From Bacteroidales bacterium (GTDB lineage: Bacteria; Bacteroidota; Bacteroidia; Bacteroidales; UBA4181): a DNA stretch of 64,000 nucleotides. The translations under genes and the position numbers were made by a program. The notes beneath the pieces are model-generated. The model did not search any database. It was not told where the DNA came from and worked only from the letters and a program-made list of their open reading frames with translations. Numbering within the stretch: position 1 is the first letter of the stretch; each line of letters begins with the position of its first letter. Below, piece after piece: positions 1 to 64,000 of this stretch. Where the stretch lies: the NCBI GenBank assembly GCA_017523725.1, contig JAFWVY010000016.1, positions 1-64,000 on the forward strand. Direction: 5' to 3'.

Positions 1-874
1 TAAGGGGCGTATGGCGCCAGGTGGCGTCAAATTCCGGTTGCTCCATGCGCTGCCAGTCGGCGGCGGTCATGTTCATCATGTTTTCTTTGCAGGCAAAGCG
101 CGGTTCTTCGCTGACCGGCGTGCGGGCGTTGTGCGGACAGATGGTCTGGCAGTTGTCGCAGCCGAACAGGTGATTGTGAAGTGGCATATGGAGTTCGCCG
201 CGGTGTTCGATGGTCAGATAGGACAGACACCGGCGGGCGTCTAGTCCGTCGTCTGACAGTGCACCTGCCGGGCAGGCTTCGATGCAGCGGCGGCATGCGC
301 CGCAGTGCGCTCCCGGTACGGTTTCGCTGCCGTCTCCGGTCGCAGTGGGCTCCAGTATCAGGTCGCAGACCAGCTCGCCCAGGAAGACATACGTGCCATA
401 GACCGGCGTAACCAGCAACCGGTTGCGTCCTATCCATCCCAGTCCGCACCGGGCCGCCCAGATTTTTTCGAAAACCGGCGCCGAATCGACGAAGATGCGT
501 GCGTTGAAAGTGCCCCAGGCCGTTTCCATTTTTGCTTTCAGTTGGTACAGCTTATCTTTGACAACCCGGTGATAGTCTTCGCCGAAGGCGTATCCGGCGA
601 TGATGGGGGCACCCGGCGGCTGTTGCCCGGCCGGTCTGTAGTTGCAGCAGACAGAAATCACCGACCGGGCGCCGGGTACGATACGGGTGATGTCCGCACG
701 CAGGTCGGCATGCCGCGACATATAGGACATCCCGGCCTGCCAGCCGCGCTGCAGCCATGTCTGGAGATGCGACGCCGCATCCGGCAGCGGTCCGGCGGAT
801 GCGATGCCGCAGCCCTGCAGGCCCAGCTCATGCGCCCACTGCTGTATCTGAACTGTTTTTTCGTGCAGATCCAT
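1..874 (-). CDS. queG: Epoxyqueuosine reductase, 3' end cut by window
   Basis: This encodes QueG, the cobalamin- and iron-sulfur-dependent enzyme that reduces epoxyqueuosine to queuosine in the tRNA wobble base. The visible 291 residues read from an ATG at 874 down to the window edge with no stop; the family is usually about 310 residues, so only the extreme C-terminus is missing. Two [4Fe-4S] clusters are indicated by GACRRCIEACPAGAL and by GCDNCQTICPHN. The middle contains a GWIGRN stretch typical of the family. The start is supported by a TATTTTTG -7 element 19 bases upstream. It is divergent from aspS. Confidence 0.93.
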   Translation of the reverse strand, partial: MDLHEKTVQIQQWAHELGLQGCGIASAGPLPDAASHLQTWLQRGWQAGMSYMSRHADLRADITRIVPGARSVISVCCNYRPAGQQPPGAPIIAGYAFGEDYHRVVKDKLYQLKAKMETAWGTFNARIFVDSAPVFEKIWAARCGLGWIGRNRLLVTPVYGTYVFLGELVCDLILEPTATGDGSETVPGAHCGACRRCIEACPAGALSDDGLDARRCLSYLTIEHRGELHMPLHNHLFGCDNCQTICPHNARTPVSEEPRFACKENMMNMTAADWQRMEQPEFDATWRHTPL

Positions 875-892
875 GGTCGTCCGGTGATTCCA

Positions 893-900
893 CAAAAATA
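893..900 (-). promoter_or_regulatory. Promoter -7 element of queG
   Basis: The minus strand reads TATTTTTG here, an exact match to the Bacteroidota -7 consensus TAnnTTTG, 18 bases before the queG ATG. A clear -33 TTTG was not found. Confidence 0.6.
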
Positions 901-1015
901 CGAATTCCTGCCGGAATCGCGTCGTCGGGCATCTCGTTCGTCATGTGCCGGATCCCGGCGGCCGCATTCGGGATAAATTGTTCTGAAAAGCCGTACGGAA
1001 TTGAAAAAACTCCGC

Positions 1016-1023
1016 TATTTTTG
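1016..1023 (+). promoter_or_regulatory. Promoter -7 element of aspS
   Basis: TATTTTTG matches TAnnTTTG and ends 22 bases before the ATG at 1046. It excludes the in-frame upstream ATG at 1001, which would lie before the transcript start. The queG and aspS promoters are divergent within 120 bases. Confidence 0.6.
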
Positions 1024-1045
1024 TGTTCCCGAAAAATTGACAACA

Positions 1046-2794
1046 ATGTATAGAACACATACTTGCGGCTGTCTGACCCTGCGCGATGCGGGACAGACCG
1101 TGACGCTGGCAGGTTGGGTGCAGCGTATGCGCGACCTGGGCGGCATGACTTTCATCGACTTGCGCGACCGTTACGGCATCACGCAACTGACGTTCAACAT
1201 GGAGACACAACCCGGACTGTGCGCGGAGGCCCGCCGGCTGGGCAGGGAATTCGTACTGCAGGTCACCGGTACCGTGTGCGAGCGCAGCAACAAAAACCCG
1301 AAGATTCCGACCGGCGACATCGAAATCCATGTCACGGAACTGCGTGTGCTCAATGCCGCGCTTGTGCCGCCGTTCACCATCGAGGACGATACCGACGGCG
1401 GTGACGAACTCCGCATGCGGTACCGCTACCTCGACCTGCGCCGTGCGATGGTCCGGAAGAATATCGAACTCCGGCACCGTATTGCCCAGGAAACCCGCAG
1501 GTATCTGGACGACCATCAGTTCCTTGAAATCGAGACGCCGGTACTGATCAAGTCAACGCCGGAGGGCGCCCGCGATTTCGTGGTGCCGTCGCGCATGAAC
1601 CCCGGGCAGTTCTATGCTCTGCCGCAGTCGCCGCAGCAGTACAAGCAGTTGCTGATGGTGTCGGGGTTCGATCGATACTTCCAGATTGTCAAGTGCTTCC
1701 GTGACGAAGACCTGCGTGCCGACCGTCAACCGGAATTCACACAGATCGACTGCGAGATGTCGTTCGTCGAACAGGACGACGTGCTGCAGCTTTTCGAAGG
1801 CCTGATCAAGCATCTTTTCAAGAAAATAAAGGGCATCGAATTCAAGGAACCCTTCCGCAGGATGCCTTACAGCGAGGCTATGTCCCTTTACGGTTCGGAC
1901 AAACCCGACCTGCGTTTCGACATGAAAATCTGTGATTTGACACAACTTGTGAAAGGCAAGGGCTTCGGCATTTTCGACCAGGCACCTTACATCGGCGGCA
2001 TCTGCGTGCCCGGTGCGGCCGCTTATTCGCGCAAACAGACCGACGAACTGACCGACTTCGTAAAGAGTCCGCAGGTGGGTGCATCAGGACTGGTCTATGT
2101 CAAATGGAACGCCGACGGCACATTCAAGTCTTCGGTCGACAAATTCTACACGCCAGACGACCTGCGGCGGTGGATGGAGGCGGCCGGCGCATCGGCCGGT
2201 GACCTGATGCTCGTGCTGTCAGGACCTGCAGACCGGACCCGGGTGCAGCTCGGTCAGTTGCGTCTGGAGATGGGCAACCGTCTGGGGTTACGGTCCAAGG
2301 ATGAGTTCAAACCCCTGTGGGTGGTCGATTTCCCGCTTTTTGAGTGGGACGAGGAAACTCAGCGTTTTTATGCCATGCACCATCCGTTCACGTCACCGCG
2401 GCCGGAAGATATCCAGTATTTCGAGACCGATCCGGGACGCATGGCGGCGGCGGCCTACGACTGTGTCATGAACGGCGTCGAACTCGGCGGCGGATCCATC
2501 CGGATCCACGATGCGGACGTCCAGCAGAAAATGTTTGCAGCGCTCGGTTTCACGCCGGAACAGGCCGAGGAACAGTTCGGTTTCCTGATGCATGCTTTCC
2601 AGTACGGCGCACCACCGCATGGCGGCATCGCCTTCGGTTTCGACCGTCTGGTGTCGATGATGGCCGGTCTGGACAGCATCCGCGACACCATCGCTTTCCC
2701 GAAGAACAACGCAGGGCGTGATGTCATGAGCAACAGTCCGGCTCCGCTCGATGCCTCCCAGCTCCGCGAATTGCACATTGCGGTCACAGAATAG
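1046..2794 (+). CDS. aspS: Aspartyl-tRNA synthetase
   Basis: A bacterial-type class II aspartyl-tRNA synthetase of 582 residues, the usual length for the family, which charges tRNA-Asp in the cytoplasm. An N-terminal OB anticodon-binding domain (residues about 1-105) starts [10 protein letters not shown]. The catalytic core has motif 2 around [18 protein letters not shown] and motif 3 at GIAFGFDRL near the C-terminus, separated by the GAD insertion typical of bacterial enzymes. I take the ATG at 1046 because the TATTTTTG promoter lies just upstream and homologues begin with a short MYRTH/MYRSH-like peptide. It appears to be a single-gene unit; the next gene has its own strong promoter. Confidence 0.97.
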
Positions 2795-2825
2795 CGGAAA
2801 AGAATCCCAAAAAGAAAGTTTTTCA

Positions 2826-2856
2826 TTTGGGAATCAAAAAAAAATCCATATATTTG
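2826..2856 (+). promoter_or_regulatory. Full Bacteroidota promoter for the DUF3276 gene
   Basis: TTTG at 2826-2829 (-33) and TATATTTG at 2849-2856 (-7) are separated by 19 bases, the textbook arrangement for the Bacteroidota primary sigma factor. The next ATG is at 2891, giving a leader of about 28 bases. Confidence 0.75.
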
Positions 2857-2890
2857 TCGGTAACATTCACTTGCAACTCATCACCGCATT

Positions 2891-3229
2891 ATGGCATACA
2901 GGTCCTTTTATCCCCACGAAGAAAGAAAAGAACCGGACATCGTCTTTTCAAAGTCGATGAAAGCCGGTAAACGGACCTATTTTTTCGACGTGAAAGCAAC
3001 GCGTAACAATCAGTATTATCTGACTATTACGGAAAGCAAGAAGCGTATGGGGCAGGAGGGATCCGCCTCGTTCGAAAAGCACAAAATCTATTTGTACGGC
3101 GAAGATTTCGACGGTTTCAAGGAGGCGCTTCAGGACGTGATGCGGTTTGTAACCGAAAATACGCCCGAACCGTTTTACGAGCGCAGGCATTTCGACGATG
3201 AGGCAGGGCAAAACGAGGAACATTTCTAA
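2891..3229 (+). CDS. DUF3276 / PUR-domain nucleic-acid-binding protein
   Basis: A 112-residue basic/acidic small protein of the DUF3276 family, which is related to the PUR-alpha single-strand nucleic-acid-binding fold and is nearly universal in Bacteroidota. The core runs from IVFSKSMKAGKRTYFFDVK to IYLYGEDFDGFKEALQDV, the beta-beta-beta-alpha pattern of a PUR repeat, followed by an acidic, disordered-looking C-terminus. It likely binds DNA or RNA in the cytoplasm; its precise job is not established. It has its own strong promoter and is followed after 35 bases by an HU gene, so the two nucleoid-type proteins may be co-transcribed. Confidence 0.85.
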   Translation: MAYRSFYPHEERKEPDIVFSKSMKAGKRTYFFDVKATRNNQYYLTITESKKRMGQEGSASFEKHKIYLYGEDFDGFKEALQDVMRFVTENTPEPFYERRHFDDEAGQNEEHF

Positions 3230-3264
3230 ACATCACATACTTCTAACCCCAAAACATTATTATT

Positions 3265-3537
3265 ATGAACAAGTCTGAATTGATCGATGCAATGGCCGCC
3301 GTGGCTGGACTGACAAAAGTGGATTCGAAAAAAGCGTTGGACGCTTTTATCCAGGTGGCTGGTGAGACCCTGAAAGTGGGCGACAAACTCACGTTGGTTG
3401 GCTTCGGTACGCTTTCCGTTTCCGAAAAAGCTGCAAGACAAGGACGCAACCCGCAGAGCGGCCTCAAGATTAACATCCCGGCAAAGAAGGTGATTAAGTT
3501 CAAAGCCGGTGCCGATTTGAACGCCAAGATACAGTAA
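3265..3537 (+). CDS. hup: HU family nucleoid DNA-binding protein
   Basis: A 90-residue HU/IHF-type protein that bends and compacts DNA as a dimer. It begins MNKSELIDAMAAVAGLTK, the standard helical dimerisation region, carries the glycine turn VGFGTLSV, and has GRNPQSGLKINIPAKK, which matches the conserved arm that inserts a proline into the minor groove. Length and order are canonical. It ends at a strong intrinsic terminator. Which HU paralogue of the genome this is cannot be told. Confidence 0.96.
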   Translation: MNKSELIDAMAAVAGLTKVDSKKALDAFIQVAGETLKVGDKLTLVGFGTLSVSEKAARQGRNPQSGLKINIPAKKVIKFKAGADLNAKIQ

Positions 3538-3557
3538 GTTTTTTACTAAGAAGAAGT

Positions 3558-3594
3558 AAAGGGGACTGATTGGCGACAATCGGTCCCTTTTGTT
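3558..3594 (+). terminator. Intrinsic terminator after HU
   Basis: A 15-pair stem (3558-3572 with 3577-3591, two G-U pairs) closes a GCGA loop and is followed by a short T-rich tail. The A-rich 5' side and T-rich 3' side are typical. Its 3' arm is only 9 bases before the trmH start codon. Confidence 0.85.
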
Positions 3595-3600
3595 TGCCGT

Positions 3601-4302
3601 ATGCCGAGAACACCAGAGCAGGACCGGGAACTGGCCGGTTTCCTTTCGGAATTCGTCATGCCCGAACGCATCGCTCTGATAGACCGGGTGCTGCCATTCC
3701 GGACCCGATATGTAACAGTGATGCTGGAGGATATCTACCAGTCGCAGAACGCCAGTGCGGTGATGCGCACGTGCGACTGCCTGGGGGTGCAGGACATGTA
3801 CATTGTAGAGAACCGCAACGAGTATACGGTAAATCCCTGGGTGGTGCGCGGTTCTGACCAGTGGGTCACGCAGCATCGTTTCAACACGTCGCAGGCAGAC
3901 AACACTTCCGGGGCCTTGTCCGCGCTTAAGGCGCGAGGCTACCGTATCGTGGCCACGGCACTGCACAGGGACAGTTGTCCGCTCGAAGACTTCGATGTGC
4001 GCAAGGGTCCCTTTGCGCTGGTGTTCGGCAACGAACGCGAAGGCATCTCGCCGGCTGTGGCCGCCGCTGCCGACGAGTTCCTGGAAACCCCGATGTGCGG
4101 TTTCACCGAAAGTTTCAATATCTCGGTTGCGGCCGGTATTTGTCTTTATACATTGCTTCGGAAGGTGCGTCTGGAAACAGACTGGGCATTGGATGAAGCA
4201 TCGGCGGCATCGCTCCGGGTGGAGTGGCTGGGCCGTACGCTCAAATCTCCCGGGGACGTCATCGCCCGCTTCTGCCGCGAGCGGGGTTATTCTGCCGAAT
4301 AA
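3601..4302 (+). CDS. trmH: SpoU-family tRNA (guanosine-2'-O-) methyltransferase
   Basis: A 233-residue SPOUT methyltransferase, best matched to TrmH, which methylates the ribose of G18 in tRNA using S-adenosylmethionine. The three SpoU motifs are present in order: NASAVMRTCDCLGV (about residues 51-64), FALVFGNEREGIS, and CGFTESFNISVAAGICLY, which forms the knotted cofactor pocket. The first ATG lies directly behind the HU terminator; an internal Met at 3658 aligns better with the start of short TrmH proteins, so the true start could be 19 codons later. The last 16 bases overlap the convergent CLC gene. An rRNA methyltransferase role is a less likely alternative. Confidence 0.88.
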   Translation: MPRTPEQDRELAGFLSEFVMPERIALIDRVLPFRTRYVTVMLEDIYQSQNASAVMRTCDCLGVQDMYIVENRNEYTVNPWVVRGSDQWVTQHRFNTSQADNTSGALSALKARGYRIVATALHRDSCPLEDFDVRKGPFALVFGNEREGISPAVAAAADEFLETPMCGFTESFNISVAAGICLYTLLRKVRLETDWALDEASAASLRVEWLGRTLKSPGDVIARFCRERGYSAE

Positions 4303-6107
4303 TACACCAGCGTCTGCCGGTACACGTTGAACATCCGCGTCCGGGATGCGAATCCGATGTAACGTCCGTCGGCATCGACGACGGGCAGGTACCAGGCGGC
4401 CGTGTCGTCGAACACTTTCATCACCGTTTCCATGTTGTCCGAAAGATGCAGCGTGGCAGGCGGCGAAACCATCAGTTTCCCAATTTTGAACCGCCGGTAC
4501 AGGTCGGTCCGGAACATGATGTTGCGGATGTCGTTGATCTGCACCTGGCCCACCAGTTTCCCGCCGGCATCGACGACAGGGAAAATATTGCGCCGGGATT
4601 TGGAGATGGCTTCTATCAGTTCTCCGAACATCATGTCGGCGCGCAGCACGTCAAAATCGGTGATCAGCACCTGGTCGATTTTCATCAGCTGCAGCACGGC
4701 TTTGTCCTTGTTGTGGGTGATGAGTTCGCCCTTCTGCGCCAATCGGATGGAATAGATGCTGTATTTCTCGAACAGCTGGATGGTGATGTATGCCACGATG
4801 GAGACAATCATCAGCGGCAGGAACAGCTGGTATCCGCCGGTCAGTTCGGCGATGAGGAAGATGCCGGTCAGCGGCGCATGCATCAGGCCCGACATGACAC
4901 CCGCCATGCCCATCAGGGCGAAATTGCATTCGGAAACGGCGCCCGGATGCCACAGATTGACAGCATTGCCCACAATGTATCCCGTAAAGCATCCAATGAA
5001 CAGGCTGGGCGCGAAAACGCCGCCCACGCCGCCGGCCCCGTTGGTCGATGCGGAGGCGACCACCTTGAAAATCACGATACAGGCGAAATAGATGAGCAGC
5101 AGGTATGGATTGCTCCTGCCGGCATAGAAGAGGCTTCCCTCGGTGGTGACGTCCGGATGACCGTTGATCAGCAATGTGATGGATTCGTATCCTTCGCCGT
5201 AGAGCGGGGGGAACAGGAAGATGAGTCCGCCGAGCACCACGGCACCGGTCAGCACCCGGAGGATGCTGTGCGCAAAGCGTTTGTACAGTCCTTCGATGCT
5301 GTTCATGCCGCGTATCAGGTAAAGCGACACCAGGCCGCAGACGATGCCGAGCAGGATGACCCAGGGAATGCGTCCGAGGGAGAACGGCATGCTCATGACG
5401 AACGGAAAGACCGGGGAAGTGCCGGTGACGAAATACGAAAGCGAGGCCGCCGTCACCGATGAGATGAGCAGCGGCAGCACGCTGGCCGTCGTCAGATCCA
5501 GCATCAGCACTTCGATGGTGAAGACGAGTCCGGCGATGGGCGCCTTGAAGATGCCGGCGATGGCCCCGGATGCACCGCACCCGATGAGCACCATCAGGGT
5601 CCGGTGGTCCATGTGGAAGATGCGGCCCAGGTTGGAGCCGATGGCCGAACCGGTCAGGACGATGGGCGCCTCGGCTCCCAGCGAACCACCCATGCCGATG
5701 GTGATGGAACTGGCCAGCATCGAAGTCCACATGTGGTGGCTTTTGAGTCGTCCCTTCCGCTGCGAGATGGCATAGAGCACCTTGGTGACGCCGTGTTCGA
5801 TGTCATCGCGGACAATGTACTTGACAAACAGGGAGGTCAGCACCAGACCGATGGCGGGATAGACCAGGTACAGGTAGTTGACCTGCGCCGTGGCGAATGT
5901 GGAGGTCAGCAGCTGCTGGACCAGCCGGATCAGCGTTTTGAGAAGTAGAGCGGCTGAAGCGGTGAGTAAGCCCACGATAAAGCTGAGTATCAGGATGAAA
6001 GTATTCTCCTTGATATGCTTGGCCCGCCATGCGACCATGCGGAGCATAAGGCGCTGCAGCCAGTTTTCGCTGATATGTTGTACATCCTGATCCATGATGC
6101 CTGTCAC
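4287..6107 (-). CDS. CLC-type chloride channel/antiporter with CBS domains
   Basis: A 606-residue CLC family membrane protein that moves chloride (or chloride/proton, or fluoride) across the inner membrane. About ten hydrophobic helices fill residues 35-430. The selectivity motifs are recognisable: GSLGAEAP at 141-148, where Glu146 occupies the gating-glutamate position and Ala replaces the glycine of the common GREGP form, GIFKAPIAG, and GVFAPSLFIG. The C-terminal 150 residues look like a pair of CBS domains (IFPVVDAGGKLVGQV, WYLPVVDADGRYIGF), which often bind adenine nucleotides and regulate transport. A second Met four codons in could also be the start. It has a TACCTTTG promoter. Confidence 0.93.
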   Translation of the reverse strand: MTGIMDQDVQHISENWLQRLMLRMVAWRAKHIKENTFILILSFIVGLLTASAALLLKTLIRLVQQLLTSTFATAQVNYLYLVYPAIGLVLTSLFVKYIVRDDIEHGVTKVLYAISQRKGRLKSHHMWTSMLASSITIGMGGSLGAEAPIVLTGSAIGSNLGRIFHMDHRTLMVLIGCGASGAIAGIFKAPIAGLVFTIEVLMLDLTTASVLPLLISSVTAASLSYFVTGTSPVFPFVMSMPFSLGRIPWVILLGIVCGLVSLYLIRGMNSIEGLYKRFAHSILRVLTGAVVLGGLIFLFPPLYGEGYESITLLINGHPDVTTEGSLFYAGRSNPYLLLIYFACIVIFKVVASASTNGAGGVGGVFAPSLFIGCFTGYIVGNAVNLWHPGAVSECNFALMGMAGVMSGLMHAPLTGIFLIAELTGGYQLFLPLMIVSIVAYITIQLFEKYSIYSIRLAQKGELITHNKDKAVLQLMKIDQVLITDFDVLRADMMFGELIEAISKSRRNIFPVVDAGGKLVGQVQINDIRNIMFRTDLYRRFKIGKLMVSPPATLHLSDNMETVMKVFDDTAAWYLPVVDADGRYIGFASRTRMFNVYRQTLVYYSAE

Positions 6108-6129
6108 GCCTGCAGTCTGGCGCGGAGCG

Positions 6130-6137
6130 CAAAGGTA
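6130..6137 (-). promoter_or_regulatory. Promoter -7 element of the CLC gene
   Basis: Minus-strand TACCTTTG fits TAnnTTTG and lies 22 bases before the ATG at 6107. A TTTG is present at 6157-6154, with a 16-base spacer, a little shorter than ideal. Confidence 0.6.
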
Positions 6138-6153
6138 TGCTTTTTATCGGCAA

Positions 6154-6185
6154 CAAAAAAAACGGACGACCGCCGGGCCGTCCGT
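6154..6185 (-). terminator. Intrinsic terminator after the aldose epimerase gene
   Basis: A 10-pair stem (6185-6176 with 6171-6162, one G-U) closes a four-base loop; the minus-strand transcript then runs into eight U residues. It sits 22 bases past the aldose epimerase stop and separates it from the CLC promoter, which it nearly touches. Confidence 0.85.
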
Positions 6186-6207
6186 CCTTTTGTATGTAAC
6201 GTTCCAG

Positions 6208-7401
6208 TTACTTGGTAGAGAACTGGTAAATCGTCTGGGTCTTGTAGGTTTCGCCGGCTTTGAGCAGGGAAGACGCAAAGGCCGGTTTGTTGGGGGAGTC
6301 CGGGAAGTGCTGTGTCTCAAGACAGAAAGCGCAGCGGCGGCCGAACATCTGTCCGTTCCGTCCGAACGAGCCGTTCAGGAAGTTGCCAGCGTAGAACTGG
6401 AGTCCGGGTTCCACCGTGTAAACCTCGAGCACGCGGCCGGAAGTGGGCTCATAAGCGGTGGCCGCCAGGGCGAGGGTGCCGTCCGTGGAACGGAGCGCCC
6501 AGTTGTGGTCGTAGCCGTTGCCCAGCTTGATCTGCGGATAATCGTCCTCGATGTGCGCACCGATGGCCGTGGGCTTGGTGAAGTCCGTGGGCGTACCTGC
6601 CACGTCAATCAGCTTGCCGGTCGGGATCAGCGTGCCGTCGATTTCGGTGAACTGGTCGGCCAGGATGGTCAGCTGATGTTCGTAGATGTTGTTGGCGGGA
6701 TTGGCCGAAAGGTTGAAATAGCAGTGGTTGGTCAGGTTGCAGTAGGTGTCCTTGTCGGAGGTCGCTTCATAGTCGATGACGATCTGGTTTTCATCGTTCA
6801 GCGTATAGGTCACCGTCACGTTCATGTTGCCGGGGAAACCGCCTTCACCGTCTGCGCTGAAATACGTGAGTTTCAGGGAAACCGTGTTGTCACCCTTGAT
6901 GGGTTCCGCCTTCCAGACGACTTTGTCGAAACCTTTGAAACCGCCGTGCAGGTGATTCTTGCCGTCGTTGACATCCAACTGGTAGGTCTGGCCGTTCAGG
7001 GTGACTTTGGCATCACCGATGCGGTTGCCGTAACGGCCGATGATGGCGCCGAAATACGGATTCACCCGCAGGAAAGCCGGGCTCCGATAACCGTCGAGAC
7101 TGTCAAATCCCAGCGCGACGTTGCCGAAATTGCCGTTTTTGTCGGGCACATTGATTTCATTGATGGCACCACCGTAGGTGATAATCTTTACTGTCATGCC
7201 CTTGTTGTTGGTCAGGGTGTACCGTTCGACCGCTTGTCCGTCGTATTCGCCGAAAGCTTCCTTAGTAATGTTCATTGTCTGTGTGTTTGTGGGTTCTGTC
7301 GATTCCGTTTCGGCCGGCTTCGCGGCTTTGTTGCCGCTGCAGGCTGCCATGGCCACGGCCAGTGCGACCGCCGCCGTCTTTTTCATAAAGAATGTTTTCA
7401 T
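6208..7401 (-). CDS. galM: Aldose 1-epimerase, exported lipoprotein
   Basis: A 397-residue galactose mutarotase that interconverts alpha and beta anomers of free hexoses. The N-terminus is a lipoprotein signal peptide (hydrophobic AAVALAVAMAAC followed by SGNK), so the enzyme is probably anchored in the periplasm or outer membrane, which is usual for this Bacteroidales type. The catalytic region shows the GRYGNRIGDAK substrate loop, the NHCYFNLS histidine motif, and a late GLQFYAGN segment near the catalytic glutamate (TVEPGLQ). It has its own promoter and terminator. A beta-galactosidase lies 2 kb away, and a mutarotase would act on its product, but the two are on opposite strands and not co-transcribed. 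Confidence 0.94.
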   Translation of the reverse strand: MKTFFMKKTAAVALAVAMAACSGNKAAKPAETESTEPTNTQTMNITKEAFGEYDGQAVERYTLTNNKGMTVKIITYGGAINEINVPDKNGNFGNVALGFDSLDGYRSPAFLRVNPYFGAIIGRYGNRIGDAKVTLNGQTYQLDVNDGKNHLHGGFKGFDKVVWKAEPIKGDNTVSLKLTYFSADGEGGFPGNMNVTVTYTLNDENQIVIDYEATSDKDTYCNLTNHCYFNLSANPANNIYEHQLTILADQFTEIDGTLIPTGKLIDVAGTPTDFTKPTAIGAHIEDDYPQIKLGNGYDHNWALRSTDGTLALAATAYEPTSGRVLEVYTVEPGLQFYAGNFLNGSFGRNGQMFGRRCAFCLETQHFPDSPNKPAFASSLLKAGETYKTQTIYQFSTK

Positions 7402-7432
7402 GTGTGTGATGTTTTGAAAAACGAAATTGGAG

Positions 7433-7440
7433 CAAAGATA
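7433..7440 (-). promoter_or_regulatory. Promoter -7 element of the aldose epimerase gene
   Basis: Minus-strand TATCTTTG matches TAnnTTTG, 31 bases before the ATG. The menG promoter faces the other way about 55 bases further on, so the two start regions are divergent and compact. Confidence 0.6.
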
Positions 7441-7493
7441 TATTTTTTTCGGTAAAAAACGTTTTCAGGACCTGTTTCTTGCATCGGATGTGA

Positions 7494-7501
7494 TATCTTC
7501 G
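7494..7501 (+). promoter_or_regulatory. Promoter -7-like element of menG
   Basis: TATCTTCG resembles TAnnTTTG with the common C at position seven. It ends 19 bases before the menG ATG. Confidence 0.45.
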
Positions 7502-7520
7502 CGGTACTAAAAAAACGCCT

Positions 7521-8219
7521 ATGCCCCAGAAGAAAAAAATCGGCGCCATGTTCGACCGCATCGCCGGCAGCTACGACCGGTTGAACCACGTGCTTTCGTT
7601 CCGTGCCGACCGGGCCTGGCGCCGCCGTTCGCTCCGCCACGTGCTTGACGGGCAGCCGCTCCAGATTCTTGACCTGGCTTGCGGTACAGGGGATTATGCC
7701 ATTTGCATGGCGCGGAAGGCCACGCCGGGTACGCATATCACCGGCGTCGATCTCTCCGAGGGCATGCTGCGGATAATGGCGGCCAAAGTCGCGGATGCCG
7801 GTTTGGACGGGATGGTGACCTGCCGCTGCGGCGAGGCGGAACGGCTCGATTTCCCGGACGGGTCGTTCGACCGTGTCACCGTGGCGTTCGGGGTGCGCAA
7901 TTTCGAAGACCGGCAGGCTGCCTTGCGGGAAATCCGGCGGGTACTTTCGCCCGGCGGACGTTTGGTCATTCTCGAACTCTCGCAACCCCGGAATGTTTTG
8001 ATTCGTGCGATATTCAACCTTTATTTCCACAAGATAGCGCCGCTGATCGGCGGCATGGTTTCCGGCGACAGGGAGGCGTACCGCTATCTGCCGGCTTCGG
8101 TGGCCGCATTCCCGCCGCCGGAGGAGTGGACCGCTTTCATGCGGGACTGCGGTTTCAGCCGCGTGCAGCATAAGGCCTATACATTCGGTGTCTGCCGACT
8201 CTACATCGGCGAGAAATAG
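7521..8219 (+). CDS. menG: Demethylmenaquinone methyltransferase (MenG/UbiE)
   Basis: A 232-residue class I SAM-dependent methyltransferase that performs the last step of menaquinone synthesis. SAM-binding motif I reads LDLACGTGDYA, followed by GVDLSEGMLRIM and a post-I aspartate. The UbiE/MenG signature VAFGVRNFEDRQAALREIRR and LSPGGRLVILELSQP are present, and the C-terminus ends with the usual YIGEK-like tail. Start MPQKKKIGAMFDRIAGSYD is the normal N-terminus. Menaquinone is the expected quinone of this anaerobic group, so I call it MenG and not the ubiquinone form. It is a single-gene unit. Confidence 0.95.
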   Translation: MPQKKKIGAMFDRIAGSYDRLNHVLSFRADRAWRRRSLRHVLDGQPLQILDLACGTGDYAICMARKATPGTHITGVDLSEGMLRIMAAKVADAGLDGMVTCRCGEAERLDFPDGSFDRVTVAFGVRNFEDRQAALREIRRVLSPGGRLVILELSQPRNVLIRAIFNLYFHKIAPLIGGMVSGDREAYRYLPASVAAFPPPEEWTAFMRDCGFSRVQHKAYTFGVCRLYIGEK

Positions 8220-8272
8220 CTTTCTGATACGATTTCGCGGAGTTTTTTACGCCAAGTTTGGCAAATAATCCT

Positions 8273-8280
8273 TACCTTCG
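8273..8280 (+). promoter_or_regulatory. Promoter -7-like element of the M23 peptidase gene
   Basis: TACCTTCG resembles TAnnTTTG and ends 24 bases before the ATG at 8305. TTTG at 8257-8260 is too close to be an ideal -33. Confidence 0.4.
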
Positions 8281-8304
8281 CAAATTGTATCATTCTAACT
8301 GAAC

Positions 8305-9423
8305 ATGCGTATTATGCAGAAGCATACCGTATATTTCGTCCTTCTCATTTCCCTGTTATTTACTTCTTTCCGGCCCGCATCGGCCGCCCTTTTTCCCAGA
8401 CTTGGCCACCGTGCGGTGGAGGAAGACATGGCCGATATGGTCGCTGTCGAGGCCCCTGCCGACACACTGGACAAATTGTTGGAAGAAATGATTGACCTGC
8501 GGCTGCGCGCCGATTCGCTGCAACATTTGCTGGACGGCATGGAACTGTCTGCCATTGCCGAGGAACAGGCTGCGGCGGAACGGGTTGCGGTGGACACACT
8601 GCCGACCGACGACAAGTTCATCAAGATTGTGCTTTACAGCGACAATACCTGGCAGTATGTCGATTACGGCCGGCCTGTCATCAATGATGAAATTTTCGGT
8701 GACCACTGGGACAACGAAAACATCCACGCGTACAGAGATGTGACGCTGAAAGACATTCCGGATGAGGTGGACATTCTGCTGGTCGATTCGCTGCACCATG
8801 CGGTCGCACCGTTCGTGGGCAGGGTCAATTCCAAGTATGCCTTCCGCAGCAATGTCGGCCGCGAGCATCAGGGTACGGACATCAAACTGAACACGGGAGA
8901 TCCGGTGATGGCGGCGTTCGACGGCAAGGTGCGCATCGTGGCGTCGTCCAGCCTGACGGGCGGCTACGGCAACCTGGTGGTCCTCCGCCATTCCAACGGC
9001 CTGGAGACCTATTATGCGCATCTGAGCAAGGTGCTGGTCAAGGAGAACGACCTGGTGGCGGCCGGCGAGGTCATCGCCTACGGCGGCAGCACGGGACGGA
9101 GCACCGGACCGCATCTGCATTTCGAGACCCGTTATCTCGGCCAGACCTTCGATCCCGAGCGCATCTTCGACTTTACGACGGGCGCCCTGCAGGATACCAT
9201 CCTTACGCTGCACAAGCACTATTACAGCATTTATTCGCATAACAGCCAGTCCGACACGGAGTCGCTGGCGGCTTCGCAGCGCATTGTCCATACCATCCGG
9301 TCGGGCGACACGCTGGGAGCCTTGGCCAGGCGCTACCAGACCACGGTCAGTGCTATCTGCAGGTTGAACGGCATCAAATCCACGACCATCCTGCGGGTGG
9401 GGCGCCGTCTGATTGTACGCTGA
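8305..9423 (+). CDS. M23 (LytM-type) peptidoglycan endopeptidase with LysM domain
   Basis: A 372-residue exported cell-wall protein. A signal peptide (VYFVLLISLLFTSFRPASA) leads into a helical, glutamate-rich region at about residues 35-100 that may be coiled coil. The catalytic LytM domain carries the zinc ligands of family M23: HQGTD with His188 and Asp192, and HLHF with His270 and His272; all are intact, so it should cut peptidoglycan cross-bridges. A single LysM domain (IRSGDTLGALARRYQTT to the C-terminus) binds glycan. Homologues work in division and daughter-cell separation. The following GH2 gene begins only 38 bases later, with no visible terminator, so both may be on one transcript. 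Confidence 0.93.
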   Translation: MRIMQKHTVYFVLLISLLFTSFRPASAALFPRLGHRAVEEDMADMVAVEAPADTLDKLLEEMIDLRLRADSLQHLLDGMELSAIAEEQAAAERVAVDTLPTDDKFIKIVLYSDNTWQYVDYGRPVINDEIFGDHWDNENIHAYRDVTLKDIPDEVDILLVDSLHHAVAPFVGRVNSKYAFRSNVGREHQGTDIKLNTGDPVMAAFDGKVRIVASSSLTGGYGNLVVLRHSNGLETYYAHLSKVLVKENDLVAAGEVIAYGGSTGRSTGPHLHFETRYLGQTFDPERIFDFTTGALQDTILTLHKHYYSIYSHNSQSDTESLAASQRIVHTIRSGDTLGALARRYQTTVSAICRLNGIKSTTILRVGRRLIVR

Positions 9424-9434
9424 CCTTATCCTGA

Positions 9435-12707
<3,273 letters not shown>

Positions 12708-12727
12708 CAACGTACGTTTATAGCAGA

Positions 12728-12764
12728 GCAGGCGGCCGACAGTTTCTTGTTGACCGCCTGTTTT
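12728..12764 (+). terminator. Probable terminator after the GH2 gene
   Basis: CAGGCGG (12729-12735) pairs with CCGCCTG (12754-12760), with a further CGACA/TGTTG inner pairing, and TTTTG follows. It lies 21 bases after the GH2 stop. Confidence 0.6.
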
Positions 12765-12782
12765 GTCATGTTCCGGCGTTCC

Positions 12783-12796
12783 GAAGGAATATGCTT
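12783..12796 (+). repeat. Extra direct copy of the 14-base repeat arm
   Basis: GAAGGAATATGCTT occurs here, again at 12847-12860, and as its reverse complement at 12950-12963. Three copies in 180 bases is far beyond chance. Confidence 0.8.
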
Positions 12797-12846
12797 CTCT
12801 GACGTCGCGCCTGAGGCGCCTGTTTCTGAAGCCCCTGCTTTGTCCC

Positions 12847-12963
12847 GAAGGAATATGCTTTTCAGACCAGCCGCGCCTGCGGCGCTTCCCTTCCCACCGC
12901 TTCGCGGCGGGCCCCTTCCTCTACGGGCCGAGGATGGCCACGGTCTTCAAAGCATATTCCTTC
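12847..12963. repeat. Inverted-repeat element, 117 bp
   Basis: The first 22 bases (GAAGGAATATGCTT and on) match the reverse complement of the last 22 at 20 of 22 positions. Between them are smaller GC-rich hairpins (GCGCCTGCGGCGC, CCGCTTCGCGG). It could be a MITE-like or REP-like interspersed element or a structured RNA. No transposase or target duplication was identified. Confidence 0.65.
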
Positions 12964-13046
12964 TCCACGCGGGCATCATCGCAGTGACTTGCTGCAGGGC
13001 GACGACGGCCTTTAAGCACTTTTAGGTAGGACAATAATTTGATAAA

Positions 13047-13164
13047 CAGGCAGGTTGCCCCGGGCAAACGGTGGCCGCCCACGGCCTAATGAGTGGGGCG
13101 GGACCCGCGGCGAAGCCGTGGGGGGGATGAGCGCAGCGAAGGTTTGCCGGGGCAAGCCTGCCTG
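13047..13164. repeat. Inverted-repeat element, 118 bp
   Basis: The 23-base arms 13047-13069 and 13142-13164 are reverse complements except for one inserted base on each side. The interior adds CCGCGGCGAAGCCGTGGG-type pairing, so a transcript would fold into one long hairpin. The size is nearly the same as that of the neighbouring 117 bp element, but the arm sequences are unrelated. Confidence 0.65.
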
Positions 13165-13251
13165 GGCATCACCCACCTGGAAAGAATCGTGCAAACCGTG
13201 GCCGTCCTCTCTGGGAGGCGCCGTTGGGGTTCCGCTTGGATGTCCTTCAGA

Positions 13252-13731
13252 CTACCACAGGGCCCGGATGAACTGCCAGAGCATCAGGCCGGCACAGCAG
13301 AATTTGATGGCGATACCCACGAGCAATCCGAGGAATGCGCCGGCCGCCTGCTGTGTTGATTGTCCCGGCTGGTTGCCTTCGATGAGTGCGCCGACGAGCG
13401 CTCCTATAAACGGTCCGAGAAAGATGCCGACCGGTCCGGCGAACAGTCCGAAGAGCAGCCCGACTGTGGCACAGACCACCACAAACTTGCTGCCGCCCGC
13501 TTTCCGGGTGCCCCAGATGGGCAGCACGTTGTCCAGTATCGTAACGACGATAGTCACTATGCCCCAGATGACAATGGCGCGCCAGGAAATCTGGCCGCCC
13601 GCCCGCTCGGTCAGTTTGAGCAGCAGGAGACCGCCCCAGCACAGGGGAATGCCCGGCAGCATCGGGATGAGGACGCCGGCCAGTCCGACGAGGAACAACA
13701 GGATGGCAAGTATAATCAGCAGGGTTTCCAT
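13252..13731 (-). CDS. DUF456 family membrane protein
   Basis: A 159-residue integral membrane protein of the DUF456 family, whose function is unknown. Five or so hydrophobic segments alternate with glycine-rich turns: the first (TLLIILAILLFLVGLAGVLI) leads into PMLPGIPLCW, and a glycine-zipper-like stretch (GPFIGALVGALIEG) follows in the middle, which is typical for the family. The start overlaps the 3' end of ttcA by 16 bases, so it is translated from the same message. No catalytic or binding motif is visible. Confidence 0.85.
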   Translation of the reverse strand: METLLIILAILLFLVGLAGVLIPMLPGIPLCWGGLLLLKLTERAGGQISWRAIVIWGIVTIVVTILDNVLPIWGTRKAGGSKFVVVCATVGLLFGLFAGPVGIFLGPFIGALVGALIEGNQPGQSTQQAAGAFLGLLVGIAIKFCCAGLMLWQFIRALW

Positions 13732-14567
13732 GACGAGGTGTTTTCTGAGGGGGAGAGAATGGATGCGTCCGGTGCCTGGGACGTGTCTCCGGCCGGTGCG
13801 GAGGTGCGGAGGTCCGGCGGCAGATATTCGTACTGGATGTTGCTCATGGCCTTGAACATGCTTTGCCGCACTTCCGGATTCATCTCTGAGAGTTTGCCGA
13901 GGATCTGTTTCATATCGGCCCGGTGCGAGGCTTTTTCATACGGGCAGGTTTTTTCCTGCCGGTTCAGGCCGTACAGGCCGGCCAGTTCGGCCAGGTCCGC
14001 CTCGGCCACGCGGTAGAACGGCCGGATGATGGTCATGCGGAACTTGTGCATCTGCAAGACAGGTGGAATCGTACTGAACGACCCCTGGAACACCTGGTTC
14101 ATGAGCAGCGTTTCCAGTACATCGTCCAGATGATGTCCGAGCGCCAGCCGGGTGCATTGCAGTTCCTGCGCCGTATGGAACAGCGTTTTGCGCCGTGTCC
14201 ATGAGCAAAGGAAACAGGGATTGGCGGTGGGCATGCCCGCTTCGTCTGTCGCGAGCGGTTGCTCAAAGGCCACGTCCCGGTAGTGGAGCGTCACCTGCCG
14301 TTCGGCGCAGTAGCCGGACAAATAGTCCCGCGACACGGCGTACGGGATGTCCCGCAGGCCGATGTGGACCGCCTCGAGCATGAAAGGTGTCCGGAAATTC
14401 CGGGCTAATTCTGCCAGGATATCCACCAGCAGCAGCGAATCCTTGCCGCCCGACAGACCGACCAGCACACGGTCGCCTTCTGCGATCATCCCATAGTCGC
14501 GCAGGGCGTTCCACGTCTGTTTGAGTATGCGCCGGCGCAGCGTCGCCATGTTTCCGGTTCCGTCCAT
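13716..14567 (-). CDS. ttcA: TtcA-like PP-loop tRNA thiolation/ATPase protein
   Basis: An adenine-nucleotide alpha-hydrolase of the TtcA group, which activates tRNA C32 with ATP for 2-thiocytidine formation through an iron-sulfur cluster. The PP-loop is LSGGKDS; two cysteines in NPCFLCSW and a further one in EKTCPYEK correspond to the cluster/cysteine positions; LALGHHLDDVLET is the conserved helix. The last 40 residues are Ser/Pro-rich and look disordered. In-frame ATGs exist at 14585, 14567 and 14549; the TACTTTTG promoter at 14588-14595 makes 14585 too close, so I give 14567. A related tRNA modifier of the same superfamily is the alternative. Confidence 0.85.
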   Translation of the reverse strand: MDGTGNMATLRRRILKQTWNALRDYGMIAEGDRVLVGLSGGKDSLLLVDILAELARNFRTPFMLEAVHIGLRDIPYAVSRDYLSGYCAERQVTLHYRDVAFEQPLATDEAGMPTANPCFLCSWTRRKTLFHTAQELQCTRLALGHHLDDVLETLLMNQVFQGSFSTIPPVLQMHKFRMTIIRPFYRVAEADLAELAGLYGLNRQEKTCPYEKASHRADMKQILGKLSEMNPEVRQSMFKAMSNIQYEYLPPDLRTSAPAGDTSQAPDASILSPSENTSSWKPC

Positions 14568-14587
14568 CCTATCGGTTTTCAACAAGG

Positions 14588-14595
14588 CAAAAGTA
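14588..14595 (-). promoter_or_regulatory. Promoter -7 element of ttcA-DUF456
   Basis: Minus-strand TACTTTTG is an exact TAnnTTTG match. It sits immediately upstream of the ttcA start region and decides against the outermost ATG. Confidence 0.55.
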
Positions 14596-14678
14596 CGCGA
14601 GAAATTCGAAGTGTGGGAAAAAAAGTGTTACTCCGATGGTTTTTGCTGTTTCCCTGTCCACCGTTAGATTTTTCTTCG

Positions 14679-14686
14679 TATCTTTA
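14679..14686 (+). promoter_or_regulatory. Promoter -7-like element of the outer-membrane protein gene
   Basis: TATCTTTA differs from TAnnTTTG at the last base only. It would give a leader of about 60 bases before the ATG at 14751. Confidence 0.4.
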
Positions 14687-14750
14687 AGCGCAAATTAACG
14701 GCAGGCGGCCCGGCTGTCTGCCAATGTTTAATTTTAAAAACAGCAGATCT

Positions 14751-15293
14751 ATGAAGAAAATCTTATTGATGGTTGCGGTTATTGCCATGGCTGCAACGGC
14801 CAATGCACAATGGTATGTTGGCGGTTCGATCGGATTCGGCAGTGTCAAAGTGGGCGACGGAAGTGCTGAATCTACGTACAAGATTGTCCCTGAGGTCGGG
14901 TACAACCTGAATGACAACTGGGCCATCGGTCTCAGTATGGGCTATCAGAAAGGCGCCTGCGAGTTCGGTACGGGCAATTTCCTGCAGAATGTCGATACGG
15001 AGGTCTTTTCTTTCAATCCCTATGTCCGTTACACATTCCTGACTTTCGGCATGATCGACGTGTTTGCTGACGGCGGCTTCGGCATTGCCAGCGTGAAGGA
15101 CATCGGCACCGAGTTCCAGTTCGGCATCCGTCCGGGCATCGCGCTGAACGCTTCCGACAAAGTGAGCCTGGTTGCAGGTATCGGCTTTTTTGGTTTCGAC
15201 ACGTTCAGCCCGGATGAAGGCGACAGCAGCAACGCTTTCGGTCTGAATCTCGACAACGCAGCGACCACGTTCGGTCTGTATTATAATTTTTAA
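14751..15293 (+). CDS. Outer-membrane beta-barrel protein
   Basis: A 180-residue small outer-membrane barrel. A signal peptide (MKKILLMVAVIAMAATANAQ) is followed by alternating hydrophobic/polar beta strands with glycine-aromatic turns (WYVGGSIGFGS, VSLVAGIGFFGFD), and the chain ends in an aromatic YYNF, the C-terminal phenylalanine signal used by the BAM machinery. It fits the 8-stranded OmpX/porin-like class often annotated as outer membrane beta-barrel protein. An upstream in-frame ATG at 14724 would put nine polar residues before the signal, so 14751 is chosen. It is monocistronic, ending at a perfect terminator. Its ligand is unknown. Confidence 0.88.
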   Translation: MKKILLMVAVIAMAATANAQWYVGGSIGFGSVKVGDGSAESTYKIVPEVGYNLNDNWAIGLSMGYQKGACEFGTGNFLQNVDTEVFSFNPYVRYTFLTFGMIDVFADGGFGIASVKDIGTEFQFGIRPGIALNASDKVSLVAGIGFFGFDTFSPDEGDSSNAFGLNLDNAATTFGLYYNF

Positions 15294-15319
15294 TTTACGC
15301 TCCGAAACGGATATACGGA

Positions 15320-15350
15320 GGGTGGCCGGCATGTCCGGCCACCCTTTTTT
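15320..15350 (+). terminator. Intrinsic terminator after the outer-membrane barrel gene
   Basis: GGGTGGCCGG pairs perfectly with CCGGCCACCC around a five-base loop and is followed by six T residues. Confidence 0.92.
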
Positions 15351-15479
15351 ATGACTGTCCGGCATGCTGCAGAGCGCCCCTTGATGCCATGAAAATGGCT
15401 GCGTCATAACGTCGGTCCGCGCCAAAAAATGTAACTTTGTCCCCGGCGGCAGGTGCCGCCTCGGTTAAAACGGACTCAT

Positions 15480-16439
15480 ATGAAAAGAACAGCGTTTCTG
15501 AAATGTCTCGTGTGCATGGGCTTATGCCTGGTTGCCATCCAGAGCCAGGCCCGGCGCCATACATACGACAACGGCGACAAGTACAACGGCAAATGGGAGC
15601 AGGATGCGCCGCAGGGCGAAGGCACCATGACCTATGCCAACCATGATGTCTATACCGGCAACTGGGAAAAGGGCAAGAAAGAGGGAAAAGGCACGATGAC
15701 GTATGCCAGTGGCGATGTCTATGCCGGCGAATGGCACAATGATGTCCGGGCCGGCTACGGCGAACTGACCATGTCAAATGGTGACAAATACACCGGCGAG
15801 TGGTCCGGCGACAGGAAGGAGGGATACGGCATCCTCACATACGCGAACGGTGACAAATACAACGGTCTTTTCAAGGCCGGCGTGTTCAGCGGCGGCGGGG
15901 TGATGGTCTATCACGACGGCAGCAGCTACAGCGGGGCCTGGCTGAATGGCCGCTACGAAGGGGACGGCGTGCTGCTGTATGCCAACGGCGACAAATACGA
16001 CGGTACGTTCAAGAACGGCCTCCCGGACGGAACCGGGACGCGCCTCGACCATGACGGCACGCAATATAAAGGGCAATGGGCGGCAGGTGAACGCCACGGT
16101 GCCGGCGAACTGATACATGCCGACGGCCGGGTGGAGAAAGGTACCTGGCAGCACGGCGTCCTGCAGAAACGCCCGGCGGTGGCGGCTGCCGGCAACAAGA
16201 CGCCTGCGGCGCAACCTGCGGCGACCGCCGTCGGACCGGCTCCTGCACAGCCGGCTTCTGCGCCGGCTCCGGCACCCACCTCGGCGACTGGTTGGAACCA
16301 GTTCATCGAAGGTCTCGGCATGGAAGGCTATCTCATCGTGGGCATCACTTTCTTTGCGTTGCTGATGCTGCTGGTGCTTCGCCGGCAGGCATCCCGCCGC
16401 AGACGGAGCACCCGCTTCGGCGACCGGCTTCGCCGCTGA
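15480..16439 (+). CDS. MORN-repeat protein with C-terminal membrane anchor
   Basis: A 319-residue protein. After a signal-like segment (LKCLVCMGLCLVAIQSQA) come about nine MORN repeats at residues 25-225, each near 23 residues with the pattern YxNGDxYxGxW (for example YDNGDKYNGKW, YANGDKYDGTF). An Ala/Pro linker follows at roughly 235-280, then a single membrane helix (GYLIVGITFFALLMLLVL) and a basic tail ending RFGDRLRR, which suggests an inner-membrane anchor with the repeats in the periplasm. MORN repeats form a beta-hairpin ladder and mediate protein or lipid contacts; the role here is unknown. The ATG at 15480 is chosen because it begins the signal sequence. Confidence 0.85.
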   Translation: MKRTAFLKCLVCMGLCLVAIQSQARRHTYDNGDKYNGKWEQDAPQGEGTMTYANHDVYTGNWEKGKKEGKGTMTYASGDVYAGEWHNDVRAGYGELTMSNGDKYTGEWSGDRKEGYGILTYANGDKYNGLFKAGVFSGGGVMVYHDGSSYSGAWLNGRYEGDGVLLYANGDKYDGTFKNGLPDGTGTRLDHDGTQYKGQWAAGERHGAGELIHADGRVEKGTWQHGVLQKRPAVAAAGNKTPAAQPAATAVGPAPAQPASAPAPAPTSATGWNQFIEGLGMEGYLIVGITFFALLMLLVLRRQASRRRRSTRFGDRLRR

Positions 16440-16444
16440 ATCGG

Positions 16445-17179
16445 CTACTTTAGACGCAGCTTGTTCAACAAGGCTTCTTTGTAACTGTTTCCGACTGGCA
16501 GTTTCCTGCCGTGGACGGTGACCGTCTTGCTGTCGGCCATGTCGATGTGGGCCAGCGAGACCATGTATGATTTGTGAATCCTGACAAAGCGCGCGGACGG
16601 CAGCCGCTCTTCGAGTGTCTTGAGCGAATAATACGCGGTGACTTTGCGTTGCAGCGTATGGAAGGTGACGTATTCGTGCTGTCCCTCGATGTATAGGATG
16701 TCCCTGAAATTCAGCTTGTACAGCCGATGGTCAGCCTTGACGGTGATAAAATCGTCCGGCTCTGCATCCGCCGGCGTTGCGGCGTCCTTGTCGCGGCGTG
16801 TCATGCGGATGTGTTCCATGGCTTTCTGCATGGCCTGGAGGAAACGTGGAAACCCGATGGGTTTGAGCAGATAATCCACGACGCCCAGGTCGAATCCCTC
16901 TACGGCATATTCGGAAAAGGCCGTGGTGAAAATGACCGCCGGCCGGACCTGCAGGCCGCGGATGAACGCAATGCCCGAGATGTCCGGCATCTGGATGTCC
17001 GACAGGAGAATGTCTATCTGCCGGTGTTGCATCGCCTCCATGGCTTCGGCCACATCCGCGCAGCATCCGACCAGCTCCGTCTGGGGAATCTTGCGCAGGT
17101 ATTCCTGCAGCAGAATGCGGGCCGGTGCCTCGTCGTCCACGACAAGGACCGTGTAGCGGTCGTCACTGCCGGCGGTCAT
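16445..17179 (-). CDS. LytTR-type response regulator
   Basis: A 244-residue response regulator of the AlgR/LytR class. The receiver domain (about residues 8-125) has the acidic pair Asp15-Asp16, the phosphoacceptor Asp61 in LLSDIQMPD, and Lys106 in LLKP. A LytTR DNA-binding domain occupies the C-terminal 100 residues (LNFRDILYIEGQHEYVTFHT, VRIHKSYMVSLAHI, NSYKEALL). Its start codon overlaps the stop of the upstream histidine kinase (ATGA), so the two form a translationally coupled pair. Targets are unknown; a divergent efflux cassette starts upstream of the kinase and is a candidate. Confidence 0.95.
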   Translation of the reverse strand: MTAGSDDRYTVLVVDDEAPARILLQEYLRKIPQTELVGCCADVAEAMEAMQHRQIDILLSDIQMPDISGIAFIRGLQVRPAVIFTTAFSEYAVEGFDLGVVDYLLKPIGFPRFLQAMQKAMEHIRMTRRDKDAATPADAEPDDFITVKADHRLYKLNFRDILYIEGQHEYVTFHTLQRKVTAYYSLKTLEERLPSARFVRIHKSYMVSLAHIDMADSKTVTVHGRKLPVGNSYKEALLNKLRLK

Positions 17180-18231
17180 GGCTTCGGGAAATTAATCTGC
17201 AGCACGACGCGGAACAGCTGTTCCCCGTCCTCTGTCAGGAGGGAGTAATGGTCTTTGTAATACAGTTGCAGGCGTTGCCTGACATTGGCAATGCCGGTGC
17301 TTTCGCGGGTTTTCCGCACCGGCAGGGCGGTGTGCCGTTTGGCGTTCACCGTCGTGAATTCGAGTTTCTCGCTGTCGACGTCCAGGGTGATGTCGATGCC
17401 GTGCACCGCTTCCGGCGAGAGGTCTCCGTGTATGAAACAGTTTTCGACGAACGGCTGCAGCAGCATGGGCGGGATGCACAGGCTCCGGTCGCGGATGTCA
17501 TGCCGGAAACGGACGGCGCCGGCTCTTCCGGTATGGGCCTGTTGGAACCGTATGTAGTTCTCGATGTAGTCGCATTCCTTGGTCACTTCGACCTCGTCCG
17601 CCCTGCAGAAATCGACGGTGTAACGGAGCATCTCCGAAAGCTGCAGAATGGTTTCCGGGGCTTTTTCGTCCTTGAGATAGACCATCGAGTAGATGTTGTT
17701 CAGGGCGTTGAAGATGAAATGTGGACTGATCTGTGAACGCAGAAGCTTGAACTCCAGATCGTTCTTTGCACTGGCCAACGCCTGTTGGTGCGCGATGTTC
17801 TGTTCCGAGTAGAGTACCAGCGAGGCCAGAAATGTACAGATAATCCAGAACCCGTCGCGCACGACAATGTAAATGCGTTCTATCTCCGGCATCCTGTCCG
17901 GCATCAGTGCCTGGCCGACGGTTTTTTCGACGAACATCATCGTCAGTGTGGCACAGCTGATGAGCAGGAATATGACGCAGATGTTCAGCAACGTCTGGCT
18001 GCGTCTGAAGAAATTTGAACGGAAGAAGCTGTCGAACACCCATTTTGCGAGAACGATCCAGACGGTGTCGATGACGGCGATCAGGCATCCCAGCCGGACA
18101 TCGTACTGGGCGCCGAGGCACAGAATCAGAAGAAAGACCACCGTTGCAATGATCCAGTTCGCATGTTCCCGGATGAAACGGTGGAGACGGAGCATCAACG
18201 GATTGTTTCTGTTTTCTTGTGTTATGCGCAT
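17176..18231 (-). CDS. LytS/YehU-type sensor histidine kinase
   Basis: A 351-residue membrane histidine kinase of the His_kinase (PF06580) family, partner of the LytTR regulator. Four transmembrane segments lie in the first 150 residues, with little periplasmic sequence, so it probably senses a membrane or small ligand. The phosphoacceptor His171 is in the motif QISPHFIFNALNNIYS; an HATPase region follows with GIANVRQRLQLYY. I set the start at 18231 because an exact TATTTTTG promoter lies at 18259-18252; a longer frame to 18282 would begin inside or before that promoter. Confidence 0.92.
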   Translation of the reverse strand: MRITQENRNNPLMLRLHRFIREHANWIIATVVFLLILCLGAQYDVRLGCLIAVIDTVWIVLAKWVFDSFFRSNFFRRSQTLLNICVIFLLISCATLTMMFVEKTVGQALMPDRMPEIERIYIVVRDGFWIICTFLASLVLYSEQNIAHQQALASAKNDLEFKLLRSQISPHFIFNALNNIYSMVYLKDEKAPETILQLSEMLRYTVDFCRADEVEVTKECDYIENYIRFQQAHTGRAGAVRFRHDIRDRSLCIPPMLLQPFVENCFIHGDLSPEAVHGIDITLDVDSEKLEFTTVNAKRHTALPVRKTRESTGIANVRQRLQLYYKDHYSLLTEDGEQLFRVVLQINFPKP

Positions 18232-18251
18232 GACTTGCCGGAAAATATCCC

Positions 18252-18283
18252 CAAAAATAACATTTCCGGACCGGACGGACAAG
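18252..18283 (-). promoter_or_regulatory. Promoter of the LytS/LytTR pair
   Basis: Minus-strand TATTTTTG (18259-18252) with CTTG (18283-18280) 20 bases upstream as a -33-like element. The leader to the ATG at 18231 is short. Confidence 0.6.
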
Positions 18284-18374
18284 GCGCGGAGCCGGTTTGG
18301 GTGAAGAAAAACGGCCGTTCAGTGAATAATCGTCCGATAAACGTTTGCGGAAAGAAAAATTAGTGGATAATTCA

Positions 18375-18382
18375 TACTTTTG
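18375..18382 (+). promoter_or_regulatory. Promoter -7 element of the first efflux cassette
   Basis: TACTTTTG is an exact TAnnTTTG match ending 24 bases before the TolC-like ATG. It is divergent from the kinase promoter with about 90 bases between, room for an operator. Confidence 0.6.
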
Positions 18383-18406
18383 CGGCCGGAATAAAAGAAT
18401 AGTGCA

Positions 18407-19753
18407 ATGATATGTAGATTTCTCCAGCAAAGCGTGCTCCTGCTTTGCGGATTTGGACTCTGGGTACAGCCGGTCGCGGCGCAGGACAGCATCCGCATGA
18501 ATCTCGACCAGGTTCTGGCGACGGCGCTCACCGAAAGTCCCACGGTCAGGATCGCCGACCGGGATGTGGCGGTGAAACGTTCTTACGAGAAGGAACAATG
18601 GGCGGCGCTTCTGCCGTCGGTCGCTGCATCGGGCACTTACAACCGGACTTTGAAGAAGCAGGTGATGGCCATGAGCATGAACGGGCAGACCACCAAGATT
18701 GCGATAGGTACGGACAACAGCTGGAGCGGCGGTGTGTCGCTGTCGCTGCCACTGGTGGCTCCGGCGCTGTGGAAGACGGCGCAGATGTCCGCACAGGATG
18801 TGGAACTCGCGATGGAGGCGGCGCGTTCGTCGCGCATCGGGCTGATTGCCCAGGTCAAGAAGGCATATTATGCGGTCCTGCTGGCCCAGGATTCGTACAA
18901 GGTGTTGAGACAGAGCTACCGTAATGCGGAACTGAATGCCGAACATGTGGCAGACCGGTACAATCAGGGCCTGGCTTCCGAATTCGAGAAACTGCGGGCC
19001 GACGTGCAGGTGAAGAATGCGCTGCCGAATCTCGTCTCGGCCGAAAGCGCCGTGCAGCTGGCGGCGATGCAGCTCAAGATCCTGGCGGGTCTCGATGTGG
19101 ACGAACCGGTCATTTTCGAGGGTTCGCTGGCCGACTATGAATCGGACATGCTGCACCGGGCGGCGACGCTCACGGCTTCCGACCTTTCGCTCGAGAACAA
19201 CACCTCGCTCCGGCAGCTGGCACTGCAGACCGAGCAGCTCGAGTCGGCCATCCGCGTGCTCAAGGCGGCTTATCTGCCGACGCTGAGCATGAGCGCCAGC
19301 TATATGTACACGGCATTGAACGATGACTTCAAGTTCGGCGACTACAACTGGACCCCGTATTCGATGCTGGCCCTGTCGCTGAACATCCCCATCTATTCGG
19401 GCAGCACCAAGCTGCACAAAATCAGACAGCAGCACCTGACGCTGGAGAATCTGGCCGACACGCGGTCGAACCTGGAGCGTTCGCTGCAGTTGAGCCTGGA
19501 CAACAGCCTGACCGATATCCGCAACGCGGTTGAGACGCTCGCTTCGAACAAGGAGACGGTGGCCATGGCAGAGAAAGCATACGGCATCAGCCGGAAACAA
19601 TACGAAGTGGGCATGAACACGCTCCTCGAACTGAACGACGCGGAACTTGCGCTCACCCAGTCGCGGCTGGCGGAGACCCAGTCGGTGTTTGCCTACATGA
19701 CGGCATGTGCCGATCTGGAGCAGTTGCTCGGCACGTCGGCCCAGAACGAATAA
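18407..19753 (+). CDS. TolC-family outer-membrane efflux channel (cassette 1)
   Basis: A 448-residue outer-membrane factor that forms the exit duct of a tripartite efflux pump. A signal peptide ends near VAAQ. Two halves of coiled-coil helices flank barrel strands; heptad-like regions are clear (LYKVLRQSYRNAELNAEHVADRYNQG, then the mirror repeat LASNKETVAMAEKAYGISRKQYEVG), and each half has the NxGL/VGMNTLLELNDAE turn typical of the family. It is the first gene of a four-gene unit (TolC, membrane fusion protein, RND permease, PII-like protein) with gaps of 15, 6 and 10 bases. Confidence 0.95.
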   Translation: MICRFLQQSVLLLCGFGLWVQPVAAQDSIRMNLDQVLATALTESPTVRIADRDVAVKRSYEKEQWAALLPSVAASGTYNRTLKKQVMAMSMNGQTTKIAIGTDNSWSGGVSLSLPLVAPALWKTAQMSAQDVELAMEAARSSRIGLIAQVKKAYYAVLLAQDSYKVLRQSYRNAELNAEHVADRYNQGLASEFEKLRADVQVKNALPNLVSAESAVQLAAMQLKILAGLDVDEPVIFEGSLADYESDMLHRAATLTASDLSLENNTSLRQLALQTEQLESAIRVLKAAYLPTLSMSASYMYTALNDDFKFGDYNWTPYSMLALSLNIPIYSGSTKLHKIRQQHLTLENLADTRSNLERSLQLSLDNSLTDIRNAVETLASNKETVAMAEKAYGISRKQYEVGMNTLLELNDAELALTQSRLAETQSVFAYMTACADLEQLLGTSAQNE

Positions 19754-19768
19754 ACAACACATCACATA

Positions 19769-20806
19769 ATGAAAAAGTACATGAATTACAGAAGATTGAC
19801 AACGCGTGCGGCGGTATTGTCCGTGGCGGTCGTGTTGTGTGCATGCGGCGGTCCGTCGGCTCAGGAGGGAGCGGCGGTCAGAGACGAAGCTATCAAAGTG
19901 AAGACCGAGCGGGTATATCTTCAGGCGGTGCCCCAGACCTATGAATTCACAGCCACTGTCGAAGCCAATGCGGTGAACCGCATTGCGCCGCAGCAGGGCG
20001 GCCGCATCGACCGGATCTATGTCGAAGTGGGCGACCGTGTGGCGGCCGGCACCAAGCTGGTGCAAATGGAGGAGGCTTCGCTGAAGCAGTCCAGGGCGCA
20101 GTTGGACAATCTCGAGACAAGTTTTGCCCGGATCGATGAACTGTACAAGATCGGCGGCATCTCGAAATCCGACTGGGATGCACAGAAGACCGCCCTCGAG
20201 ATGGCCCGTACCGCTTACCAGAACCTGTCGTCTAATACACAGCTGCTCAGCCCCATTTCGGGTATCGTGACGGCCCGCAACTACGACAGCGGAGACCTCT
20301 ACGGCGGCAGTCCGATTCTCGAAGTGCAGCAGATATCTCCTGTCAAGCTGCTCATCAATATTTCGGAACGTTACTATACGGCTGTCTCGAAAGGCATGAC
20401 GGTGTCGGTGCGGGTGGATGTCTATGGCGACGAAGAGTTCGAGGGGAAGGTCAGCCTGATCTATCCCACCATCGACGGCCAGACACATACTTTTCCGGTC
20501 GAGGTCGTGATTCCCAACCGGGACCTCCGCATCCGTCCGGGCATGTATGCGCGCGTGACGGTCAACTTCGGCGATGAGCAATATGTGGTGATTCCCGACC
20601 AGGCGGTCGTCCGCCAGTCTGGTTCAGGCGACCGTTTTGTCTATGTGTACAATGCGGACGGTACGGTGTCGATGAACCGGGTGGTGCTGGGACGCCGTCT
20701 CGACAACGCCTACGAAGTGCTTTCGGGTGTCCCTGACGATGCCCAGGTCGTCGTTGCCGGTCAGAGCAAACTGACCAACGGCTCCAAGGTGGAAATTGTA
20801 AAATAA
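19769..20806 (+). CDS. RND-pump membrane fusion lipoprotein (cassette 1)
   Basis: A 345-residue HlyD/AcrA-type periplasmic adaptor. The N-terminus is a lipoprotein signal (AVVLCACGGPS) placing it in the membrane on Cys. The barrel-sandwich (lipoyl) halves are ATVEANAVNRIAPQQGGRIDRI and SPISGIVTARNY, joined by a short helical hairpin (EEASLKQSRAQLDNLETSF); a beta-barrel and a membrane-proximal domain follow. It links the upstream TolC protein and the downstream RND permease. The short hairpin suggests direct tip contact with the channel. Confidence 0.95.
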   Translation: MKKYMNYRRLTTRAAVLSVAVVLCACGGPSAQEGAAVRDEAIKVKTERVYLQAVPQTYEFTATVEANAVNRIAPQQGGRIDRIYVEVGDRVAAGTKLVQMEEASLKQSRAQLDNLETSFARIDELYKIGGISKSDWDAQKTALEMARTAYQNLSSNTQLLSPISGIVTARNYDSGDLYGGSPILEVQQISPVKLLINISERYYTAVSKGMTVSVRVDVYGDEEFEGKVSLIYPTIDGQTHTFPVEVVIPNRDLRIRPGMYARVTVNFGDEQYVVIPDQAVVRQSGSGDRFVYVYNADGTVSMNRVVLGRRLDNAYEVLSGVPDDAQVVVAGQSKLTNGSKVEIVK

Positions 20807-20812
20807 GCGCGT

Positions 20813-23800
20813 ATGAGCCTGTACGAACGTTCTGTCAAGAAACCTATCACGACAGCTCTTGTCTATTTGGCTGTCATCGTATTGGGCGTCTTCTCGTTCT
20901 TCAAGCTGTCGGTGGACCTGTTGCCCGACATGGGAGAGAACATCCTGATGGTCATTACGTATTACAACGGCGCCAGTGCGGCCGACATCGAGAACAATGT
21001 CAGCCGGCCGTTGGAGAACACGCTGAACGGTGTCAGCGATCTGAAGCATATCACGTCCTACTCGCGGGAAAACCTCTCCTTCATCATGATGGAGTATGAG
21101 TACGGGGTGGACATCGATGAGGCGACCAACGATGTGCGCGACAAACTGAACATGGTCACTTCGTCGCTGCCTGACGATGCCGGTACGCCGTTCATCTTCA
21201 AGTTCAGCGCAGAAGACTTGCCGATCATGGTTCTGACGGTCAAGGCGCAGGAAAGCATGAATGCGCTCTACAAGATTCTCGATGACCGGGTGGCATCGCC
21301 CCTGAGCCGTATCAACGGCGTGGGTACCGTTTCGATTGCCGGTGCGCCGCAGCGTGAAATCCAGGTCTATTGCGATCCGTACAAACTGGAATCGTACGGC
21401 ATGTCCATCGAGAGCATCTCGGCCGTCATTGCCTCTGAGAACCGGAACACGCCGACCGGCAACATCGACATCGGTTCCAGGACCTATTCCATGCGCGTCG
21501 AGGGCGAATTCTCCGATGCCACACAGCTGCGCGACATGATTATCGGTCACTACAACGGGCAGGATGTCTATCTGCGGGACGTGGCCGTCGTCAAGGACAC
21601 GATCCAGGAACGCATGCTCGAGGCATACAATGACGGGGTCCAGGGCGGCATGATCGTGGTGCAGAAACAATCGGGCGCCAACTCGGTGGCCATTTCCAAC
21701 GCCGTGCTGGCCAAGTTGCCCGAACTGCAGGCCGAACTTCCGTCCGATGTGATTATCACGCCGTTGGTCAATACCTCCGACAACATCGTCAACACGGTGA
21801 ACAGCCTGAAGGAGACGATTATCATCACGTTGCTGCTGGTTGTGGCCGTGGTGTTGTTCTTCCTCGGCCGGTGGCGTGCCACCATCATTGTGGCCGTGGT
21901 GATCCCCGTGTCGCTCATCGCCTCGCTTATCTACCTCTGGATATCAGGCAATACGCTGAATATCATATCCCTGTCATCGCTCAGTATCGCCATCGGCCTG
22001 GTCGTGGACGATGCTATCGTGGTGTTGGAGAATATCACCACCCATATCACCCGCGGTACCAAGCCGAAACCGGCTGCCATCTTTGCCACCAGCGAAGTGT
22101 CGGTCTCCATCGTGGCTTCCACGCTGGTCATTTTCGCCGTGTTTATCCCGCTGACCATGACTTCCGGCATGGCGGGCATTCTGTTCAAACAGCTGGGATG
22201 GATGATTTCCATCATCATCTTCATTTCGCTGATGGCTTCCATGTCGCTGACTCCGATGCTGTCATCGGTGCTGTTGCGGTTGAACCCCGAACACGGCCGT
22301 GTGTACCGCATTCTCTATTCGCCCGTCGAAAAGTTCCTTTCGGCGCTGGACCGTTGGTATGCCGGCGTACTGGGCTGGGCGTTGCTGCACCGCAGGTGGA
22401 TCGTGCTGGGCGCTGCCGCCATTGTGGTCTTTGCCCTGATGCTGATACCCCGTATCCCGACTGAATTCTTCCCGACGATGGACAACGCGCGTCTGTCCAT
22501 CACGGTCAACTTCCCGATAGGAACGCGCATCGAACAGAGCCGGGCTTTCGCCAAGGAATTCACGAAGCATCTGCAGGAGAATTATCCCGAGATTCTCGGG
22601 ACCAACTTCTCGGTGGGCCAGGCGGATGACTCGAACCTGTTCGGCATGCTCCAGACCAACGGCGAATACGTGGTGTCGTTCAATATCAAGCTGAAAAGCA
22701 AGGTGGACCGCACGCGCGGTGTGCTGGAGCTGGCGGACGGCATCCGGGCTGACCTTGCGGAATATCCTGAGATCAGGACGTACGCGGTCGGTCTCGGCAG
22801 CGGTATGAGTTCGCAGTCCAGCGTCGATCTTGAAATCTATGGCTATGACTTCGCAGAAACCGATGCGATAGCCGCCGAGTTTGCCTCGCGGATGCGCAAG
22901 GTGGAGGGTTGTACCGAAGTGTCGATCAGCCGTGATGAGTACACGCCGGAAATCGAGGTGGAATTCGATCGGGAGAAACTGATCCAGAACGGGTTGAGCA
23001 CCACAACAGCTGCTACGTATATCCGCAACCGGTTCAACGGTGCCATCGCTTCGTACTACCGGGAGGACGGCGAAGAATACGACATCCGGGTACGGTATGC
23101 GCCGGAATTCAGGAATTCGGTGGAATCCATCGAGAACATCCTGATATACAATAATGCCGGCCGCGGTATCCGGGTCGGCGAAGTCGGCCGTGTCGTGGAG
23201 AAACTCACGCCGCCGACCATCGAGCGCAAGGACCGCCAGCGTCTGGTGACGGTGTCCTGCATCGTCGGCAAGGGCGCGGTGTTGAGCGATATCGTGGCGG
23301 CCGCCGAGCGCGAACTGTCGCAGATGGATGTGCCGGCCGACATTCTGACCAATGTCGGCGGAACCTATGAGGACCAGCAGGATGCCTTCAAGGACCTGTT
23401 CACCATGATGCTTCTGATTGTCATTCTGGTCTATATCGTCATTGCCGCCCAGTTTGAATCGTTCACCTATCCGTTTGTCATCATGTTCTCCGTGCCGTTC
23501 GGTTTCGCCGGCGTGCTGTTCGGGTTCTTCCTGACCAAAACGGCGCTCGGTGTCATGGCGCTCATCGGTCTCATCATGCTGATCGGTATCGTAGTCAAGA
23601 ACGGTATTGTGCTGATAGATTATACGATTCTCTGCCGTGAACGCGGCATGAAGCTGTACGATGCGGTGGTCACGGCCGGTCGCAGCCGTCTGCGCCCGAT
23701 TCTGATGACCACGTGTACGACAGTTTTCGGCATGATTCCGTTGGCCCTGGGACGGGGAGAAGGTGCCGAGATGTGGAACTCGCTCGGTATGGCCGTGGCA

Positions 23801-23920
23801 TGGGGACTGACGTTCTCCACGGTGGTCACCCTGTTGCTCATCCCGGTTATCTACAGTATATTCGCCGATTTCGGCCTGAAACGCCAGGACCGTATCTCGG
23901 CCAGAAAATCCGAAGCCTAA
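20813..23920 (+). CDS. RND multidrug-type efflux permease (cassette 1)
   Basis: A 1035-residue inner-membrane RND transporter that exports substrates using the proton gradient. The 12 transmembrane helices and two large periplasmic loops of the family are present. The proton-relay set is complete: Asp399-Asp400 in TM4 (GLVVDDAIVV) and Lys929 in TM10 (GIVVKNGIVL), as in AcrB. It is most like the HAE1 (drug/hydrophobe) branch; nothing marks it as a metal pump. The start is 6 bases after the fusion protein stop. It serves as an internal comparison for the altered relay residues of the two RND proteins at 33-41 kb. Confidence 0.95.
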   Translation: MSLYERSVKKPITTALVYLAVIVLGVFSFFKLSVDLLPDMGENILMVITYYNGASAADIENNVSRPLENTLNGVSDLKHITSYSRENLSFIMMEYEYGVDIDEATNDVRDKLNMVTSSLPDDAGTPFIFKFSAEDLPIMVLTVKAQESMNALYKILDDRVASPLSRINGVGTVSIAGAPQREIQVYCDPYKLESYGMSIESISAVIASENRNTPTGNIDIGSRTYSMRVEGEFSDATQLRDMIIGHYNGQDVYLRDVAVVKDTIQERMLEAYNDGVQGGMIVVQKQSGANSVAISNAVLAKLPELQAELPSDVIITPLVNTSDNIVNTVNSLKETIIITLLLVVAVVLFFLGRWRATIIVAVVIPVSLIASLIYLWISGNTLNIISLSSLSIAIGLVVDDAIVVLENITTHITRGTKPKPAAIFATSEVSVSIVASTLVIFAVFIPLTMTSGMAGILFKQLGWMISIIIFISLMASMSLTPMLSSVLLRLNPEHGRVYRILYSPVEKFLSALDRWYAGVLGWALLHRRWIVLGAAAIVVFALMLIPRIPTEFFPTMDNARLSITVNFPIGTRIEQSRAFAKEFTKHLQENYPEILGTNFSVGQADDSNLFGMLQTNGEYVVSFNIKLKSKVDRTRGVLELADGIRADLAEYPEIRTYAVGLGSGMSSQSSVDLEIYGYDFAETDAIAAEFASRMRKVEGCTEVSISRDEYTPEIEVEFDREKLIQNGLSTTTAATYIRNRFNGAIASYYREDGEEYDIRVRYAPEFRNSVESIENILIYNNAGRGIRVGEVGRVVEKLTPPTIERKDRQRLVTVSCIVGKGAVLSDIVAAAERELSQMDVPADILTNVGGTYEDQQDAFKDLFTMMLLIVILVYIVIAAQFESFTYPFVIMFSVPFGFAGVLFGFFLTKTALGVMALIGLIMLIGIVVKNGIVLIDYTILCRERGMKLYDAVVTAGRSRLRPILMTTCTTVFGMIPLALGRGEGAEMWNSLGMAVAWGLTFSTVVTLLLIPVIYSIFADFGLKRQDRISARKSEA

Positions 23921-23930
23921 ACAGTAAGCC

Positions 23931-24233
23931 ATGAAAGCAGTTTTTATCTCCTTTTACGAAGCTTTTTACGACGAAGTCCTGGAAGTCCTGGACCGTCATG
24001 GAGTGAACGGGTTCACGTCGTGGCCCACGGTGTACGGCCGGGGTTCCGAAACCGGCGAACCGCATTACGGGACGCATGCCTGGCCTACCACCAACGCGGC
24101 GGTACTGGCCTTCATGGACGATGCCAAGGTGGCGCCGCTGCTCAAGTCGCTCCATGAGCTTGACCTGTCTGCCGAGCAGCAGGGACTGCGCGCTTTCGTG
24201 TTGCAGGCCGAAGAAATGACCGACCGGATGTAA
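23931..24233 (+). CDS. Small PII-like protein linked to RND pump (PG0541-like)
   Basis: A 100-residue protein resembling the PG0541-type small proteins that follow RND pumps in Bacteroidales, believed to adopt a PII-like ferredoxin fold. It begins with a beta strand (MKAVFISFY), then a helix ([15 protein letters not shown]), a loop rich in Gly/His/Trp/Thr ([19 protein letters not shown]), a strand with AVLAFMDD and a final helix and strand ([11 protein letters not shown]), which is the beta-alpha-beta-beta-alpha-beta order. The central loop is where PII proteins bind nucleotides or metals; His and Glu are present. It is probably a regulator or sensor for the pump; that is inference. Confidence 0.65.
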
Positions 24234-24271
24234 TGTATGCCGGCCGCGTGCTGGATTTTGCGGGGAATCCG

Positions 24272-24279
24272 TATATTTG
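24272..24279 (+). promoter_or_regulatory. Promoter -7 element of gcvT-comB
   Basis: TATATTTG is an exact match, ending 18 bases before the ATG at 24298. It overlaps the alternative in-frame ATG at 24277, which is therefore excluded. Confidence 0.65.
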
Positions 24280-24297
24280 TGCAAAATATACCCCCTG

Positions 24298-25386
24298 ATG
24301 AAATCCACTGTTTTTGAATCTATCCATATCGCATTGGGAGCCCGCATGGCTCCCTTTGCCGGTTTTAACATGCCGATATCCTATACCGGCGTGAATGAAG
24401 AACACATGACGGTCCGGGAGCGCGTAGGCGTTTTCGATGTGTCGCACATGGGTGAGATCTATGTGCGCGGTCCGCAGGCGCTGGCGTTGGTGCAGCGCGT
24501 GACGACCAACGACGCCTCCATTCTGCCGTGCGGCAAGGCACAGTATTCCTGCATGCCCAACGGACATGGCGGCATCGTCGACGATATCCTGGTGTACCAC
24601 TGTCGCGAAGATGAATATCTGCTGGTGGTGAACGCTTCGAACACCGACAAGGACGAGGCGTGGCTCCGGGAGCAGAATACGGTGGGAGCCGTCATTGAGA
24701 ATGTCTCCGACCAGGTCTCCCAGCTGGCAGTCCAGGGTCCCAGGGCTTTGGACGTACTGCAGGCGCTGACAAAGGCCGACCTGCAGTCCATGCCGTCCTA
24801 CACTTTCCTGCATGCGCCGGTCGCGGGCGTTCCGGACGTGTTGGTCTCACGCACCGGCTATACGGGCAATGACGGATTCGAACTCTATTTTGCCAACGAA
24901 GCCGGACCGGCTTTGTGGAATGCTCTGTTCGAGGAAGGTTATCGCTACGGTATCCAGCCGATCGGTCTGGGCGCCCGCGATACGCTGCGGCTCGAAATGG
25001 GCTTCTGCCTGTATGGCAACGACATTGACGACACCACGTCGCCCATCGAGGCGGGACTGGGCTGGATTACCCGCTTTGTCCCGGACAAGGATTTCATAGA
25101 CAGGGAGCTGCTTTATGAACAGAAAGCGCAGGGCGTGAAACGCCGCCTTGTCGGACTGCGTATGACCGACAAGGGCATCCCGCGTCACGGCTTCCCCATC
25201 ACCGATGCGGAAGGCCGTCCGGTCGGACAGGTGACATCGGGTACCATGTCACCCTGCCTGAAGGAAGGTATCGCCATGGGTTACGTGGAGGTGCCGCACG
25301 ACGTACCGGGCAGCGAGGTCTGCATCGAAATCCGGGGCCGTCTGCTGCGGGCGGCCGTCGTCCGGAAACCTTTCGTTCGTCTCTGA
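24298..25386 (+). CDS. gcvT: Glycine cleavage system aminomethyltransferase (T protein)
   Basis: A 362-residue T protein that takes the aminomethyl group from the lipoylated H protein, releasing ammonia and making 5,10-methylene-tetrahydrofolate. Family features are [17 protein letters not shown] near the N-terminus, [10 protein letters not shown], the catalytic/folate Asp region in [11 protein letters not shown], and a C-terminal barrel domain (GHP-type [21 protein letters not shown]). Length is normal. The other Gcv proteins (P, H) are not in the window. The stop is one base from the comB ATG, so the two are co-translated. Confidence 0.96.
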
Positions 25387-25387
25387 C

Positions 25388-26092
25388 ATGCCTTCGGTCG
25401 AAGTATGTCCCGTACCGGGCGCCTTCAAGGCGTATAACAGTCCCGGATCAACGGTTGTCGTGGTGGATATTCTCCGTGCCACGACGGCCATCTGCGCCGC
25501 GTTCATGAACGGTGCGCAGGCTGTGATTCCGGTCGGTTCCGTGGCCAGTCTCCGCCGTTATGTCGGGACGGGCTGTCTGATTGCGGGAGAGCGGGGCGGC
25601 ATCCGACTGCCTTTTGCCGATTTCGACAATGCTCCGGAGGCTTTTACCCCGGAACAGGTGGCCGGACGCCGCATCGCCTACAGCACTACCAACGGTACGC
25701 AGGCCATCCGTCTGGCTTCGGCCTGCCATCAGGTTTATATCGGTTCTTATTTCAACTACACGGCCCTCTGCGACCGTCTGGTCCGCGAGGGACGTGACGT
25801 GCTGTTGCTGTGTGCCGGCTGGCGTGGCCGTTTCAGCTTGGAAGACACGCTGTTCGCCGGTGCGGTGGTTGTCCGGTTGCAACAGGAGGGTTTTGATGTA
25901 TCGTGCGATGCGGCCCTGGCGGCGTCCGGCCTCTGGACCGCAGCATCGGAAGACCTGCCGGCCAGTGTCCGGAAAAGTTCGCATGCCGCCCGGCTGAGGC
26001 AGCTGGGACTGGCAACGACCATAGACTACTGTCACATTTTCGACCGGACCGGTGTCGTGCCCCATTATGCGGACGGAGAACTGACTGTCTGA
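25388..26092 (+). CDS. comB: ComB-family 2-phosphosulfolactate phosphatase-like protein
   Basis: A 234-residue ComB-family protein. In methanogens ComB removes phosphate from 2-phosphosulfolactate during coenzyme M synthesis with Mg2+; Bacteroidota homologues have no proven substrate. The family core is clear: VVVVDILRATTAICAAF with the metal-binding Asp and an Arg, IAGERGGIRLPFADFDNAP, YSTTNGTQAI, and LCAGWRGRFSLEDTLFAG. All regions expected for activity appear intact. Pairing with gcvT is by tight spacing and does not explain function. Sulfolactate or sulfonolipid metabolism is a speculation for this lineage. Confidence 0.87.
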   Translation: MPSVEVCPVPGAFKAYNSPGSTVVVVDILRATTAICAAFMNGAQAVIPVGSVASLRRYVGTGCLIAGERGGIRLPFADFDNAPEAFTPEQVAGRRIAYSTTNGTQAIRLASACHQVYIGSYFNYTALCDRLVREGRDVLLLCAGWRGRFSLEDTLFAGAVVVRLQQEGFDVSCDAALAASGLWTAASEDLPASVRKSSHAARLRQLGLATTIDYCHIFDRTGVVPHYADGELTV

Positions 26093-26121
26093 CCCGGCCG
26101 TCGGAGTCTTGCGAATTGTTA

Positions 26122-26137
26122 AAATCCGGCCGGATTT
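26122..26137 (+). terminator. Possible weak terminator after comB
   Basis: AAATCCGGCCGGATTT is a perfect 16-base palindrome 30 bases after the comB stop, followed by a T-rich run (ATTAATTTTTATT). A six-pair stem with a GGCC loop would be short, so termination is uncertain. Confidence 0.35.
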
Positions 26138-26200
26138 ATTAATTTTTATTAAAAGTCCGTCTTGTTTTTCCAAGGATGCGGCAAAATGCGCGGAAATAAC

Positions 26201-26208
26201 TACTTTTA
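26201..26208 (+). promoter_or_regulatory. Possible promoter -7 of the RND-ABC operon
   Basis: TACTTTTA is one base from TAnnTTTG. It would give a leader of about 145 bases before the first gene, with a strong hairpin inside it. Confidence 0.4.
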
Positions 26209-26250
26209 CACTTCCTAAGTAAAACATTTAAAGCAGTTTAGAAAAGTGAA

Positions 26251-26292
26251 AAACAGAACCTTGAAAGGCGCAACCGGTAAGCGGTTCTGTTT
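26251..26292 (+). promoter_or_regulatory. Leader hairpin upstream of the RND-ABC operon
   Basis: AAACAGAACC (26251-26260) pairs perfectly with GGTTCTGTTT (26283-26292) over a 22-base loop. It has no long T tail and lies 70 bases before the first ATG, so a role in message stability or regulation is more likely than simple termination. Confidence 0.4.
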
Positions 26293-26362
26293 AAACCTTT
26301 TGGAGCCGAAATGGTCAAAACCGACATATTTCCTGTTATAAAAATTTAAACATTTACATGCT

Positions 26363-27259
26363 ATGAGCATCATAATTGAAGGTTTAAATAAAATTTATCC
26401 GAGTGGAAATCATGCACTTAAAGATGTGAACCTTACGATTCCGTCCGGCATGTTCGGCCTTCTCGGACCCAATGGAGCAGGGAAGTCAACGCTGATGCGC
26501 ATTCTGGTGGCGCTTATGGAGCCCACGTCAGGCAAGGTGTCGATGTTCGGTTACGACTTGCGGACGCAGAAGAAGGACATCCGGCGTATTCTGGGTTATC
26601 TGCCCCAGGATTTCCGCTTCTTTGCGAAATATAAAACCTATGAATTCCTCGACTATGCGGCCCGTCTGTCGGGTATCACCAACAGCCGTGTCCGCAAGCA
26701 GAAGGTGGCTGACATGCTTGAGCAGGTCGGCCTGTACGATGCCCGTGACCGTTTTGCCTCGCGTCTGTCCGGCGGTATGAAACGCCGTCTGGGCATTGCG
26801 CAGGCGTTGATCCACGACCCCAAGATTATCATCGTGGACGAGCCGACGACCGGTCTGGACCCCGAGGAGCGTATCAAATTCCGCAACATTCTGACCAATA
26901 TCGCCGAACATGATGTGTCCATCATCCTTTCTACGCACATTGTCGGCGATATTTCGTCGTCTTGTACCCACATGACGTTGATGAACAGGGGACAGGTTTC
27001 GTTCTTCGGTTCTCCCGAAGACCTCCTCAAGGCGGCGGAAGGTTCTGTCTGGCTGATTCATGCCAACGACGAAGAATTCCACGAAATCATCGAGAAATAT
27101 CCTGTGGTTGCGACAATCCCCGCCGAAAAGGGCTGGGATGTACAGGTTGTCACCAAGGATATCGACCCGCGGTATAAGGCCGAGGCGATGGTGCCCAATC
27201 TGGAGCATGCCTACGTGCATTTCATCGATACGACATTCAACGAGTGGTCGAACGCGTAA
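26363..27259 (+). CDS. ABC transporter ATPase, first gene of the RND-ABC operon
   Basis: A 298-residue ABC-2 type nucleotide-binding protein. Walker A is GPNGAGKST (Gly35-Thr43), the Q-loop region LPQDF, the signature LSGGMKRR, Walker B IIIVDEPTTGLD and the switch histidine in STHIVGD are all intact, so it should hydrolyse ATP. About 60 residues after the ATPase core end in PNLEHAYVHFIDTTF. The same closing pattern (PNLEDAYLCML) and a shared ISSSC near the H-loop occur in the ATPase fused to the RND protein at 36.6-41.3 kb, so the two are paralogues and could form a heterodimer. It is 12 bases from the permease gene. Confidence 0.95.
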   Translation: MSIIIEGLNKIYPSGNHALKDVNLTIPSGMFGLLGPNGAGKSTLMRILVALMEPTSGKVSMFGYDLRTQKKDIRRILGYLPQDFRFFAKYKTYEFLDYAARLSGITNSRVRKQKVADMLEQVGLYDARDRFASRLSGGMKRRLGIAQALIHDPKIIIVDEPTTGLDPEERIKFRNILTNIAEHDVSIILSTHIVGDISSSCTHMTLMNRGQVSFFGSPEDLLKAAEGSVWLIHANDEEFHEIIEKYPVVATIPAEKGWDVQVVTKDIDPRYKAEAMVPNLEHAYVHFIDTTFNEWSNA

Positions 27260-27271
27260 ACACGGGGGGAT

Positions 27272-30200
27272 ATGGTAACATTAAACAATATTCTTTCCGT
27301 AGCCCATTATGAACGCAAGCTTCTGCTGCGTTCTTGGTTTTTCAGGGTGTTCGCCATCCTGGTCATACTGGCGTTCGTCGTCATCAACATGGCCACGCTG
27401 AGCGATGTCGGCATGTCCACGTGGCTCTACCGCGCCATTCCTTCGACGATTCCGTATTTCAACCTGACGCTGCTGAACGTGGCACAGGCGGTCATCGCCA
27501 TCTTCCTTTCGGCTGATTTCATCAAGCGGGACAAACAGCTGGACACCTCCGAGGTGTTCTATGTGCGTCCGCTCAGCAACGCCGAATATGTGCTCGGCAA
27601 GACATGGGGCAACCTGAGCGTCTTCTTCTTCCTGAACTTCGTGATGCTGCTGCTGGTCTATTTCTTCAACACCACGGCCTCCAATACCTATGTGGACTTT
27701 TCGTCCTACATTATTTATTTCCTGCTGATCACGGTGCCGACGCTGCTTTTCATCATGGGCCTTGCTTTCTGCGTGATGCTCATCCTGAACAACCAGGCAC
27801 TGACCTTTATCGTGCTGCTGGGTTATATCGCACTGACATTGTTCTATATCCAGGGCAAGTGGGATTATGTGTTCGACTATATGGCATACGGTCTGCCGAT
27901 GTTCCGTTCGACGGTGCTCGGGTTCACGGATCCTGTCAAACTGCTGTCGCTGCGCATCATGTATATTCTGCTGGGCGCCGGATTCATCTGCCTGACGGTC
28001 TATCTGTTCAAGCGTCTGCCGCATTCTCCTGCGCAGAAGTATCTTTTCCTGTTCCTTGCGCTGGGTTTCTTTGCCCTTTCGGGCATCATCGCCGTGCATC
28101 ATGTGATGCGTTTCAACGGCAATATTGAGGAACGCCGGCAGATGGTGGCGCTGAACGACGAATTCGGCGATTCACCGGTGATGCTGGTCGATGAATACGA
28201 TCTGACCATAGACCAGAAAGGGAACGGCATTTCGGTCGAAGCCGTCATGTTTGCCATTGCACAGGAATCTGCTTCGAAGTTCCTCTTCACGCTGAATCCC
28301 TCGCTCAAGGTCTCGTCGGTCCATACGCTGGACGGCCGTGACCTCCAGTACGAGCGGAATCTTCATCTGTTGTTCGTGGACATGGGCCGCGAAGTGGCGG
28401 TCGATGACACCGTGCAGGTGGTCGTGGAGTACGCCGGCTCGATCGACGAGAATATCTGTTACCTCGACATGTCACAGGCTGTCCTGCAGGCCAAGAATAC
28501 GTCGAACCGCATCAATTTCCCCAAGAAATATGCGTTCTCGACGTCCGGCTATTTCATGGTGACGCCCGAATCCTACTGGTATCCCCGTCCGGGCACGACT
28601 TTCAGCAACGTCCATTCCGGCTGGCAGCAGTCTTTCTTCAGTTATTACGATGTCCGGGTCAAGCCGGCCAAGGGGCTGGTGCCTGTCACGCAGGGTGCCC
28701 TGACCGATACGCTGGACGGCTATTTCCATTTCATGCCCGACACGCCGTTGCCGTCGGTCTCGCTGGCCATCGGCGACTACGTGCGCGAAAGCATTACCAA
28801 GAACAACGTGACCTACGGCGTCTATTATTTCAAGGGTCATGACTTCTTCAAGGACGGTCTGGACAGCATTCCAGATACCATTCCCGGCATGATCAACGAG
28901 ATCAAGGAAGATTTCGAGCGCACGGTTCAGATGACTTATCCTTACGACCGTTTCACGCTGGTGGAGGTACCCGGCCAGTTCTACTGCTATTCGCGGGCCT
29001 GGACGCAGACGGTCGACTGGACGCAGCCGGAGATGGTCTTCATGCCCGAGAAAGGCTATTCCATCAACTCCATCGAATTCACCAACCTTACCCGGCGGAT
29101 GCGGCGTTTCAGCCAGGTGATGCAAAGTCCGCAGGAACTGCAGATGCAGGCGCTCAACACATTCCTGTATTCCTTTACGAGTGAGTCAAGCATGGGTATG
29201 GGCATGGGCATGCGCGGGGCCGGTTTCACGTCGTCCAATCCGTGGTATCAGTATCCGCAGATGTACGACTTCCGGTACAATGTCTATTCTCCCGATCTGC
29301 CGATTGCCAACAGGATGGTTTCGAACTACCTGCAATCCAATATCCTGAGCGGTCGTGCCGGTTTCGGCAACTTCATGGGGCGTTCCATGAACGGTATGTC
29401 GGCCGAGGAACAGGCCAACGTGCTTCTGCAGCAGAAGTCGTTCGAACAGCTGTTGGTCGATACCAGCCGCAACAACGTCATCAACACCATCATCAACCTC
29501 AAGGCCTCGCAGCTCTTCGCCTACGGTGAGCTGGAAGCCGGGACCGAGAGGTTCAGCGAGAAATTCAAGGAAATCATCGAGATGTATCCATTCCAGAACC
29601 TGCGCTTCGAGCAGCTGCTTTCCCAGCTGAACGATTCCATCGGAGTGGATGTGTCCAAGTATGTGGACGACTGGTACCATACCACCAAAGTCCCGCGCTA
29701 CCTGTTCAGCAACCCGACCTACACCATGGTGTCCAACTGGTTGGAAACGGCCTACGAGATTACGCTCAAGGTTACCAACGACAGCGATGTGGACGGTTTG
29801 ATCAAACTGACGATCGCATACGCCTGGGGCAATGAGGACGCCGATGTGATTCCCGTGAAGGTCGGTGCGCACAAGACAGTGGAAGTGGTTGTCAACTCTG
29901 ATGTATATCCGCGGTCGATGACCATCAACACCATGGTGTCGCAGAACCTGCCGAATTCCATCAGCCAGAGTTTCACGCAGGCCGAGAACGAACGGCGTGA
30001 GTTGCGCGAGCCCGGGCAGTTCGAGGTGGAAGGCGTGGCCAACGCCGTACCGCCTGACGAGATCATTGTGGACAATGAGGACACGGCTTTGTTCTCGGTC
30101 ACCAATTACGAAATCACCGGCTTGCTCCAGAAATGGCTTCTTGAAGCCAAGGAAGAAGATAAATATCAGGCAATCATGAATTTCCGTCCGCCTCTGCGCT

Positions 30201-30850
30201 GGACTGCAACAACCAATACCGCCTATTACGGTCAATTCGTCCGTTCGGCCCTGGTTATCCGTTCCGGCAACGGCAGTCAGACGGCCACCTGGAAAATACC
30301 TATCAAAGAGGCCGGCCGTTATGAGGTCTATTACAATCTCGCAAATGGTGGCAACGGCCGTGGTGGCGGCTTTGGCGGCGGTGGCTTCGGCGGCGGCATG
30401 CCGGGCGGCGGTTTTGGCGGCGGTATGCCGGGCGGCGGCTTTGGCGGTGGTATGTCTGGCGGCAACATGGGCGGCGGCAACCGTGGCGGTGGTAACATGG
30501 GCGGTGGCAACCGCGGTGGCGGCAACATGGGTGGCGGCAACCGTGGCGGTTTCGCTGGCGGCAACATGGGCGGCGGCAATATGCGCGGCGGCAACATGGG
30601 TGGCGGCAACCGTGGCGGCGGCCGTGGCTGGTTCGGCAACAACCAGCAGGACAATGGCTACAACTTCAAGTTGACGCAAGGCCACGCCATCAACGAGGAC
30701 GTCTTCCTCAACATGAACTGGGCTTCTGCAGGTTGGAACCTGCTCGGCACGTATGTCTTCGAAGCCGACACCGCGCAATTGGTCCTGAATAACGAATCGC
30801 GGCAGCGCTCGGTTGTGGCCGATGCTGTCAGGTTGGTCAAAGTACAATAG
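27272..30850 (+). CDS. Giant ABC permease with M1-peptidase-like ectodomain and golvesin-like tail
   Basis: A 1192-residue membrane protein. Residues 1-285 hold about seven hydrophobic helices of an ABC-2 type permease. Residues about 290-1000 are exported and resemble the M1 aminopeptidase-like ectodomains of this permease class (YPYDRFTLVEVPGQFY, WTQPEMVFMPEKGYS), but no HExxH zinc motif is present, so it is probably not a peptidase. The C-terminus resembles a golvesin-type beta domain: ATWKIPIKEAGRYEVYYN, then GWNLLGTYVFEADTAQL and VVADAVRLVKVQ. That domain is interrupted by a roughly 97-residue Gly/Met/Asn/Arg-rich insert (residues about 1026-1122). It pairs with the preceding ATPase. Confidence 0.85.
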   Translation: MVTLNNILSVAHYERKLLLRSWFFRVFAILVILAFVVINMATLSDVGMSTWLYRAIPSTIPYFNLTLLNVAQAVIAIFLSADFIKRDKQLDTSEVFYVRPLSNAEYVLGKTWGNLSVFFFLNFVMLLLVYFFNTTASNTYVDFSSYIIYFLLITVPTLLFIMGLAFCVMLILNNQALTFIVLLGYIALTLFYIQGKWDYVFDYMAYGLPMFRSTVLGFTDPVKLLSLRIMYILLGAGFICLTVYLFKRLPHSPAQKYLFLFLALGFFALSGIIAVHHVMRFNGNIEERRQMVALNDEFGDSPVMLVDEYDLTIDQKGNGISVEAVMFAIAQESASKFLFTLNPSLKVSSVHTLDGRDLQYERNLHLLFVDMGREVAVDDTVQVVVEYAGSIDENICYLDMSQAVLQAKNTSNRINFPKKYAFSTSGYFMVTPESYWYPRPGTTFSNVHSGWQQSFFSYYDVRVKPAKGLVPVTQGALTDTLDGYFHFMPDTPLPSVSLAIGDYVRESITKNNVTYGVYYFKGHDFFKDGLDSIPDTIPGMINEIKEDFERTVQMTYPYDRFTLVEVPGQFYCYSRAWTQTVDWTQPEMVFMPEKGYSINSIEFTNLTRRMRRFSQVMQSPQELQMQALNTFLYSFTSESSMGMGMGMRGAGFTSSNPWYQYPQMYDFRYNVYSPDLPIANRMVSNYLQSNILSGRAGFGNFMGRSMNGMSAEEQANVLLQQKSFEQLLVDTSRNNVINTIINLKASQLFAYGELEAGTERFSEKFKEIIEMYPFQNLRFEQLLSQLNDSIGVDVSKYVDDWYHTTKVPRYLFSNPTYTMVSNWLETAYEITLKVTNDSDVDGLIKLTIAYAWGNEDADVIPVKVGAHKTVEVVVNSDVYPRSMTINTMVSQNLPNSISQSFTQAENERRELREPGQFEVEGVANAVPPDEIIVDNEDTALFSVTNYEITGLLQKWLLEAKEEDKYQAIMNFRPPLRWTATTNTAYYGQFVRSALVIRSGNGSQTATWKIPIKEAGRYEVYYNLANGGNGRGGGFGGGGFGGGMPGGGFGGGMPGGGFGGGMSGGNMGGGNRGGGNMGGGNRGGGNMGGGNRGGFAGGNMGGGNMRGGNMGGGNRGGGRGWFGNNQQDNGYNFKLTQGHAINEDVFLNMNWASAGWNLLGTYVFEADTAQLVLNNESRQRSVVADAVRLVKVQ
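30346..30640 (+). repeat. Imperfect tandem repeat encoding a Gly-rich insert
   Basis: Degenerate in-frame repeats of GGCGGCGGT/AACATGGGC units encode motifs such as GGGFGGGMPGG and GGNMGGGNRGG. The tract is wholly within the permease gene, and length variation between strains is likely. Confidence 0.85.
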
Positions 30851-30882
30851 GAAATAAACAGAATAACAAACAGATAAACAAT

Positions 30883-32382
30883 ATGTATATGAAAAAAATC
30901 GCACAGATGGCAGTACTGGGACTGATGCTCCTGATTCCGACTTTTGTATCGGGAGAGACCGTGCTGACCTTGGAAAAAGCATTGGAGATCGCTGCTGAGA
31001 ACAGCCCGACCATTGTCAAGGCCCGTCTCAGCATGGAAAGGACGAAACTGAACATGGTGGCGCAGGAGGCCAATCTGAAAGCCAAGTTCTCCGCCTCTCT
31101 GAACCCGATCAGTTTCTCCAGATCACGTTCATATGATGAATTCAACACGGCCTGGTACACCAGCCAGAGCCTTGGTTCCAACGGTTCGTTCTCGATTTCT
31201 CAGCCTGTTATCTGGACCGACGGTACCGTCAGCTTGACCAACCGCCTGAGTTATCAGCACAGCGAAACAGAACGTTCGGGTTTCACCAGCACCAACTCGC
31301 GCTGGTCGAATAACCTGAGCCTTTCACTGTCTCAGCCTATTTTCAAGTACAACGCAACCAAGATGAACATGCGCCAGTTGGAACTGGAGTACGAAAACGC
31401 GCACATGAACTATGCCTCGCAGATGATGAACATCGAGCGTTCGGTGACGCAGGCGTTCTATAGTGCCTATCTTGCCCAGATGCGACTTGAGATTTCCCGC
31501 GAGGAATATGAGAACAACCTGCGCAACAATGAACTCATCAAGGTGAAAGTCGATGGCGGCCTGTCTCCGCGCGAGGAACTCTTCCAGGCGGACGTCAACA
31601 TGCTGAGCGCCCAGTCCGACTGGGAGTCCACGCAGGTCAGCTTTGAGAGAACCAAGGATCAGTTCAAGCAGACGCTGGGTATGGACATCGACGAGGACAT
31701 CTCGTTCGCGGCCGACATCAACGTGGACAATATCGTGGAAGTTTCCGAGGAGGATGCGCTGAAATATGCCCTCATGTACCGTTTTGAGTTCCGCCAGCAG
31801 GAAATCAACCTCGAAAACGCCGAAATGTCGCTCATCCAGACCAAAGCCAATGACAAGATCAGCGGTACGATCAGCGCTTCGCTCGGTATCACCGGTGACG
31901 ACAAGGATCTGGCCAATATCTACCACAAGGAGAACCGTACGCAGAGCCCGCAGGTCTCGTTGAGCCTGCAGATTCCTATTTTCGACTGGGGTGTTCGCAA
32001 GGCCCGTATCAAATCGCAGGAAATCAGCATGGAGTCTACTAAAATCGACATAGCAGAAGAGAAGAAGACCATCATTCTGGATGTCCGTTCGGCCGTCCGT
32101 TCCTACGAAAACACTGTCGCGCAGATTGAGATTGCCGAGAAAACGGCTGCGAATTCGCAGTTGACTTACGACCTGTACGTGGAACGTTACCGTACGGGCG
32201 ATATCACCGGTCTGCAGATGAACCAGTACCAGACGCAGCTTTCGTCTTCCAAGATTTCTTATTTGCAGGCACTGATCAACTACAAGACCGAGCTTCTCGC
32301 CCTCAAGATTGCTACGATGTACGACTTTGAGAAAGGCGAACCGGTCAATCCGCTCGAGAAATACAAACTTTACGAAGATTAA
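30883..32382 (+). CDS. TolC-family outer-membrane channel of the RND-ABC operon
   Basis: A 499-residue outer-membrane factor. A signal peptide (AVLGLMLLIPTFVSG) precedes the mature protein. The first repeat begins LTLEKALEIAAENSPTIVKA; a large serine-rich strand region (about residues 75-145) forms barrel sections; coiled-coil helices carry KVDGGLSPREELFQADVN and the second-half counterpart ERYRTGDITGLQMNQYQTQ. It is somewhat longer than the cassette 1 TolC protein. It should give the hybrid transporter an exit through the outer membrane. The gap after the permease gene is 32 bases with no terminator. Confidence 0.94.
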   Translation: MYMKKIAQMAVLGLMLLIPTFVSGETVLTLEKALEIAAENSPTIVKARLSMERTKLNMVAQEANLKAKFSASLNPISFSRSRSYDEFNTAWYTSQSLGSNGSFSISQPVIWTDGTVSLTNRLSYQHSETERSGFTSTNSRWSNNLSLSLSQPIFKYNATKMNMRQLELEYENAHMNYASQMMNIERSVTQAFYSAYLAQMRLEISREEYENNLRNNELIKVKVDGGLSPREELFQADVNMLSAQSDWESTQVSFERTKDQFKQTLGMDIDEDISFAADINVDNIVEVSEEDALKYALMYRFEFRQQEINLENAEMSLIQTKANDKISGTISASLGITGDDKDLANIYHKENRTQSPQVSLSLQIPIFDWGVRKARIKSQEISMESTKIDIAEEKKTIILDVRSAVRSYENTVAQIEIAEKTAANSQLTYDLYVERYRTGDITGLQMNQYQTQLSSSKISYLQALINYKTELLALKIATMYDFEKGEPVNPLEKYKLYED

Positions 32383-32415
32383 AAACGAATATAAACAACT
32401 TTATTATAAAACAGT

Positions 32416-33465
32416 ATGAAACGATTTATTCCCGTTATTTTGCTTGTAGGCTTGCTGGCCGCTTGTGATTCCAGACCCACCACAGTTACCACCGATATTG
32501 CATCTCCTGTTACGGTGCAGGAAGTGGGCAGAGGTTCCATCAGCAGACTTATCAACACGACCGGTACAGCTTTGGCGGTCGAACAGGTGACCCTGAATTC
32601 GCAGATGGAAGGTTTGTATTTCGTTGATATCAACCCCGCTACCGGGAAGCCCTTCAAGATGGGAGACAAAGTACGGAAAGGTCAGTCTATCGCTCACTTT
32701 GTGGACAAAGAATATGAGAATTCCACTGCTTTGAAAGTCAAACAGATGAATCTTGAGATCGCCAGACAGAACCTGGAATCCACCAAGGTGCTGTTCGAAA
32801 AGGGCGGTGCCACCCAGAGTGAGGTGACCAACCAGGAAATCTCCGTGATCAACGCCGAGAACGACTACTATTCGGCAACCCTCCGCGATGCAGCCATGCG
32901 CGTGACATCGACCATCGACGGTGTCATCACCAACATGCCGCACTACACCCAGGGTGTGAAGCTTTCCTCCAACCAGGAAATCGCCACGGTGATGAATTAC
33001 TATAAGATGTACATGGAAGTGAACCTGCCGGAAAGCGTCAGCACCACGATTGAAGCCGGCCAGCCGGTTTACATCACGCACTACACGCTGCCCGATGACA
33101 CGTTGTCCGGTGTGTTGAGCGAGATTTCTCCCGCCATCAGCTCCGAGACCCGTACATTCCTGGCCAAAATCACCATCGACAATCCCGACCTGCTCATCCG
33201 TCCGGGTATGTTCGTCAAGGGTGATATCATCGTGGAACAGTCTGTTGACGTGCTGGTCATCCCGAAGAATGTGGTGGTCACCGGCCGGAACAGAAAGCAG
33301 GTCTATGTGGTCGAGAACAACACGGCCATCCTGCGCCGCATCACGACGGGCCTGGAAGACTCCGAGAACATCGAGGTCACTGGCGGTCTGAACGAGAACG
33401 AGAGCCTTGTCATCACCGGTTTCGAAACCTTGCGTGAAAACGCGAAGGTCAAAATCATTAGATAA
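32416..33465 (+). CDS. Membrane fusion lipoprotein of the RND-ABC operon
   Basis: A 349-residue HlyD/AcrA-type adaptor with a lipoprotein signal (VGLLAACDSRP). Biotinyl-lipoyl halves flank a helical hairpin (NLEIARQNLESTKVLFEKGG); the second half reads RVTSTIDGVITNMPHYTQG, followed by a beta-barrel (LPESVSTTIEAGQPVYITHY) and a final membrane-proximal domain (VFVI-type LVIPKNVVVTGRNRKQVYVVENN). Adaptors of this class serve RND and MacB-type ABC pumps, so it could in principle bridge either module of this operon. It is followed 9 bases later by the RND gene. Confidence 0.94.
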   Translation: MKRFIPVILLVGLLAACDSRPTTVTTDIASPVTVQEVGRGSISRLINTTGTALAVEQVTLNSQMEGLYFVDINPATGKPFKMGDKVRKGQSIAHFVDKEYENSTALKVKQMNLEIARQNLESTKVLFEKGGATQSEVTNQEISVINAENDYYSATLRDAAMRVTSTIDGVITNMPHYTQGVKLSSNQEIATVMNYYKMYMEVNLPESVSTTIEAGQPVYITHYTLPDDTLSGVLSEISPAISSETRTFLAKITIDNPDLLIRPGMFVKGDIIVEQSVDVLVIPKNVVVTGRNRKQVYVVENNTAILRRITTGLEDSENIEVTGGLNENESLVITGFETLRENAKVKIIR

Positions 33466-33474
33466 TACGTCCGT

Positions 33475-36400
33475 ATGAGAAAAGTTGTCCAATTTGTAGT
33501 AAGTCATCCCGTCACGGTCACCATGGCCGTGCTGGCCCTGGTCTTGCTCGGTATCATATCTTACGGCAAACTTGGAGTCGACCTTTTCCCGAACCTGAAC
33601 AATCCGCGTCTTTTCGTCGAACTGACGGTGACGGACTGTCCGCCGGAAGAGATTGAGAGTAAGTTTGTCGAAGGTATCGAATCGACATCCATACGGCAGG
33701 ATGACGTTGTCGGTGTTTCCTCGATCATCAAGTCGGGAGCCGCCCAGATCACCATCGAATACGCTTGGAAGAAAAATATGGACGAGGCCTTCCTGGATAT
33801 CCAGAAAGCCCTGGCAAGTTATATGAACAACAGCGAAATCGATGAATTTGTCATTACCCAGCACGACCCGAACACCGCGCCCATCATGATTGTGGGCGTC
33901 ACGCACAGCACCATCACCGACATGGCACAGCTGCGCAAGTCGACCGAGAGCTACGTCCGCAACGAGATTGTGCGCGTGGCCGGTATTGCCGATGTGGAGC
34001 TGACGGGCGACGAGGTCGTCGACTTGATCATCGAAACCGATGAGTATAAGCTGAATGCGTTCGGTCTGTCAACCAGCGACATTTCCAGTAAGATCCAGAA
34101 CGCCAACCAGAGCGTTTCCGGAGGTAACATCAACGAAGGCGGCACCCAGTATCTTGTGAAGGGTGTCAGCATGGTCGCCACGCTGTCCGACTTTGAAGAC
34201 CTGGTGGTCGGATACAAGTCGGTTGGCGCCTCTTCCACGAGCAGTGCCTCGATGGCGCCGATTTACCTGCGCGACGTTGCAACCATTTCCTTCCAGAACC
34301 AGCGTCCGGAGAACATTGTCCGCATCAACGGACAGCGGGCCATCGGACTCTCGATCTACAAGGAGACGCAGTACAATACGGTACAGGCCGTCAACGGCGT
34401 TTTCGACGCATTGGAGGATATCAAGAGCGCCCTGCCGCAGTACCATTTCGAGATTATCACCAACCAGGGCGGGTTCATTGAGAACTCCATCAAGGAAGTG
34501 AAGGACACCGCCGTCATCGGTATCCTGCTCGCCGTGATTGTGCTGTTTATCTTCCTGCGCCGCATCGGCACGACGGTCATCGTCAGCCTTTCGATTCCTA
34601 TTTCCATTATCACCACCTTCAACCTGATGTATTTCAACGGTCAGTCGTTGAACATCATGTCTCTCGGCGGCCTGGCGCTCGGCGCCGGTATGCTGGTGGA
34701 CAACGCCATTGTGGTGGTGGAGAATATTGTACGACACCATAACCAGGGCAAGTCCACCATGGAAGCTGCCATAGCGGGAACCTCGGAGGTCGCCGGTGCG
34801 GTTACGGCCTCTACGCTGACCACCATCGTGGTGTTCCTGCCTATCGTATATCTGCAGGGCGCCACGGGCGAACTGTTCAAGGACATGGCATGGACGGTGA
34901 CGTTCTCGCTGCTCTGTTCACTGGTTGTTTCGCTGATCGTGATTCCTACGCTGTACTACGGTCTCTTCCGGGGACGCAAGAAAGCGGTGCTCGAACTGAG
35001 CGAGGACGCGGCTTCGTCCGAAATCACCAGCAAGGACATCCGCTTTACGTTCTACCATGACTTCCTCAACAAAGTCTTGGATATGAGAGGTCTCGTGATT
35101 CTTCTCGCCATTGCGCTGTTCGTGATTGTCTTGTTGCTTCTGCCGCTTGTCGGTACGGAGTTCATGCCGCGCAGCGAGAGCGAATCGTTTACCATCTCCA
35201 TCAAGATGCAGGACGGTACGCGCATTGAGCGCACTTCATCGGTGGTATCGAGCCTTGAACACATCATTTACGACCTGGTGCCCGACAGCGTGATGGTTTA
35301 CAGCCATGTGGGATCCAACAGCGGTGAGACCAACTCGGTGTTCGAAGGAGAACACACGGCGGTCATGAAGGTGCAGCTCAAGTCCAAGACGATGGATGTG
35401 AACGACCTGATCAATTCGATTTCGGCATATACTGAGACAGTACCCGATTTGGAGGTGACGTATTCGCAGGACGAAACGGCGCTCAGCTCGCTGCTGGGTA
35501 CCGACGCCGCGCCGCTGGTTGTCGAGATCAAGGGCGAAGACCTGGATGTGATTTCTTCCCTGACCCGCGAGGTGCAGGCCACTATCGAACCGATGGAAGG
35601 CATCTTCAACATCTCTTCGACTGTGGAGGATGGCGCGCCCGAGATTGAAATCGTGCTCGACCGCATGCTGGCCGGACAGAACAACATCTCTATCTCGACG
35701 GTGATCAACCAGATCCAGTCGCAACTTTCCGGTCAGGAAGCCGGTGAGTTCGAATACGAGGGTGAATTGCGCAACATTGTCATCAAGGTGCCGGAGAAAA
35801 CATTGTCCGACCTGATGAGCATGTCCATTACCAGCGGTTCTTCGCAGTATATGCTGCAGGAATTGGCGACGGTGCGCGAAACGGTGGCTCCCGGTGAGAT
35901 CTTCCGCCGCAACCAGAGCCGTATCGGCAAGGTCACGGCCAATATCCGCAGCAACTACACGCTGGACCAGGTGGCCCGCGATGTCCGCAAACGGACAGCC
36001 TCCATCGAGTTGCCGGCCAATTACAGCATCAACATCACCGGTCAGGAAGAGCAGCGTCAGGAATCGACCCGCAGTCTGTCTCTGGCTTTGATTCTCTCCA
36101 TCATTCTGGTGTACATGGTCATCGCGTCGCAGTTCGAGTCGCTGATGCACCCGTTCACCATCATCCTGACCATCCCGATTGCCCTGACGGGCGCCATCCT
36201 GGCGTTCTTCTTCACGGGTAACACGTTGAATGCCATGGGTGTCATCGGTATAGTCATGTTGGCCGGTATCGCGGTGAACAACTCCATTCTGCTTGTTGAC
36301 CGCATGAACCAGATATACCGTTCCGGCGTATCGCGCCGGGAGGCGATTCTGGCGGCCGGACAGCAGCGTATCCGTCCCATCCTGATGACGACGCTGACCA

Positions 36401-36573
36401 CTATCCTGGCCATGCTCCCGATGGCGCTGAGCTTCGGAGAAGAGGCAGAATTGCGTTCGCCGATGGCTCTTGCCGTGATCGGCGGTCTGATTACGTCCAC
36501 TTTGATGTCCCTGATTGTCATACCGTGTGTATACGATGCGGTGGAACAGTTTAAGGATTATGTACGTAAATAG
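33475..36573 (+). CDS. RND permease subunit 1 of the RND-ABC operon
   Basis: A 1032-residue RND transporter with complete family length and two periplasmic loops. The TM4 relay site reads Asp409-Asn410 (GMLVDNAIVVVENI) in place of Asp-Asp, and the TM10 lysine is replaced by Asn935 (GIAVNNSILLVD). Such variants are known in many RND branches, but they contrast with the DD/K set of the 20.8 kb pump. It is followed by a second RND gene after 14 bases, an MdtBC-like arrangement that suggests a heteromeric trimer. Confidence 0.93.
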   Translation: MRKVVQFVVSHPVTVTMAVLALVLLGIISYGKLGVDLFPNLNNPRLFVELTVTDCPPEEIESKFVEGIESTSIRQDDVVGVSSIIKSGAAQITIEYAWKKNMDEAFLDIQKALASYMNNSEIDEFVITQHDPNTAPIMIVGVTHSTITDMAQLRKSTESYVRNEIVRVAGIADVELTGDEVVDLIIETDEYKLNAFGLSTSDISSKIQNANQSVSGGNINEGGTQYLVKGVSMVATLSDFEDLVVGYKSVGASSTSSASMAPIYLRDVATISFQNQRPENIVRINGQRAIGLSIYKETQYNTVQAVNGVFDALEDIKSALPQYHFEIITNQGGFIENSIKEVKDTAVIGILLAVIVLFIFLRRIGTTVIVSLSIPISIITTFNLMYFNGQSLNIMSLGGLALGAGMLVDNAIVVVENIVRHHNQGKSTMEAAIAGTSEVAGAVTASTLTTIVVFLPIVYLQGATGELFKDMAWTVTFSLLCSLVVSLIVIPTLYYGLFRGRKKAVLELSEDAASSEITSKDIRFTFYHDFLNKVLDMRGLVILLAIALFVIVLLLLPLVGTEFMPRSESESFTISIKMQDGTRIERTSSVVSSLEHIIYDLVPDSVMVYSHVGSNSGETNSVFEGEHTAVMKVQLKSKTMDVNDLINSISAYTETVPDLEVTYSQDETALSSLLGTDAAPLVVEIKGEDLDVISSLTREVQATIEPMEGIFNISSTVEDGAPEIEIVLDRMLAGQNNISISTVINQIQSQLSGQEAGEFEYEGELRNIVIKVPEKTLSDLMSMSITSGSSQYMLQELATVRETVAPGEIFRRNQSRIGKVTANIRSNYTLDQVARDVRKRTASIELPANYSINITGQEEQRQESTRSLSLALILSIILVYMVIASQFESLMHPFTIILTIPIALTGAILAFFFTGNTLNAMGVIGIVMLAGIAVNNSILLVDRMNQIYRSGVSRREAILAAGQQRIRPILMTTLTTILAMLPMALSFGEEAELRSPMALAVIGGLITSTLMSLIVIPCVYDAVEQFKDYVRK

Positions 36574-36587
36574 TTAATCTTCAAGGC

Positions 36588-39500
36588 ATGCAATTTTTAA
36601 TCAACAGAAAGATAACCATCTTCATGCTGTTTTTGGGGATCACCATACTCGGGGTGGTCTCCTATAAACAGTTGGCGGTTGAGTTGTTGCCCGATTCCGA
36701 ATTGCCTCAATTGTACGTCTCCGTATCGGCACGCAGCGAGGTCGACCCGGCTTATCTCGAGTCGCAGGCTGTGGTATACGTCGAAGGCCTTCTGGCCACC
36801 GTGGAGGGCATTGAGGAAATGGAAACGAGGATTACGACCCGGTCGGCGAACATTGAAGTCAGTTTCAACCAGCATATCAACCTGAATTACACTTATCTGA
36901 AACTGCAAGAGCGCATCAAGGAAGCCAACAATACGCTCGGCGATGATTTCACGGTCAGTGTGAGCAAGGTGAATACGAATACGGTTTCGAACAACTTCAT
37001 GGAGTTGCAGGTGAGGGGATCCGGCGGTGCCGACCGTGTCCGCCATATTGTAGAGGAGTCCATTGCGGACGAACTGCTCAATATCGACGGAATCGCCACG
37101 GTCTCGGTATTCGGCGGCAGGCAGCGTACCATTGAGGTGCAGCTGAACCAGGACGAATGTGACGCCCTGAATCTGACCACGCAGCGTATCGCCAGTTCCA
37201 TTACGTCAAACAGCAACGGCAGGACCTACCTCGGTCATGTCGATGACTTGCAGACCCGTTATTATGTCTATCTCACGGCCGAGTACAAAGATGTCACTGA
37301 CATTGAGAACGTGGTGGTAGCCAACGGGCCGATTCTCCTGAAAGACATTGCGAATGTATATTTCGGCGTCCAGGAAGAAACCACCATCAGCCGTATCAAT
37401 GGCAAGGAGGCGGTTTCGGTATCGCTCGTCAACGATGCCCAGTCGAACGCCATCGAGCTGTCCCACCGCGTCATCGCCACCATCGAGACGCTGAACGAAC
37501 GGCTGCGTCCGCTGGACATCGAGATGGTCGTGCAGACCAACAGCGCCGAGAGCATGGAGGAAAACATCAACCAGATTATCAGCCTGGCGCTGACCGGCGG
37601 TCTGCTGGCCGTCTTCATCCTGTGGGTGTTCCTGCGGAACCTGCGTCTGGTCATTTTGGTTGCGTTCTCCATTCCTATTTCGGTCTATGCCGCGTTCAAT
37701 TTCTTCTATGCATTCGGTATCACCCTCAACAGCCTGACATTGGTCGGTATGGCACTGGCCATCGGCATGCTGCTCGACAGCAGCGTCGTGGTGCTTGACA
37801 ACGTGTACCGGCTGGCCTCGAAAGGGTTGAGTGCCGACAAGGCCGTGGTGCAGGGCACCAGCGAGGTCTGGCGTTCTATCGTCGCGTCCACGCTGACCAC
37901 GATCGTGATTTTCGTGCCCTTCATCTTCACCAGTAACTACATGATCCGGTTGCTCGGCGTCCAGGTCGGAACCTCCATCATTTCCACCCTGTTGATGTCC
38001 CTGCTGGTGGCGCTGATCTTCATTCCTTCGCTGCTGCATCTCTTCCTCAAGAAATTCGAAGCCTCGAAGGACAAGACTGTCTTCGTGGAATCGCTGAACA
38101 TCCGTCAGCGTTTCATGCAGATCTACACGGTTATCCTGAAGACCGCCATCCGTCATCCGGCCATTACGATCTTCTCGGCCATCTTCCTGCTGGTCGTGTC
38201 GCTGATGCTGGCGCTTTCTGTCAACATCAACTCTCTGACCACGGTAGAAGCCGACCAGTTCAATGTCTATATCACCATGCCGTCGGGCAGTACGCTCGAG
38301 GCGACCGATATCGTGACGGAGACGTTCGAGGAGTCGCTCATCGATATCCTCGAGATCCAGGATGTGACCAGCCGTATCCAGGAAGGTGAGGCGGTGGTCG
38401 GCATCACCCTGAAGGAAAACTTCGAGAAAATCGCCAAGCGCGACATCGCCGCGGTGAAATCCGAAGTGGAACGGCGGGCATGGCAGATCCGTACCGCGGA
38501 CATCTCACTGTCGGAATCCATGGCCAGCCAGAGTTTCTCCAGCAATTCATCGGGATCGATCAACTTCATGCGTATGCTCGGTATCGGTGAGAACCGCGAG
38601 CGTATCGTGTTGAAGGGACGCGATTTCGAGGTGATGCAGCTCGTTGCCGAAGAAATCGAGTACTACCTCGGTGAGATGGAGAACATCAACAGTGTGTGGA
38701 CGTCTTCGTCCAGCAACTCGCCCGAGGCGCACCTGACCTTCGACCAGGTCATGATGGCGCAGTACGAACTGACCCAGCAGAATGTCATTTCCTCGCTGAA
38801 TTCGGCCAACCAGGCCTCTACCGGTTCGATGTCCTCCGGCGCTTCGCTGACGTTGAAAGACGAGACGTACGACATCACCATCACGACCGAAACGGACGAC
38901 GAGGAAACCAACAACAATAACAATAACAACCGCCGCGGCGGCAGCCGTGCCTCCATGTCGCTGAACCAGCTGAAGGAGACATTGGTTGAGAATGCGTCGG
39001 GCGCCATGTATCCGTTGAACAACATTGCCGGTGTCACACTGACGTCGGGCAAATCGACCATCCGCCGTGTCAATCAGGAAAAGTTGATTGAGATTTATTA
39101 CACGTTCCCGTCCGAGGCGCAGGAGTCCAAGACTCTGCTCGAAGCCTACCGGCTCGAAGTGGATGAATTCATGGACGGATACGAACTGCCGGCCGGTGTG
39201 GCGGCTGAGATCGTGCACGAGGAAGACGAATATGCAGAGTTCAAGTTCCTGATTTTTGCTGCCGTCCTTCTTATCTACATGATTCTGGCCTCGGTGTTCG
39301 AATCGGTTGTGATGCCGTTCCTGCTGATGCTGACCATTCCGCTGGCGGCCATCGGATCGCTGCTCGGTCTTGTCATCACGGGCAACAGCCTGCTGAGTGC
39401 CAATACGCTGATCGGCTTCCTGATTCTGCTCGGCGTCGTGGTTAACAACGGTATCATCCTTGTGGATTACACCAACATCCTGCGCAGCCGGGGTTACCGG

Positions 39501-41324
39501 CGCAACCGTGCCTTGATGATGGCAGGTTACGCGCGTATCCGGCCTATCATGATCACGTCCATCACCACCATTATCGCTATGATGCCTATGGCGATGGGAA
39601 CGAGCGAATACGCCGGCGCGGTCGGCGCGCCGTTCGCGGTGACGGTCATCGGCGGTCTGTCGTTCTCCACACTGCTGACGCTGGTCTTCATCCCGACCAT
39701 CTATGTCGGTCTGGAAAATGCACTGGCCTGGTATCGTGGACTTTCGCGCAAGATGCACCTCATCCACATTGCCATCTTCCTGGTCGGCCTGCTGCTCATC
39801 CTGCGGCATGTGGACGGCCCGTACATGAAGATGTTGTATGCCTTCCTGCTCTTCCTCCTCATCCCGGGCGTCACCTATTTCGCCCAGACGAGTCTGCGGA
39901 GTGCCAACTCGACGCTCATCGGTCCCGACGATCCGCTGCACATTGTCATCGGCAACCTGGTCAAGATCTACGACCGCAGCGGTCAGGTGTATCGCGAATG
40001 GCAGAGCGGCCAGAAAATACGCGAACGTCTCGGCCTGGCCAAGGAGTTCTATACCTGGCGGGACTTCAACAACTTCATCTGGCAGATTCCGCTTCTGATA
40101 TTCTTGATTTACTTCGCGTTCTTCTTTATCAAGCAGAAAGCCTGGATGTTTATCCTCGCCCACATCATCTATTTCTTCGTCCTGTCGCTGGGCGACTGCT
40201 TCAAGTCGTATCTGACCAACAATGGTCATCCGCGTGCGGCCAAGACGTTGGGCAAGATTTTGTTCTGGGTGGTGCCGTACATTATTCTGTACATCTTCTT
40301 CAAGAAATGGGACAGTATCGGTCTTGTGGCGCTGGTGGGTATCTTCTGGACCCTCGCGCTGGTCATCTACACCATCTCCAACTACCTCTATAACAATGAT
40401 ATCAATATCAACCGTATAGAGGGCCGCTTCAGCAATCTCCGCCGCGGTTTCTACCGGACCATCAAACAGATTCCGGTGGTCGGCAAACGCCGTGTGCCGT
40501 TCAAGGCGCTGAAGGGTGTTTCGTTTGAGATTACGACGGGTATGATCGGTCTGCTTGGCCCGAACGGTGCCGGTAAGTCCACCTTCATGCGTATCATCAC
40601 CGGTATTCTGGAACAGAGTTACGGCAAGATATGGATCAACGGGTTCGACACGCAGGTTTACCGCGAAGAGCTCCAGTACCTCATCGGCTTCCTGCCCCAG
40701 GAATTCGGTATGTACGAAAGCATGTCGCCTGTCCAGTTCCTGGAATACATCGGTATCCTGAAGGGGTTGACCGACAAGCAGGTTCGCGACGAGCGCATCG
40801 AATATGTGCTCAAGTCGGTCCATATGTGGGAAAAGAAGGATGACAAGATCGGATCCTTCTCCGGCGGTATGAAACAGCGTATCGGTATTGCCCTCATCCT
40901 GTTGCACCTGCCGCGCATCCTTGTGGTGGACGAACCGACCGCAGGTCTCGACCCGCGCGAGAGAATCCGCTTCAGGAACCTGCTGGTGGAACTGAGCCGC
41001 GACCGTATCGTCATCTTCTCGACACACATTATCGAGGATATCTCTTCGTCCTGCAACCAGGTGGTTGTCATCAACAAGGGCGAACTGAAGTACTTCGGCA
41101 ATCCGCGTGACATGGTGGAATATGCCGAAGGCAAGATCTGGCAGTTCTACGTCACGCTCGAAGAGTTCGACGCCATGCCCGACAAGCAGATGATCATCCA
41201 TCACATCCAAGACGGCGACAGACTGCGCGTCCGTTACGTCGCGGGCAGCAAACCCACGCCGGACGCCGTGCTCGTGGAACCGAACCTCGAAGACGCTTAT
41301 CTCTGTATGTTGAAAGGCATCTGA
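36588..41324 (+). CDS. RND permease fused to an ABC ATPase (1578 aa)
   Basis: A single continuous frame with three parts. Residues 1 to about 1045 are a complete RND permease (starts MQFLINRKITIFMLFLGITI), with TM4 reading Asp397-Ser398 and TM10 Asn953-Asn954. Residues about 1050-1290 contain six further hydrophobic helices (for example IHIAIFLVGLLLIL, WMFILAHIIYFFVLSLGDCF, ILFWVVPYIILYIFF). Residues about 1300-1578 are a full ABC ATPase: Walker A GPNGAGKST from Gly1324, Q-loop LPQEF, signature FSGGMKQR near 1422, Walker B ILVVDEPTAGLD, H-loop STHIIED. All ATP motifs are intact. A seven-residue polyasparagine run (775-781) sits in the second periplasmic loop. I know no characterised RND-ABC fusion of this kind. 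Confidence 0.92.
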   Translation: MQFLINRKITIFMLFLGITILGVVSYKQLAVELLPDSELPQLYVSVSARSEVDPAYLESQAVVYVEGLLATVEGIEEMETRITTRSANIEVSFNQHINLNYTYLKLQERIKEANNTLGDDFTVSVSKVNTNTVSNNFMELQVRGSGGADRVRHIVEESIADELLNIDGIATVSVFGGRQRTIEVQLNQDECDALNLTTQRIASSITSNSNGRTYLGHVDDLQTRYYVYLTAEYKDVTDIENVVVANGPILLKDIANVYFGVQEETTISRINGKEAVSVSLVNDAQSNAIELSHRVIATIETLNERLRPLDIEMVVQTNSAESMEENINQIISLALTGGLLAVFILWVFLRNLRLVILVAFSIPISVYAAFNFFYAFGITLNSLTLVGMALAIGMLLDSSVVVLDNVYRLASKGLSADKAVVQGTSEVWRSIVASTLTTIVIFVPFIFTSNYMIRLLGVQVGTSIISTLLMSLLVALIFIPSLLHLFLKKFEASKDKTVFVESLNIRQRFMQIYTVILKTAIRHPAITIFSAIFLLVVSLMLALSVNINSLTTVEADQFNVYITMPSGSTLEATDIVTETFEESLIDILEIQDVTSRIQEGEAVVGITLKENFEKIAKRDIAAVKSEVERRAWQIRTADISLSESMASQSFSSNSSGSINFMRMLGIGENRERIVLKGRDFEVMQLVAEEIEYYLGEMENINSVWTSSSSNSPEAHLTFDQVMMAQYELTQQNVISSLNSANQASTGSMSSGASLTLKDETYDITITTETDDEETNNNNNNNRRGGSRASMSLNQLKETLVENASGAMYPLNNIAGVTLTSGKSTIRRVNQEKLIEIYYTFPSEAQESKTLLEAYRLEVDEFMDGYELPAGVAAEIVHEEDEYAEFKFLIFAAVLLIYMILASVFESVVMPFLLMLTIPLAAIGSLLGLVITGNSLLSANTLIGFLILLGVVVNNGIILVDYTNILRSRGYRRNRALMMAGYARIRPIMITSITTIIAMMPMAMGTSEYAGAVGAPFAVTVIGGLSFSTLLTLVFIPTIYVGLENALAWYRGLSRKMHLIHIAIFLVGLLLILRHVDGPYMKMLYAFLLFLLIPGVTYFAQTSLRSANSTLIGPDDPLHIVIGNLVKIYDRSGQVYREWQSGQKIRERLGLAKEFYTWRDFNNFIWQIPLLIFLIYFAFFFIKQKAWMFILAHIIYFFVLSLGDCFKSYLTNNGHPRAAKTLGKILFWVVPYIILYIFFKKWDSIGLVALVGIFWTLALVIYTISNYLYNNDININRIEGRFSNLRRGFYRTIKQIPVVGKRRVPFKALKGVSFEITTGMIGLLGPNGAGKSTFMRIITGILEQSYGKIWINGFDTQVYREELQYLIGFLPQEFGMYESMSPVQFLEYIGILKGLTDKQVRDERIEYVLKSVHMWEKKDDKIGSFSGGMKQRIGIALILLHLPRILVVDEPTAGLDPRERIRFRNLLVELSRDRIVIFSTHIIEDISSSCNQVVVINKGELKYFGNPRDMVEYAEGKIWQFYVTLEEFDAMPDKQMIIHHIQDGDRLRVRYVAGSKPTPDAVLVEPNLEDAYLCMLKGI

Positions 41325-41396
41325 TGCACAACGGAACCGGCCGTGCTCCCCTTCGGGCGGCGGCGCGGCCGGGACCATTAAACGAAAAGAAAGACT

Positions 41397-42092
41397 ATGA
41401 AGAATTTTCTCAAAGTACTCCCGAATCTGATTCAGTACAATTTGAAGGTGATATTCGGCAGCAAGTTCATCTGGTTCATCCTGGCGGCGCTGGCGTTCTT
41501 CGTCATCTTCATGATCAACGGCATCTCCTCCGGCGAGGTGGTGCAGGAGTCGATGGTTTACAGCATCATGTTCTTTCCCGGCATCCTGCTGATCTTCTAT
41601 CCTACCGTCTACTGCATGCAGAGCGATGAGGACACGCGTATTCTCGAGATCCTGTTCTGTATCCCGAACTACCGCTACAAGGTCTGGTTGTTCCGCCTGG
41701 TGATGGTGTATTTCATTTTCTACATTTTCCTGGTGCTCTTCTCGTATCTGGCCACCTATCTGCTGTATCCCGTGGAAGAGTTCACCATGGCCGCACAGAT
41801 GATGTTCCCGTTGCTTTTCCTGGGTAACATGGCATTCATGATGTCCACCTTCCTGAAGAGCGGCAATGCGACGGCAGTGGTCATGATCGTGCTGGGCATC
41901 CTGTTCGTGACGATGGGTTCCGGCCAGGTTTATTACAACCTGCAGCTCAACCCCTTCGATCCGCCGAGCAACATGCACGAATTGCTGTGGAGCAACCTGC
42001 TTCTGAAGAACCGGCTGTTCCTGGCCATCGGGGCCGTCATTTTCCTGCTGATGGGATTGCTGAACCTGCAGAAACGCGAGCGTTTCGTGTAG
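41397..42092 (+). CDS. ABC-2 type permease closing the RND-ABC operon
   Basis: A 231-residue membrane protein with six hydrophobic helices (FIWFILAALAFFVIFMI, SIMFFPGILLIFYPTVYCM, VMVYFIFYIFLVLFSYLATY, MFPLLFLGNMAFMMSTFL, ATAVVMIVLGILFVTM, FLAIGAVIFLLMGLLNL). The stretch CMQSDEDTRILEILFCIP after TM2 is the cytoplasmic coupling-helix pattern of ABC-2 permeases. It is the natural membrane partner of the ATPase fused to the preceding RND protein. It lies 72 bases after that gene, and the operon then ends at a strong terminator. Confidence 0.87.
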   Translation: MKNFLKVLPNLIQYNLKVIFGSKFIWFILAALAFFVIFMINGISSGEVVQESMVYSIMFFPGILLIFYPTVYCMQSDEDTRILEILFCIPNYRYKVWLFRLVMVYFIFYIFLVLFSYLATYLLYPVEEFTMAAQMMFPLLFLGNMAFMMSTFLKSGNATAVVMIVLGILFVTMGSGQVYYNLQLNPFDPPSNMHELLWSNLLLKNRLFLAIGAVIFLLMGLLNLQKRERFV

Positions 42093-42110
42093 GGGAGACC
42101 GATAAAGAAA

Positions 42111-42145
42111 AAAGAGGATGCTCTTGGTGAGCATCCTCTTTTTTT
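42111..42145. terminator. Bidirectional terminator between the RND-ABC operon and ssrA
   Basis: AAAGAGGATGCTC (42111-42123) pairs perfectly with 42129-42141 around TTGGT, with T runs on both strands. It ends the plus-strand operon and the minus-strand tmRNA gene. Confidence 0.92.
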
Positions 42146-42146
42146 G

Positions 42147-42539
42147 TGGAGATGGCGGGAGTCGAACCCGCGTCCAAACAAGAAACAGACAAGCTTTCTA
42201 CATGCTTATTCATCCGTTGTTTTTCGTGTGACAGCCGGAGAATGACACCCAACGGCCACCTTAGCTCCTGAAATCTGACTGCCGTTCCGGAGCACCGCGG
42301 CAGCGGTCCCGAACTCATGAGCGCCTCCTGGTCGGGAACCGTCGGGCGTGGTTCCCGGGAAACGTCTTGTCTCCTCACCTTGTGTGGAGATTAAGCCAAA
42401 CCTACTGAACTTCGATTAGGCAGCAAGAGCGTAATTGTATTCGCCTTTTATTGTTCTGCAACCCGGATTAACGAGACGTATCGCGTGGCTCGGCATGCTT
42501 ACCAGCCCATTTACCTTGCTGTCAAAACCAGGCATCCCC
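42147..42539 (-). ncRNA. ssrA: Transfer-messenger RNA (tmRNA)
   Basis: A 393-nt tmRNA that frees stalled ribosomes and tags incomplete proteins. The 5' end reads GGGGATGCCTGGTTTTGACA on the minus strand and pairs with the 3' end CATCTCC plus discriminator A, giving a seven-pair acceptor stem. The T arm is GGTTCGACTCCCGCC. The tag frame reads GEYNYALAA then TAA at 42445-42416. CCA is not encoded after the discriminator (CAA follows), so it must be added enzymatically. Pseudoknot details were not worked out. Confidence 0.93.
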
Positions 42540-42552
42540 GATAAATGGACTG

Positions 42553-42560
42553 CAAAGATA
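42553..42560 (-). promoter_or_regulatory. Promoter -7 element of ssrA
   Basis: Minus-strand TATCTTTG is an exact match, 13 bases before the mature 5' end at 42539. Confidence 0.65.
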
Positions 42561-42880
42561 GATTTTTCCGGAATAATCTTCATCCGGTCATCCGCTTTTT
42601 TTGCGTGTGCCGGAAAAAGTGTATTTTCGGGCAATAAACGGGACAGAATTCCGTTTTCAGAATGAATCGAAACGGACGCGTATGAATCAAAACTTTACTC
42701 TTTGTTTTTTCGGGGTTTCGTCGGTCGTTCGCGGAAACGGAACCGTCAACGCTTTGCACGGCGCAGACAGCAGTGAGGGGCTCGAAAAGCTCCTTGCCGA
42801 AGCGGCTGTTTCGCCATCCGGGCGTGTGATGGATGCTGTCTCGGCATACGCCCGTTTGGCGTTGCGCAACAGACCGTCCG
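42561..42880. other. Interval between ssrA promoter and rluD
   Basis: About 320 bases without a convincing gene. Open frames cross it on both strands (one would be 72 residues from 42682), but none has a recognisable family or promoter. A TTACTCTTTG at 42694-42703 resembles a -7 box with one extra spacer base and could start the rluD transcript. Confidence 0.5.
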
Positions 42881-44002
42881 ATGACCACGTTCAATCCTGA
42901 CATGCTGGCGGCCGAAGACCGGCTTCCAACCGATATCCCCGGTGTGGATTCGTTGCCTGACACGCCTGTGTCAGACGATGAGGAAGGCGTGCTCTATGAG
43001 CATTTCCACCTCACTGTTGACAAGGGACAGGCCATGTTGCGCATTGACAAGTTCCTGACTTCCAAAATGGAGCATGTCTCCAGAAACAAGGTGCAACTGG
43101 CGGCTGCCGCCGGATGCATCCGGGTCAACGGCATGCCGGTCAAGTCGAACTATAAAGTCAAACCTCTGGATGACATCTCCATCCTGCTGCCTCACCCGCC
43201 ACGCGACACCGAACTCATTCCTGAGAACATTCCCGTTGATGTGGTGTACGAAGACGATGACTTGATGGTGGTGAACAAGCCTGCCGGCATGGTGGTCCAT
43301 CCGGCGCACGGCAATTACACGGGCACACTGGTGAATGCGCTGGCTTACTATCTGCGCGACCTGCCTCTCTTTCAATCGGGTGAGATGCGGCCGGGACTGG
43401 TCCATCGCATCGACAAGGATACATCGGGACTGCTTGTCATTGCCAAGAATGAATATGCGCTCAGCGTCCTTGCGCGACAGTTTTTCGAGCATACCACCGA
43501 CCGCCGTTACCAGGCGTTGGTCTGGGGAGATTTTGATGCCGACGAAGGCACGATAACCGGTCATATCGGGCGTAATCCGAAGGACCGCAAGCAGATGTTC
43601 GTCTTTCCGGATGGCAGTGACGGCAAACCTGCGGTGACACATTACCGTGTGCTGGAACGATTTGGATATACCACCCTTGTGGAATGCCGGCTCGAAACCG
43701 GCCGGACGCACCAGATCCGTGTGCATTTCAAGTACATCGGACATCCGCTTTTCGGCGACAAGACCTACGGCGGCGACCAGATCCTGCGGGGAACCGTCTA
43801 TGCCCGCTACCGTCAGTTCGTCCAGAACTGTTTCGACCTGCTTCCCCGGCAGGCTTTGCATGCCAAGACACTCGCTTTCACTCATCCGACCACCGGCGAA
43901 CGCATGCAGTTTGATTCCGTGCTGCCCGATGACCTGACCGCGGTGCTGCAGAAATGGCGTCAGTATGCCGCACATGCCATGTCTTCCGGCATGGCGGAGT
44001 GA
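42881..44002 (+). CDS. rluD: RluA-family 23S rRNA pseudouridine synthase
   Basis: A 373-residue pseudouridine synthase that modifies U residues in 23S rRNA. An S4 RNA-binding domain spans about residues 50-110 (MLRIDKFLTSKMEHVSRNKVQ). The catalytic motif is HRIDKDTSGLLV with Asp178 as the nucleophile, and RTHQIRVHF completes the active site. Length and S4 domain fit RluD best. In-frame ATGs also occur at 42833 and 42902; 42881 gives the N-terminal extension length usual in this group, but the choice is not decided by a promoter. Confidence 0.92.
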   Translation: MTTFNPDMLAAEDRLPTDIPGVDSLPDTPVSDDEEGVLYEHFHLTVDKGQAMLRIDKFLTSKMEHVSRNKVQLAAAAGCIRVNGMPVKSNYKVKPLDDISILLPHPPRDTELIPENIPVDVVYEDDDLMVVNKPAGMVVHPAHGNYTGTLVNALAYYLRDLPLFQSGEMRPGLVHRIDKDTSGLLVIAKNEYALSVLARQFFEHTTDRRYQALVWGDFDADEGTITGHIGRNPKDRKQMFVFPDGSDGKPAVTHYRVLERFGYTTLVECRLETGRTHQIRVHFKYIGHPLFGDKTYGGDQILRGTVYARYRQFVQNCFDLLPRQALHAKTLAFTHPTTGERMQFDSVLPDDLTAVLQKWRQYAAHAMSSGMAE

Positions 44003-44065
44003 CTTTTCCTTCATTTTTTTTTGAAAAATTCTGTGATAAATATTCGTAATATAAAAATAATTCTA

Positions 44066-44073
44066 TACATTTG
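44066..44073 (+). promoter_or_regulatory. Promoter -7 element of the NVEAL cassette
   Basis: TACATTTG is an exact match; TTCG at 44043-44046 sits 19 bases upstream as a -33-like element. The leader to the first gene is about 115 bases. Confidence 0.6.
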
Positions 44074-44091
44074 CAGGTAGAAACCAATTAA

Positions 44092-44139
44092 AAGGAGGTG
44101 TGCCTGACAAACGATCCAGATATCCTGACGGACTGTTGA
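44092..44139 (+). promoter_or_regulatory. Possible leader peptide with a strong Shine-Dalgarno-like sequence
   Basis: AAGGAGGTG at 44092-44100 is nearly fully complementary to the 16S rRNA 3' end, rare in this phylum. It is 93 bases from the NVEAL ATG, too far to serve it. A GTG overlapping it opens a 13-codon frame ending TGA at 44139, but the spacing is too short for a classical start. Function is unproven. Confidence 0.25.
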
Positions 44140-44193
44140 AATGATACACACAGTCTTCATTATGACAACATTATCAATTAAAACGAGAAAACA

Positions 44194-44571
44194 ATGAAAA
44201 AATTTAAAATGTTAGTGCCCGCTTTGATCCTGTTCGCGGCACTGAATGTTACCTACAGAATGGTCAACAGGACAGAAAACAGCCTTTCACTGCTGATGTC
44301 GGCTGTTGAGAAGGCCGAGGCATCCAGCGAATATGCCGGTACAGAGTCTTTTTCCAAGTTGAAACGGTACACCTGCGTACTGCCTGGCAATGCCTACACT
44401 TCGAACACGGGCGTACACGGAAACGTCGGCTTCAATGGCGAATGGAGCTTTGGTGCCAACGGGGACGGCTATGTGACGATACAGGGTAGTCAGGGTTATT
44501 ATACAGATTGCAAGTTTACCCTGTTCAGAAAGTGCAACCGTTCTGAGATTGATTTTTCCTGCCGACAGTAG
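44194..44571 (+). CDS. NVEAL-family small exported protein
   Basis: A 125-residue secreted protein of the NVEAL type found in Bacteroidales beside 6-bladed beta-propeller genes. The N-terminus MKKFKMLVPALILFAALNVTYRM is a signal-like helix; LSLLMSAVEKAEASSEYA corresponds to the region that gives the family its name (N-V-E-A-L pattern, here diverged). The C-terminal half is Gly/Tyr/Cys-rich with three cysteines (YTCVLPG, DCKF, RKCNR, FSCRQ). Function is unknown; small size, cysteines and its place before a propeller lipoprotein suggest an exported peptide. A terminator-like hairpin separates it from the next gene. Confidence 0.7.
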   Translation: MKKFKMLVPALILFAALNVTYRMVNRTENSLSLLMSAVEKAEASSEYAGTESFSKLKRYTCVLPGNAYTSNTGVHGNVGFNGEWSFGANGDGYVTIQGSQGYYTDCKFTLFRKCNRSEIDFSCRQ

Positions 44572-44617
44572 GACGTTTCTGATTGTTTGATTCGGATTCA
44601 GTAAGTCTTGATGGTTT

Positions 44618-44654
44618 TTTCCGGTCGCTTCAAGCGGCCGGAAAGACTTTTTTA
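44618..44654 (+). terminator. Hairpin terminator between the NVEAL and propeller genes
   Basis: An 11-pair stem (44618-44628 with 44634-44644, one G-U) with loop TTCAA, then six T residues at 44648-44653. It ends 11 bases before the next ATG, so it would work as a partial terminator that favours the small first gene. Confidence 0.7.
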
Positions 44655-44664
44655 TCATTTGATT

Positions 44665-45858
44665 ATGAAAATGTTGACTAAAAGTGTCGCGATGTCACTC
44701 CTGATGTTGTGCATCGGTCTGTCTGCCGGCTGCCGGCAGAAATCGACGGAGTCGTTCAATACGGAAGGTGCCGTCAGGATACAGGTGCCGGACCGGGCCT
44801 ATGAACCGGCCGACCTGCGGGATGTTTTCGAAGGACCTGTGCGTATGGTACCGCTCGAAACGACCGCTCCGAGCCTGATTGCCAATGTGGAGAAGGTACT
44901 GTATGATGCCACGGAACAGCTTTATTTTCTGATGGATACACGGATGGGACGCTGCGTGCAGATTTTCTCAGCCGATGGCAGGCATGTGGGTGCCGTCAAG
45001 CGCATCGGCCGCGGACCTGGCGAGTTCGACCGGCCTACCGACATGTCTCTCGATCTTTCCCGATGGGAACTTCACATCTATGCGCAGAACAGTTCCAAGA
45101 TTATCCGGAACGACTATGCCGGCCGTTATCTCGACGAACAGCATGTCAAATATTATCCGAACGATTTCGCCATCCACGACGGCCATTATCTGCTCAGCAT
45201 GTTCAACCAGCTGGTGTCGTTGCGTCATCCGCGTTACAATCTCTATGTCACTGATTATGGTTTTTCGACGCCCAAAGGACATTTTGTCCAGGAACGTGAC
45301 AAGGAGAAGTATGGTGACGGACCAGCGTTCAATCTGTGGCCGGCCTGGGACGGCAGCGTCCTCTATGTGCCGCCGCATGCCGCCCGGATTTACCGGATCG
45401 GGCACGGCGATGCGGTTTCGCTGGCCTACGATGTGGATTTCGGGACGCATGCCCTGCCTGAGAGTTTCTTTCGCGAAGGCTATTCAGAGGAACAGTTCTT
45501 TCTTGAACGGCGAAATCGGACTTTTGCTTATGACCTGACCTCGCTCTTCGAGAATGAACGCTATCTCATCGGCTCTTTCACCTCTGGGACGACACTCTGT
45601 ACATTTATTTACTCCAAGGCAACCGGCAGAACCAAGGTTATGGCAGGCCTCTATGCGCGCTTGGATACGCCGGTCGGCTACAAACCGTTCGGGTTGAACG
45701 AGGCGGACGAGGTGCTATGGCTGGTCGATGCCCGTGCTTTCTCGGCGGCTGCACGACGTCCGGATGACATTCCGGACGGGACGTTCAAGGATTTTGCCGC
45801 CCGGATTTCGGATGCGGATAATCCGGTGATGGTATGGTACAAGATTAAACCGTTCTGA
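44665..45858 (+). CDS. 6-bladed beta-propeller lipoprotein
   Basis: A 397-residue lipoprotein of the Bacteroidales 6-bladed beta-propeller (BF3164-like) family. The signal ends in CIGLSAGC, then RQKS, so Cys is the lipidated residue. Propeller features include RMVPLETTAPSLI at the start of blade one, a calcium/turn motif GRHVGAVKRIGRGPGEFDRPTDMSLD that is the family hallmark, and repeating strand patterns to the C-terminus. Substrate is unknown. The start at 44665 is chosen because upstream in-frame ATGs lie within the hairpin. The stop is separated by one base from the thiol protein gene. Confidence 0.88.
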   Translation: MKMLTKSVAMSLLMLCIGLSAGCRQKSTESFNTEGAVRIQVPDRAYEPADLRDVFEGPVRMVPLETTAPSLIANVEKVLYDATEQLYFLMDTRMGRCVQIFSADGRHVGAVKRIGRGPGEFDRPTDMSLDLSRWELHIYAQNSSKIIRNDYAGRYLDEQHVKYYPNDFAIHDGHYLLSMFNQLVSLRHPRYNLYVTDYGFSTPKGHFVQERDKEKYGDGPAFNLWPAWDGSVLYVPPHAARIYRIGHGDAVSLAYDVDFGTHALPESFFREGYSEEQFFLERRNRTFAYDLTSLFENERYLIGSFTSGTTLCTFIYSKATGRTKVMAGLYARLDTPVGYKPFGLNEADEVLWLVDARAFSAAARRPDDIPDGTFKDFAARISDADNPVMVWYKIKPF

Positions 45859-45859
45859 G

Positions 45860-46543
45860 ATGGGGCGCAGAATGGGCCGGACGATGGGCATTGCGGCGGC
45901 ATTGCTGCTCGCCCTGGCCGGGAATTTCGTGTGGTTGTCCGAGAAACGGCATGCTGTCTTCCGGGAGGCTTCCTGGCGGGCGCTCGATTCGTTGGCGTAC
46001 CAGGCGACGGAGTTGAAAACCTATCAGACGCAGTCGATGCAGATGTTGTTCCATGTTGACGGACAGTCGATAGATACCTTCACGCTCGCTGACACTCAGG
46101 GAAACCGTTACACGCTGGCCGAATGGATACAACGGTTCTGTCCGGAACTGGCTTCGGAGGACATGTCGCCGGTTGTTCCACCGGCAGGGAAAAATCGCCG
46201 GGAACCGTCTGTGCTGGTATTCCGCTATACGGAATTGGACTGCATGACGTGTACGGAGCGGCAGATTGCCTTGATGCAGCAGGCATGCCGGCAATATCCC
46301 GGATTCAAGTGCGTCATTTTCACGACCTACGCCCATGAGGCGCTGCTCTGGCAGTTCGTGCGGATGAACCAGTTGGATATTCCCATCTTCCAGGTGCCGG
46401 CGGACGCTGTGTTCGGCGGGGTGGGCGTCCCGTTTTATTTCGTGATGGACGCATCGCTGCGCTATCGGCACGTGTTCGTGCCCAACAAGTCGTTTGAGGA
46501 ATTGGCCGTGGATTACCTGACAGCGCTGGCGAAACCTGACTAA
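45860..46543 (+). CDS. Membrane-anchored thioredoxin-like protein
   Basis: A 227-residue protein. An N-terminal hydrophobic helix (IAAALLLALAGNFVWL) anchors it with the rest outside the cytoplasm. A region resembling redoxin folds follows: PSVLVFRYTELDCMTCTERQIALM contains a CxxC (Cys-Met-Thr-Cys) at the start of a helix, like a thioredoxin active site with a Met-Thr centre, and the later GVGVPFYFVMDASLRYRHVF has the cis-proline strand of thioredoxins. It forms a set with the NVEAL and propeller genes and likely handles the cysteines of an exported protein, which is inference. It overlaps the convergent tex gene by 4 bases. Confidence 0.7.
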   Translation: MGRRMGRTMGIAAALLLALAGNFVWLSEKRHAVFREASWRALDSLAYQATELKTYQTQSMQMLFHVDGQSIDTFTLADTQGNRYTLAEWIQRFCPELASEDMSPVVPPAGKNRREPSVLVFRYTELDCMTCTERQIALMQQACRQYPGFKCVIFTTYAHEALLWQFVRMNQLDIPIFQVPADAVFGGVGVPFYFVMDASLRYRHVFVPNKSFEELAVDYLTALAKPD

Positions 46544-48738
46544 TTGCCAAGGTTCTTCATCGACAGCGAGATGCGCTTGCGTGCCACATCCACGTCAAGC
46601 ACTTTGACCTGGACATGGTCGTACACTTTGACGACTTCGGAAGGGTGTTTGACATAGCGTCCTGCCAGCTGTGAGACATGAACCAGACCGTCCTGTTTGA
46701 CGCCGATGTCGACGAAGCAGCCGAAATCTGTGATGTTGGTGACGATGCCCGGCAGAATCATGCCGGGTTGCACGTCCTCGATCTGGTGTACGTCCTGCGA
46801 GAATTCAAAGACATCGATCCGGGAGCGCGGATCTCTGCCAGGTTTGGCCAGTTCCTGCATAATGTCCTGCAGCGTCGGCAGGCCGACCTGGTGTTCCGTC
46901 GCGACGAGACCTTCCGTTTTGTCATTTCTGGCCTTACCGTCCTGCGATGACGTAACATATCGGTTCAGGTCGATTTGCTGCTGTAGCTTCCGGTCTTTGA
47001 GCAGCGTGCGTACATCGGTGTGCAGATCCTCGGCCATGCGGTTGACAATAGCATAGCTTTCTGGATGCACAGCGCTGTTGTCCAGAGGATTGTCTGCATC
47101 TGGGATGCGTAGGAAACCGGCGCATTGCTCGAAGGTCCTGCTGCCCATGCGGGGCACTGATTTCAGTTCCTCGCGGGAGGAGAAAGGACCGTGTTCGGTG
47201 CGGTAATCAACGATACGCTGTGCCAGTTGCGGTCCCACACCGGAGACATAGGTGAGCAGATAACGACCGGCCGTATTGACATTCACGCCGACATGGTTGA
47301 CGCAACTCTCGACGACGGTGTCCAGCGATGCCTTGAGCAGACCCTGGTCGACATCGTGCTGGTATTGTCCGACCCCGATGGATTTCGGATCTATCTTGAC
47401 CAGTTCCGAGAGCGGGTCCATAAGCCTCCGGCCAATGGAAACGGCTCCCCGGACGGTGACATCATAGTCCGGGAATTCTTCGCGGGCGACGGCTGAAGCC
47501 GAATAGACGGAAGCACCGCTTTCATTGACGGAGAAAACCTGGACGTCTCGTCCGAAGATGAGACGCTGGATGAAACGTTCCGTTTCGCGCCCCGCCGTAC
47601 CGTTGCCGATGGCAATGGCGTCTATTTTATAGGCAGAAACCAGCGAGGTAATCTTGCGGGTGGCCTGTACGACTTCGCTTTGCGGCGGATGTGGGAAAAT
47701 GGTCTCGTTGTGCAGCAGGTTACCCTGCGGATCGAGGCAGACGACTTTGCATCCGGTGCGGAAGCCGGGGTCGATGGCCAGGACGGCTTTTTCGCCGAGC
47801 GGCGGCGCCAGCAGCAATTGCCGGAGATTGTCCGCGAAAATGCGGATGGCGTCTGTGTCGGCACGTTCCTTGGCGCGCTGCTTGTATTCCGTTTCCATGG
47901 CCGGCAGCAATAACCGGTTGCAGCTGTCTCTGACGGCCATCTCAATCTGGCCGGCGGCCGATGTCGGTTGCGGGATATAGTTGCGGATCAGTGCTTCCTG
48001 AACCGCATCCTGTGTGGCGGCCGCGATGGTCACCTTGAGAATGCCTTCGCGTTCGCCGCGCAGCATGGCCAGAATACGGTGCGAAGGGCTCTTCCGGAGG
48101 GGCTCCTGGAAATCGAAATAATGCTGATAGACAATGCCGTCCTGGGCTTTGCCTTTGATGACGGCCGAGCGGATGATGGCCTGACGGTCGAAAATCCGGC
48201 GGACGGTCTGGCGGCTGCGTCGGTTGTCGCTGATCCATTCCGCCATGATGTCGCGGGCGCCCTGCAGGGCGGATGCAGTATCCGGTACGGTATCGTTCAG
48301 GAATTTACTGGCCAGCGTTTCCGGGTCGGCGGAACACCCAGGGGCCATCAGTTGTCTGGCCAATGGTTCAAGACCTTTGTCGCGGGCGGCGGAAGCGCGC
48401 GTTTTACGCTTGGGACGGAACGGAAGATACAGATCCTCCAGCTCCTGCAGGCTGTCAGTTGCTTCGAGCGATGCCCGGAGTTCGTCTGTCAGTTTCCCTT
48501 GCTCTTCGATGGATTTCAGGATGGCCGCCCGGCGTTTGTCTATTTCCTGCAGTTTGCCGTACAGCGTCCGGATGGCGTCGATCTGCACTTCATCCAGGCT
48601 GCCCGTCGCTTCTTTGCGATAGCGGCTGATGAATGGAATCGTCGCGCCTTCTTCGAGCAGGCCCAGCGTGTTCCGGACCTGGTGTTCGGCTATGCCGAGC
48701 CGTTCGCTGAGAATCCGGATGTGGCGGTCATTGAACAT
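46540..48738 (-). CDS. tex: Tex family RNA-binding transcription accessory protein
   Basis: A 732-residue Tex protein, a nucleic-acid-binding factor linked to transcription and ribosome-associated processes. The N-terminal helical region holds ATIPFISRYRKEATGSLDE, the RNase H-like YqgF domain includes LAIDPGFRTGCKVV, a helix-hairpin-helix region has YVSGVGPQLAQRIVDYR, and a C-terminal S1 domain (PGIVTNITDFGCFVDIGVKQDGLVHVSQL) ends the protein. Length is normal and all parts are intact. It follows yebC with a 6-base gap on the same strand, so they are probably one transcript. Confidence 0.97.
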   Translation of the reverse strand: MFNDRHIRILSERLGIAEHQVRNTLGLLEEGATIPFISRYRKEATGSLDEVQIDAIRTLYGKLQEIDKRRAAILKSIEEQGKLTDELRASLEATDSLQELEDLYLPFRPKRKTRASAARDKGLEPLARQLMAPGCSADPETLASKFLNDTVPDTASALQGARDIMAEWISDNRRSRQTVRRIFDRQAIIRSAVIKGKAQDGIVYQHYFDFQEPLRKSPSHRILAMLRGEREGILKVTIAAATQDAVQEALIRNYIPQPTSAAGQIEMAVRDSCNRLLLPAMETEYKQRAKERADTDAIRIFADNLRQLLLAPPLGEKAVLAIDPGFRTGCKVVCLDPQGNLLHNETIFPHPPQSEVVQATRKITSLVSAYKIDAIAIGNGTAGRETERFIQRLIFGRDVQVFSVNESGASVYSASAVAREEFPDYDVTVRGAVSIGRRLMDPLSELVKIDPKSIGVGQYQHDVDQGLLKASLDTVVESCVNHVGVNVNTAGRYLLTYVSGVGPQLAQRIVDYRTEHGPFSSREELKSVPRMGSRTFEQCAGFLRIPDADNPLDNSAVHPESYAIVNRMAEDLHTDVRTLLKDRKLQQQIDLNRYVTSSQDGKARNDKTEGLVATEHQVGLPTLQDIMQELAKPGRDPRSRIDVFEFSQDVHQIEDVQPGMILPGIVTNITDFGCFVDIGVKQDGLVHVSQLAGRYVKHPSEVVKVYDHVQVKVLDVDVARKRISLSMKNLGN

Positions 48739-48744
48739 GGCTGA

Positions 48745-49488
48745 TTATTCATCCATGGCCGCTTCCATCTCTTCGGTCACTTCGAGGTTGTGGAATACGT
48801 TCTGTACGTCGTCGTCTTCTTCGAATGCCTCGGCAAGTTTCAAGACCTTGACGGCAGATTCCAAATCGAGTGTCTTGGTTTCCAGTGGGATACGCTGAAG
48901 TTCCGCATTTTCGACCGCAATGCCCATCGATTCAATCTTGCGCTGTACGGCCATGAAGGATTCCATCGGCGTGGTGATGACGAACGTTTCGTCCTGGATT
49001 TCGAAGTCATCCACACCGGAGTCGATGATTTCGAGCTGGAATTCATCGGCATCGAGATTACCTTGCGGCACCGTGATGATACCCTTCCGCTCGAACATGA
49101 AGGCTACCGAGCCGTTCGTGCCCAGGCTGCCGCCACGTTTGGAGAAGATGGCGCGTATGTTACTGACCGACCGTTGCGGGTTGTCGGTGAGGCATTCAAT
49201 GAAGAAGGCGATGCCGTGCGGTCCGAATCCTTCGTAGGTGATTTCCTGCATGGCTGCGCCGTCTTTCTCGGCCTTGGTCAGTGCCCGCTGGATGTTTTCC
49301 TTGGGCATGTTGGCCCCCTTCGCGTTGCTCAGCGCCAGGCGGAGCCGGGCGTTTCCGTCGGGATCATTGCCGCCTTCCTTGACTGCGACCATGATTTCCT
49401 TGATGATGCGCGAAAATATCTTTGAACGTTTCTGATCGAGGGCACCTTTCTTACGTTTGATGGTTGACCATTTATTGTGACCTGACAT
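48745..49488 (-). CDS. yebC: YebC/PmpR family transcriptional or translational regulator
   Basis: A 247-residue YebC-family protein, a three-domain DNA- or ribosome-associated regulator. The diagnostic N-terminus is MSGHNKWSTIKRKKGALDQKRSKIFSRI. NPDGNARLRLALSNAKGANMPKENI and GPHGIAFFIECLTDNPQRSV are conserved core motifs. Recent work on the family concerns ribosome stalling at polyproline, but the role in this organism is not known. A minus-strand TACCTTTA at 49535-49528 could be its promoter. Confidence 0.96.
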   Translation of the reverse strand: MSGHNKWSTIKRKKGALDQKRSKIFSRIIKEIMVAVKEGGNDPDGNARLRLALSNAKGANMPKENIQRALTKAEKDGAAMQEITYEGFGPHGIAFFIECLTDNPQRSVSNIRAIFSKRGGSLGTNGSVAFMFERKGIITVPQGNLDADEFQLEIIDSGVDDFEIQDETFVITTPMESFMAVQRKIESMGIAVENAELQRIPLETKTLDLESAVKVLKLAEAFEEDDDVQNVFHNLEVTEEMEAAMDE

Positions 49489-49527
49489 ATCGAATGATGT
49501 TTAGGGTGATAAATAAATTTGAAAACG

Positions 49528-49535
49528 TAAAGGTA
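49528..49535 (-). promoter_or_regulatory. Possible promoter -7 of yebC-tex
   Basis: Minus-strand TACCTTTA is one base from TAnnTTTG and 39 bases before the yebC ATG. Confidence 0.35.
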
Positions 49536-49628
49536 CACGATAATTTGAATTCCGCCAAGCCCGCCGTCATTTTTGACGGACGCCGTCCGCTTTCGCCCGC
49601 GGTGCGTGTCCTTTTTCCAAAAAATAGC

Positions 49629-49636
49629 TAAATTCG
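49629..49636 (+). promoter_or_regulatory. Possible promoter -7 of the sugar transporter gene
   Basis: TAAATTCG resembles TAnnTTTG and ends 40 bases before the ATG at 49677. Confidence 0.4.
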
Positions 49637-49676
49637 CAGTGATTTTGCTTTGCCTCCAAAAACGAGCGACCTTGAT

Positions 49677-50903
49677 ATGAACAATACAGACTCTCAGACT
49701 GCTGCGGCATCCCGGCATGGCATGCTGATTATCGGCATCCTCTTCTTTATCTTCGGTTTCGTCACCTGGCTGAACAGCGTGCTGATTCCTTTCCTGCGCG
49801 GAGCCTGCGAACTGACGGATGCCCAGGCATACCTTGTCACGTTTGCATTCTATATATCGTATTTCGTGATGGCCATGCCTTCGTCGTATATCCTGCGTCG
49901 CGTCGGCTATGCCCAAGGCATATCCCTGGGACTGCTCACCATGGCCGTAGGGGCCCTGCTGTTTGTCCCGGCAGCCATTTACCGCACTTATACGCTCTTC
50001 CTGATCGGCCTGTTCATCGAAGGTACGGGGCTCGCCCTGCTGCAGACCGCCGCCAATCCTTATGTAACGGTACTGGGTCCGATCGAGAGCGCAGCCCGGC
50101 GCATGAGCATCATGGGCATCTGCAACAAGGTGGCCGGCATGATTGGCATTTTCATCATGGGTTCGGCGCTGTTCTCGCGGTGGTCCGACATCCCGGCGGC
50201 CGACATGGCGGACCGGGTCATCGTGCCGTACCTTGTCATCGCATTGGTCCTGGTAGTCTTGGCTGTGTGGATCATACACGCGCATCTGCCGGCCATCAGC
50301 ACGGACAATCCCGAAAACTCGGCCGGTGAAACGCTTCAAGACCGGACGAGCATTTGGCACTATCCCTATCTGTGGCTGGGCGTCATTTGTCTGTTCCTGT
50401 ACGTCGGCGTGGAGGTGATCGCCATTGATACGCTGCCGTTGTATGGAGAGGCGCAGGGAATCCCGACGGAGCAGGCCGTGCATATCGGCATCTTCAGCCT
50501 GATTGCCCTGACGGCAGGCTATCTGATCGGCATAGTCACGGTGCCCCGGATGATATCGCAGCGGCAGGCGCTGATTCTTTGTGCGACGCTGGGCATTCTG
50601 CTGACAGTCGGTGCCTTGTGGACCGACGGTATGTGGTCTATCGCCTGTGTCGTCATGCTGAGTTTCGCCCATGCACTGATGTGGCCGTGCATCTGGCCGC
50701 TGTCAATCGAAGGACTCGGGAAATATACGGCCACGGCATCTGCGCTGCTCATCATGGCCATTGCCGGTGGCGCCGTGATGCCGCAGGTCTATGCACATCT
50801 TGCCGAACACGGTTCGCGGCAGGCGGCCTATGCGCTGTTGCTGCCCATGTATGCCTATATGGTGTTTTTTGCCTTGAAAGGCTGCCGTATAGGACGGAAA
50901 TAA
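49677..50903 (+). CDS. MFS sugar/proton symporter, FucP/GluP type
   Basis: A 408-residue major facilitator superfamily permease with 12 hydrophobic helices. The FucP/GluP group signature ALLQTAANPYVTVLGPIESA is present after TM4, and FVTWLNSVLIPFLRGACELTDAQAYLVTFAFY is the matching N-terminal motif, so fucose, glucose or galactose are likely substrates in symport with protons. The exact sugar cannot be decided from sequence. The start at 49677 follows the promoter and gives a short cytoplasmic N-terminus; an in-frame ATG at 49650 is possible. It is the first gene of a long same-strand run. Confidence 0.88.
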   Translation: MNNTDSQTAAASRHGMLIIGILFFIFGFVTWLNSVLIPFLRGACELTDAQAYLVTFAFYISYFVMAMPSSYILRRVGYAQGISLGLLTMAVGALLFVPAAIYRTYTLFLIGLFIEGTGLALLQTAANPYVTVLGPIESAARRMSIMGICNKVAGMIGIFIMGSALFSRWSDIPAADMADRVIVPYLVIALVLVVLAVWIIHAHLPAISTDNPENSAGETLQDRTSIWHYPYLWLGVICLFLYVGVEVIAIDTLPLYGEAQGIPTEQAVHIGIFSLIALTAGYLIGIVTVPRMISQRQALILCATLGILLTVGALWTDGMWSIACVVMLSFAHALMWPCIWPLSIEGLGKYTATASALLIMAIAGGAVMPQVYAHLAEHGSRQAAYALLLPMYAYMVFFALKGCRIGRK

Positions 50904-50918
50904 ATCAAACAGAAGAAC

Positions 50919-52343
50919 ATGTCACTCATTCAATCCATATCCGGTATCAGAGGAACCATCGGAGGACGGGCGGGGGAGAATCTTACACCACCCGATATCG
51001 TCCGTTTTGCGGCGGCTTATGCCTGCTGGCTCTGCCGGCGCACGCCGGAGAGACGTCCCAGAATTGTGCTCGGTCGCGATGCACGGCTTTCGGGTGAGAT
51101 GGTCGCCAGCGTTCTGAAAGGAACCCTGACCGGTTGCGGCGTGGACGTGCTGGACATTGGCATGGCCACCACCCCGACGACCGAAATGGCGGTCACCTAC
51201 CTGTCGGCCGACGGGGGTGTCATCCTGACGGCCAGTCACAATCCGGTCCAATGGAATGCCTTGAAACTGCTGAACGCGTCCGGGGAATTCCTTTCGGCGG
51301 AGGACGGCCGGCAACTGACTTCAATCATCGACCGGGCGGAATACCGTTTCGTGCCGGTCGAGGAACTCGGCCATGTTACCATTGTGCAGGAATCGATGCT
51401 GGACATGCATATCGACCGGGTGCTGGCTTTGCCGCTGGTGCGGACCGACCTGATCCGGGAGGCCGGATTCACCGTCGTGGTGGACGCCGTCAACTCCATC
51501 GGTGGCGAGGCCATTCCACAACTCTTGGAACGGCTGGGCGTCAAGCAGGTTGTGAAGATCAACTGCGAACCGACCGGGCGTTTCGCCCATGTGCCGGAAC
51601 CGTTGCCGGAGAACCTGCAGATGCTGTCCGATGCCGTGAGGCAGCATCGGGCCGATCTGGGCATCGCCGTCGATCCGGATGTGGACCGGCTGGCCCTGGT
51701 CAACAACGACGGTACCATGTTCGGCGAAGAATACACGCTGGTTGCCGTGGCGGATTATGTCTTGTCGCACACGCCGGAAAACGTTTCCAGAAATACGGTG
51801 TCGAACCTCTCTTCCTCGCGCGCACTGCGCGATGTGACCGAACGTCACGGCGGAAAATACGCCGCCTCGGCCGTGGGGGAAGTTAATGTGACGACACTGA
51901 TGAAATCTCCCGATATCCAGGCTGTCATAGGCGGTGAAGGCAATGGCGGTGTCATTTACCCGGCTTTGCATTACGGCCGGGATGCCCTGGTGGGCGTGGC
52001 ACTTTTCCTGAGCCATCTGGCCGAGCAGCGTTGCACGATGCTGGAACTCCGCCGGAAGTATCCGTCGTATGTCATTTCCAAGAATAAAATCTCGCTGTCG
52101 CCTTCGGCCGATATCGACCGGATGTTGGCACAGGTCAAGGCGCAGTACGCTTCCGAGCGCATCACCGACATCGACGGGGTGCGCATCGATTTCGAATCCC
52201 GCCGTGCGTGGGTGCATCTGCGCCGTTCGAACACCGAACCGATTGTACGGGTTTATGCGGAGAGCGAATCGGCCGAATCGGCCGACCGGCTGGCACAGGA
52301 GGTGATGCGGACGGTAAAGAGAATATGCGAATCAAACGGTTAG
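50919..52343 (+). CDS. glmM: Phosphoglucosamine mutase-like phosphohexomutase
   Basis: A 474-residue alpha-D-phosphohexomutase. The phosphoserine loop is TASHNP with Ser106; the Mg2+ loop is DPDVDRL; the sugar-binding loop GGEGNGG and the phosphate-binding motif RRSNTEPIVRVYAE complete the four-domain fold. Bacteroidota genes of this type, starting MSLIQSISGIRGTIGG, are annotated as GlmM (glucosamine-6-P to glucosamine-1-P for cell-wall precursors) or phosphoglucomutase/phosphomannomutase; substrate is therefore less certain than fold. It lies 15 bases after the transporter and 4 bases before the (p)ppGpp synthetase gene. Confidence 0.88.
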   Translation: MSLIQSISGIRGTIGGRAGENLTPPDIVRFAAAYACWLCRRTPERRPRIVLGRDARLSGEMVASVLKGTLTGCGVDVLDIGMATTPTTEMAVTYLSADGGVILTASHNPVQWNALKLLNASGEFLSAEDGRQLTSIIDRAEYRFVPVEELGHVTIVQESMLDMHIDRVLALPLVRTDLIREAGFTVVVDAVNSIGGEAIPQLLERLGVKQVVKINCEPTGRFAHVPEPLPENLQMLSDAVRQHRADLGIAVDPDVDRLALVNNDGTMFGEEYTLVAVADYVLSHTPENVSRNTVSNLSSSRALRDVTERHGGKYAASAVGEVNVTTLMKSPDIQAVIGGEGNGGVIYPALHYGRDALVGVALFLSHLAEQRCTMLELRRKYPSYVISKNKISLSPSADIDRMLAQVKAQYASERITDIDGVRIDFESRRAWVHLRRSNTEPIVRVYAESESAESADRLAQEVMRTVKRICESNG

Positions 52344-52347
52344 TCTC

Positions 52348-54591
52348 ATGCCTGCAAAATCAGCCTTTACAGTCGAAGAGGAAATAGATATCCAGAACCG
52401 TTTCCAGGATCTGCTGCACAAATGCACGTTCGTGACGGAGGAAGCCGACCGCATCATGATACGCAAGGCTTTCGATGTGGCCAACGCGGCGCATTACGGC
52501 ATGCGGCGCAAATCGGGCGAACCTTATATGGTACATCCGATTGCCGTGGCGGAGATTGTCGCGTTCGAGGTAGGTTTGGGTACGACGTCCATCACGTCGG
52601 CCCTCCTGCATGATGTGGTCGAGGATACCGACTACACCATCGAGATGATCCGGCGCAATTTCAACGATAAGGTGGCGTACATCGTGGACGGGCTGACCAA
52701 GATCTCGGATCTTTTCGACAAGAACACCTCGTTGCAGGCTGAGAATTTCAAGAAGATGCTGCTGACCATCTCGGACGATGTCCGGGTGATTCTGATCAAG
52801 ATCGCCGACCGCTTGCACAACATGCGTACGCTGGAATCTTTGACGCCGGCACAGCAGATCAAGATAGCCAGTGAGACCATCTACCTGTATGCACCGCTGG
52901 CGCACCGGCTCGGCTTGTATGCCATCAAGCAGGAACTGGAAGACTTGAGTCTCAAGTACCGTCATCCGAAGATATACAACGAACTTGTGGCCAAGATTGC
53001 CGACACGGAGGCCGAACGCTGCGAGTTGATCAACCGGTTCATCGATCCCATCCGGCGTGAACTTGAGGCCCACCATTATGACTTCACCATTTCGGGTCGG
53101 CCGAAATCGGTCTATTCGGTGTATTACAAGATGCAGCACAAAGGCATTCCGTTCGAGGAGATCTACGACCTGCTGGCTGTGCGTATCGTTTTCCAGCCAT
53201 CCGACGCGACGCCGGAAAAGAACCAGTGTTGGGATATTTATTCCCTGATCACCAATATCTATACGCCCAAGTACGAACGCATCCGGGACTGGGTGACCAC
53301 CCCGAAGTCGAACGGATACGAAGCCCTGCACGTCACGGTGATGGGACCTGGCGGGAAATGGGTTGAAGTGCAGATCCGGACGCGTCGCATGGACGAAGTG
53401 GCCGAAAAAGGTTTTGCGGCACACTGGCGCTACAAGAGCCTGAATGGCCTGCCGAACGAGGCTGAACTGGACCGCTGGCTGAACCGCATCCGGGAGATGC
53501 TGGGCGAGAACAACGGCAATGCCATTGAGTTCGTCGACGATTTCAAGGTGAATCTGCTGTCGTCCGAGATACAGGTGTTCACCCCGAAAGGGCAGATCAA
53601 GATCCTGCCTCAGAAAGCGACGGCGCTCGATTTTGCCTACGAGATCCACTCCGAGGTGGGAAACACGGCGCTGGCTGCCAAGATCAACCACAAACTCATG
53701 CCGTTGAACACAGAGTTGCACAGCGGCGACCAGGTGGAAATCATCACATCCGGCCAGAAGCAATATCAGCGCGAATGGCTGCAGCAGGTCGTGACGCCCA
53801 AGGCCAGGAATCAGATCAAGCAGGCCTTGTCAGCCGATGTGGGTGACCGCATCGAACTGGGGCGCCAGATGCTCACCGACCGTCTGACAGCCCTGCGTCT
53901 CAAGCCTTCTTCGCGGATTATCAAGAAATTGATTCCGGCCTACCATGTGTCCAACAAGGAGGAACTGTACGGCAACATCGGCAGCGGTGAAGTCTCGCTC
54001 GAGAACCTGCAGCAGGTGCTGCAGAAAAGTGCACCCAACAAATTCATCCGTTACTGGAAACTCCAGACGGTATCGGGGCAGCCGGAGGCAGATACGACCG
54101 TTAATGGCGCGGCGACAGACCGTCCGGCGCCGGTTTTCCGCACGGCTCGCTGCTGCAACCCGATTCCCGGTGACGATGTGATAGGTTACCGGACACCGGA
54201 CAACGAAATCGTGATTCACAAGACACGTTGTCCGAGCGCGACGCATCTGGCTGCCAATTACGGCAACCGCATCGTGCCGGTCCGCTGGGTTTCCACAAAG
54301 ATCCTGTCGTCGCTGATCCGGCTCTCGCTGCGTGGCATCGACCGCATCGGGATATACCACCAGATCACCGGCGTCATTTCGGAAGGCTTCAATATCAATA
54401 TCCGCAATGTACATCTGATTTCACACGACGGCATATTCGAAGGCCATATCGACATGTACATCCATGCGGCTTCCGATCTGGAAAGTCTGATTGAAAGTTT
54501 AAAGACACTCAAAGGCGTGGAGGAAGTCAAGCGGGTGGACATCCGGAACGGGGAGGCAGATGCGGATACATCGATGCCGCCGTCCGTCTGA
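52348..54591 (+). CDS. relA: Bifunctional (p)ppGpp synthetase/hydrolase (Rsh)
   Basis: A 747-residue RelA/SpoT homologue that makes and degrades the alarmone (p)ppGpp. The HD hydrolase domain contains YMVHPIAVAEIV, LLHDVVEDT and the ILIKIADRLHNMRTL motif, intact. The synthetase domain shows GRPKSVYSVYYKMQHKG and the EVQIRTRRMDEVAEKGFAAHW helix. TGS (VFTPKGQIKILPQKATALDFAY) and C-terminal ACT domains follow. Both enzyme sites look complete, so it should be bifunctional. The next gene starts 25 bases after. Confidence 0.96.
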   Translation: MPAKSAFTVEEEIDIQNRFQDLLHKCTFVTEEADRIMIRKAFDVANAAHYGMRRKSGEPYMVHPIAVAEIVAFEVGLGTTSITSALLHDVVEDTDYTIEMIRRNFNDKVAYIVDGLTKISDLFDKNTSLQAENFKKMLLTISDDVRVILIKIADRLHNMRTLESLTPAQQIKIASETIYLYAPLAHRLGLYAIKQELEDLSLKYRHPKIYNELVAKIADTEAERCELINRFIDPIRRELEAHHYDFTISGRPKSVYSVYYKMQHKGIPFEEIYDLLAVRIVFQPSDATPEKNQCWDIYSLITNIYTPKYERIRDWVTTPKSNGYEALHVTVMGPGGKWVEVQIRTRRMDEVAEKGFAAHWRYKSLNGLPNEAELDRWLNRIREMLGENNGNAIEFVDDFKVNLLSSEIQVFTPKGQIKILPQKATALDFAYEIHSEVGNTALAAKINHKLMPLNTELHSGDQVEIITSGQKQYQREWLQQVVTPKARNQIKQALSADVGDRIELGRQMLTDRLTALRLKPSSRIIKKLIPAYHVSNKEELYGNIGSGEVSLENLQQVLQKSAPNKFIRYWKLQTVSGQPEADTTVNGAATDRPAPVFRTARCCNPIPGDDVIGYRTPDNEIVIHKTRCPSATHLAANYGNRIVPVRWVSTKILSSLIRLSLRGIDRIGIYHQITGVISEGFNINIRNVHLISHDGIFEGHIDMYIHAASDLESLIESLKTLKGVEEVKRVDIRNGEADADTSMPPSV

Positions 54592-54616
54592 AACAGCGCC
54601 AGAAATATAGAAAACC

Positions 54617-55378
54617 ATGGGGAAAACCGTAATAGACATGAAATTGGCGTCCATCTTCCAGGGCGATCATCTGGTACTGACCGATGTTTCGTTCCAGGTG
54701 GAAGCGGGCGAAATGGTATATCTGATCGGTCGCGTCGGTACCGGCAAGACGTCGCTGCTGAAGACCTTGAATGCAGAACTGCCCCTGCGGCAGGGCGAAG
54801 CGACCATCGCCGGATTCCCGCTGCATACATTGCGTCGTCGCGACGTACCGATGCTCCGACGCAAGATTGGTGTGATTTTCCAGCAGTTCCAGCTGCTGTC
54901 CGACCGTTCGGTCTATGACAATCTGCTGTTCGTGCTGCGGGCGACGGGCTGGAAGGCGGGACGTGAGGCCGATGCCCGCATCAAGGAAGTGTTGCAGCGT
55001 GTCGGTATGCAGACAAAGGATTACAAGATGCCGCACCAGCTGTCGGGCGGAGAGCAACAGCGCGTCGCCATTGCGCGGGCCCTGCTCAACAATCCCGAGG
55101 TCATCCTGGCCGACGAGCCCACCGGCAATCTCGATCCCGAAACAGTGCAGGAAATAATGCGTATCTTTGTGGACATATGCCAGGCCGGCACAGCCGTGCT
55201 GTTCATCACGCACAATTATGCCCTGCTCCGACAGTGTCCCGGACGCATCCTGAAATGCGAATACCGGCATCTGAAGGAAATGCAGCGGACCCGTAACGAG
55301 GGCATCAATTTCGACGACCTGATGGACGAACTGGACAGTGAAATAGATAATATATCAACGGATGAGCAAGATAGATGA
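54617..55378 (+). CDS. ftsE: FtsE-like cell-division ABC ATPase
   Basis: A 253-residue ABC ATPase of the FtsE group, which with FtsX links division to peptidoglycan hydrolases. Walker A is the variant GRVGTGKTS, the Q-loop is VIFQQFQLL, the signature LSGGEQQR, Walker [13 protein letters not shown], and the H-loop [11 protein letters not shown]. The C-terminal extra 30 residues are acidic. No FtsX permease is beside it in this window; that separation is common in Bacteroidota. The last 17 bases overlap the DUF5063 gene, so the two are translationally coupled. Confidence 0.88.
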
Positions 55379-56000
55379 ACTGGTGACACCGGCGGTGAAG
55401 AATCTGGTTACGCTGTGCCGGAAATATTGCACCTGTCTCGAAATGTTGGAACATAAGGAGCGGAATGCTTTTTTCGATGACATGCTGGTCATGCTGCCCG
55501 GCATCTACCGGGGTGTGATGCGGCTGCCGCAGACTGACAAACGTTATGCCTACGAACCGGAGAAATTCGTTACGGAGCGTGTATACAGGCAGATGCGGAA
55601 AAACCTTCAGAATGAACTGGGAGCGCAGGACCGTTTCCCGTTGCTGTCCGATCCGACCATGCCGGAGCGGATGCGTCTCTCGGAACATTCCATCGCTGAG
55701 ATACTGTGCGATGTTTATCAGGAAGTCAAAGATTTTGTGTCGCTTTACGAACGCGGATCGCTCGAAGACATGAACGATGCCGTCAGGGAATGCCAGGCCA
55801 ATTTCAAGGACCGTCTGGGGGCGCAGTTGCTTTCGGCGGCCTATATGATGCATCTCTACCGCTATCAGCCACTGCCGGACATGGCGCATGCCGAGCTTGA
55901 CGAGGACATGTTCGATGGTGAGATGATCGAACCGGAGGGAGGCTCCCAGCCGGACGGTATGGCCGAGTCGGACGGCTATATGTCGTTTTCAGAAGATTAG
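55362..56000 (+). CDS. DUF5063 family protein
   Basis: A 212-residue cytoplasmic protein of the DUF5063 family, confined largely to Bacteroidota, function unknown. It is mainly helical (for example [20 protein letters not shown] and SEHSIAEILCDVYQEVKDFV) with a highly acidic, Met/Gly-rich C-terminal 40 residues (from DMAHAELDEDMFDGEMIEPE). It overlaps ftsE by 17 bases and is 3 bases from the exonuclease gene; DUF5063 and DEDDy exonuclease genes are often neighbours in the phylum, so a joint role in nucleic-acid metabolism is possible. Confidence 0.8.
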   Translation: MSKIDELVTPAVKNLVTLCRKYCTCLEMLEHKERNAFFDDMLVMLPGIYRGVMRLPQTDKRYAYEPEKFVTERVYRQMRKNLQNELGAQDRFPLLSDPTMPERMRLSEHSIAEILCDVYQEVKDFVSLYERGSLEDMNDAVRECQANFKDRLGAQLLSAAYMMHLYRYQPLPDMAHAELDEDMFDGEMIEPEGGSQPDGMAESDGYMSFSED

Positions 56001-56003
56001 TCT

Positions 56004-56627
56004 ATGACAGCATACAGGGAAACCATATCGAAGGAAGAATTGGCTGCGATGCCGGTAGATGCTTTCCACGGCACCATCCGGGTCATAGATTCCGTGCAAC
56101 AGGTGGACGGCGCGGTGGAGGAAATCCGTCGGCAGACCGTGCTTGGTTTCGATACGGAAACCCGGCCGAGTTTTTCCAAGGGGCGTGTGAACAAGGTGGC
56201 GCTTCTGCAGCTTTCGGACGAGAACACAGCCTGGCTTTTCAGAATCCAGCGTGTCGGACTGCCGCCGTCTTTGGCCGATATACTGGCCGATCCTGCCATC
56301 ATCAAAGTCGGCAACGCCGTGGGACAGGACATCGCCACTTTGTGCCGGGTGCGGCCCTTTTCGGCATCATCGTTTGTCGATTTGCAGCAATTCACGAAAC
56401 AGTACGGTATCCAGGACAACAGCCTTTCCAAACTGTCGGCCATTGTTTTGGGATTCCGGCTTTCGAAGGCCCAGCAGCTCTCGAATTGGGAGAGTGAGAC
56501 CCTGCAGCCTGCGCAGCGGCTCTACGCCGCCACCGACGCATGGGCTTCGCTTCGCATTTACCAGATGCTCCTGGCGGGTGATGCCGGGCGTATACATCCG
56601 GATGCTCCGGAAAAAAGTAACGTATGA
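56004..56627 (+). CDS. DEDDy 3'-5' exonuclease (RNase D/WRN-like)
   Basis: A 207-residue single-domain exonuclease of the RNase D/WRN type. The metal-binding residues are all visible: Asp50 and Glu52 in LGFDTETRP, Asp109 in VGNAVGQDI, and Tyr174/Asp178 in YAATDAWAS. No HRDC domain follows, so it is the short form. Whether it acts on RNA or DNA cannot be told. It lies between DUF5063 and a short unknown gene that overlaps it by 4 bases. Confidence 0.93.
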   Translation: MTAYRETISKEELAAMPVDAFHGTIRVIDSVQQVDGAVEEIRRQTVLGFDTETRPSFSKGRVNKVALLQLSDENTAWLFRIQRVGLPPSLADILADPAIIKVGNAVGQDIATLCRVRPFSASSFVDLQQFTKQYGIQDNSLSKLSAIVLGFRLSKAQQLSNWESETLQPAQRLYAATDAWASLRIYQMLLAGDAGRIHPDAPEKSNV

Positions 56628-56959
56628 GTGTAAACGGCATTGTCGGTTCCATTGCGTTGAAGCAGACCGCTTCATTGCTGAACCGTCTCGAACACGGAGA
56701 TGAGGCGGCGCCGGATATGCAGCGTGACATGGCTTCGCTGGCCGCTGTGGCATTGCGCCGCGTCCGCGATGTCCTTTCGTCGGATGCACCGGTCGGCGCG
56801 GGTGAAAAGACGATGTTGCAGGCGTTGGCCAAACAGTTGCGGGTACGCATGGGACAATGGCGTCGCCGGTCGCCCCGGGAGGCTTCCGTCATGGAGACGC
56901 CGATTCAGGAAACAGTCAGGCTCCTGGGCGTGGCCGCCTCATGGTCACCCGGGAAATAA
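56624..56959 (+). CDS. Unknown small protein
   Basis: A 111-residue protein that I do not recognise. Start codon overlaps the exonuclease stop as ATGA, so translation is coupled, and the next gene starts 11 bases after its stop; this operon-like position and the normal codon pattern argue that it is real. It is basic in the second half (QLRVRMGQWRRRSPREAS), with alternating Ala/Leu helices (LAAVALRRVRDVL) and no signal peptide, membrane helix or cysteine motif. Confidence 0.6.
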   Translation: MSVNGIVGSIALKQTASLLNRLEHGDEAAPDMQRDMASLAAVALRRVRDVLSSDAPVGAGEKTMLQALAKQLRVRMGQWRRRSPREASVMETPIQETVRLLGVAASWSPGK

Positions 56960-56970
56960 AGATTTACGCA

Positions 56971-57930
56971 ATGAAAAGAATCTGTGTTGTCGGTTGCGGT
57001 CGCTGGGGTTCCAATCATCTGAGGACCCTCTTTGGCATGGGCTGGCTGGCTGCGGCGGTCGAGACCTCTGCCGACCGGCTCCGGCAAGTTGCGGAGCAGT
57101 ATCCCGGCATCGTCCTTCATAACGGTATCGACGAAGCGGCCCGGGCCTGCTACGACGGCTACGTGGTCGCCACGCCTGCCGAAACGCATTTCACGTTGGC
57201 TTCTTATCTGCTGTCACAGAATTGCAATGTGTTGGTAGAGAAGCCGATGACGTTGGATCCTGCGGATGCCGCCGCATTGGTCAGACTGGCTGCCGACCAC
57301 GGCAAGACCCTCATGGTGGGTCATCTGCTGCTTTTCCATCCAGCCATCCGGAAAATCAAGGAACTGACGGAGCAAGGAGCCATCGGCCGGTTACAATACC
57401 TTTACTCCACGCGTTTGAATCTTGGTACGGTGCGGACGATGGAAAACGTCTTCCAGTCGTTTGCACCGCATGACATCGCCGTGCTCGAATACCTGGTCGG
57501 TGCGCCGGCCATGGATATCACGGCACAAGGCGCCCGGATACTCCAACCGGGCATCTGCGACACCGTTTTGGCCGAACTGACCTATCCGGGAGGTATCCGT
57601 GCGCACATCCATGCCTCATGGCTTCATCCGTTCAAGGAACAACGGCTGGTGATTGTCGGAGAGACTGGCATGATGGCCTTCGATGATGCTTCGGATAAAC
57701 AAATCCGCTTGTATCACAGGCATATCGTTTTCCGGGATGGTCGGCCGATGGTCGAAGAAGGCCCGGAGGAAGTTGTTCCGTACGACCGCAGTCGTATGCC
57801 GCTCGAAGAGGAACTCCGTTATTTTGCAGACCATCCTGATGGCACGGCCACCGTAGCCGACGGCCGCAGCGGCTGCGGCACCGTCCTCGTGCTTGACCGG
57901 GTGCAGCGTCTGCTGGAACAATCCGCATAG
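56971..57930 (+). CDS. wlbA: Gfo/Idh/MocA oxidoreductase, WlbA/WbpB-like
   Basis: A 319-residue NAD(P)-dependent sugar dehydrogenase. The Rossmann start is ICVVGCGRWGSNHLRTL; VEKPMTLD is the family EKP motif, and HPAIRKIKEL with LNLGTVRTMENVF resembles enzymes that oxidise C3 of UDP-N-acetylglucosaminuronic acid. The start at 56971 is set by the Rossmann strand; longer frames add unrelated residues. The next two genes, an N-acetyltransferase and an aminotransferase, match the WlbB/WlbC order, so the three likely make a 2,3-diacetamido-2,3-dideoxy-uronic acid nucleotide sugar for surface glycans. Pathway is inferred from context. Confidence 0.8.
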   Translation: MKRICVVGCGRWGSNHLRTLFGMGWLAAAVETSADRLRQVAEQYPGIVLHNGIDEAARACYDGYVVATPAETHFTLASYLLSQNCNVLVEKPMTLDPADAAALVRLAADHGKTLMVGHLLLFHPAIRKIKELTEQGAIGRLQYLYSTRLNLGTVRTMENVFQSFAPHDIAVLEYLVGAPAMDITAQGARILQPGICDTVLAELTYPGGIRAHIHASWLHPFKEQRLVIVGETGMMAFDDASDKQIRLYHRHIVFRDGRPMVEEGPEEVVPYDRSRMPLEEELRYFADHPDGTATVADGRSGCGTVLVLDRVQRLLEQSA

Positions 57931-57934
57931 AACC

Positions 57935-58504
57935 ATGAAAGACTACTTTGTACACGAATCGAGCTATGTCGATGATGATGTCACCATCGGCAGGGACACC
58001 AAGATATGGCACTTCTGCCACATCCAGCGCGGTGCCGTGATAGGCGAGCGCTGCTCGCTGGGCCAGAACGTCAATGTGGCCAGCAACGTCCATATCGGCA
58101 ATGGAGTCCGGATACAGAACAACGTATCCGTGTACGAAGGGGTGACGCTGGAGGACAACGTATTCTGCGGTCCTTCGTGCGTGTTTACCAATGTGCCGAC
58201 ACCGCGCGCCCATTATCCGGTACACGGAGTCTATACGCCGACGTTGGTAAAGGAAGGCGCCTCGCTGGGAGCCAATTCGACGGTGGTCTGCGGACATACT
58301 ATCGGACGCAGTGCGTTGATTGCCGCCGGTGCGGTGGTGACCGGCGATGTGAGGGACTATGCACTCATGGCAGGTGTGCCCGCGCGTCAGATGGGATGGG
58401 TATGTGCCTGCGGACACCGGCTGCCCGATGCGCTTGTCTGCCCGGCATGTGGCGCCCGTTATGTCCTGGATGGAGAATTATTGCGAAAGAAAGACAACGA
58501 ATAA
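57935..58504 (+). CDS. wlbB: Hexapeptide-repeat N-acetyltransferase, WlbB/WbpD-like, with zinc-ribbon tail
   Basis: A 189-residue left-handed beta-helix acetyltransferase. The N-terminus MKDYFVHESSYVDDDVTIG and the run of hexapeptide turns (IGERCSLGQNVNVASNVHIG, EDNVFCGPSCVFTNV) match the WlbB/WbpD class that acetylates the 3-amino group of a UDP-sugar using acetyl-CoA; ALMAGVPARQMGWV closes the fold. The last 40 residues add four to five cysteines (CACGHRLPDALVCPACGARY), a zinc-ribbon pattern known from some homologues. It is 4 bases from the dehydrogenase and 1 base from the aminotransferase gene. Confidence 0.88.
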   Translation: MKDYFVHESSYVDDDVTIGRDTKIWHFCHIQRGAVIGERCSLGQNVNVASNVHIGNGVRIQNNVSVYEGVTLEDNVFCGPSCVFTNVPTPRAHYPVHGVYTPTLVKEGASLGANSTVVCGHTIGRSALIAAGAVVTGDVRDYALMAGVPARQMGWVCACGHRLPDALVCPACGARYVLDGELLRKKDNE

Positions 58505-58505
58505 T

Positions 58506-59636
58506 ATGCAGTTCAGAGATTTAAGAAGACAGTACGAGGCATTGAAACCGGCCATCGACAGTGCACTGCACGAGACGGTGTTGTCGTCGGCTTTCATTAT
58601 GGGGCAGCCCGTGAAACGGCTCGAGGAAGCCTTGGCGGAATATGTGGGCGTCAAGCATTGCATCACCTGCGCCAGTGGTACGGATGCGCTGGACATCGCC
58701 CTGAAGGTCTGGAAGATCGGCCCCGGTGATGCGGTGTTCGTACCCGATTTCACGTTCTTCGCCTCGGCCGAGGTCGTGGCTTTGGAAGGTGCGGAACCCG
58801 TGTTCGTCGATATCGATCCGGATACTTTCAACATGGATGCGTCATCGCTCGAGGCGGCCGTCGAAGCCGTGCTGCGCGAAGGTCGTCTGACGCCCAGGGC
58901 CGTCATTGCTGTCGATTTATTCGGTCTTCCGGCCGATTACAGGGCCATCCGGCCGTTGGCACAGAAATACGGTCTCTATCTGTTGGAAGATGCTGCCCAG
59001 GGATTCGGCGGACGGCTTCAGGGCCGGCGGGCCTGCTCGTTCGGCGATATTGGCGCCACCTCTTTCTTCCCGGCCAAACCGCTCGGATGCTATGGCGATG
59101 GCGGCGCCATCTTCACCGATAACGACGAATGGGCCGCCGTGGCTGATTCCATCCGTGTCCACGGTAAAGGCAGTTTCAAATACGACAATGTGCGCATCGG
59201 CCTGAACTCGCGGCTGGATACGCTGCAGGCCGCTGTGCTGCTGCCGAAGTTCGATGCCTTCAAACGGTACGAACTGGAGCAGGTGAACCGCTGCGCCGCT
59301 GCATATCAGGCACGTCTTGCAGACCTGCTGAAGACGCCGGACGTTCCGCAGGGATTCTTCTCTTCCTGGGCTCAGTACACAGTGCAATTGACCGACCGTA
59401 CAGTGCGTGACCGTCTGCAGGCGGCTTTGAAAGAGAAACAGATACCCTCCATGGTTTACTATCCCAAGCCCATGCATCTTCAGACCGCGTTCCAGTCGCT
59501 TCTGCCAGGCATTCTTCCGTGTCCGGTGGCAGAACGTCTGTGCGAGACGGTACTGTCACTTCCGATGCATCCCTATCTGACCATCGAAGAAATCGACGAA
59601 GTGTGCGATGTGGTGCGCCAGACCCTTGCACGTTAA
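58506..59636 (+). CDS. wlbC: DegT/DnrJ/EryC1 sugar aminotransferase, WlbC/WbpE-like
   Basis: A 376-residue PLP-dependent aminotransferase that transfers an amino group to a keto-sugar nucleotide. ITCASGTDALDIALK, VFVPDFTFFASAEVVALEGAEPVFVD, LEDAAQGFGG and TSFFPAKPLGCYGDGG are the family motifs; the last carries the PLP-binding lysine (Lys in AKPLG). The start at 58506 gives MQFRDLRRQYEALKPAID, the usual N-terminus. As the third of a WlbA/B/C-like set it is assigned to 3-amino transfer. The following peptidase gene begins inside its last 29 bases. Confidence 0.88.
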   Translation: MQFRDLRRQYEALKPAIDSALHETVLSSAFIMGQPVKRLEEALAEYVGVKHCITCASGTDALDIALKVWKIGPGDAVFVPDFTFFASAEVVALEGAEPVFVDIDPDTFNMDASSLEAAVEAVLREGRLTPRAVIAVDLFGLPADYRAIRPLAQKYGLYLLEDAAQGFGGRLQGRRACSFGDIGATSFFPAKPLGCYGDGGAIFTDNDEWAAVADSIRVHGKGSFKYDNVRIGLNSRLDTLQAAVLLPKFDAFKRYELEQVNRCAAAYQARLADLLKTPDVPQGFFSSWAQYTVQLTDRTVRDRLQAALKEKQIPSMVYYPKPMHLQTAFQSLLPGILPCPVAERLCETVLSLPMHPYLTIEEIDEVCDVVRQTLAR

Positions 59637-60306
59637 GCCGGTACGGCTGATCTGTCTGTTGCTCGGCTTGTTGCTGGCGTGTCATTGCCAGACTATATCG
59701 GCTGCGACGGATTTCCTTACACTTGGTGACGGGTTCACGGCCGACACGGTGCCACCGCAGGTCCGTGTGCGGATGATGGGCCGCTCGATGCCGTTGCAGT
59801 TGGTTGCCGCCGATTCCGGCAGAGCCGCTTTTGCTTCGCTCCGCTATCTGCGGGTCCGCCATATCGATTTCGAGGGGCAGGAACAGACTGGTGAACTGGT
59901 GTGTCACCGCGATATTGCCGAAGACCTCCTTTTTATATTCAAGGCACTTTACGAGGCGCGCTATCCCATTGCTTCCATCCGGCTCATCGATGATTTCGAG
60001 GCGTCGGACGAAGCGTCCATGTCGGCCAACAACACCTCATGTTTCAACTACCGGCCCATCGCCGGCCGTACGGTACTGTCCCGTCATGCACTTGGCATGG
60101 CCGTGGATATCAATCCGTTGCAGAATCCATATGTCAGGGGAGAGGTGATACGACCTGCCGCTGGACAGCCGTATGCCGACCGTACACAGCTGTTTGCGCA
60201 TAAAATCGACCGCGACGATTTGTGCTACAAACTCTTCAGGTCCAGGGGCTTTTCCTGGGGCGGCGCCTGGCGTTCCGCGAAGGATTACCAGCATTTCGAG
60301 AAATAA
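59608..60306 (+). CDS. M15-family D-Ala-D-Ala carboxypeptidase-like exported protein
   Basis: A 232-residue exported protein of the peptidase M15 (VanY/M15C-like) fold. A signal segment (LICLLLGLLLACHCQTISA) precedes it. The zinc-binding set SRHALGMAVDIN (SxHxxGxAxD) and the late DYQHFEK motif are intact, so it should cleave the peptide stem of cell-wall material. The first ATG overlaps the aminotransferase by 29 bases; a TTG at 59626 is another possible start. It closes the co-directional run from 49.7 kb; the next gene faces it 3 bases after its stop. Confidence 0.88.
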   Translation: MWCARPLHVKPVRLICLLLGLLLACHCQTISAATDFLTLGDGFTADTVPPQVRVRMMGRSMPLQLVAADSGRAAFASLRYLRVRHIDFEGQEQTGELVCHRDIAEDLLFIFKALYEARYPIASIRLIDDFEASDEASMSANNTSCFNYRPIAGRTVLSRHALGMAVDINPLQNPYVRGEVIRPAAGQPYADRTQLFAHKIDRDDLCYKLFRSRGFSWGGAWRSAKDYQHFEK

Positions 60307-60309
60307 AGG

Positions 60310-61482
60310 CTATTTCATTACGCTGTCCAGAAACTTCAGGGCCTCGCGCTGCATGGCCTTGTCATAGTAGTGTGGCCCTTCCGTGATTTTCGTGTGGAAC
60401 TGTTCTCCTGCGCCGTTGTCCTGCCAGACGCGCCGCATGACGGCATAGGCATCTTCGACCCCCTCCACCGGAAACAGTTTGTCCTGCCGGCCGTTCATGA
60501 AGAAGACAGGCTTGGGGCATGCCAGCGAGGCGACATCGGGGTAATCCATGTAATTGCGGATGCCGGGAATAATCATCGAATAGGCCGAACCACCCTTGTT
60601 CTGGTTGTTGGTGAGCGTCATCAGGTGTTCTGTGGTATTCATCCAGCAGACTGCCACGCAAGCCTTGACGGCGTCGCTCAACGCTGCGGCGGTCCAGGCA
60701 CGGTAGCATCCCATCGAATGGCCCACCACCGCGATGCCGCCCGGTTTCACCATGGGCAGCGACGCCAGGAAATCCGCGCTCCGCAGGTCATCCCAGACAA
60801 TGAAACTGCCGAATGACATGCCCATCTGTTCCAGGTTGGCGTTCAGTGCCTGCTGAGCGTCGTAGTCGGCTCCCTGCCGCCGGCCACGTTCTCCCCAGAA
60901 CAGCGCATCCGTGCTGAGCACCACATAGCCTGCCCGGGCCATCTCATCGCCGATGAACACCCCGTCGTAGCAGGAAACCGTCCAGTCTTCGGCGTCTTTC
61001 ATGACCGCCTCTGTCACGCCGAACGGACGCACAGTCTTCTCCTTGCCGATGGTGAAATGGGCACCATGGTCGTGCAGCACCAGCACGGCCGGATGCGGAC
61101 CTTCACCGTCGGGTATCAGCAGATAGGCGGTGGTGCGGCACCAGTCATTGACGTTGAACAGAATTTTCCTGGCGGTGTATCCGTCGCGTTTTTCCTCAGC
61201 CACCGTCTCCATGTTCCATTGGCCGTCCGACGGCGGGGCAGGAGACAGGCAGGTCAGCACCTGCTGCCGGCCGCGGTTCTGCCACTGCAGGAATTTCCGC
61301 ACCGGAGCCTTTCCGTTCCGGTCTGTCCGGATGCCGCTGTTCTCCCATGACAGAGGGTAATGCAGCGTGGCTTTGAGCTGCTGGTAGAAAACCGGCATGT
61401 TGCCGTCGATTTCCTGAGCCGTGGCGGGCAGGAGGGTGGCTGCCAGACAGCATGCCGACAGGTAAAGGAAGAATTTTCTCAT
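60310..61482 (-). CDS. Exported alpha/beta hydrolase (acetyl-xylan-esterase/dienelactone-hydrolase-like)
   Basis: A 390-residue secreted alpha/beta hydrolase. A signal peptide ends at LLPATAQ. The catalytic triad can be placed: Ser in GHSMGC, Asp in GRQDKLFP and His in EGPHYYD, and HDHGAHFTIG is the oxyanion/helix region. It resembles the Abhydrolase_7/acetyl-xylan-esterase-like families. A carbohydrate esterase is plausible but not demonstrated. The start at 61482 is used because an exact TATTTTTG promoter lies at 61562-61555, which overlaps the longer frame start. Confidence 0.82.
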   Translation of the reverse strand: MRKFFLYLSACCLAATLLPATAQEIDGNMPVFYQQLKATLHYPLSWENSGIRTDRNGKAPVRKFLQWQNRGRQQVLTCLSPAPPSDGQWNMETVAEEKRDGYTARKILFNVNDWCRTTAYLLIPDGEGPHPAVLVLHDHGAHFTIGKEKTVRPFGVTEAVMKDAEDWTVSCYDGVFIGDEMARAGYVVLSTDALFWGERGRRQGADYDAQQALNANLEQMGMSFGSFIVWDDLRSADFLASLPMVKPGGIAVVGHSMGCYRAWTAAALSDAVKACVAVCWMNTTEHLMTLTNNQNKGGSAYSMIIPGIRNYMDYPDVASLACPKPVFFMNGRQDKLFPVEGVEDAYAVMRRVWQDNGAGEQFHTKITEGPHYYDKAMQREALKFLDSVMK

Positions 61483-61554
61483 GATTGTTGAAAAAGCGAG
61501 TGTCAGGGTAATCCACAGATGGGAGAATATCTGATATGTCAGAAACCCATCATA

Positions 61555-61562
61555 CAAAAATA
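61555..61562 (-). promoter_or_regulatory. Promoter -7 element of the esterase gene
   Basis: Minus-strand TATTTTTG matches TAnnTTTG; the leader would be about 66 bases. It overlaps and excludes a longer start at 61557. Confidence 0.6.
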
Positions 61563-61627
61563 GCGGTTATTCGCTGTAGTTCTGCTTGGTTGACCATTTT
61601 TCCCGCATACATCCCGCCGGAAAAACG

Positions 61628-61635
61628 TATCTTCG
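61628..61635 (+). promoter_or_regulatory. Promoter -7-like element of the BNR protein gene
   Basis: TATCTTCG, 51 bases before the ATG at 61687; divergent from the esterase promoter, with 65 bases between the boxes. Confidence 0.4.
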
Positions 61636-61686
61636 CAGAAACGTATCTTGCCGGGCGGTGTCTGCTCGGTTTTTCATCCGGGAAAC

Positions 61687-63003
61687 ATGAAAAAATATAT
61701 CGGTATTTATCTGTGTACGGCACTTCTGTGTGCCGGCATGTGCCTGCAACCTGCTGTTGCCGCCGCGCGGCTGGTGCCGGTGGCCGAGGGCTGGAGCCGC
61801 AACACTGTCAATACGGCGGTCTTCCGCCAAAGTTCGCTTGTGACGCATGGCCGTTATCAGTATATCGCCTTTTATGACGGACAGCAGCGGCTGATACTCG
61901 GCCGGCGGAAAGGGTCCGGACACCGCTGGGAGTTGCATCCGACCGGTTATACCGGTCGCTGCGATGATGCGCACCGGATCATTTCCATCGGTGTGGACGG
62001 CGCCGGCTATATCCATGTGGCTTGGAACCACCATGGCAATGCGCTGAATTATGCACGGGGCATCGCGCCGGGTTCGCTCGAACTTGGCCCGATGCAATCC
62101 ATGACCGGCCAGTTGGAAGGCAACGTCACCTATCCGGAGTTTTACACGCTTCCTGACGGAGACCTTTTGTTCGTATATCGCGACGGCAGTTCGGGCAACG
62201 GCAACATGGTGCTTAACCGCTACGTCCTGGCGGCCGGCACCTGGCGGCAGGTGCAGCCGGTAGTGCTCGACGGGGAAGGCCGCCGCAATGCGTATTGGCA
62301 GATGTGCGTGGACCGCTTCGGGACTATCCATGTGTCGTGGGTGTGGCGTTCTACGCCGGATGTGGCTTCGAACCAGGATCTTTGCTATGTCCGTTCGACG
62401 GATGGCGGCGAAACATGGCAGACCTCTTCGGGAGTGCCGTGTGTGCTGCCCGTAACGGCGGCAACGGCCGAATACATCGTCCGGATTCCGCAGCGAAGCG
62501 AACTGATCAACCAGACGTCCATGACGGCCGACGATGCCGGACGTCCGTACATTGCCACCTATTGGCGGGATGCAGACAGTCAGGTGCCGCAGTATCGGTT
62601 GGTCTATCTTTCCGATGATGGTTGGCGCGTGGTGCAGGTCTCCTCGCGGACTACACCTTTCAGCCTGAGTGGTGGGGGCACCAAGAAAATCCCTGTTTCG
62701 CGGCCGCGCCTTGCGGTGGACAGCCGCGGACATCATCTGCGTGTCTGTTATGTCTTCCGGGATGTGGAACGCGGCAGCCGGGTTTCCATTGCAACCTGCC
62801 GCGACCTTGGGCAAAAGGCGGACTGGCAGGTGGAGGATGTGACGGATTTCCCGGTGGATGAGTGGGAACCCACCTTCGATACGGAACTCTGGAAAAAACG
62901 CCATCGGCTGCATCTGTTTGTACAGCGCACCAGACAGGGTGATGGCGAGACCCTCGAGGATTTGTCCGACCAGATGATCTACGTCCTGGAATACAAGCTA
63001 TAA
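61687..63003 (+). CDS. BNR-repeat exported protein (propeller glycosidase/lyase candidate)
   Basis: A 438-residue secreted beta-propeller protein. The signal peptide is KYIGIYLCTALLCAGMCLQP to AVAA. Asp-box/BNR units (for example STDGGETWQTSSG, and SIGVDGAGYIHVAWNHHGN) recur through the chain, as in BNR_4-type proteins of the ulvan-lyase and rhamnosidase-like groups. Possible catalytic histidines lie in HVAWNHHGN. The actual substrate is unknown. It is divergent from the exported esterase, so the two may work on the same polysaccharide. The stop overlaps the convergent phosphodiesterase gene by 6 bases. Confidence 0.75.
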   Translation: MKKYIGIYLCTALLCAGMCLQPAVAAARLVPVAEGWSRNTVNTAVFRQSSLVTHGRYQYIAFYDGQQRLILGRRKGSGHRWELHPTGYTGRCDDAHRIISIGVDGAGYIHVAWNHHGNALNYARGIAPGSLELGPMQSMTGQLEGNVTYPEFYTLPDGDLLFVYRDGSSGNGNMVLNRYVLAAGTWRQVQPVVLDGEGRRNAYWQMCVDRFGTIHVSWVWRSTPDVASNQDLCYVRSTDGGETWQTSSGVPCVLPVTAATAEYIVRIPQRSELINQTSMTADDAGRPYIATYWRDADSQVPQYRLVYLSDDGWRVVQVSSRTTPFSLSGGGTKKIPVSRPRLAVDSRGHHLRVCYVFRDVERGSRVSIATCRDLGQKADWQVEDVTDFPVDEWEPTFDTELWKKRHRLHLFVQRTRQGDGETLEDLSDQMIYVLEYKL

Positions 63004-63504
63004 CGGCATTCTCGACCGTTCTGCCTGCCAGATGTCCAGGTCTTTGATGTCCCGTCCGTCAATGGTCAGCCGGACCGCCGTCTTGACTTGATGGATGCCG
63101 CTGTTGCCTGCGGCGCCCGGGTTGATGTGCAGCAGATTGAAATGATGGTCGGGCATCACTTTCAGGATGTGCGAATGGCCCGACACGAAAAGCTGCGGTG
63201 GTTTCTTGCAGATGAGCCGGAAGATGTCCGGTTCGTAGCGGCCCGGATATCCGCCGATGTGTGTCAGCAGTACATCGGTTTCTTCGCACCTGAACTGCAA
63301 TATCCTGGGATAGACTATACGCGTATCTCCGCCGTCCATGTTGCCATATACGGCACGGAGCGGCTTGAAGGCCGCGATTTCTTCCGCCAGTGCGAAACTG
63401 CCGATGTCACCGGCATGCCACAATTCATCACACTCGGCAAAAAAGACTTTCAGCCGTTTGTCGAACGAGCCATGGGTGTCGGACAGGATACCGATGCGTC
63501 GCAT
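62998..63504 (-). CDS. YfcE/MJ0936-type metallophosphoesterase
   Basis: A 168-residue phosphodiesterase of the calcineurin-like superfamily. All five metal/catalytic motifs are visible: SDTHG, HAGDIG, GNMD, LTHIGGYPG and GHSH. Members hydrolyse phosphodiesters with Mn2+, but the natural substrate is usually unknown. It begins 6 bases after the proC stop on the same strand, so it is read from the proC transcript. Length is typical. Confidence 0.93.
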   Translation of the reverse strand: MRRIGILSDTHGSFDKRLKVFFAECDELWHAGDIGSFALAEEIAAFKPLRAVYGNMDGGDTRIVYPRILQFRCEETDVLLTHIGGYPGRYEPDIFRLICKKPPQLFVSGHSHILKVMPDHHFNLLHINPGAAGNSGIHQVKTAVRLTIDGRDIKDLDIWQAERSRMPL

Positions 63505-63510
63505 GGCCGT

Positions 63511-64000
63511 TTAGGCCATGAGGTACCGGTAGGCTTCCAGCAGACCCTGCATGACGGCCGATGAGAACCCGTTGTGTTCCATCTCGTTAAGGCCTACGAT
63601 GGTAATGCCTTTGGGTGTGCACACCTTGTCGATTTCGGCCTCGGCGTGTGTGCCGTTGTGCAGCAGCAGTTTAGCGGCGCCCAGCATGGTCTGCGCCACG
63701 ATTTCCTGTGCCACGTCGGGCTTGAATCCGATCTGGACGCTGCCAGTGGTCGAAGCGCGCAGATAGCGCAGCGCATACGCCGTGCCGCACGATGCAACGA
63801 CAGTGAAGGCGTTCATCAGCGATTCCTCAATCAAGATGGCACGTCCCAGATGCCCGAAGAAATCGAGCACAGTTTTCTGCTGTTCGACCGTGGTGTCCAG
63901 CGTAGCAACGGCCGTGATGGATTCGTTGACAGCCATGGCCGTGTTGGGAATCACCCGGAATACAGGAATCAGTCCGCTGATGGTCGTCTCGATTTCCTGC
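63511..64000 (-). CDS. proC: Pyrroline-5-carboxylate reductase, 5' end outside window
   Basis: The C-terminal 162 residues of ProC, which makes proline from pyrroline-5-carboxylate with NAD(P)H. The conserved VIPNTAMAVNESITAVA is followed by FTVVASCGTAYALRYLRA and AAKLLLHNGTHAEAEIDKVCTPKG, the dimerisation region that covers the active site. The frame is open to the window edge, so the Rossmann half lies beyond it. The end is LLEAYRYLMA. No defect is seen in the visible part. Confidence 0.93.
   Translation of the reverse strand, partial: QEIETTISGLIPVFRVIPNTAMAVNESITAVATLDTTVEQQKTVLDFFGHLGRAILIEESLMNAFTVVASCGTAYALRYLRASTTGSVQIGFKPDVAQEIVAQTMLGAAKLLLHNGTHAEAEIDKVCTPKGITIVGLNEMEHNGFSSAVMQGLLEAYRYLMA

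Follow-up and report, generated by a model that had tools for sequence, protein, structure and literature searches.

A Zinc-Less M1-Like Ectodomain on an ABC Permease Encoded Within an RND Operon of Bacteroidota: a Putative Subunit of a Hybrid Exporter

Introduction

ABC transporters, driven by ATP, and RND transporters, driven by protons, are regarded as two different classes. The locus described here raises the question of what an ABC permease with a large, protease-like exported part is doing among the genes of an RND pump. It lies in what we call the window, the whole stretch of 64,000 nucleotides that was analyzed (positions 1 to 64,000 of contig JAFWVY010000016.1, assembly GCA_017523725.1, from a member of the Bacteroidales), and all features below are on its forward strand. 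The gene of interest is the second of six and will be termed gene 2.

Results

Gene 2 (27272..30850) encodes a 1192-residue protein in which an ABC-2-type half permease is followed by a pseudo-M1 ectodomain and a golvesin-type domain. The first-pass annotation had given the interval 28100-30850, which describes the exported part (about residues 277-1192) and falls short of the whole gene. Our structure model was predicted with AlphaFold2 from 56 aligned family sequences and has a mean pLDDT of 83, with most ectodomain blocks at 85-97. In its secondary structure the membrane domain spans residues 1-298 (27272..28165) with six to seven transmembrane segments, and the interfacial and transmembrane helices end at residue 298, where a long last helix (253-298) runs into the ectodomain. 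The Pfam family ABC2_membrane_2 scored 18.9 bits on the gene 2 protein, below its cut-off of 27.2, and the ABC-2 permease profile matched 27 of 36 scanned family members at E ≤ 0.01. The profile scan of these 36 reported no MacB/FtsX-type family for the permease. No NCBIfam model exceeded its cut-off for the permease and no Pfam peptidase family matched the gene 2 protein. The earlier reading of the product as an ABC permease is supported, and a gene for an ATPase (nucleotide-binding domain, NBD) adjoins gene 2.

Beyond residue 298 the model shows first a beta domain and then a mixed helical domain, after which come further beta structure and the golvesin-type domain. Residues 300-845 (28169..29806) have the M1-peptidase fold (a beta domain at the N-terminus plus a thermolysin-like domain), as found by AlphaFold2, Foldseek and VIA-align, and are followed by a C-terminal beta region (residues 846-925, 29807..30046) that is defined by AlphaFold2 strands and was matched to no family here. 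With Foldseek all 50 of the matches listed were M1-family enzymes (best E 7.6e-17), and the best VIA-align match (Z 21.4, rmsd 5.2 over 384 residues, model residues 297-845) was an M1 enzyme with two domains from Deinococcus radiodurans; ERAP1, IRAP, LTA4H and tricorn factor F3 ranked just behind. In a PDB sequence search the gene 2 protein as a single query gave chance matches only, and the family profile found M1 enzymes at E 0.001-0.01 over residues about 731-816. The Peptidase_M1 profile likewise matched 12 of 36 family members at E ≤ 0.01 but not the gene 2 protein, and one of the eight members examined (L081) exceeded the curated cut-off (29.1 versus 27.7 bits), with a match that covers only the region after the metal site. 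The first-pass annotation had called the ectodomain M1-like without HExxH and had suggested structure prediction and comparison with M1 peptidases; both were carried out, the fold is that of M1 enzymes rather than an unrelated one, and the motif is absent.

The golvesin-type domain comes in two pieces, a first half (residues 926-1025, 30047..30346; Pfam and family alignment) that begins near a conserved DNED, and a second half (residues 1127-1190, 30650..30841; Pfam and PDB profile match) with the pattern GW...LGTYVF...VVADAVRLV. Between them lies a Gly-rich disordered loop (about residues 1028-1126, 30347..30649; pLDDT about 28), the length of which is 103 residues in the window copy and 14.5 in the family median. 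Golvesin_C (PF25275) matched the gene 2 protein at E 2.3e-12 (47.6 bits; cut-off 31.6), and all of the 36 family members scanned, while the family profile matched the C-terminal domain of a xanthan lyase in the PDB (6f2p, E 7e-7). The golvesin-like tail that had been proposed from GWNLLGTYVF (1154-1163) and VVADAVRL (1181-1188) is thus confirmed, and both the M1-like and the golvesin-like readings are right.

The family profile also detects active M1 enzymes and a set of ABC permease/M1 fusions of 1064-1265 residues with HEVAHQWW-type sites (L159-L168); a product name of the ABC permease/M1 aminopeptidase kind exists in databases. These are homologous to the gene 2 family over residues 11-834 (hhalign 99.4%, E 1e-21), and the gene 2 membrane domain resembles both of their permease halves, the second (E 2e-12) more than the first (E 8.5e-8). 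A stand-alone NBD gene is present in all 10 fetched fusion loci and directly adjacent in eight, with other open reading frames between the two genes in L161 and one short one in L163, and no TolC, membrane-fusion (MFP) or RND genes were recognized beside the 10 loci within the 10.4-14 kb fetched. Peptidase_M1 matched all eight fusions that were scanned and Golvesin_C matched none of the eight.

Is the missing zinc site a peculiarity of the window copy? Relatives were drawn from 60 related genomes (10 matched), 84,980 species genomes (the best 80 of 305 relatives were used), 296 genomes of the phylum and 295 of the order (42 matched at E ≤ 1e-30, in 27 of 183 genera). A permease reading frame was present in 91 of the 92 loci used for gene context (L031-L122, absent from L070); together with the window copy and those from 31 of another 32 loci they make up a sample of 123 sequences, 102 of them distinct. 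HExxH is absent from the M1-like part in all 102 distinct members, the window copy included, and the only matches to the motif, HETKH in L039, L092, L171 and L183, all fall in the C-terminal beta region. Because 102 of 102 lack it, absence of the zinc site is a trait of the whole family and not a recent loss in the source genome, an explanation that we reject. A relocated site is argued against by the finding that no His or Cys is at least 95% conserved across residues 300-925 of the family. Without HExxH and without a conserved His or Cys, the permease ectodomains therefore represent a pseudoenzyme family. The homologue search that the first-pass annotation had suggested thus found neither a zinc site nor a conserved relocated one, and its statement that this permease "lost its zinc site" is correct as to the missing site but not as a feature specific to this copy.

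Several residues of the M1-like domain are nevertheless kept without the motif: E565, P567, P586 and E593 are conserved in 100% and N680 in 99% of the 102 distinct members, as would fit a retained non-catalytic surface, and the conserved residues may have a structural role. The mean frequency of the top residue is 0.52 in the M1-like region versus 0.62 in the membrane domain, so that the M1-like part is not the more conserved. The GAMEN string is absent, and E593 aligns by hhalign with the Glu of YSEAIG in the catalytic fusions, in a register that is unproven. The same method sets the HExxH of the fusions against residues of helix 603-613, which would be one candidate for the place of the former zinc helix, the alternatives being the conserved helix 679-692 and helix 620-633.

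Gene 2 belongs to a six-gene operon. It is preceded by gene 1 (26363..27259), a stand-alone GldA/DrrA-like ABC ATPase of 298 residues (ABC_tran E 1.3e-32), and followed by gene 3 (30883..32382), a TolC-type outer membrane channel of 499 residues (OEP E 7.5e-42), gene 4 (32416..33465), a membrane-fusion (adaptor) protein of 349 residues (HlyD_D23, with RND_mfp over cut-off), gene 5 (33475..36573), an RND permease of 1032 residues (ACR_tran E 4.5e-218), and gene 6 (36588..41324), a 1578-residue fusion of an RND permease (ACR_tran 2-1041) with an ABC ATPase (ABC_tran 1308-1452). The order NBD, permease, TolC, MFP, RND, RND::NBD is kept in 56 of the 58 loci with enough flanking sequence, and the NBD gene is directly upstream of the permease in 75 of 76. 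An ABC permease inside an RND operon had been called unusual; the RND operon is there, and the arrangement is the rule of the family. Nearly all records of operon loci are from Bacteroidota, and they range from Prolixibacteraceae to Bacteroides, Parabacteroides, Alistipes and Tannerella; no match to PLSDB indicated plasmid carriage. The full-length permease and the full-length gene 6 linker plus NBD occur in the same four of 296 phylum genomes (the source genome, G123, G175 and G217) and in no other, in scans that scored no more than two candidates per genome for the permease and four for the linker plus NBD. The ATPase motifs are intact in both NBDs. Of 85 gene 1 homologues all have the signature, Walker B and H-loop, 84 have Walker A and 83 have the A-loop.

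The two RND proteins match the HAE1-type ACR_tran family but lack the canonical proton relay, which we take to be Asp407-Asp408-Lys940 in AcrB numbering; the corresponding residues are D-N-N in gene 5 and D-S-N in gene 6. Across the loci the Asp407 equivalent is an Asp in 135 of 135 RND proteins of both genes, the Asp408 equivalent is Asn in 69 of 69 gene 5 proteins and Asn, Cys, Ser or Thr in 66 of 66 gene 6 proteins, and the Lys940 equivalent is Asn in 69 of 69 and 65 of 66, respectively, with one gap. The complete triad is present in 25 of 33 usable control RND proteins (from 37 rows that include the operon's own two; L219, L221, L222 and L241 were dropped as wrong-strand reading frames). 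Two further RND proteins of the source genome, L242 and L243, which are not known as ATPase fusions, have the D-x-N pattern too, so that it is not unique to the operon and proton independence does not follow from it. Patterns of this type also occur in other RND subgroups.

The gene 6 protein has an unusual layout, in which the RND part (2-1041) is followed by two more hydrophobic helices, a short segment (residues 1118-1129, HIVIGNLVKIYD, 39939..39974) that matches strand 1 plus A-loop of an NBD in a position matrix, an insert of about four transmembrane helices (residues 1130-1302, 39975..40493), and the remaining NBD (core from 1308; 40494..41321) with Walker A, signature, Walker B and H-loop by Pfam and motif check. 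This suggests that a membrane insert separates the first strand of the ATPase from its remainder. The matrix was built from 85 stand-alone NBDs and has its best match at the position of gene 6 residue 1118 in 60 of 60 fusions, which are homologous and not 60 independent cases; real scores average 11.4 versus -2.4 for shuffles, one of which reached 10.7, above some real scores (such as 2.8). The NBD profile (HMM) gives a separate upstream match in five of 45 fusions, and the core match resumes at profile position 23. Structural support for the split is weak because the AlphaFold model of linker plus NBD is poor in the NBD, and in its alignments the start of single-domain NBDs falls at model residue 68-76, with an rmsd of about 10. 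The linker was also considered as a second ABC-2 half permease, which is unsupported (hhalign probability 0.3 versus 0.5 for a reversed control).

The source genome has five copies of the permease, which form one clade (support 99/99; nearest outside row G003) and therefore arose in the source lineage. The copies L033 and L034 have long branches. No NBD, TolC, MFP or RND neighbor was recognized for the four extra copies in the stretches fetched, and the ectodomain may therefore also act outside the pump. Apart from the operon's two, the nearest NBD relatives in the source genome are about 34% identical to the fused NBD; our guess is that the orphan permeases may borrow the operon ATPases. No M1 peptidase was found in the source genome by PF01433.

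Discussion

We propose, with about an even chance of being right, that the gene 2 protein is the membrane subunit of an exporter of hybrid ABC/RND type, in which the dead-protease ectodomain is a putative module for cargo binding or hand-over. The explanation draws on the M1 fold, the homology to the catalytic fusions and the residues kept without a zinc motif on the one side, and on the fixed gene order, the co-occurrence of the permease with gene 6 and the intact ATPase motifs on the other. From gene order and the fusion alone we infer that the products of genes 1-6 may form one complex. The half-size permease would probably dimerize and pair with the gene 1 and gene 6 ATPases, and it would hold the catalytically dead M1 fold and the golvesin-type domain in the periplasm. 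In active relatives the scaffold of this fold grips peptide ends; the cleft of the pseudo-M1 domain could bind cargo (a peptide, a lipopeptide or the terminus of a protein) and leave it uncut. The permease, moved by ATP, might then pass this cargo to the adaptor/RND/TolC conduit, to which the fused gene 6 protein would physically tie the ABC part. The domain layout, the lack of a zinc site across the family, the gene order and the RND::ATPase fusion are observed; cargo binding by the ectodomain and the coupling of energy are what we infer.

A bolder extension is that the operon represents a new exporter class, an ATP-energized RND machine. The ABC half, with two ATPases and the permease, would be covalently tied to the RND half by the gene 6 protein. 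ATP binding would pull on the four-helix insert that appears to interrupt the gene 6 ATPase and so drive RND subunits that have lost part of their proton relay, and the dead-protease ectodomain would select the cargo. We consider this less likely than not. The RND::ABC fusion is the part of the whole finding that could prove categorically new. Our literature searches, the phrasings of which were not exhaustive, found no such system described in what was mainly the open literature, including passages of the Chem Rev review PMC8277102.

The hybrid-exporter reading has to be weighed against a purely architectural one, in which the pseudo-M1/golvesin ectodomain binds no cargo and docks the ABC permease onto the adaptor, the RND proteins or the cell wall. 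A physical link between ABC and RND parts is needed, the ectodomain tolerates insertions and the Gly-rich loop, and the golvesin-type domain resembles the xanthan lyase domain, which is an accessory module. The strict conservation of E565, E593 and N680 exceeds what a spacer needs, although it may be related to the fold, and we regard docking alone as rather doubtful.

ATP hydrolysis moves an ectodomain in MacB, LolCDE and FtsEX. By analogy, the ABC subunits might move nothing across the inner membrane, and hydrolysis would instead move the ectodomain so that it pushes periplasmic or membrane cargo into RND/TolC, with the RND proteins acting mainly as ATP-dependent conduits. The RND::ATPase fusion, the TolC and MFP genes and the lack of the Asp-Asp-Lys relay in both RND proteins would suit this, but the permease matches ABC-2 families with no MacB/FtsX-type family reported, one relay Asp is retained in all 135 RND proteins, and the pattern shared with L242 and L243 need not mean proton independence, all of which leaves the proposal unlikely. 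That the ectodomain is an active metalloprotease with an unrecognized metal site is highly improbable, for although it has the M1 fold with an invariant E593, a Glu at position 684 in 95% and E713 in 90% of the family, HExxH occurs in the M1 part of none of the 102 members, no His or Cys is at least 95% conserved in residues 300-925, and the window copy has Ser at position 684.

An operon of fixed order in which a single protein joins an RND pump with an ABC ATPase would allow the coupling of ATP to RND transport to be tested directly in culturable gut bacteria, and culturable commensals such as Bacteroides faecis or Parabacteroides (L053, L044) carry it. With the pseudo-M1 ectodomain, a pump family makes use of the fold of an enzyme, and catalytic relatives persist in the same phylum.

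Comparison With Known Systems

With the M1 metallopeptidases (LTA4H, ERAP1/IRAP, tricorn factor F3 and the D. radiodurans enzyme) the gene 2 ectodomain shares the fold over residues about 297-845, and their C-terminal helical part can be aligned with the gene 2 family by sequence, but identity is about 9-14% and the ectodomain lacks the HExxH zinc site. The Bacteroidota ABC permease/M1 fusions resemble gene 2 in that an ABC-2 permease precedes an M1-fold domain and an NBD gene accompanies it. They have two permease halves and an intact HEVAHQWW...SE, whereas gene 2 has one half, no HExxH, a Golvesin_C match and TolC/MFP/RND neighbors. Its golvesin-type domain shares the PF25275 profile with the golvesin/xanthan lyase C-terminal domains in every member scanned and can be aligned with 6f2p, yet unlike this kin it is attached to an ABC permease, and the Gly-rich loop interrupts it.

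ABC systems of the GldA/GldFG type occur in Bacteroidota. Both operon NBDs match the GldA model below its cut-off of 403 bits, with scores of 192 and 178, and the permease and ectodomain differ from GldFG. Tripartite RND pumps of the MdtABC type carry paired RND genes, and the operon likewise combines TolC and MFP with two successive RND genes. It differs from them in that the Asp408 and Lys940 equivalents of its RND proteins are replaced, an ABC permease with its ATPase is present, and the second RND protein is fused to an ABC ATPase.

Permease copies and operon surroundings

The golvesin-type domain of the window permease includes a Gly-rich loop (30347-30649) that is 103 aa long and 57% Gly, the median loop length in the family being 14.5. 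Four orphan permease copies are present in the same genome and form one clade with the window copy; in the coordinates of their own loci they lie at 8372-11848 (L031), 13081-16422 (L032) and 10716-14075 (L033), all on the minus strand, and at 2-3073 on the plus strand (L034), and no ATPase neighbor was recognized beside any of them in the stretches fetched. Just upstream of the operon is a separate, second TolC/MFP/RND cluster (18407-23920); genes for a LytTR response regulator and for a histidine kinase (16445-18282) accompany it on the opposite strand. The 231-aa ORF immediately 3′ of the operon (41397-42092) has no match in Pfam.

RND proteins and the proton relay

Gene 6 (36588-41324), in which an RND permease is joined to an ABC ATPase, is kept together with the operon, and a four-TM insert seems to set strand 1 of its ATPase (residues 1118-1129) apart from the remainder of that domain. 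Elsewhere in the genome lie the tandem RND genes L242 and L243 (G000:C7), whose relay positions are occupied by D-S-N and D-T-N. Both operon RND proteins, gene 5 (33475-36573) and the RND part of gene 6 (36588-39722), lack the Asp-Asp-Lys relay and have D-N-N and D-S-N instead; the ordinary RND protein at 20813-23920 has the Asp-Asp-Lys relay.

Follow-up and report, generated by a model that had tools for sequence, protein, structure and literature searches.

We report that a complete RND permease and a complete ABC ATPase are joined in a single polypeptide of 1578 residues, encoded in the 64,000-nucleotide stretch of DNA from an uncultured Bacteroidales bacterium analysed here (the window), and that this fusion and its six neighbour genes are conserved in hundreds of Bacteroidota species. 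The ATPase begins after the second of six extra hydrophobic helices, and the other four helices sit within the nucleotide-binding domain. Taken singly, the modules are members of known superfamilies; their covalent RND-ABC union, the nested helices and the seven-gene combination are apparently undescribed. We consider it somewhat probable that the seven genes, located at 26363-42092, encode one composite trans-envelope exporter, i.e. an ABC-2 exporter tethered to a tripartite RND pump with hand-over of the substrate.

Domain organization of the fusion protein

The fusion gene has an ATG start and runs uninterrupted for 1578 codons at 36588-41324 (+ strand), as originally predicted, and homologues with 47-61% identity are likewise single frames (1556-1633 aa). 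Pfam matched a full-length ACR_tran domain (residues 2-1041, profile positions 3-1019 of 1021, E 1.4e-160) and an ABC_tran domain (residues 1308-1452, E 2.1e-25), and hydropathy gave six extra hydrophobic helices between the two Pfam domains (residues 1057-1075, 1082-1100, 1163-1181, 1187-1205, 1220-1238 and 1244-1262). In the fused ATPase, referred to as NBD2, the A-loop, Walker A, Q-loop, signature, Walker B with its glutamate and H-loop are complete and kept across the homologue alignments. The Pfam matches and the conserved motif residues thus bear out the earlier claim of a complete RND permease and an ABC ATPase with intact motifs. The parts of the protein are as follows.

36588..41324 (+), the fusion, RND2-TM13/14-ATPase with a 4-TM insertion, 1578 aa (ORF, Pfam and homologues)
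36588..39710 (+), RND2 domain, residues 1-1041
39756..39887 (+), TM13-TM14, residues 1057-1100, from RND TM12 to the ATPase start
39930..39977 (+), ATPase strand 1 and A-loop, residues 1115-1130
39984..40496 (+), insertion of ~170 residues with four TM helices (1163-1262), from the A-loop to strand 2 of the ATPase
40497..41321 (+), remainder of the ATPase NBD2, residues 1304-1578
40557-40580, NBD2 Walker A GPNGAGKS, residues 1324-1331
Residue Q1371, NBD2 Q-loop
From 40860, NBD2 signature SGGMKQR, residues 1425-1431
40929-40934, NBD2 Walker B/catalytic DE, residues 1448-1449
41025-41027, NBD2 H-loop, H1480

An antisense open frame of 1195 aa covers the ATPase half (38547-42134, - strand) and is probably a shadow frame.

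Membrane helices nested inside the ATPase

According to the original prediction the six helices are followed by a full ATPase; the six helices stand, the order does not, since the ATPase starts, with strand 1 and A-loop, between helices 2 and 3. Residues 1118-1129, HIVIGNLVKIYD, correspond to the N-terminal sequence SIIIEGLNKIYP of NBD1, the neighbouring ATPase, and the A-loop tyrosine, Y1128, is invariant among homologues. Because hhalign, with the linker compared to the NBD1 N-terminus, aligned only the stretch after the insertion, we used a position-specific score derived from NBD1 N-termini, and in each of the 62 fusions its best match fell at exactly this position (median 17.2 bits and weakest real match 7.2; the shuffled maxima average 5.0 with a 99th percentile of 13.1). 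From the A-loop motif to Walker A there are 206-213 residues in all 62 fusions, as opposed to 33-36 in NBD1.

The AlphaFold2 model of residues 880-1578 (62 alignment rows, pLDDT 76.9, pTM 0.50) has the same arrangement, in which a strand (1119-1126) is followed by four long helices (1166-1269) and the remaining ATPase; its overall confidence is moderate and the packing of the helices against the RND part is therefore not readable from it. Matches in a fold search with the whole model were dominated by the ATPase part. Using VIA-align, solved ATPases (Z ~23) superpose on the 1119-1126 strand from their first residues, with 3tif_A giving Z 23.2 (216 of its 230 residues aligned, 2.5 A, model residues 239-628).

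As the first ATPase strand follows the second helix, we ruled out that all six helices make up an entire ABC transmembrane domain ahead of the ATPase. NBD2 departs from the uninterrupted nucleotide-binding domain, which is the usual though not strictly defining ABC form, and the added helices come in even numbers (two, then four), so the ATPase stays cytoplasmic. For the inserted helices no convincing family was found, with only isolated single-member matches in Pfam (best E 0.003) and no match among PDB sequences. The regulatory insertion of CFTR NBD1 occupies a similar place in an ABC nucleotide-binding domain, between the first strands; that insertion is a short flexible peptide, whereas the one described here has four transmembrane helices.

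Conservation and distribution

A single-sequence query of genome contigs gave no relative, and an alignment query was required. With the alignment, 84,980 species genomes were scanned and at least 350 loci confirmed; 80 of these, from named GTDB genomes, were kept for locus counts. One intact fusion frame of 1485-1632 aa is present in 66 of the 80, and the remaining loci are contig-end truncations or broken MAG assemblies. All 80 are labelled Bacteroidota or below apart from one, where the operon is on a contig of a KSB1-labelled MAG (L099) that may be misbinned. Isolates carrying the fusion locus include Bacteroides faecis, B. faecichinchillae, Parabacteroides gordonii, P. goldsteinii, P. faecis and Prolixibacter denitrificans.

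Searching 60 relatives with the linker (residues 1042-1306) identified nine genomes, the window's own included in the tally, and the linker was always within a large frame (1569-1581 aa; genes cut by contig ends, 1252 and 914 aa). A phylum-wide draw of 395 genomes added members in other classes, one match (G412) being a weak broken fragment, and a class-wide draw of 295 genomes returned only members already seen. No unfused version was met with the linker as sole probe, a search that an RND2 or NBD2 lacking the linker would escape. Homologues with the two halves always in separate genes, which the original prediction had named as evidence against it, were not seen among these loci.

That assembly or gene prediction has merged two separate genes is extremely improbable: broken frames do occur in a few MAG loci (L049, L074, L090 and L111), some with neighbouring genes also broken, but the isolates of Bacteroides faecis, Parabacteroides gordonii, P. 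goldsteinii and Prolixibacter have a single intact frame, and both length and linker are conserved among homologues. The intact homologous frames rule out an artefact or a frameshift. With respect to mobile spread, plasmid and viral searches gave no match.

The seven-gene operon

The fusion is the sixth of seven genes in the order NBD1, M1perm, TolC, adaptor, RND1, fusion and PERM2, with gaps of 9-72 bp. The other genes, and the element that follows them, are:

26363..27259 (+), NBD1, stand-alone ABC ATPase, 298 aa, motifs all intact
27272..30850 (+), M1perm, large ABC-2-type permease, 1192 aa
30883..32382 (+), TolC-type outer-membrane channel (OEP), 499 aa
32416..33465 (+), RND periplasmic adaptor, 349 aa, TIGR01730 above cut-off
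33475..36573 (+), RND1, second, unfused HAE-type RND permease, 1032 aa
41397..42092 (+), PERM2, 6-TM ABC-2 (type V, NosY/ABCG-like fold) half-permease, 231 aa
42113..42137 (unstranded), likely terminator, a perfect 10-bp hairpin GAGGATGCTC-TTGGT-GAGCATCCTC followed by a T run, identified by eye (the pattern scan did not list the hairpin)

NBD1 and the fused ATPase are 41% identical. The hairpin separates the operon from a convergent tmRNA gene (42146-42539, - strand; tag GEYNYALAA), and an ordinary second TolC-adaptor-RND triplet is located just upstream of the operon (18407-23920).

The identical seven genes in identical order were found in nine relatives across the phylum; their flanking genes, read by eye, included none that were shared and gave no functional clue. 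Among the 80 loci, RND1 is directly upstream of the fusion in 64 of 65 that are testable, the sole interruption being ~1.6 kb between the two genes at L060:5265-6908, PERM2 is directly downstream in all 64 testable intact loci, and M1perm through PERM2 are all present in 54. PERM2 was also present in 9/9 linker-bearing genomes of the 60 relatives, and in addition in one MAG that is 57% complete. The operon does not stay intact everywhere: in one MAG (G007; L025, L141, L142 and L143) the fusion, PERM2 and NBD1-M1perm are on separate contigs; this is the only such case, and the fusion itself is intact there.

The ABC-2 permease partners

PERM2 gave only weak matches to Pfam ABC2_membrane (best E 0.08). 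Its structure model (pLDDT 84.1, pTM 0.81) is nearest in fold to NosY (Z 15.6, 213 residues, 3.8 A), followed by ABCG, PmtCD and ABCA transporters. For helical bundles, Z values below ~13 may be due to chance; the PERM2 matches are above this level, extend over almost the full protein length and point consistently to ABC exporters. By its modelled fold PERM2 is a predicted ABC-2/type V transmembrane half.

M1perm consists of an N-terminal TM domain, a degenerate M1-aminopeptidase-like periplasmic domain and a C-terminal Golvesin_C domain. Golvesin_C was detected in 10 of 10 members and ABC2_membrane_2 in seven (best E 1.7e-6), and the HExxH zinc motif is absent from nine of the ten, the single HETKH (L023) not being at a conserved column. 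Profile comparison of PERM2 with the M1perm TM domain was not significant (hhalign probability <1%, E 0.09-0.22), and hence their pairing rests on fold and context. With these two ABC-2 permeases in the operon, the fused ATPase has cognate permeases of its own.

In this species M1perm has a long Gly/Met/Asn/Arg-rich repeat within the Golvesin region (about 30350-30625), which is absent or much shorter in relatives. The window's own genome also has four more M1perm-like genes, 52, 46, 35 and 31% identical, with no ABC ATPase or operon partner adjoining (L136:13370-16819, L137:13078-16350, L138:10713-14057 and L139:2-3076), which suggests that they are exchangeable permease subunits for one ATPase module.

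The RND proton relay

The proton relay of AcrB comprises D407, D408 and K940, which are needed, together with R971 and T978 (PMC8277102). In RND2 the residues D397, R983 and T990 are conserved, and S398 and N953 replace D408 and K940 of AcrB; in all 12 aligned fusions the D408 site is S, C, N or T and the K940 site is N. RND1 has a D-N pattern at D407/D408 and N at the K940 site. Taken together, the D407, R971 and T978 equivalents are invariant in RND1 and RND2, and all aligned sequences have N, S, C or T at the D408 site and N at the K940 site. The fusion is thus predicted, by its domain, to be an HAE-type RND rather than an AcrB-like proton antiporter. The unfused RND of the upstream triplet (20813-23920) retains DD and K. 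Another RND of the window genome (L119), which has no ATPase, varies at the same sites in that it also lacks D408 and K940, and the altered relay therefore does not exclude RND function. As the relay is altered and not erased, it does not discriminate between drive by protons and drive by ATP.

Discussion

RND and ABC transporters are usually handled as separate classes with different energy sources. The original prediction stated that no characterised protein is known to unite the two, and in agreement with this we found no RND-ABC fusion, no membrane insertion in an ATPase and no such seven-gene set in the literature, a search of open-licence papers in which absence is weak evidence.

In the composite exporter that we propose, NBD1 and the fused NBD2 would be the paired ATPases of an ABC-2 (type V) exporter, with M1perm and PERM2 as its likely transmembrane halves, and RND1 together with the RND half of the fusion probably forms a mixed RND trimer, which with the adaptor and TolC would span the periplasm and the outer membrane. 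The fusion would keep the ABC exporter beside the RND trimer. Powered by ATP hydrolysis, this exporter may take its substrate, most likely an amphiphile of lipid or peptide type, from the cytoplasm or inner leaflet and deliver it to the RND/TolC conduit. Trimeric RND and dimeric ABC units do not match in symmetry unless the trimer is mixed; a mixed RND1/RND2 trimer could solve this, either with two fused chains or with a single one complemented by NBD1. That an inner-membrane transporter may work together with a trans-envelope pump has been put forward before (PMC4338810); in the present case a single protein would embody such cooperation.

The fused ATPase could instead act through TM13-14 and the inserted helices on the trimer, replacing or gating proton coupling. 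This ATP-driven or ATP-gated RND, which the original prediction derived from the covalent union, is in our view unlikely. The helices, which have no counterpart elsewhere in the sampled genomes, anchor the ATPase to the membrane on both sides of the A-loop, and two of the five AcrB relay sites are neutral in every aligned RND1 and RND2; yet the other three relay positions are invariant, L119 has lost the same two residues with no ATPase attached, and an ABC-2 half-permease adjoins the fused ATPase in each of the 64 testable intact loci. The corresponding mechanism, in which the ATPase mechanically drives or gates the trimer with the ABC-2 subunits in the same cycle and which would be the first RND powered directly by ATP, is similarly doubtful. 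A tethered ABC-2 exporter is the simpler reading. The original prediction mentioned the permease of the last gene, but neither its ABC-2 (type V) fold nor the additional ABC ATPase and large ABC-2 permease at the head of the operon.

It is likewise improbable that the fusion serves co-assembly only, with one chain fixing the stoichiometry or localisation of an ABC-2 exporter and an RND pump that have separate substrates and no hand-over. Each module looks complete alone, and the four further M1perm-like genes lie outside any such operon; in about 66 intact loci, however, the fusion is retained almost without exception, as is the order of the genes, and PERM2 co-occurs strictly with the linker, which suggests a joint function.

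Compared with known systems, the proposed tethered exporter resembles AcrAB-TolC and MdtABC in that a single operon encodes RND permease, adaptor and TolC. MdtB is the best PDB sequence match of the RND permease, and the two adjoining RND genes are as in mdtBC. It differs from both in that one RND continues into TM13-14 and an ABC ATPase that contains inserted helices, the D408/K940 positions are neutral and the operon adds an ABC ATPase and ABC-2 permeases. On the ABC side, PERM2 points to NosDFY, and the best-scoring NCBIfam ABC ATPase model for the fused ATPase is GldA of GldA-GldF-GldG (TIGR03522), where 178.1 bits is far under the cut-off of 402.6 and the fused ATPase is not a GldA equivalog. 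Unlike in these two systems, one ATPase is fused to an RND, and a partner permease carries M1-like and Golvesin domains. MacAB-TolC is an ATP-driven inner-membrane exporter that operates with an adaptor and TolC; here, by contrast, the TolC-linked permease is an RND and the ABC unit is of the ABC-2, not the MacB, type.

Transmembrane helices that interrupt an ATPase between A-loop and Walker A would be an unusual way of anchoring an ABC motor, and if ATP were shown to power the RND, this would be categorically new. The system offers a natural test of whether one physical complex can carry out two-step export, across the inner membrane and then through TolC, and whether ATP can power an RND cycle. 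Module-wise annotation as an efflux RND permease would conceal a probable two-engine machine in common gut Bacteroides and Parabacteroides.
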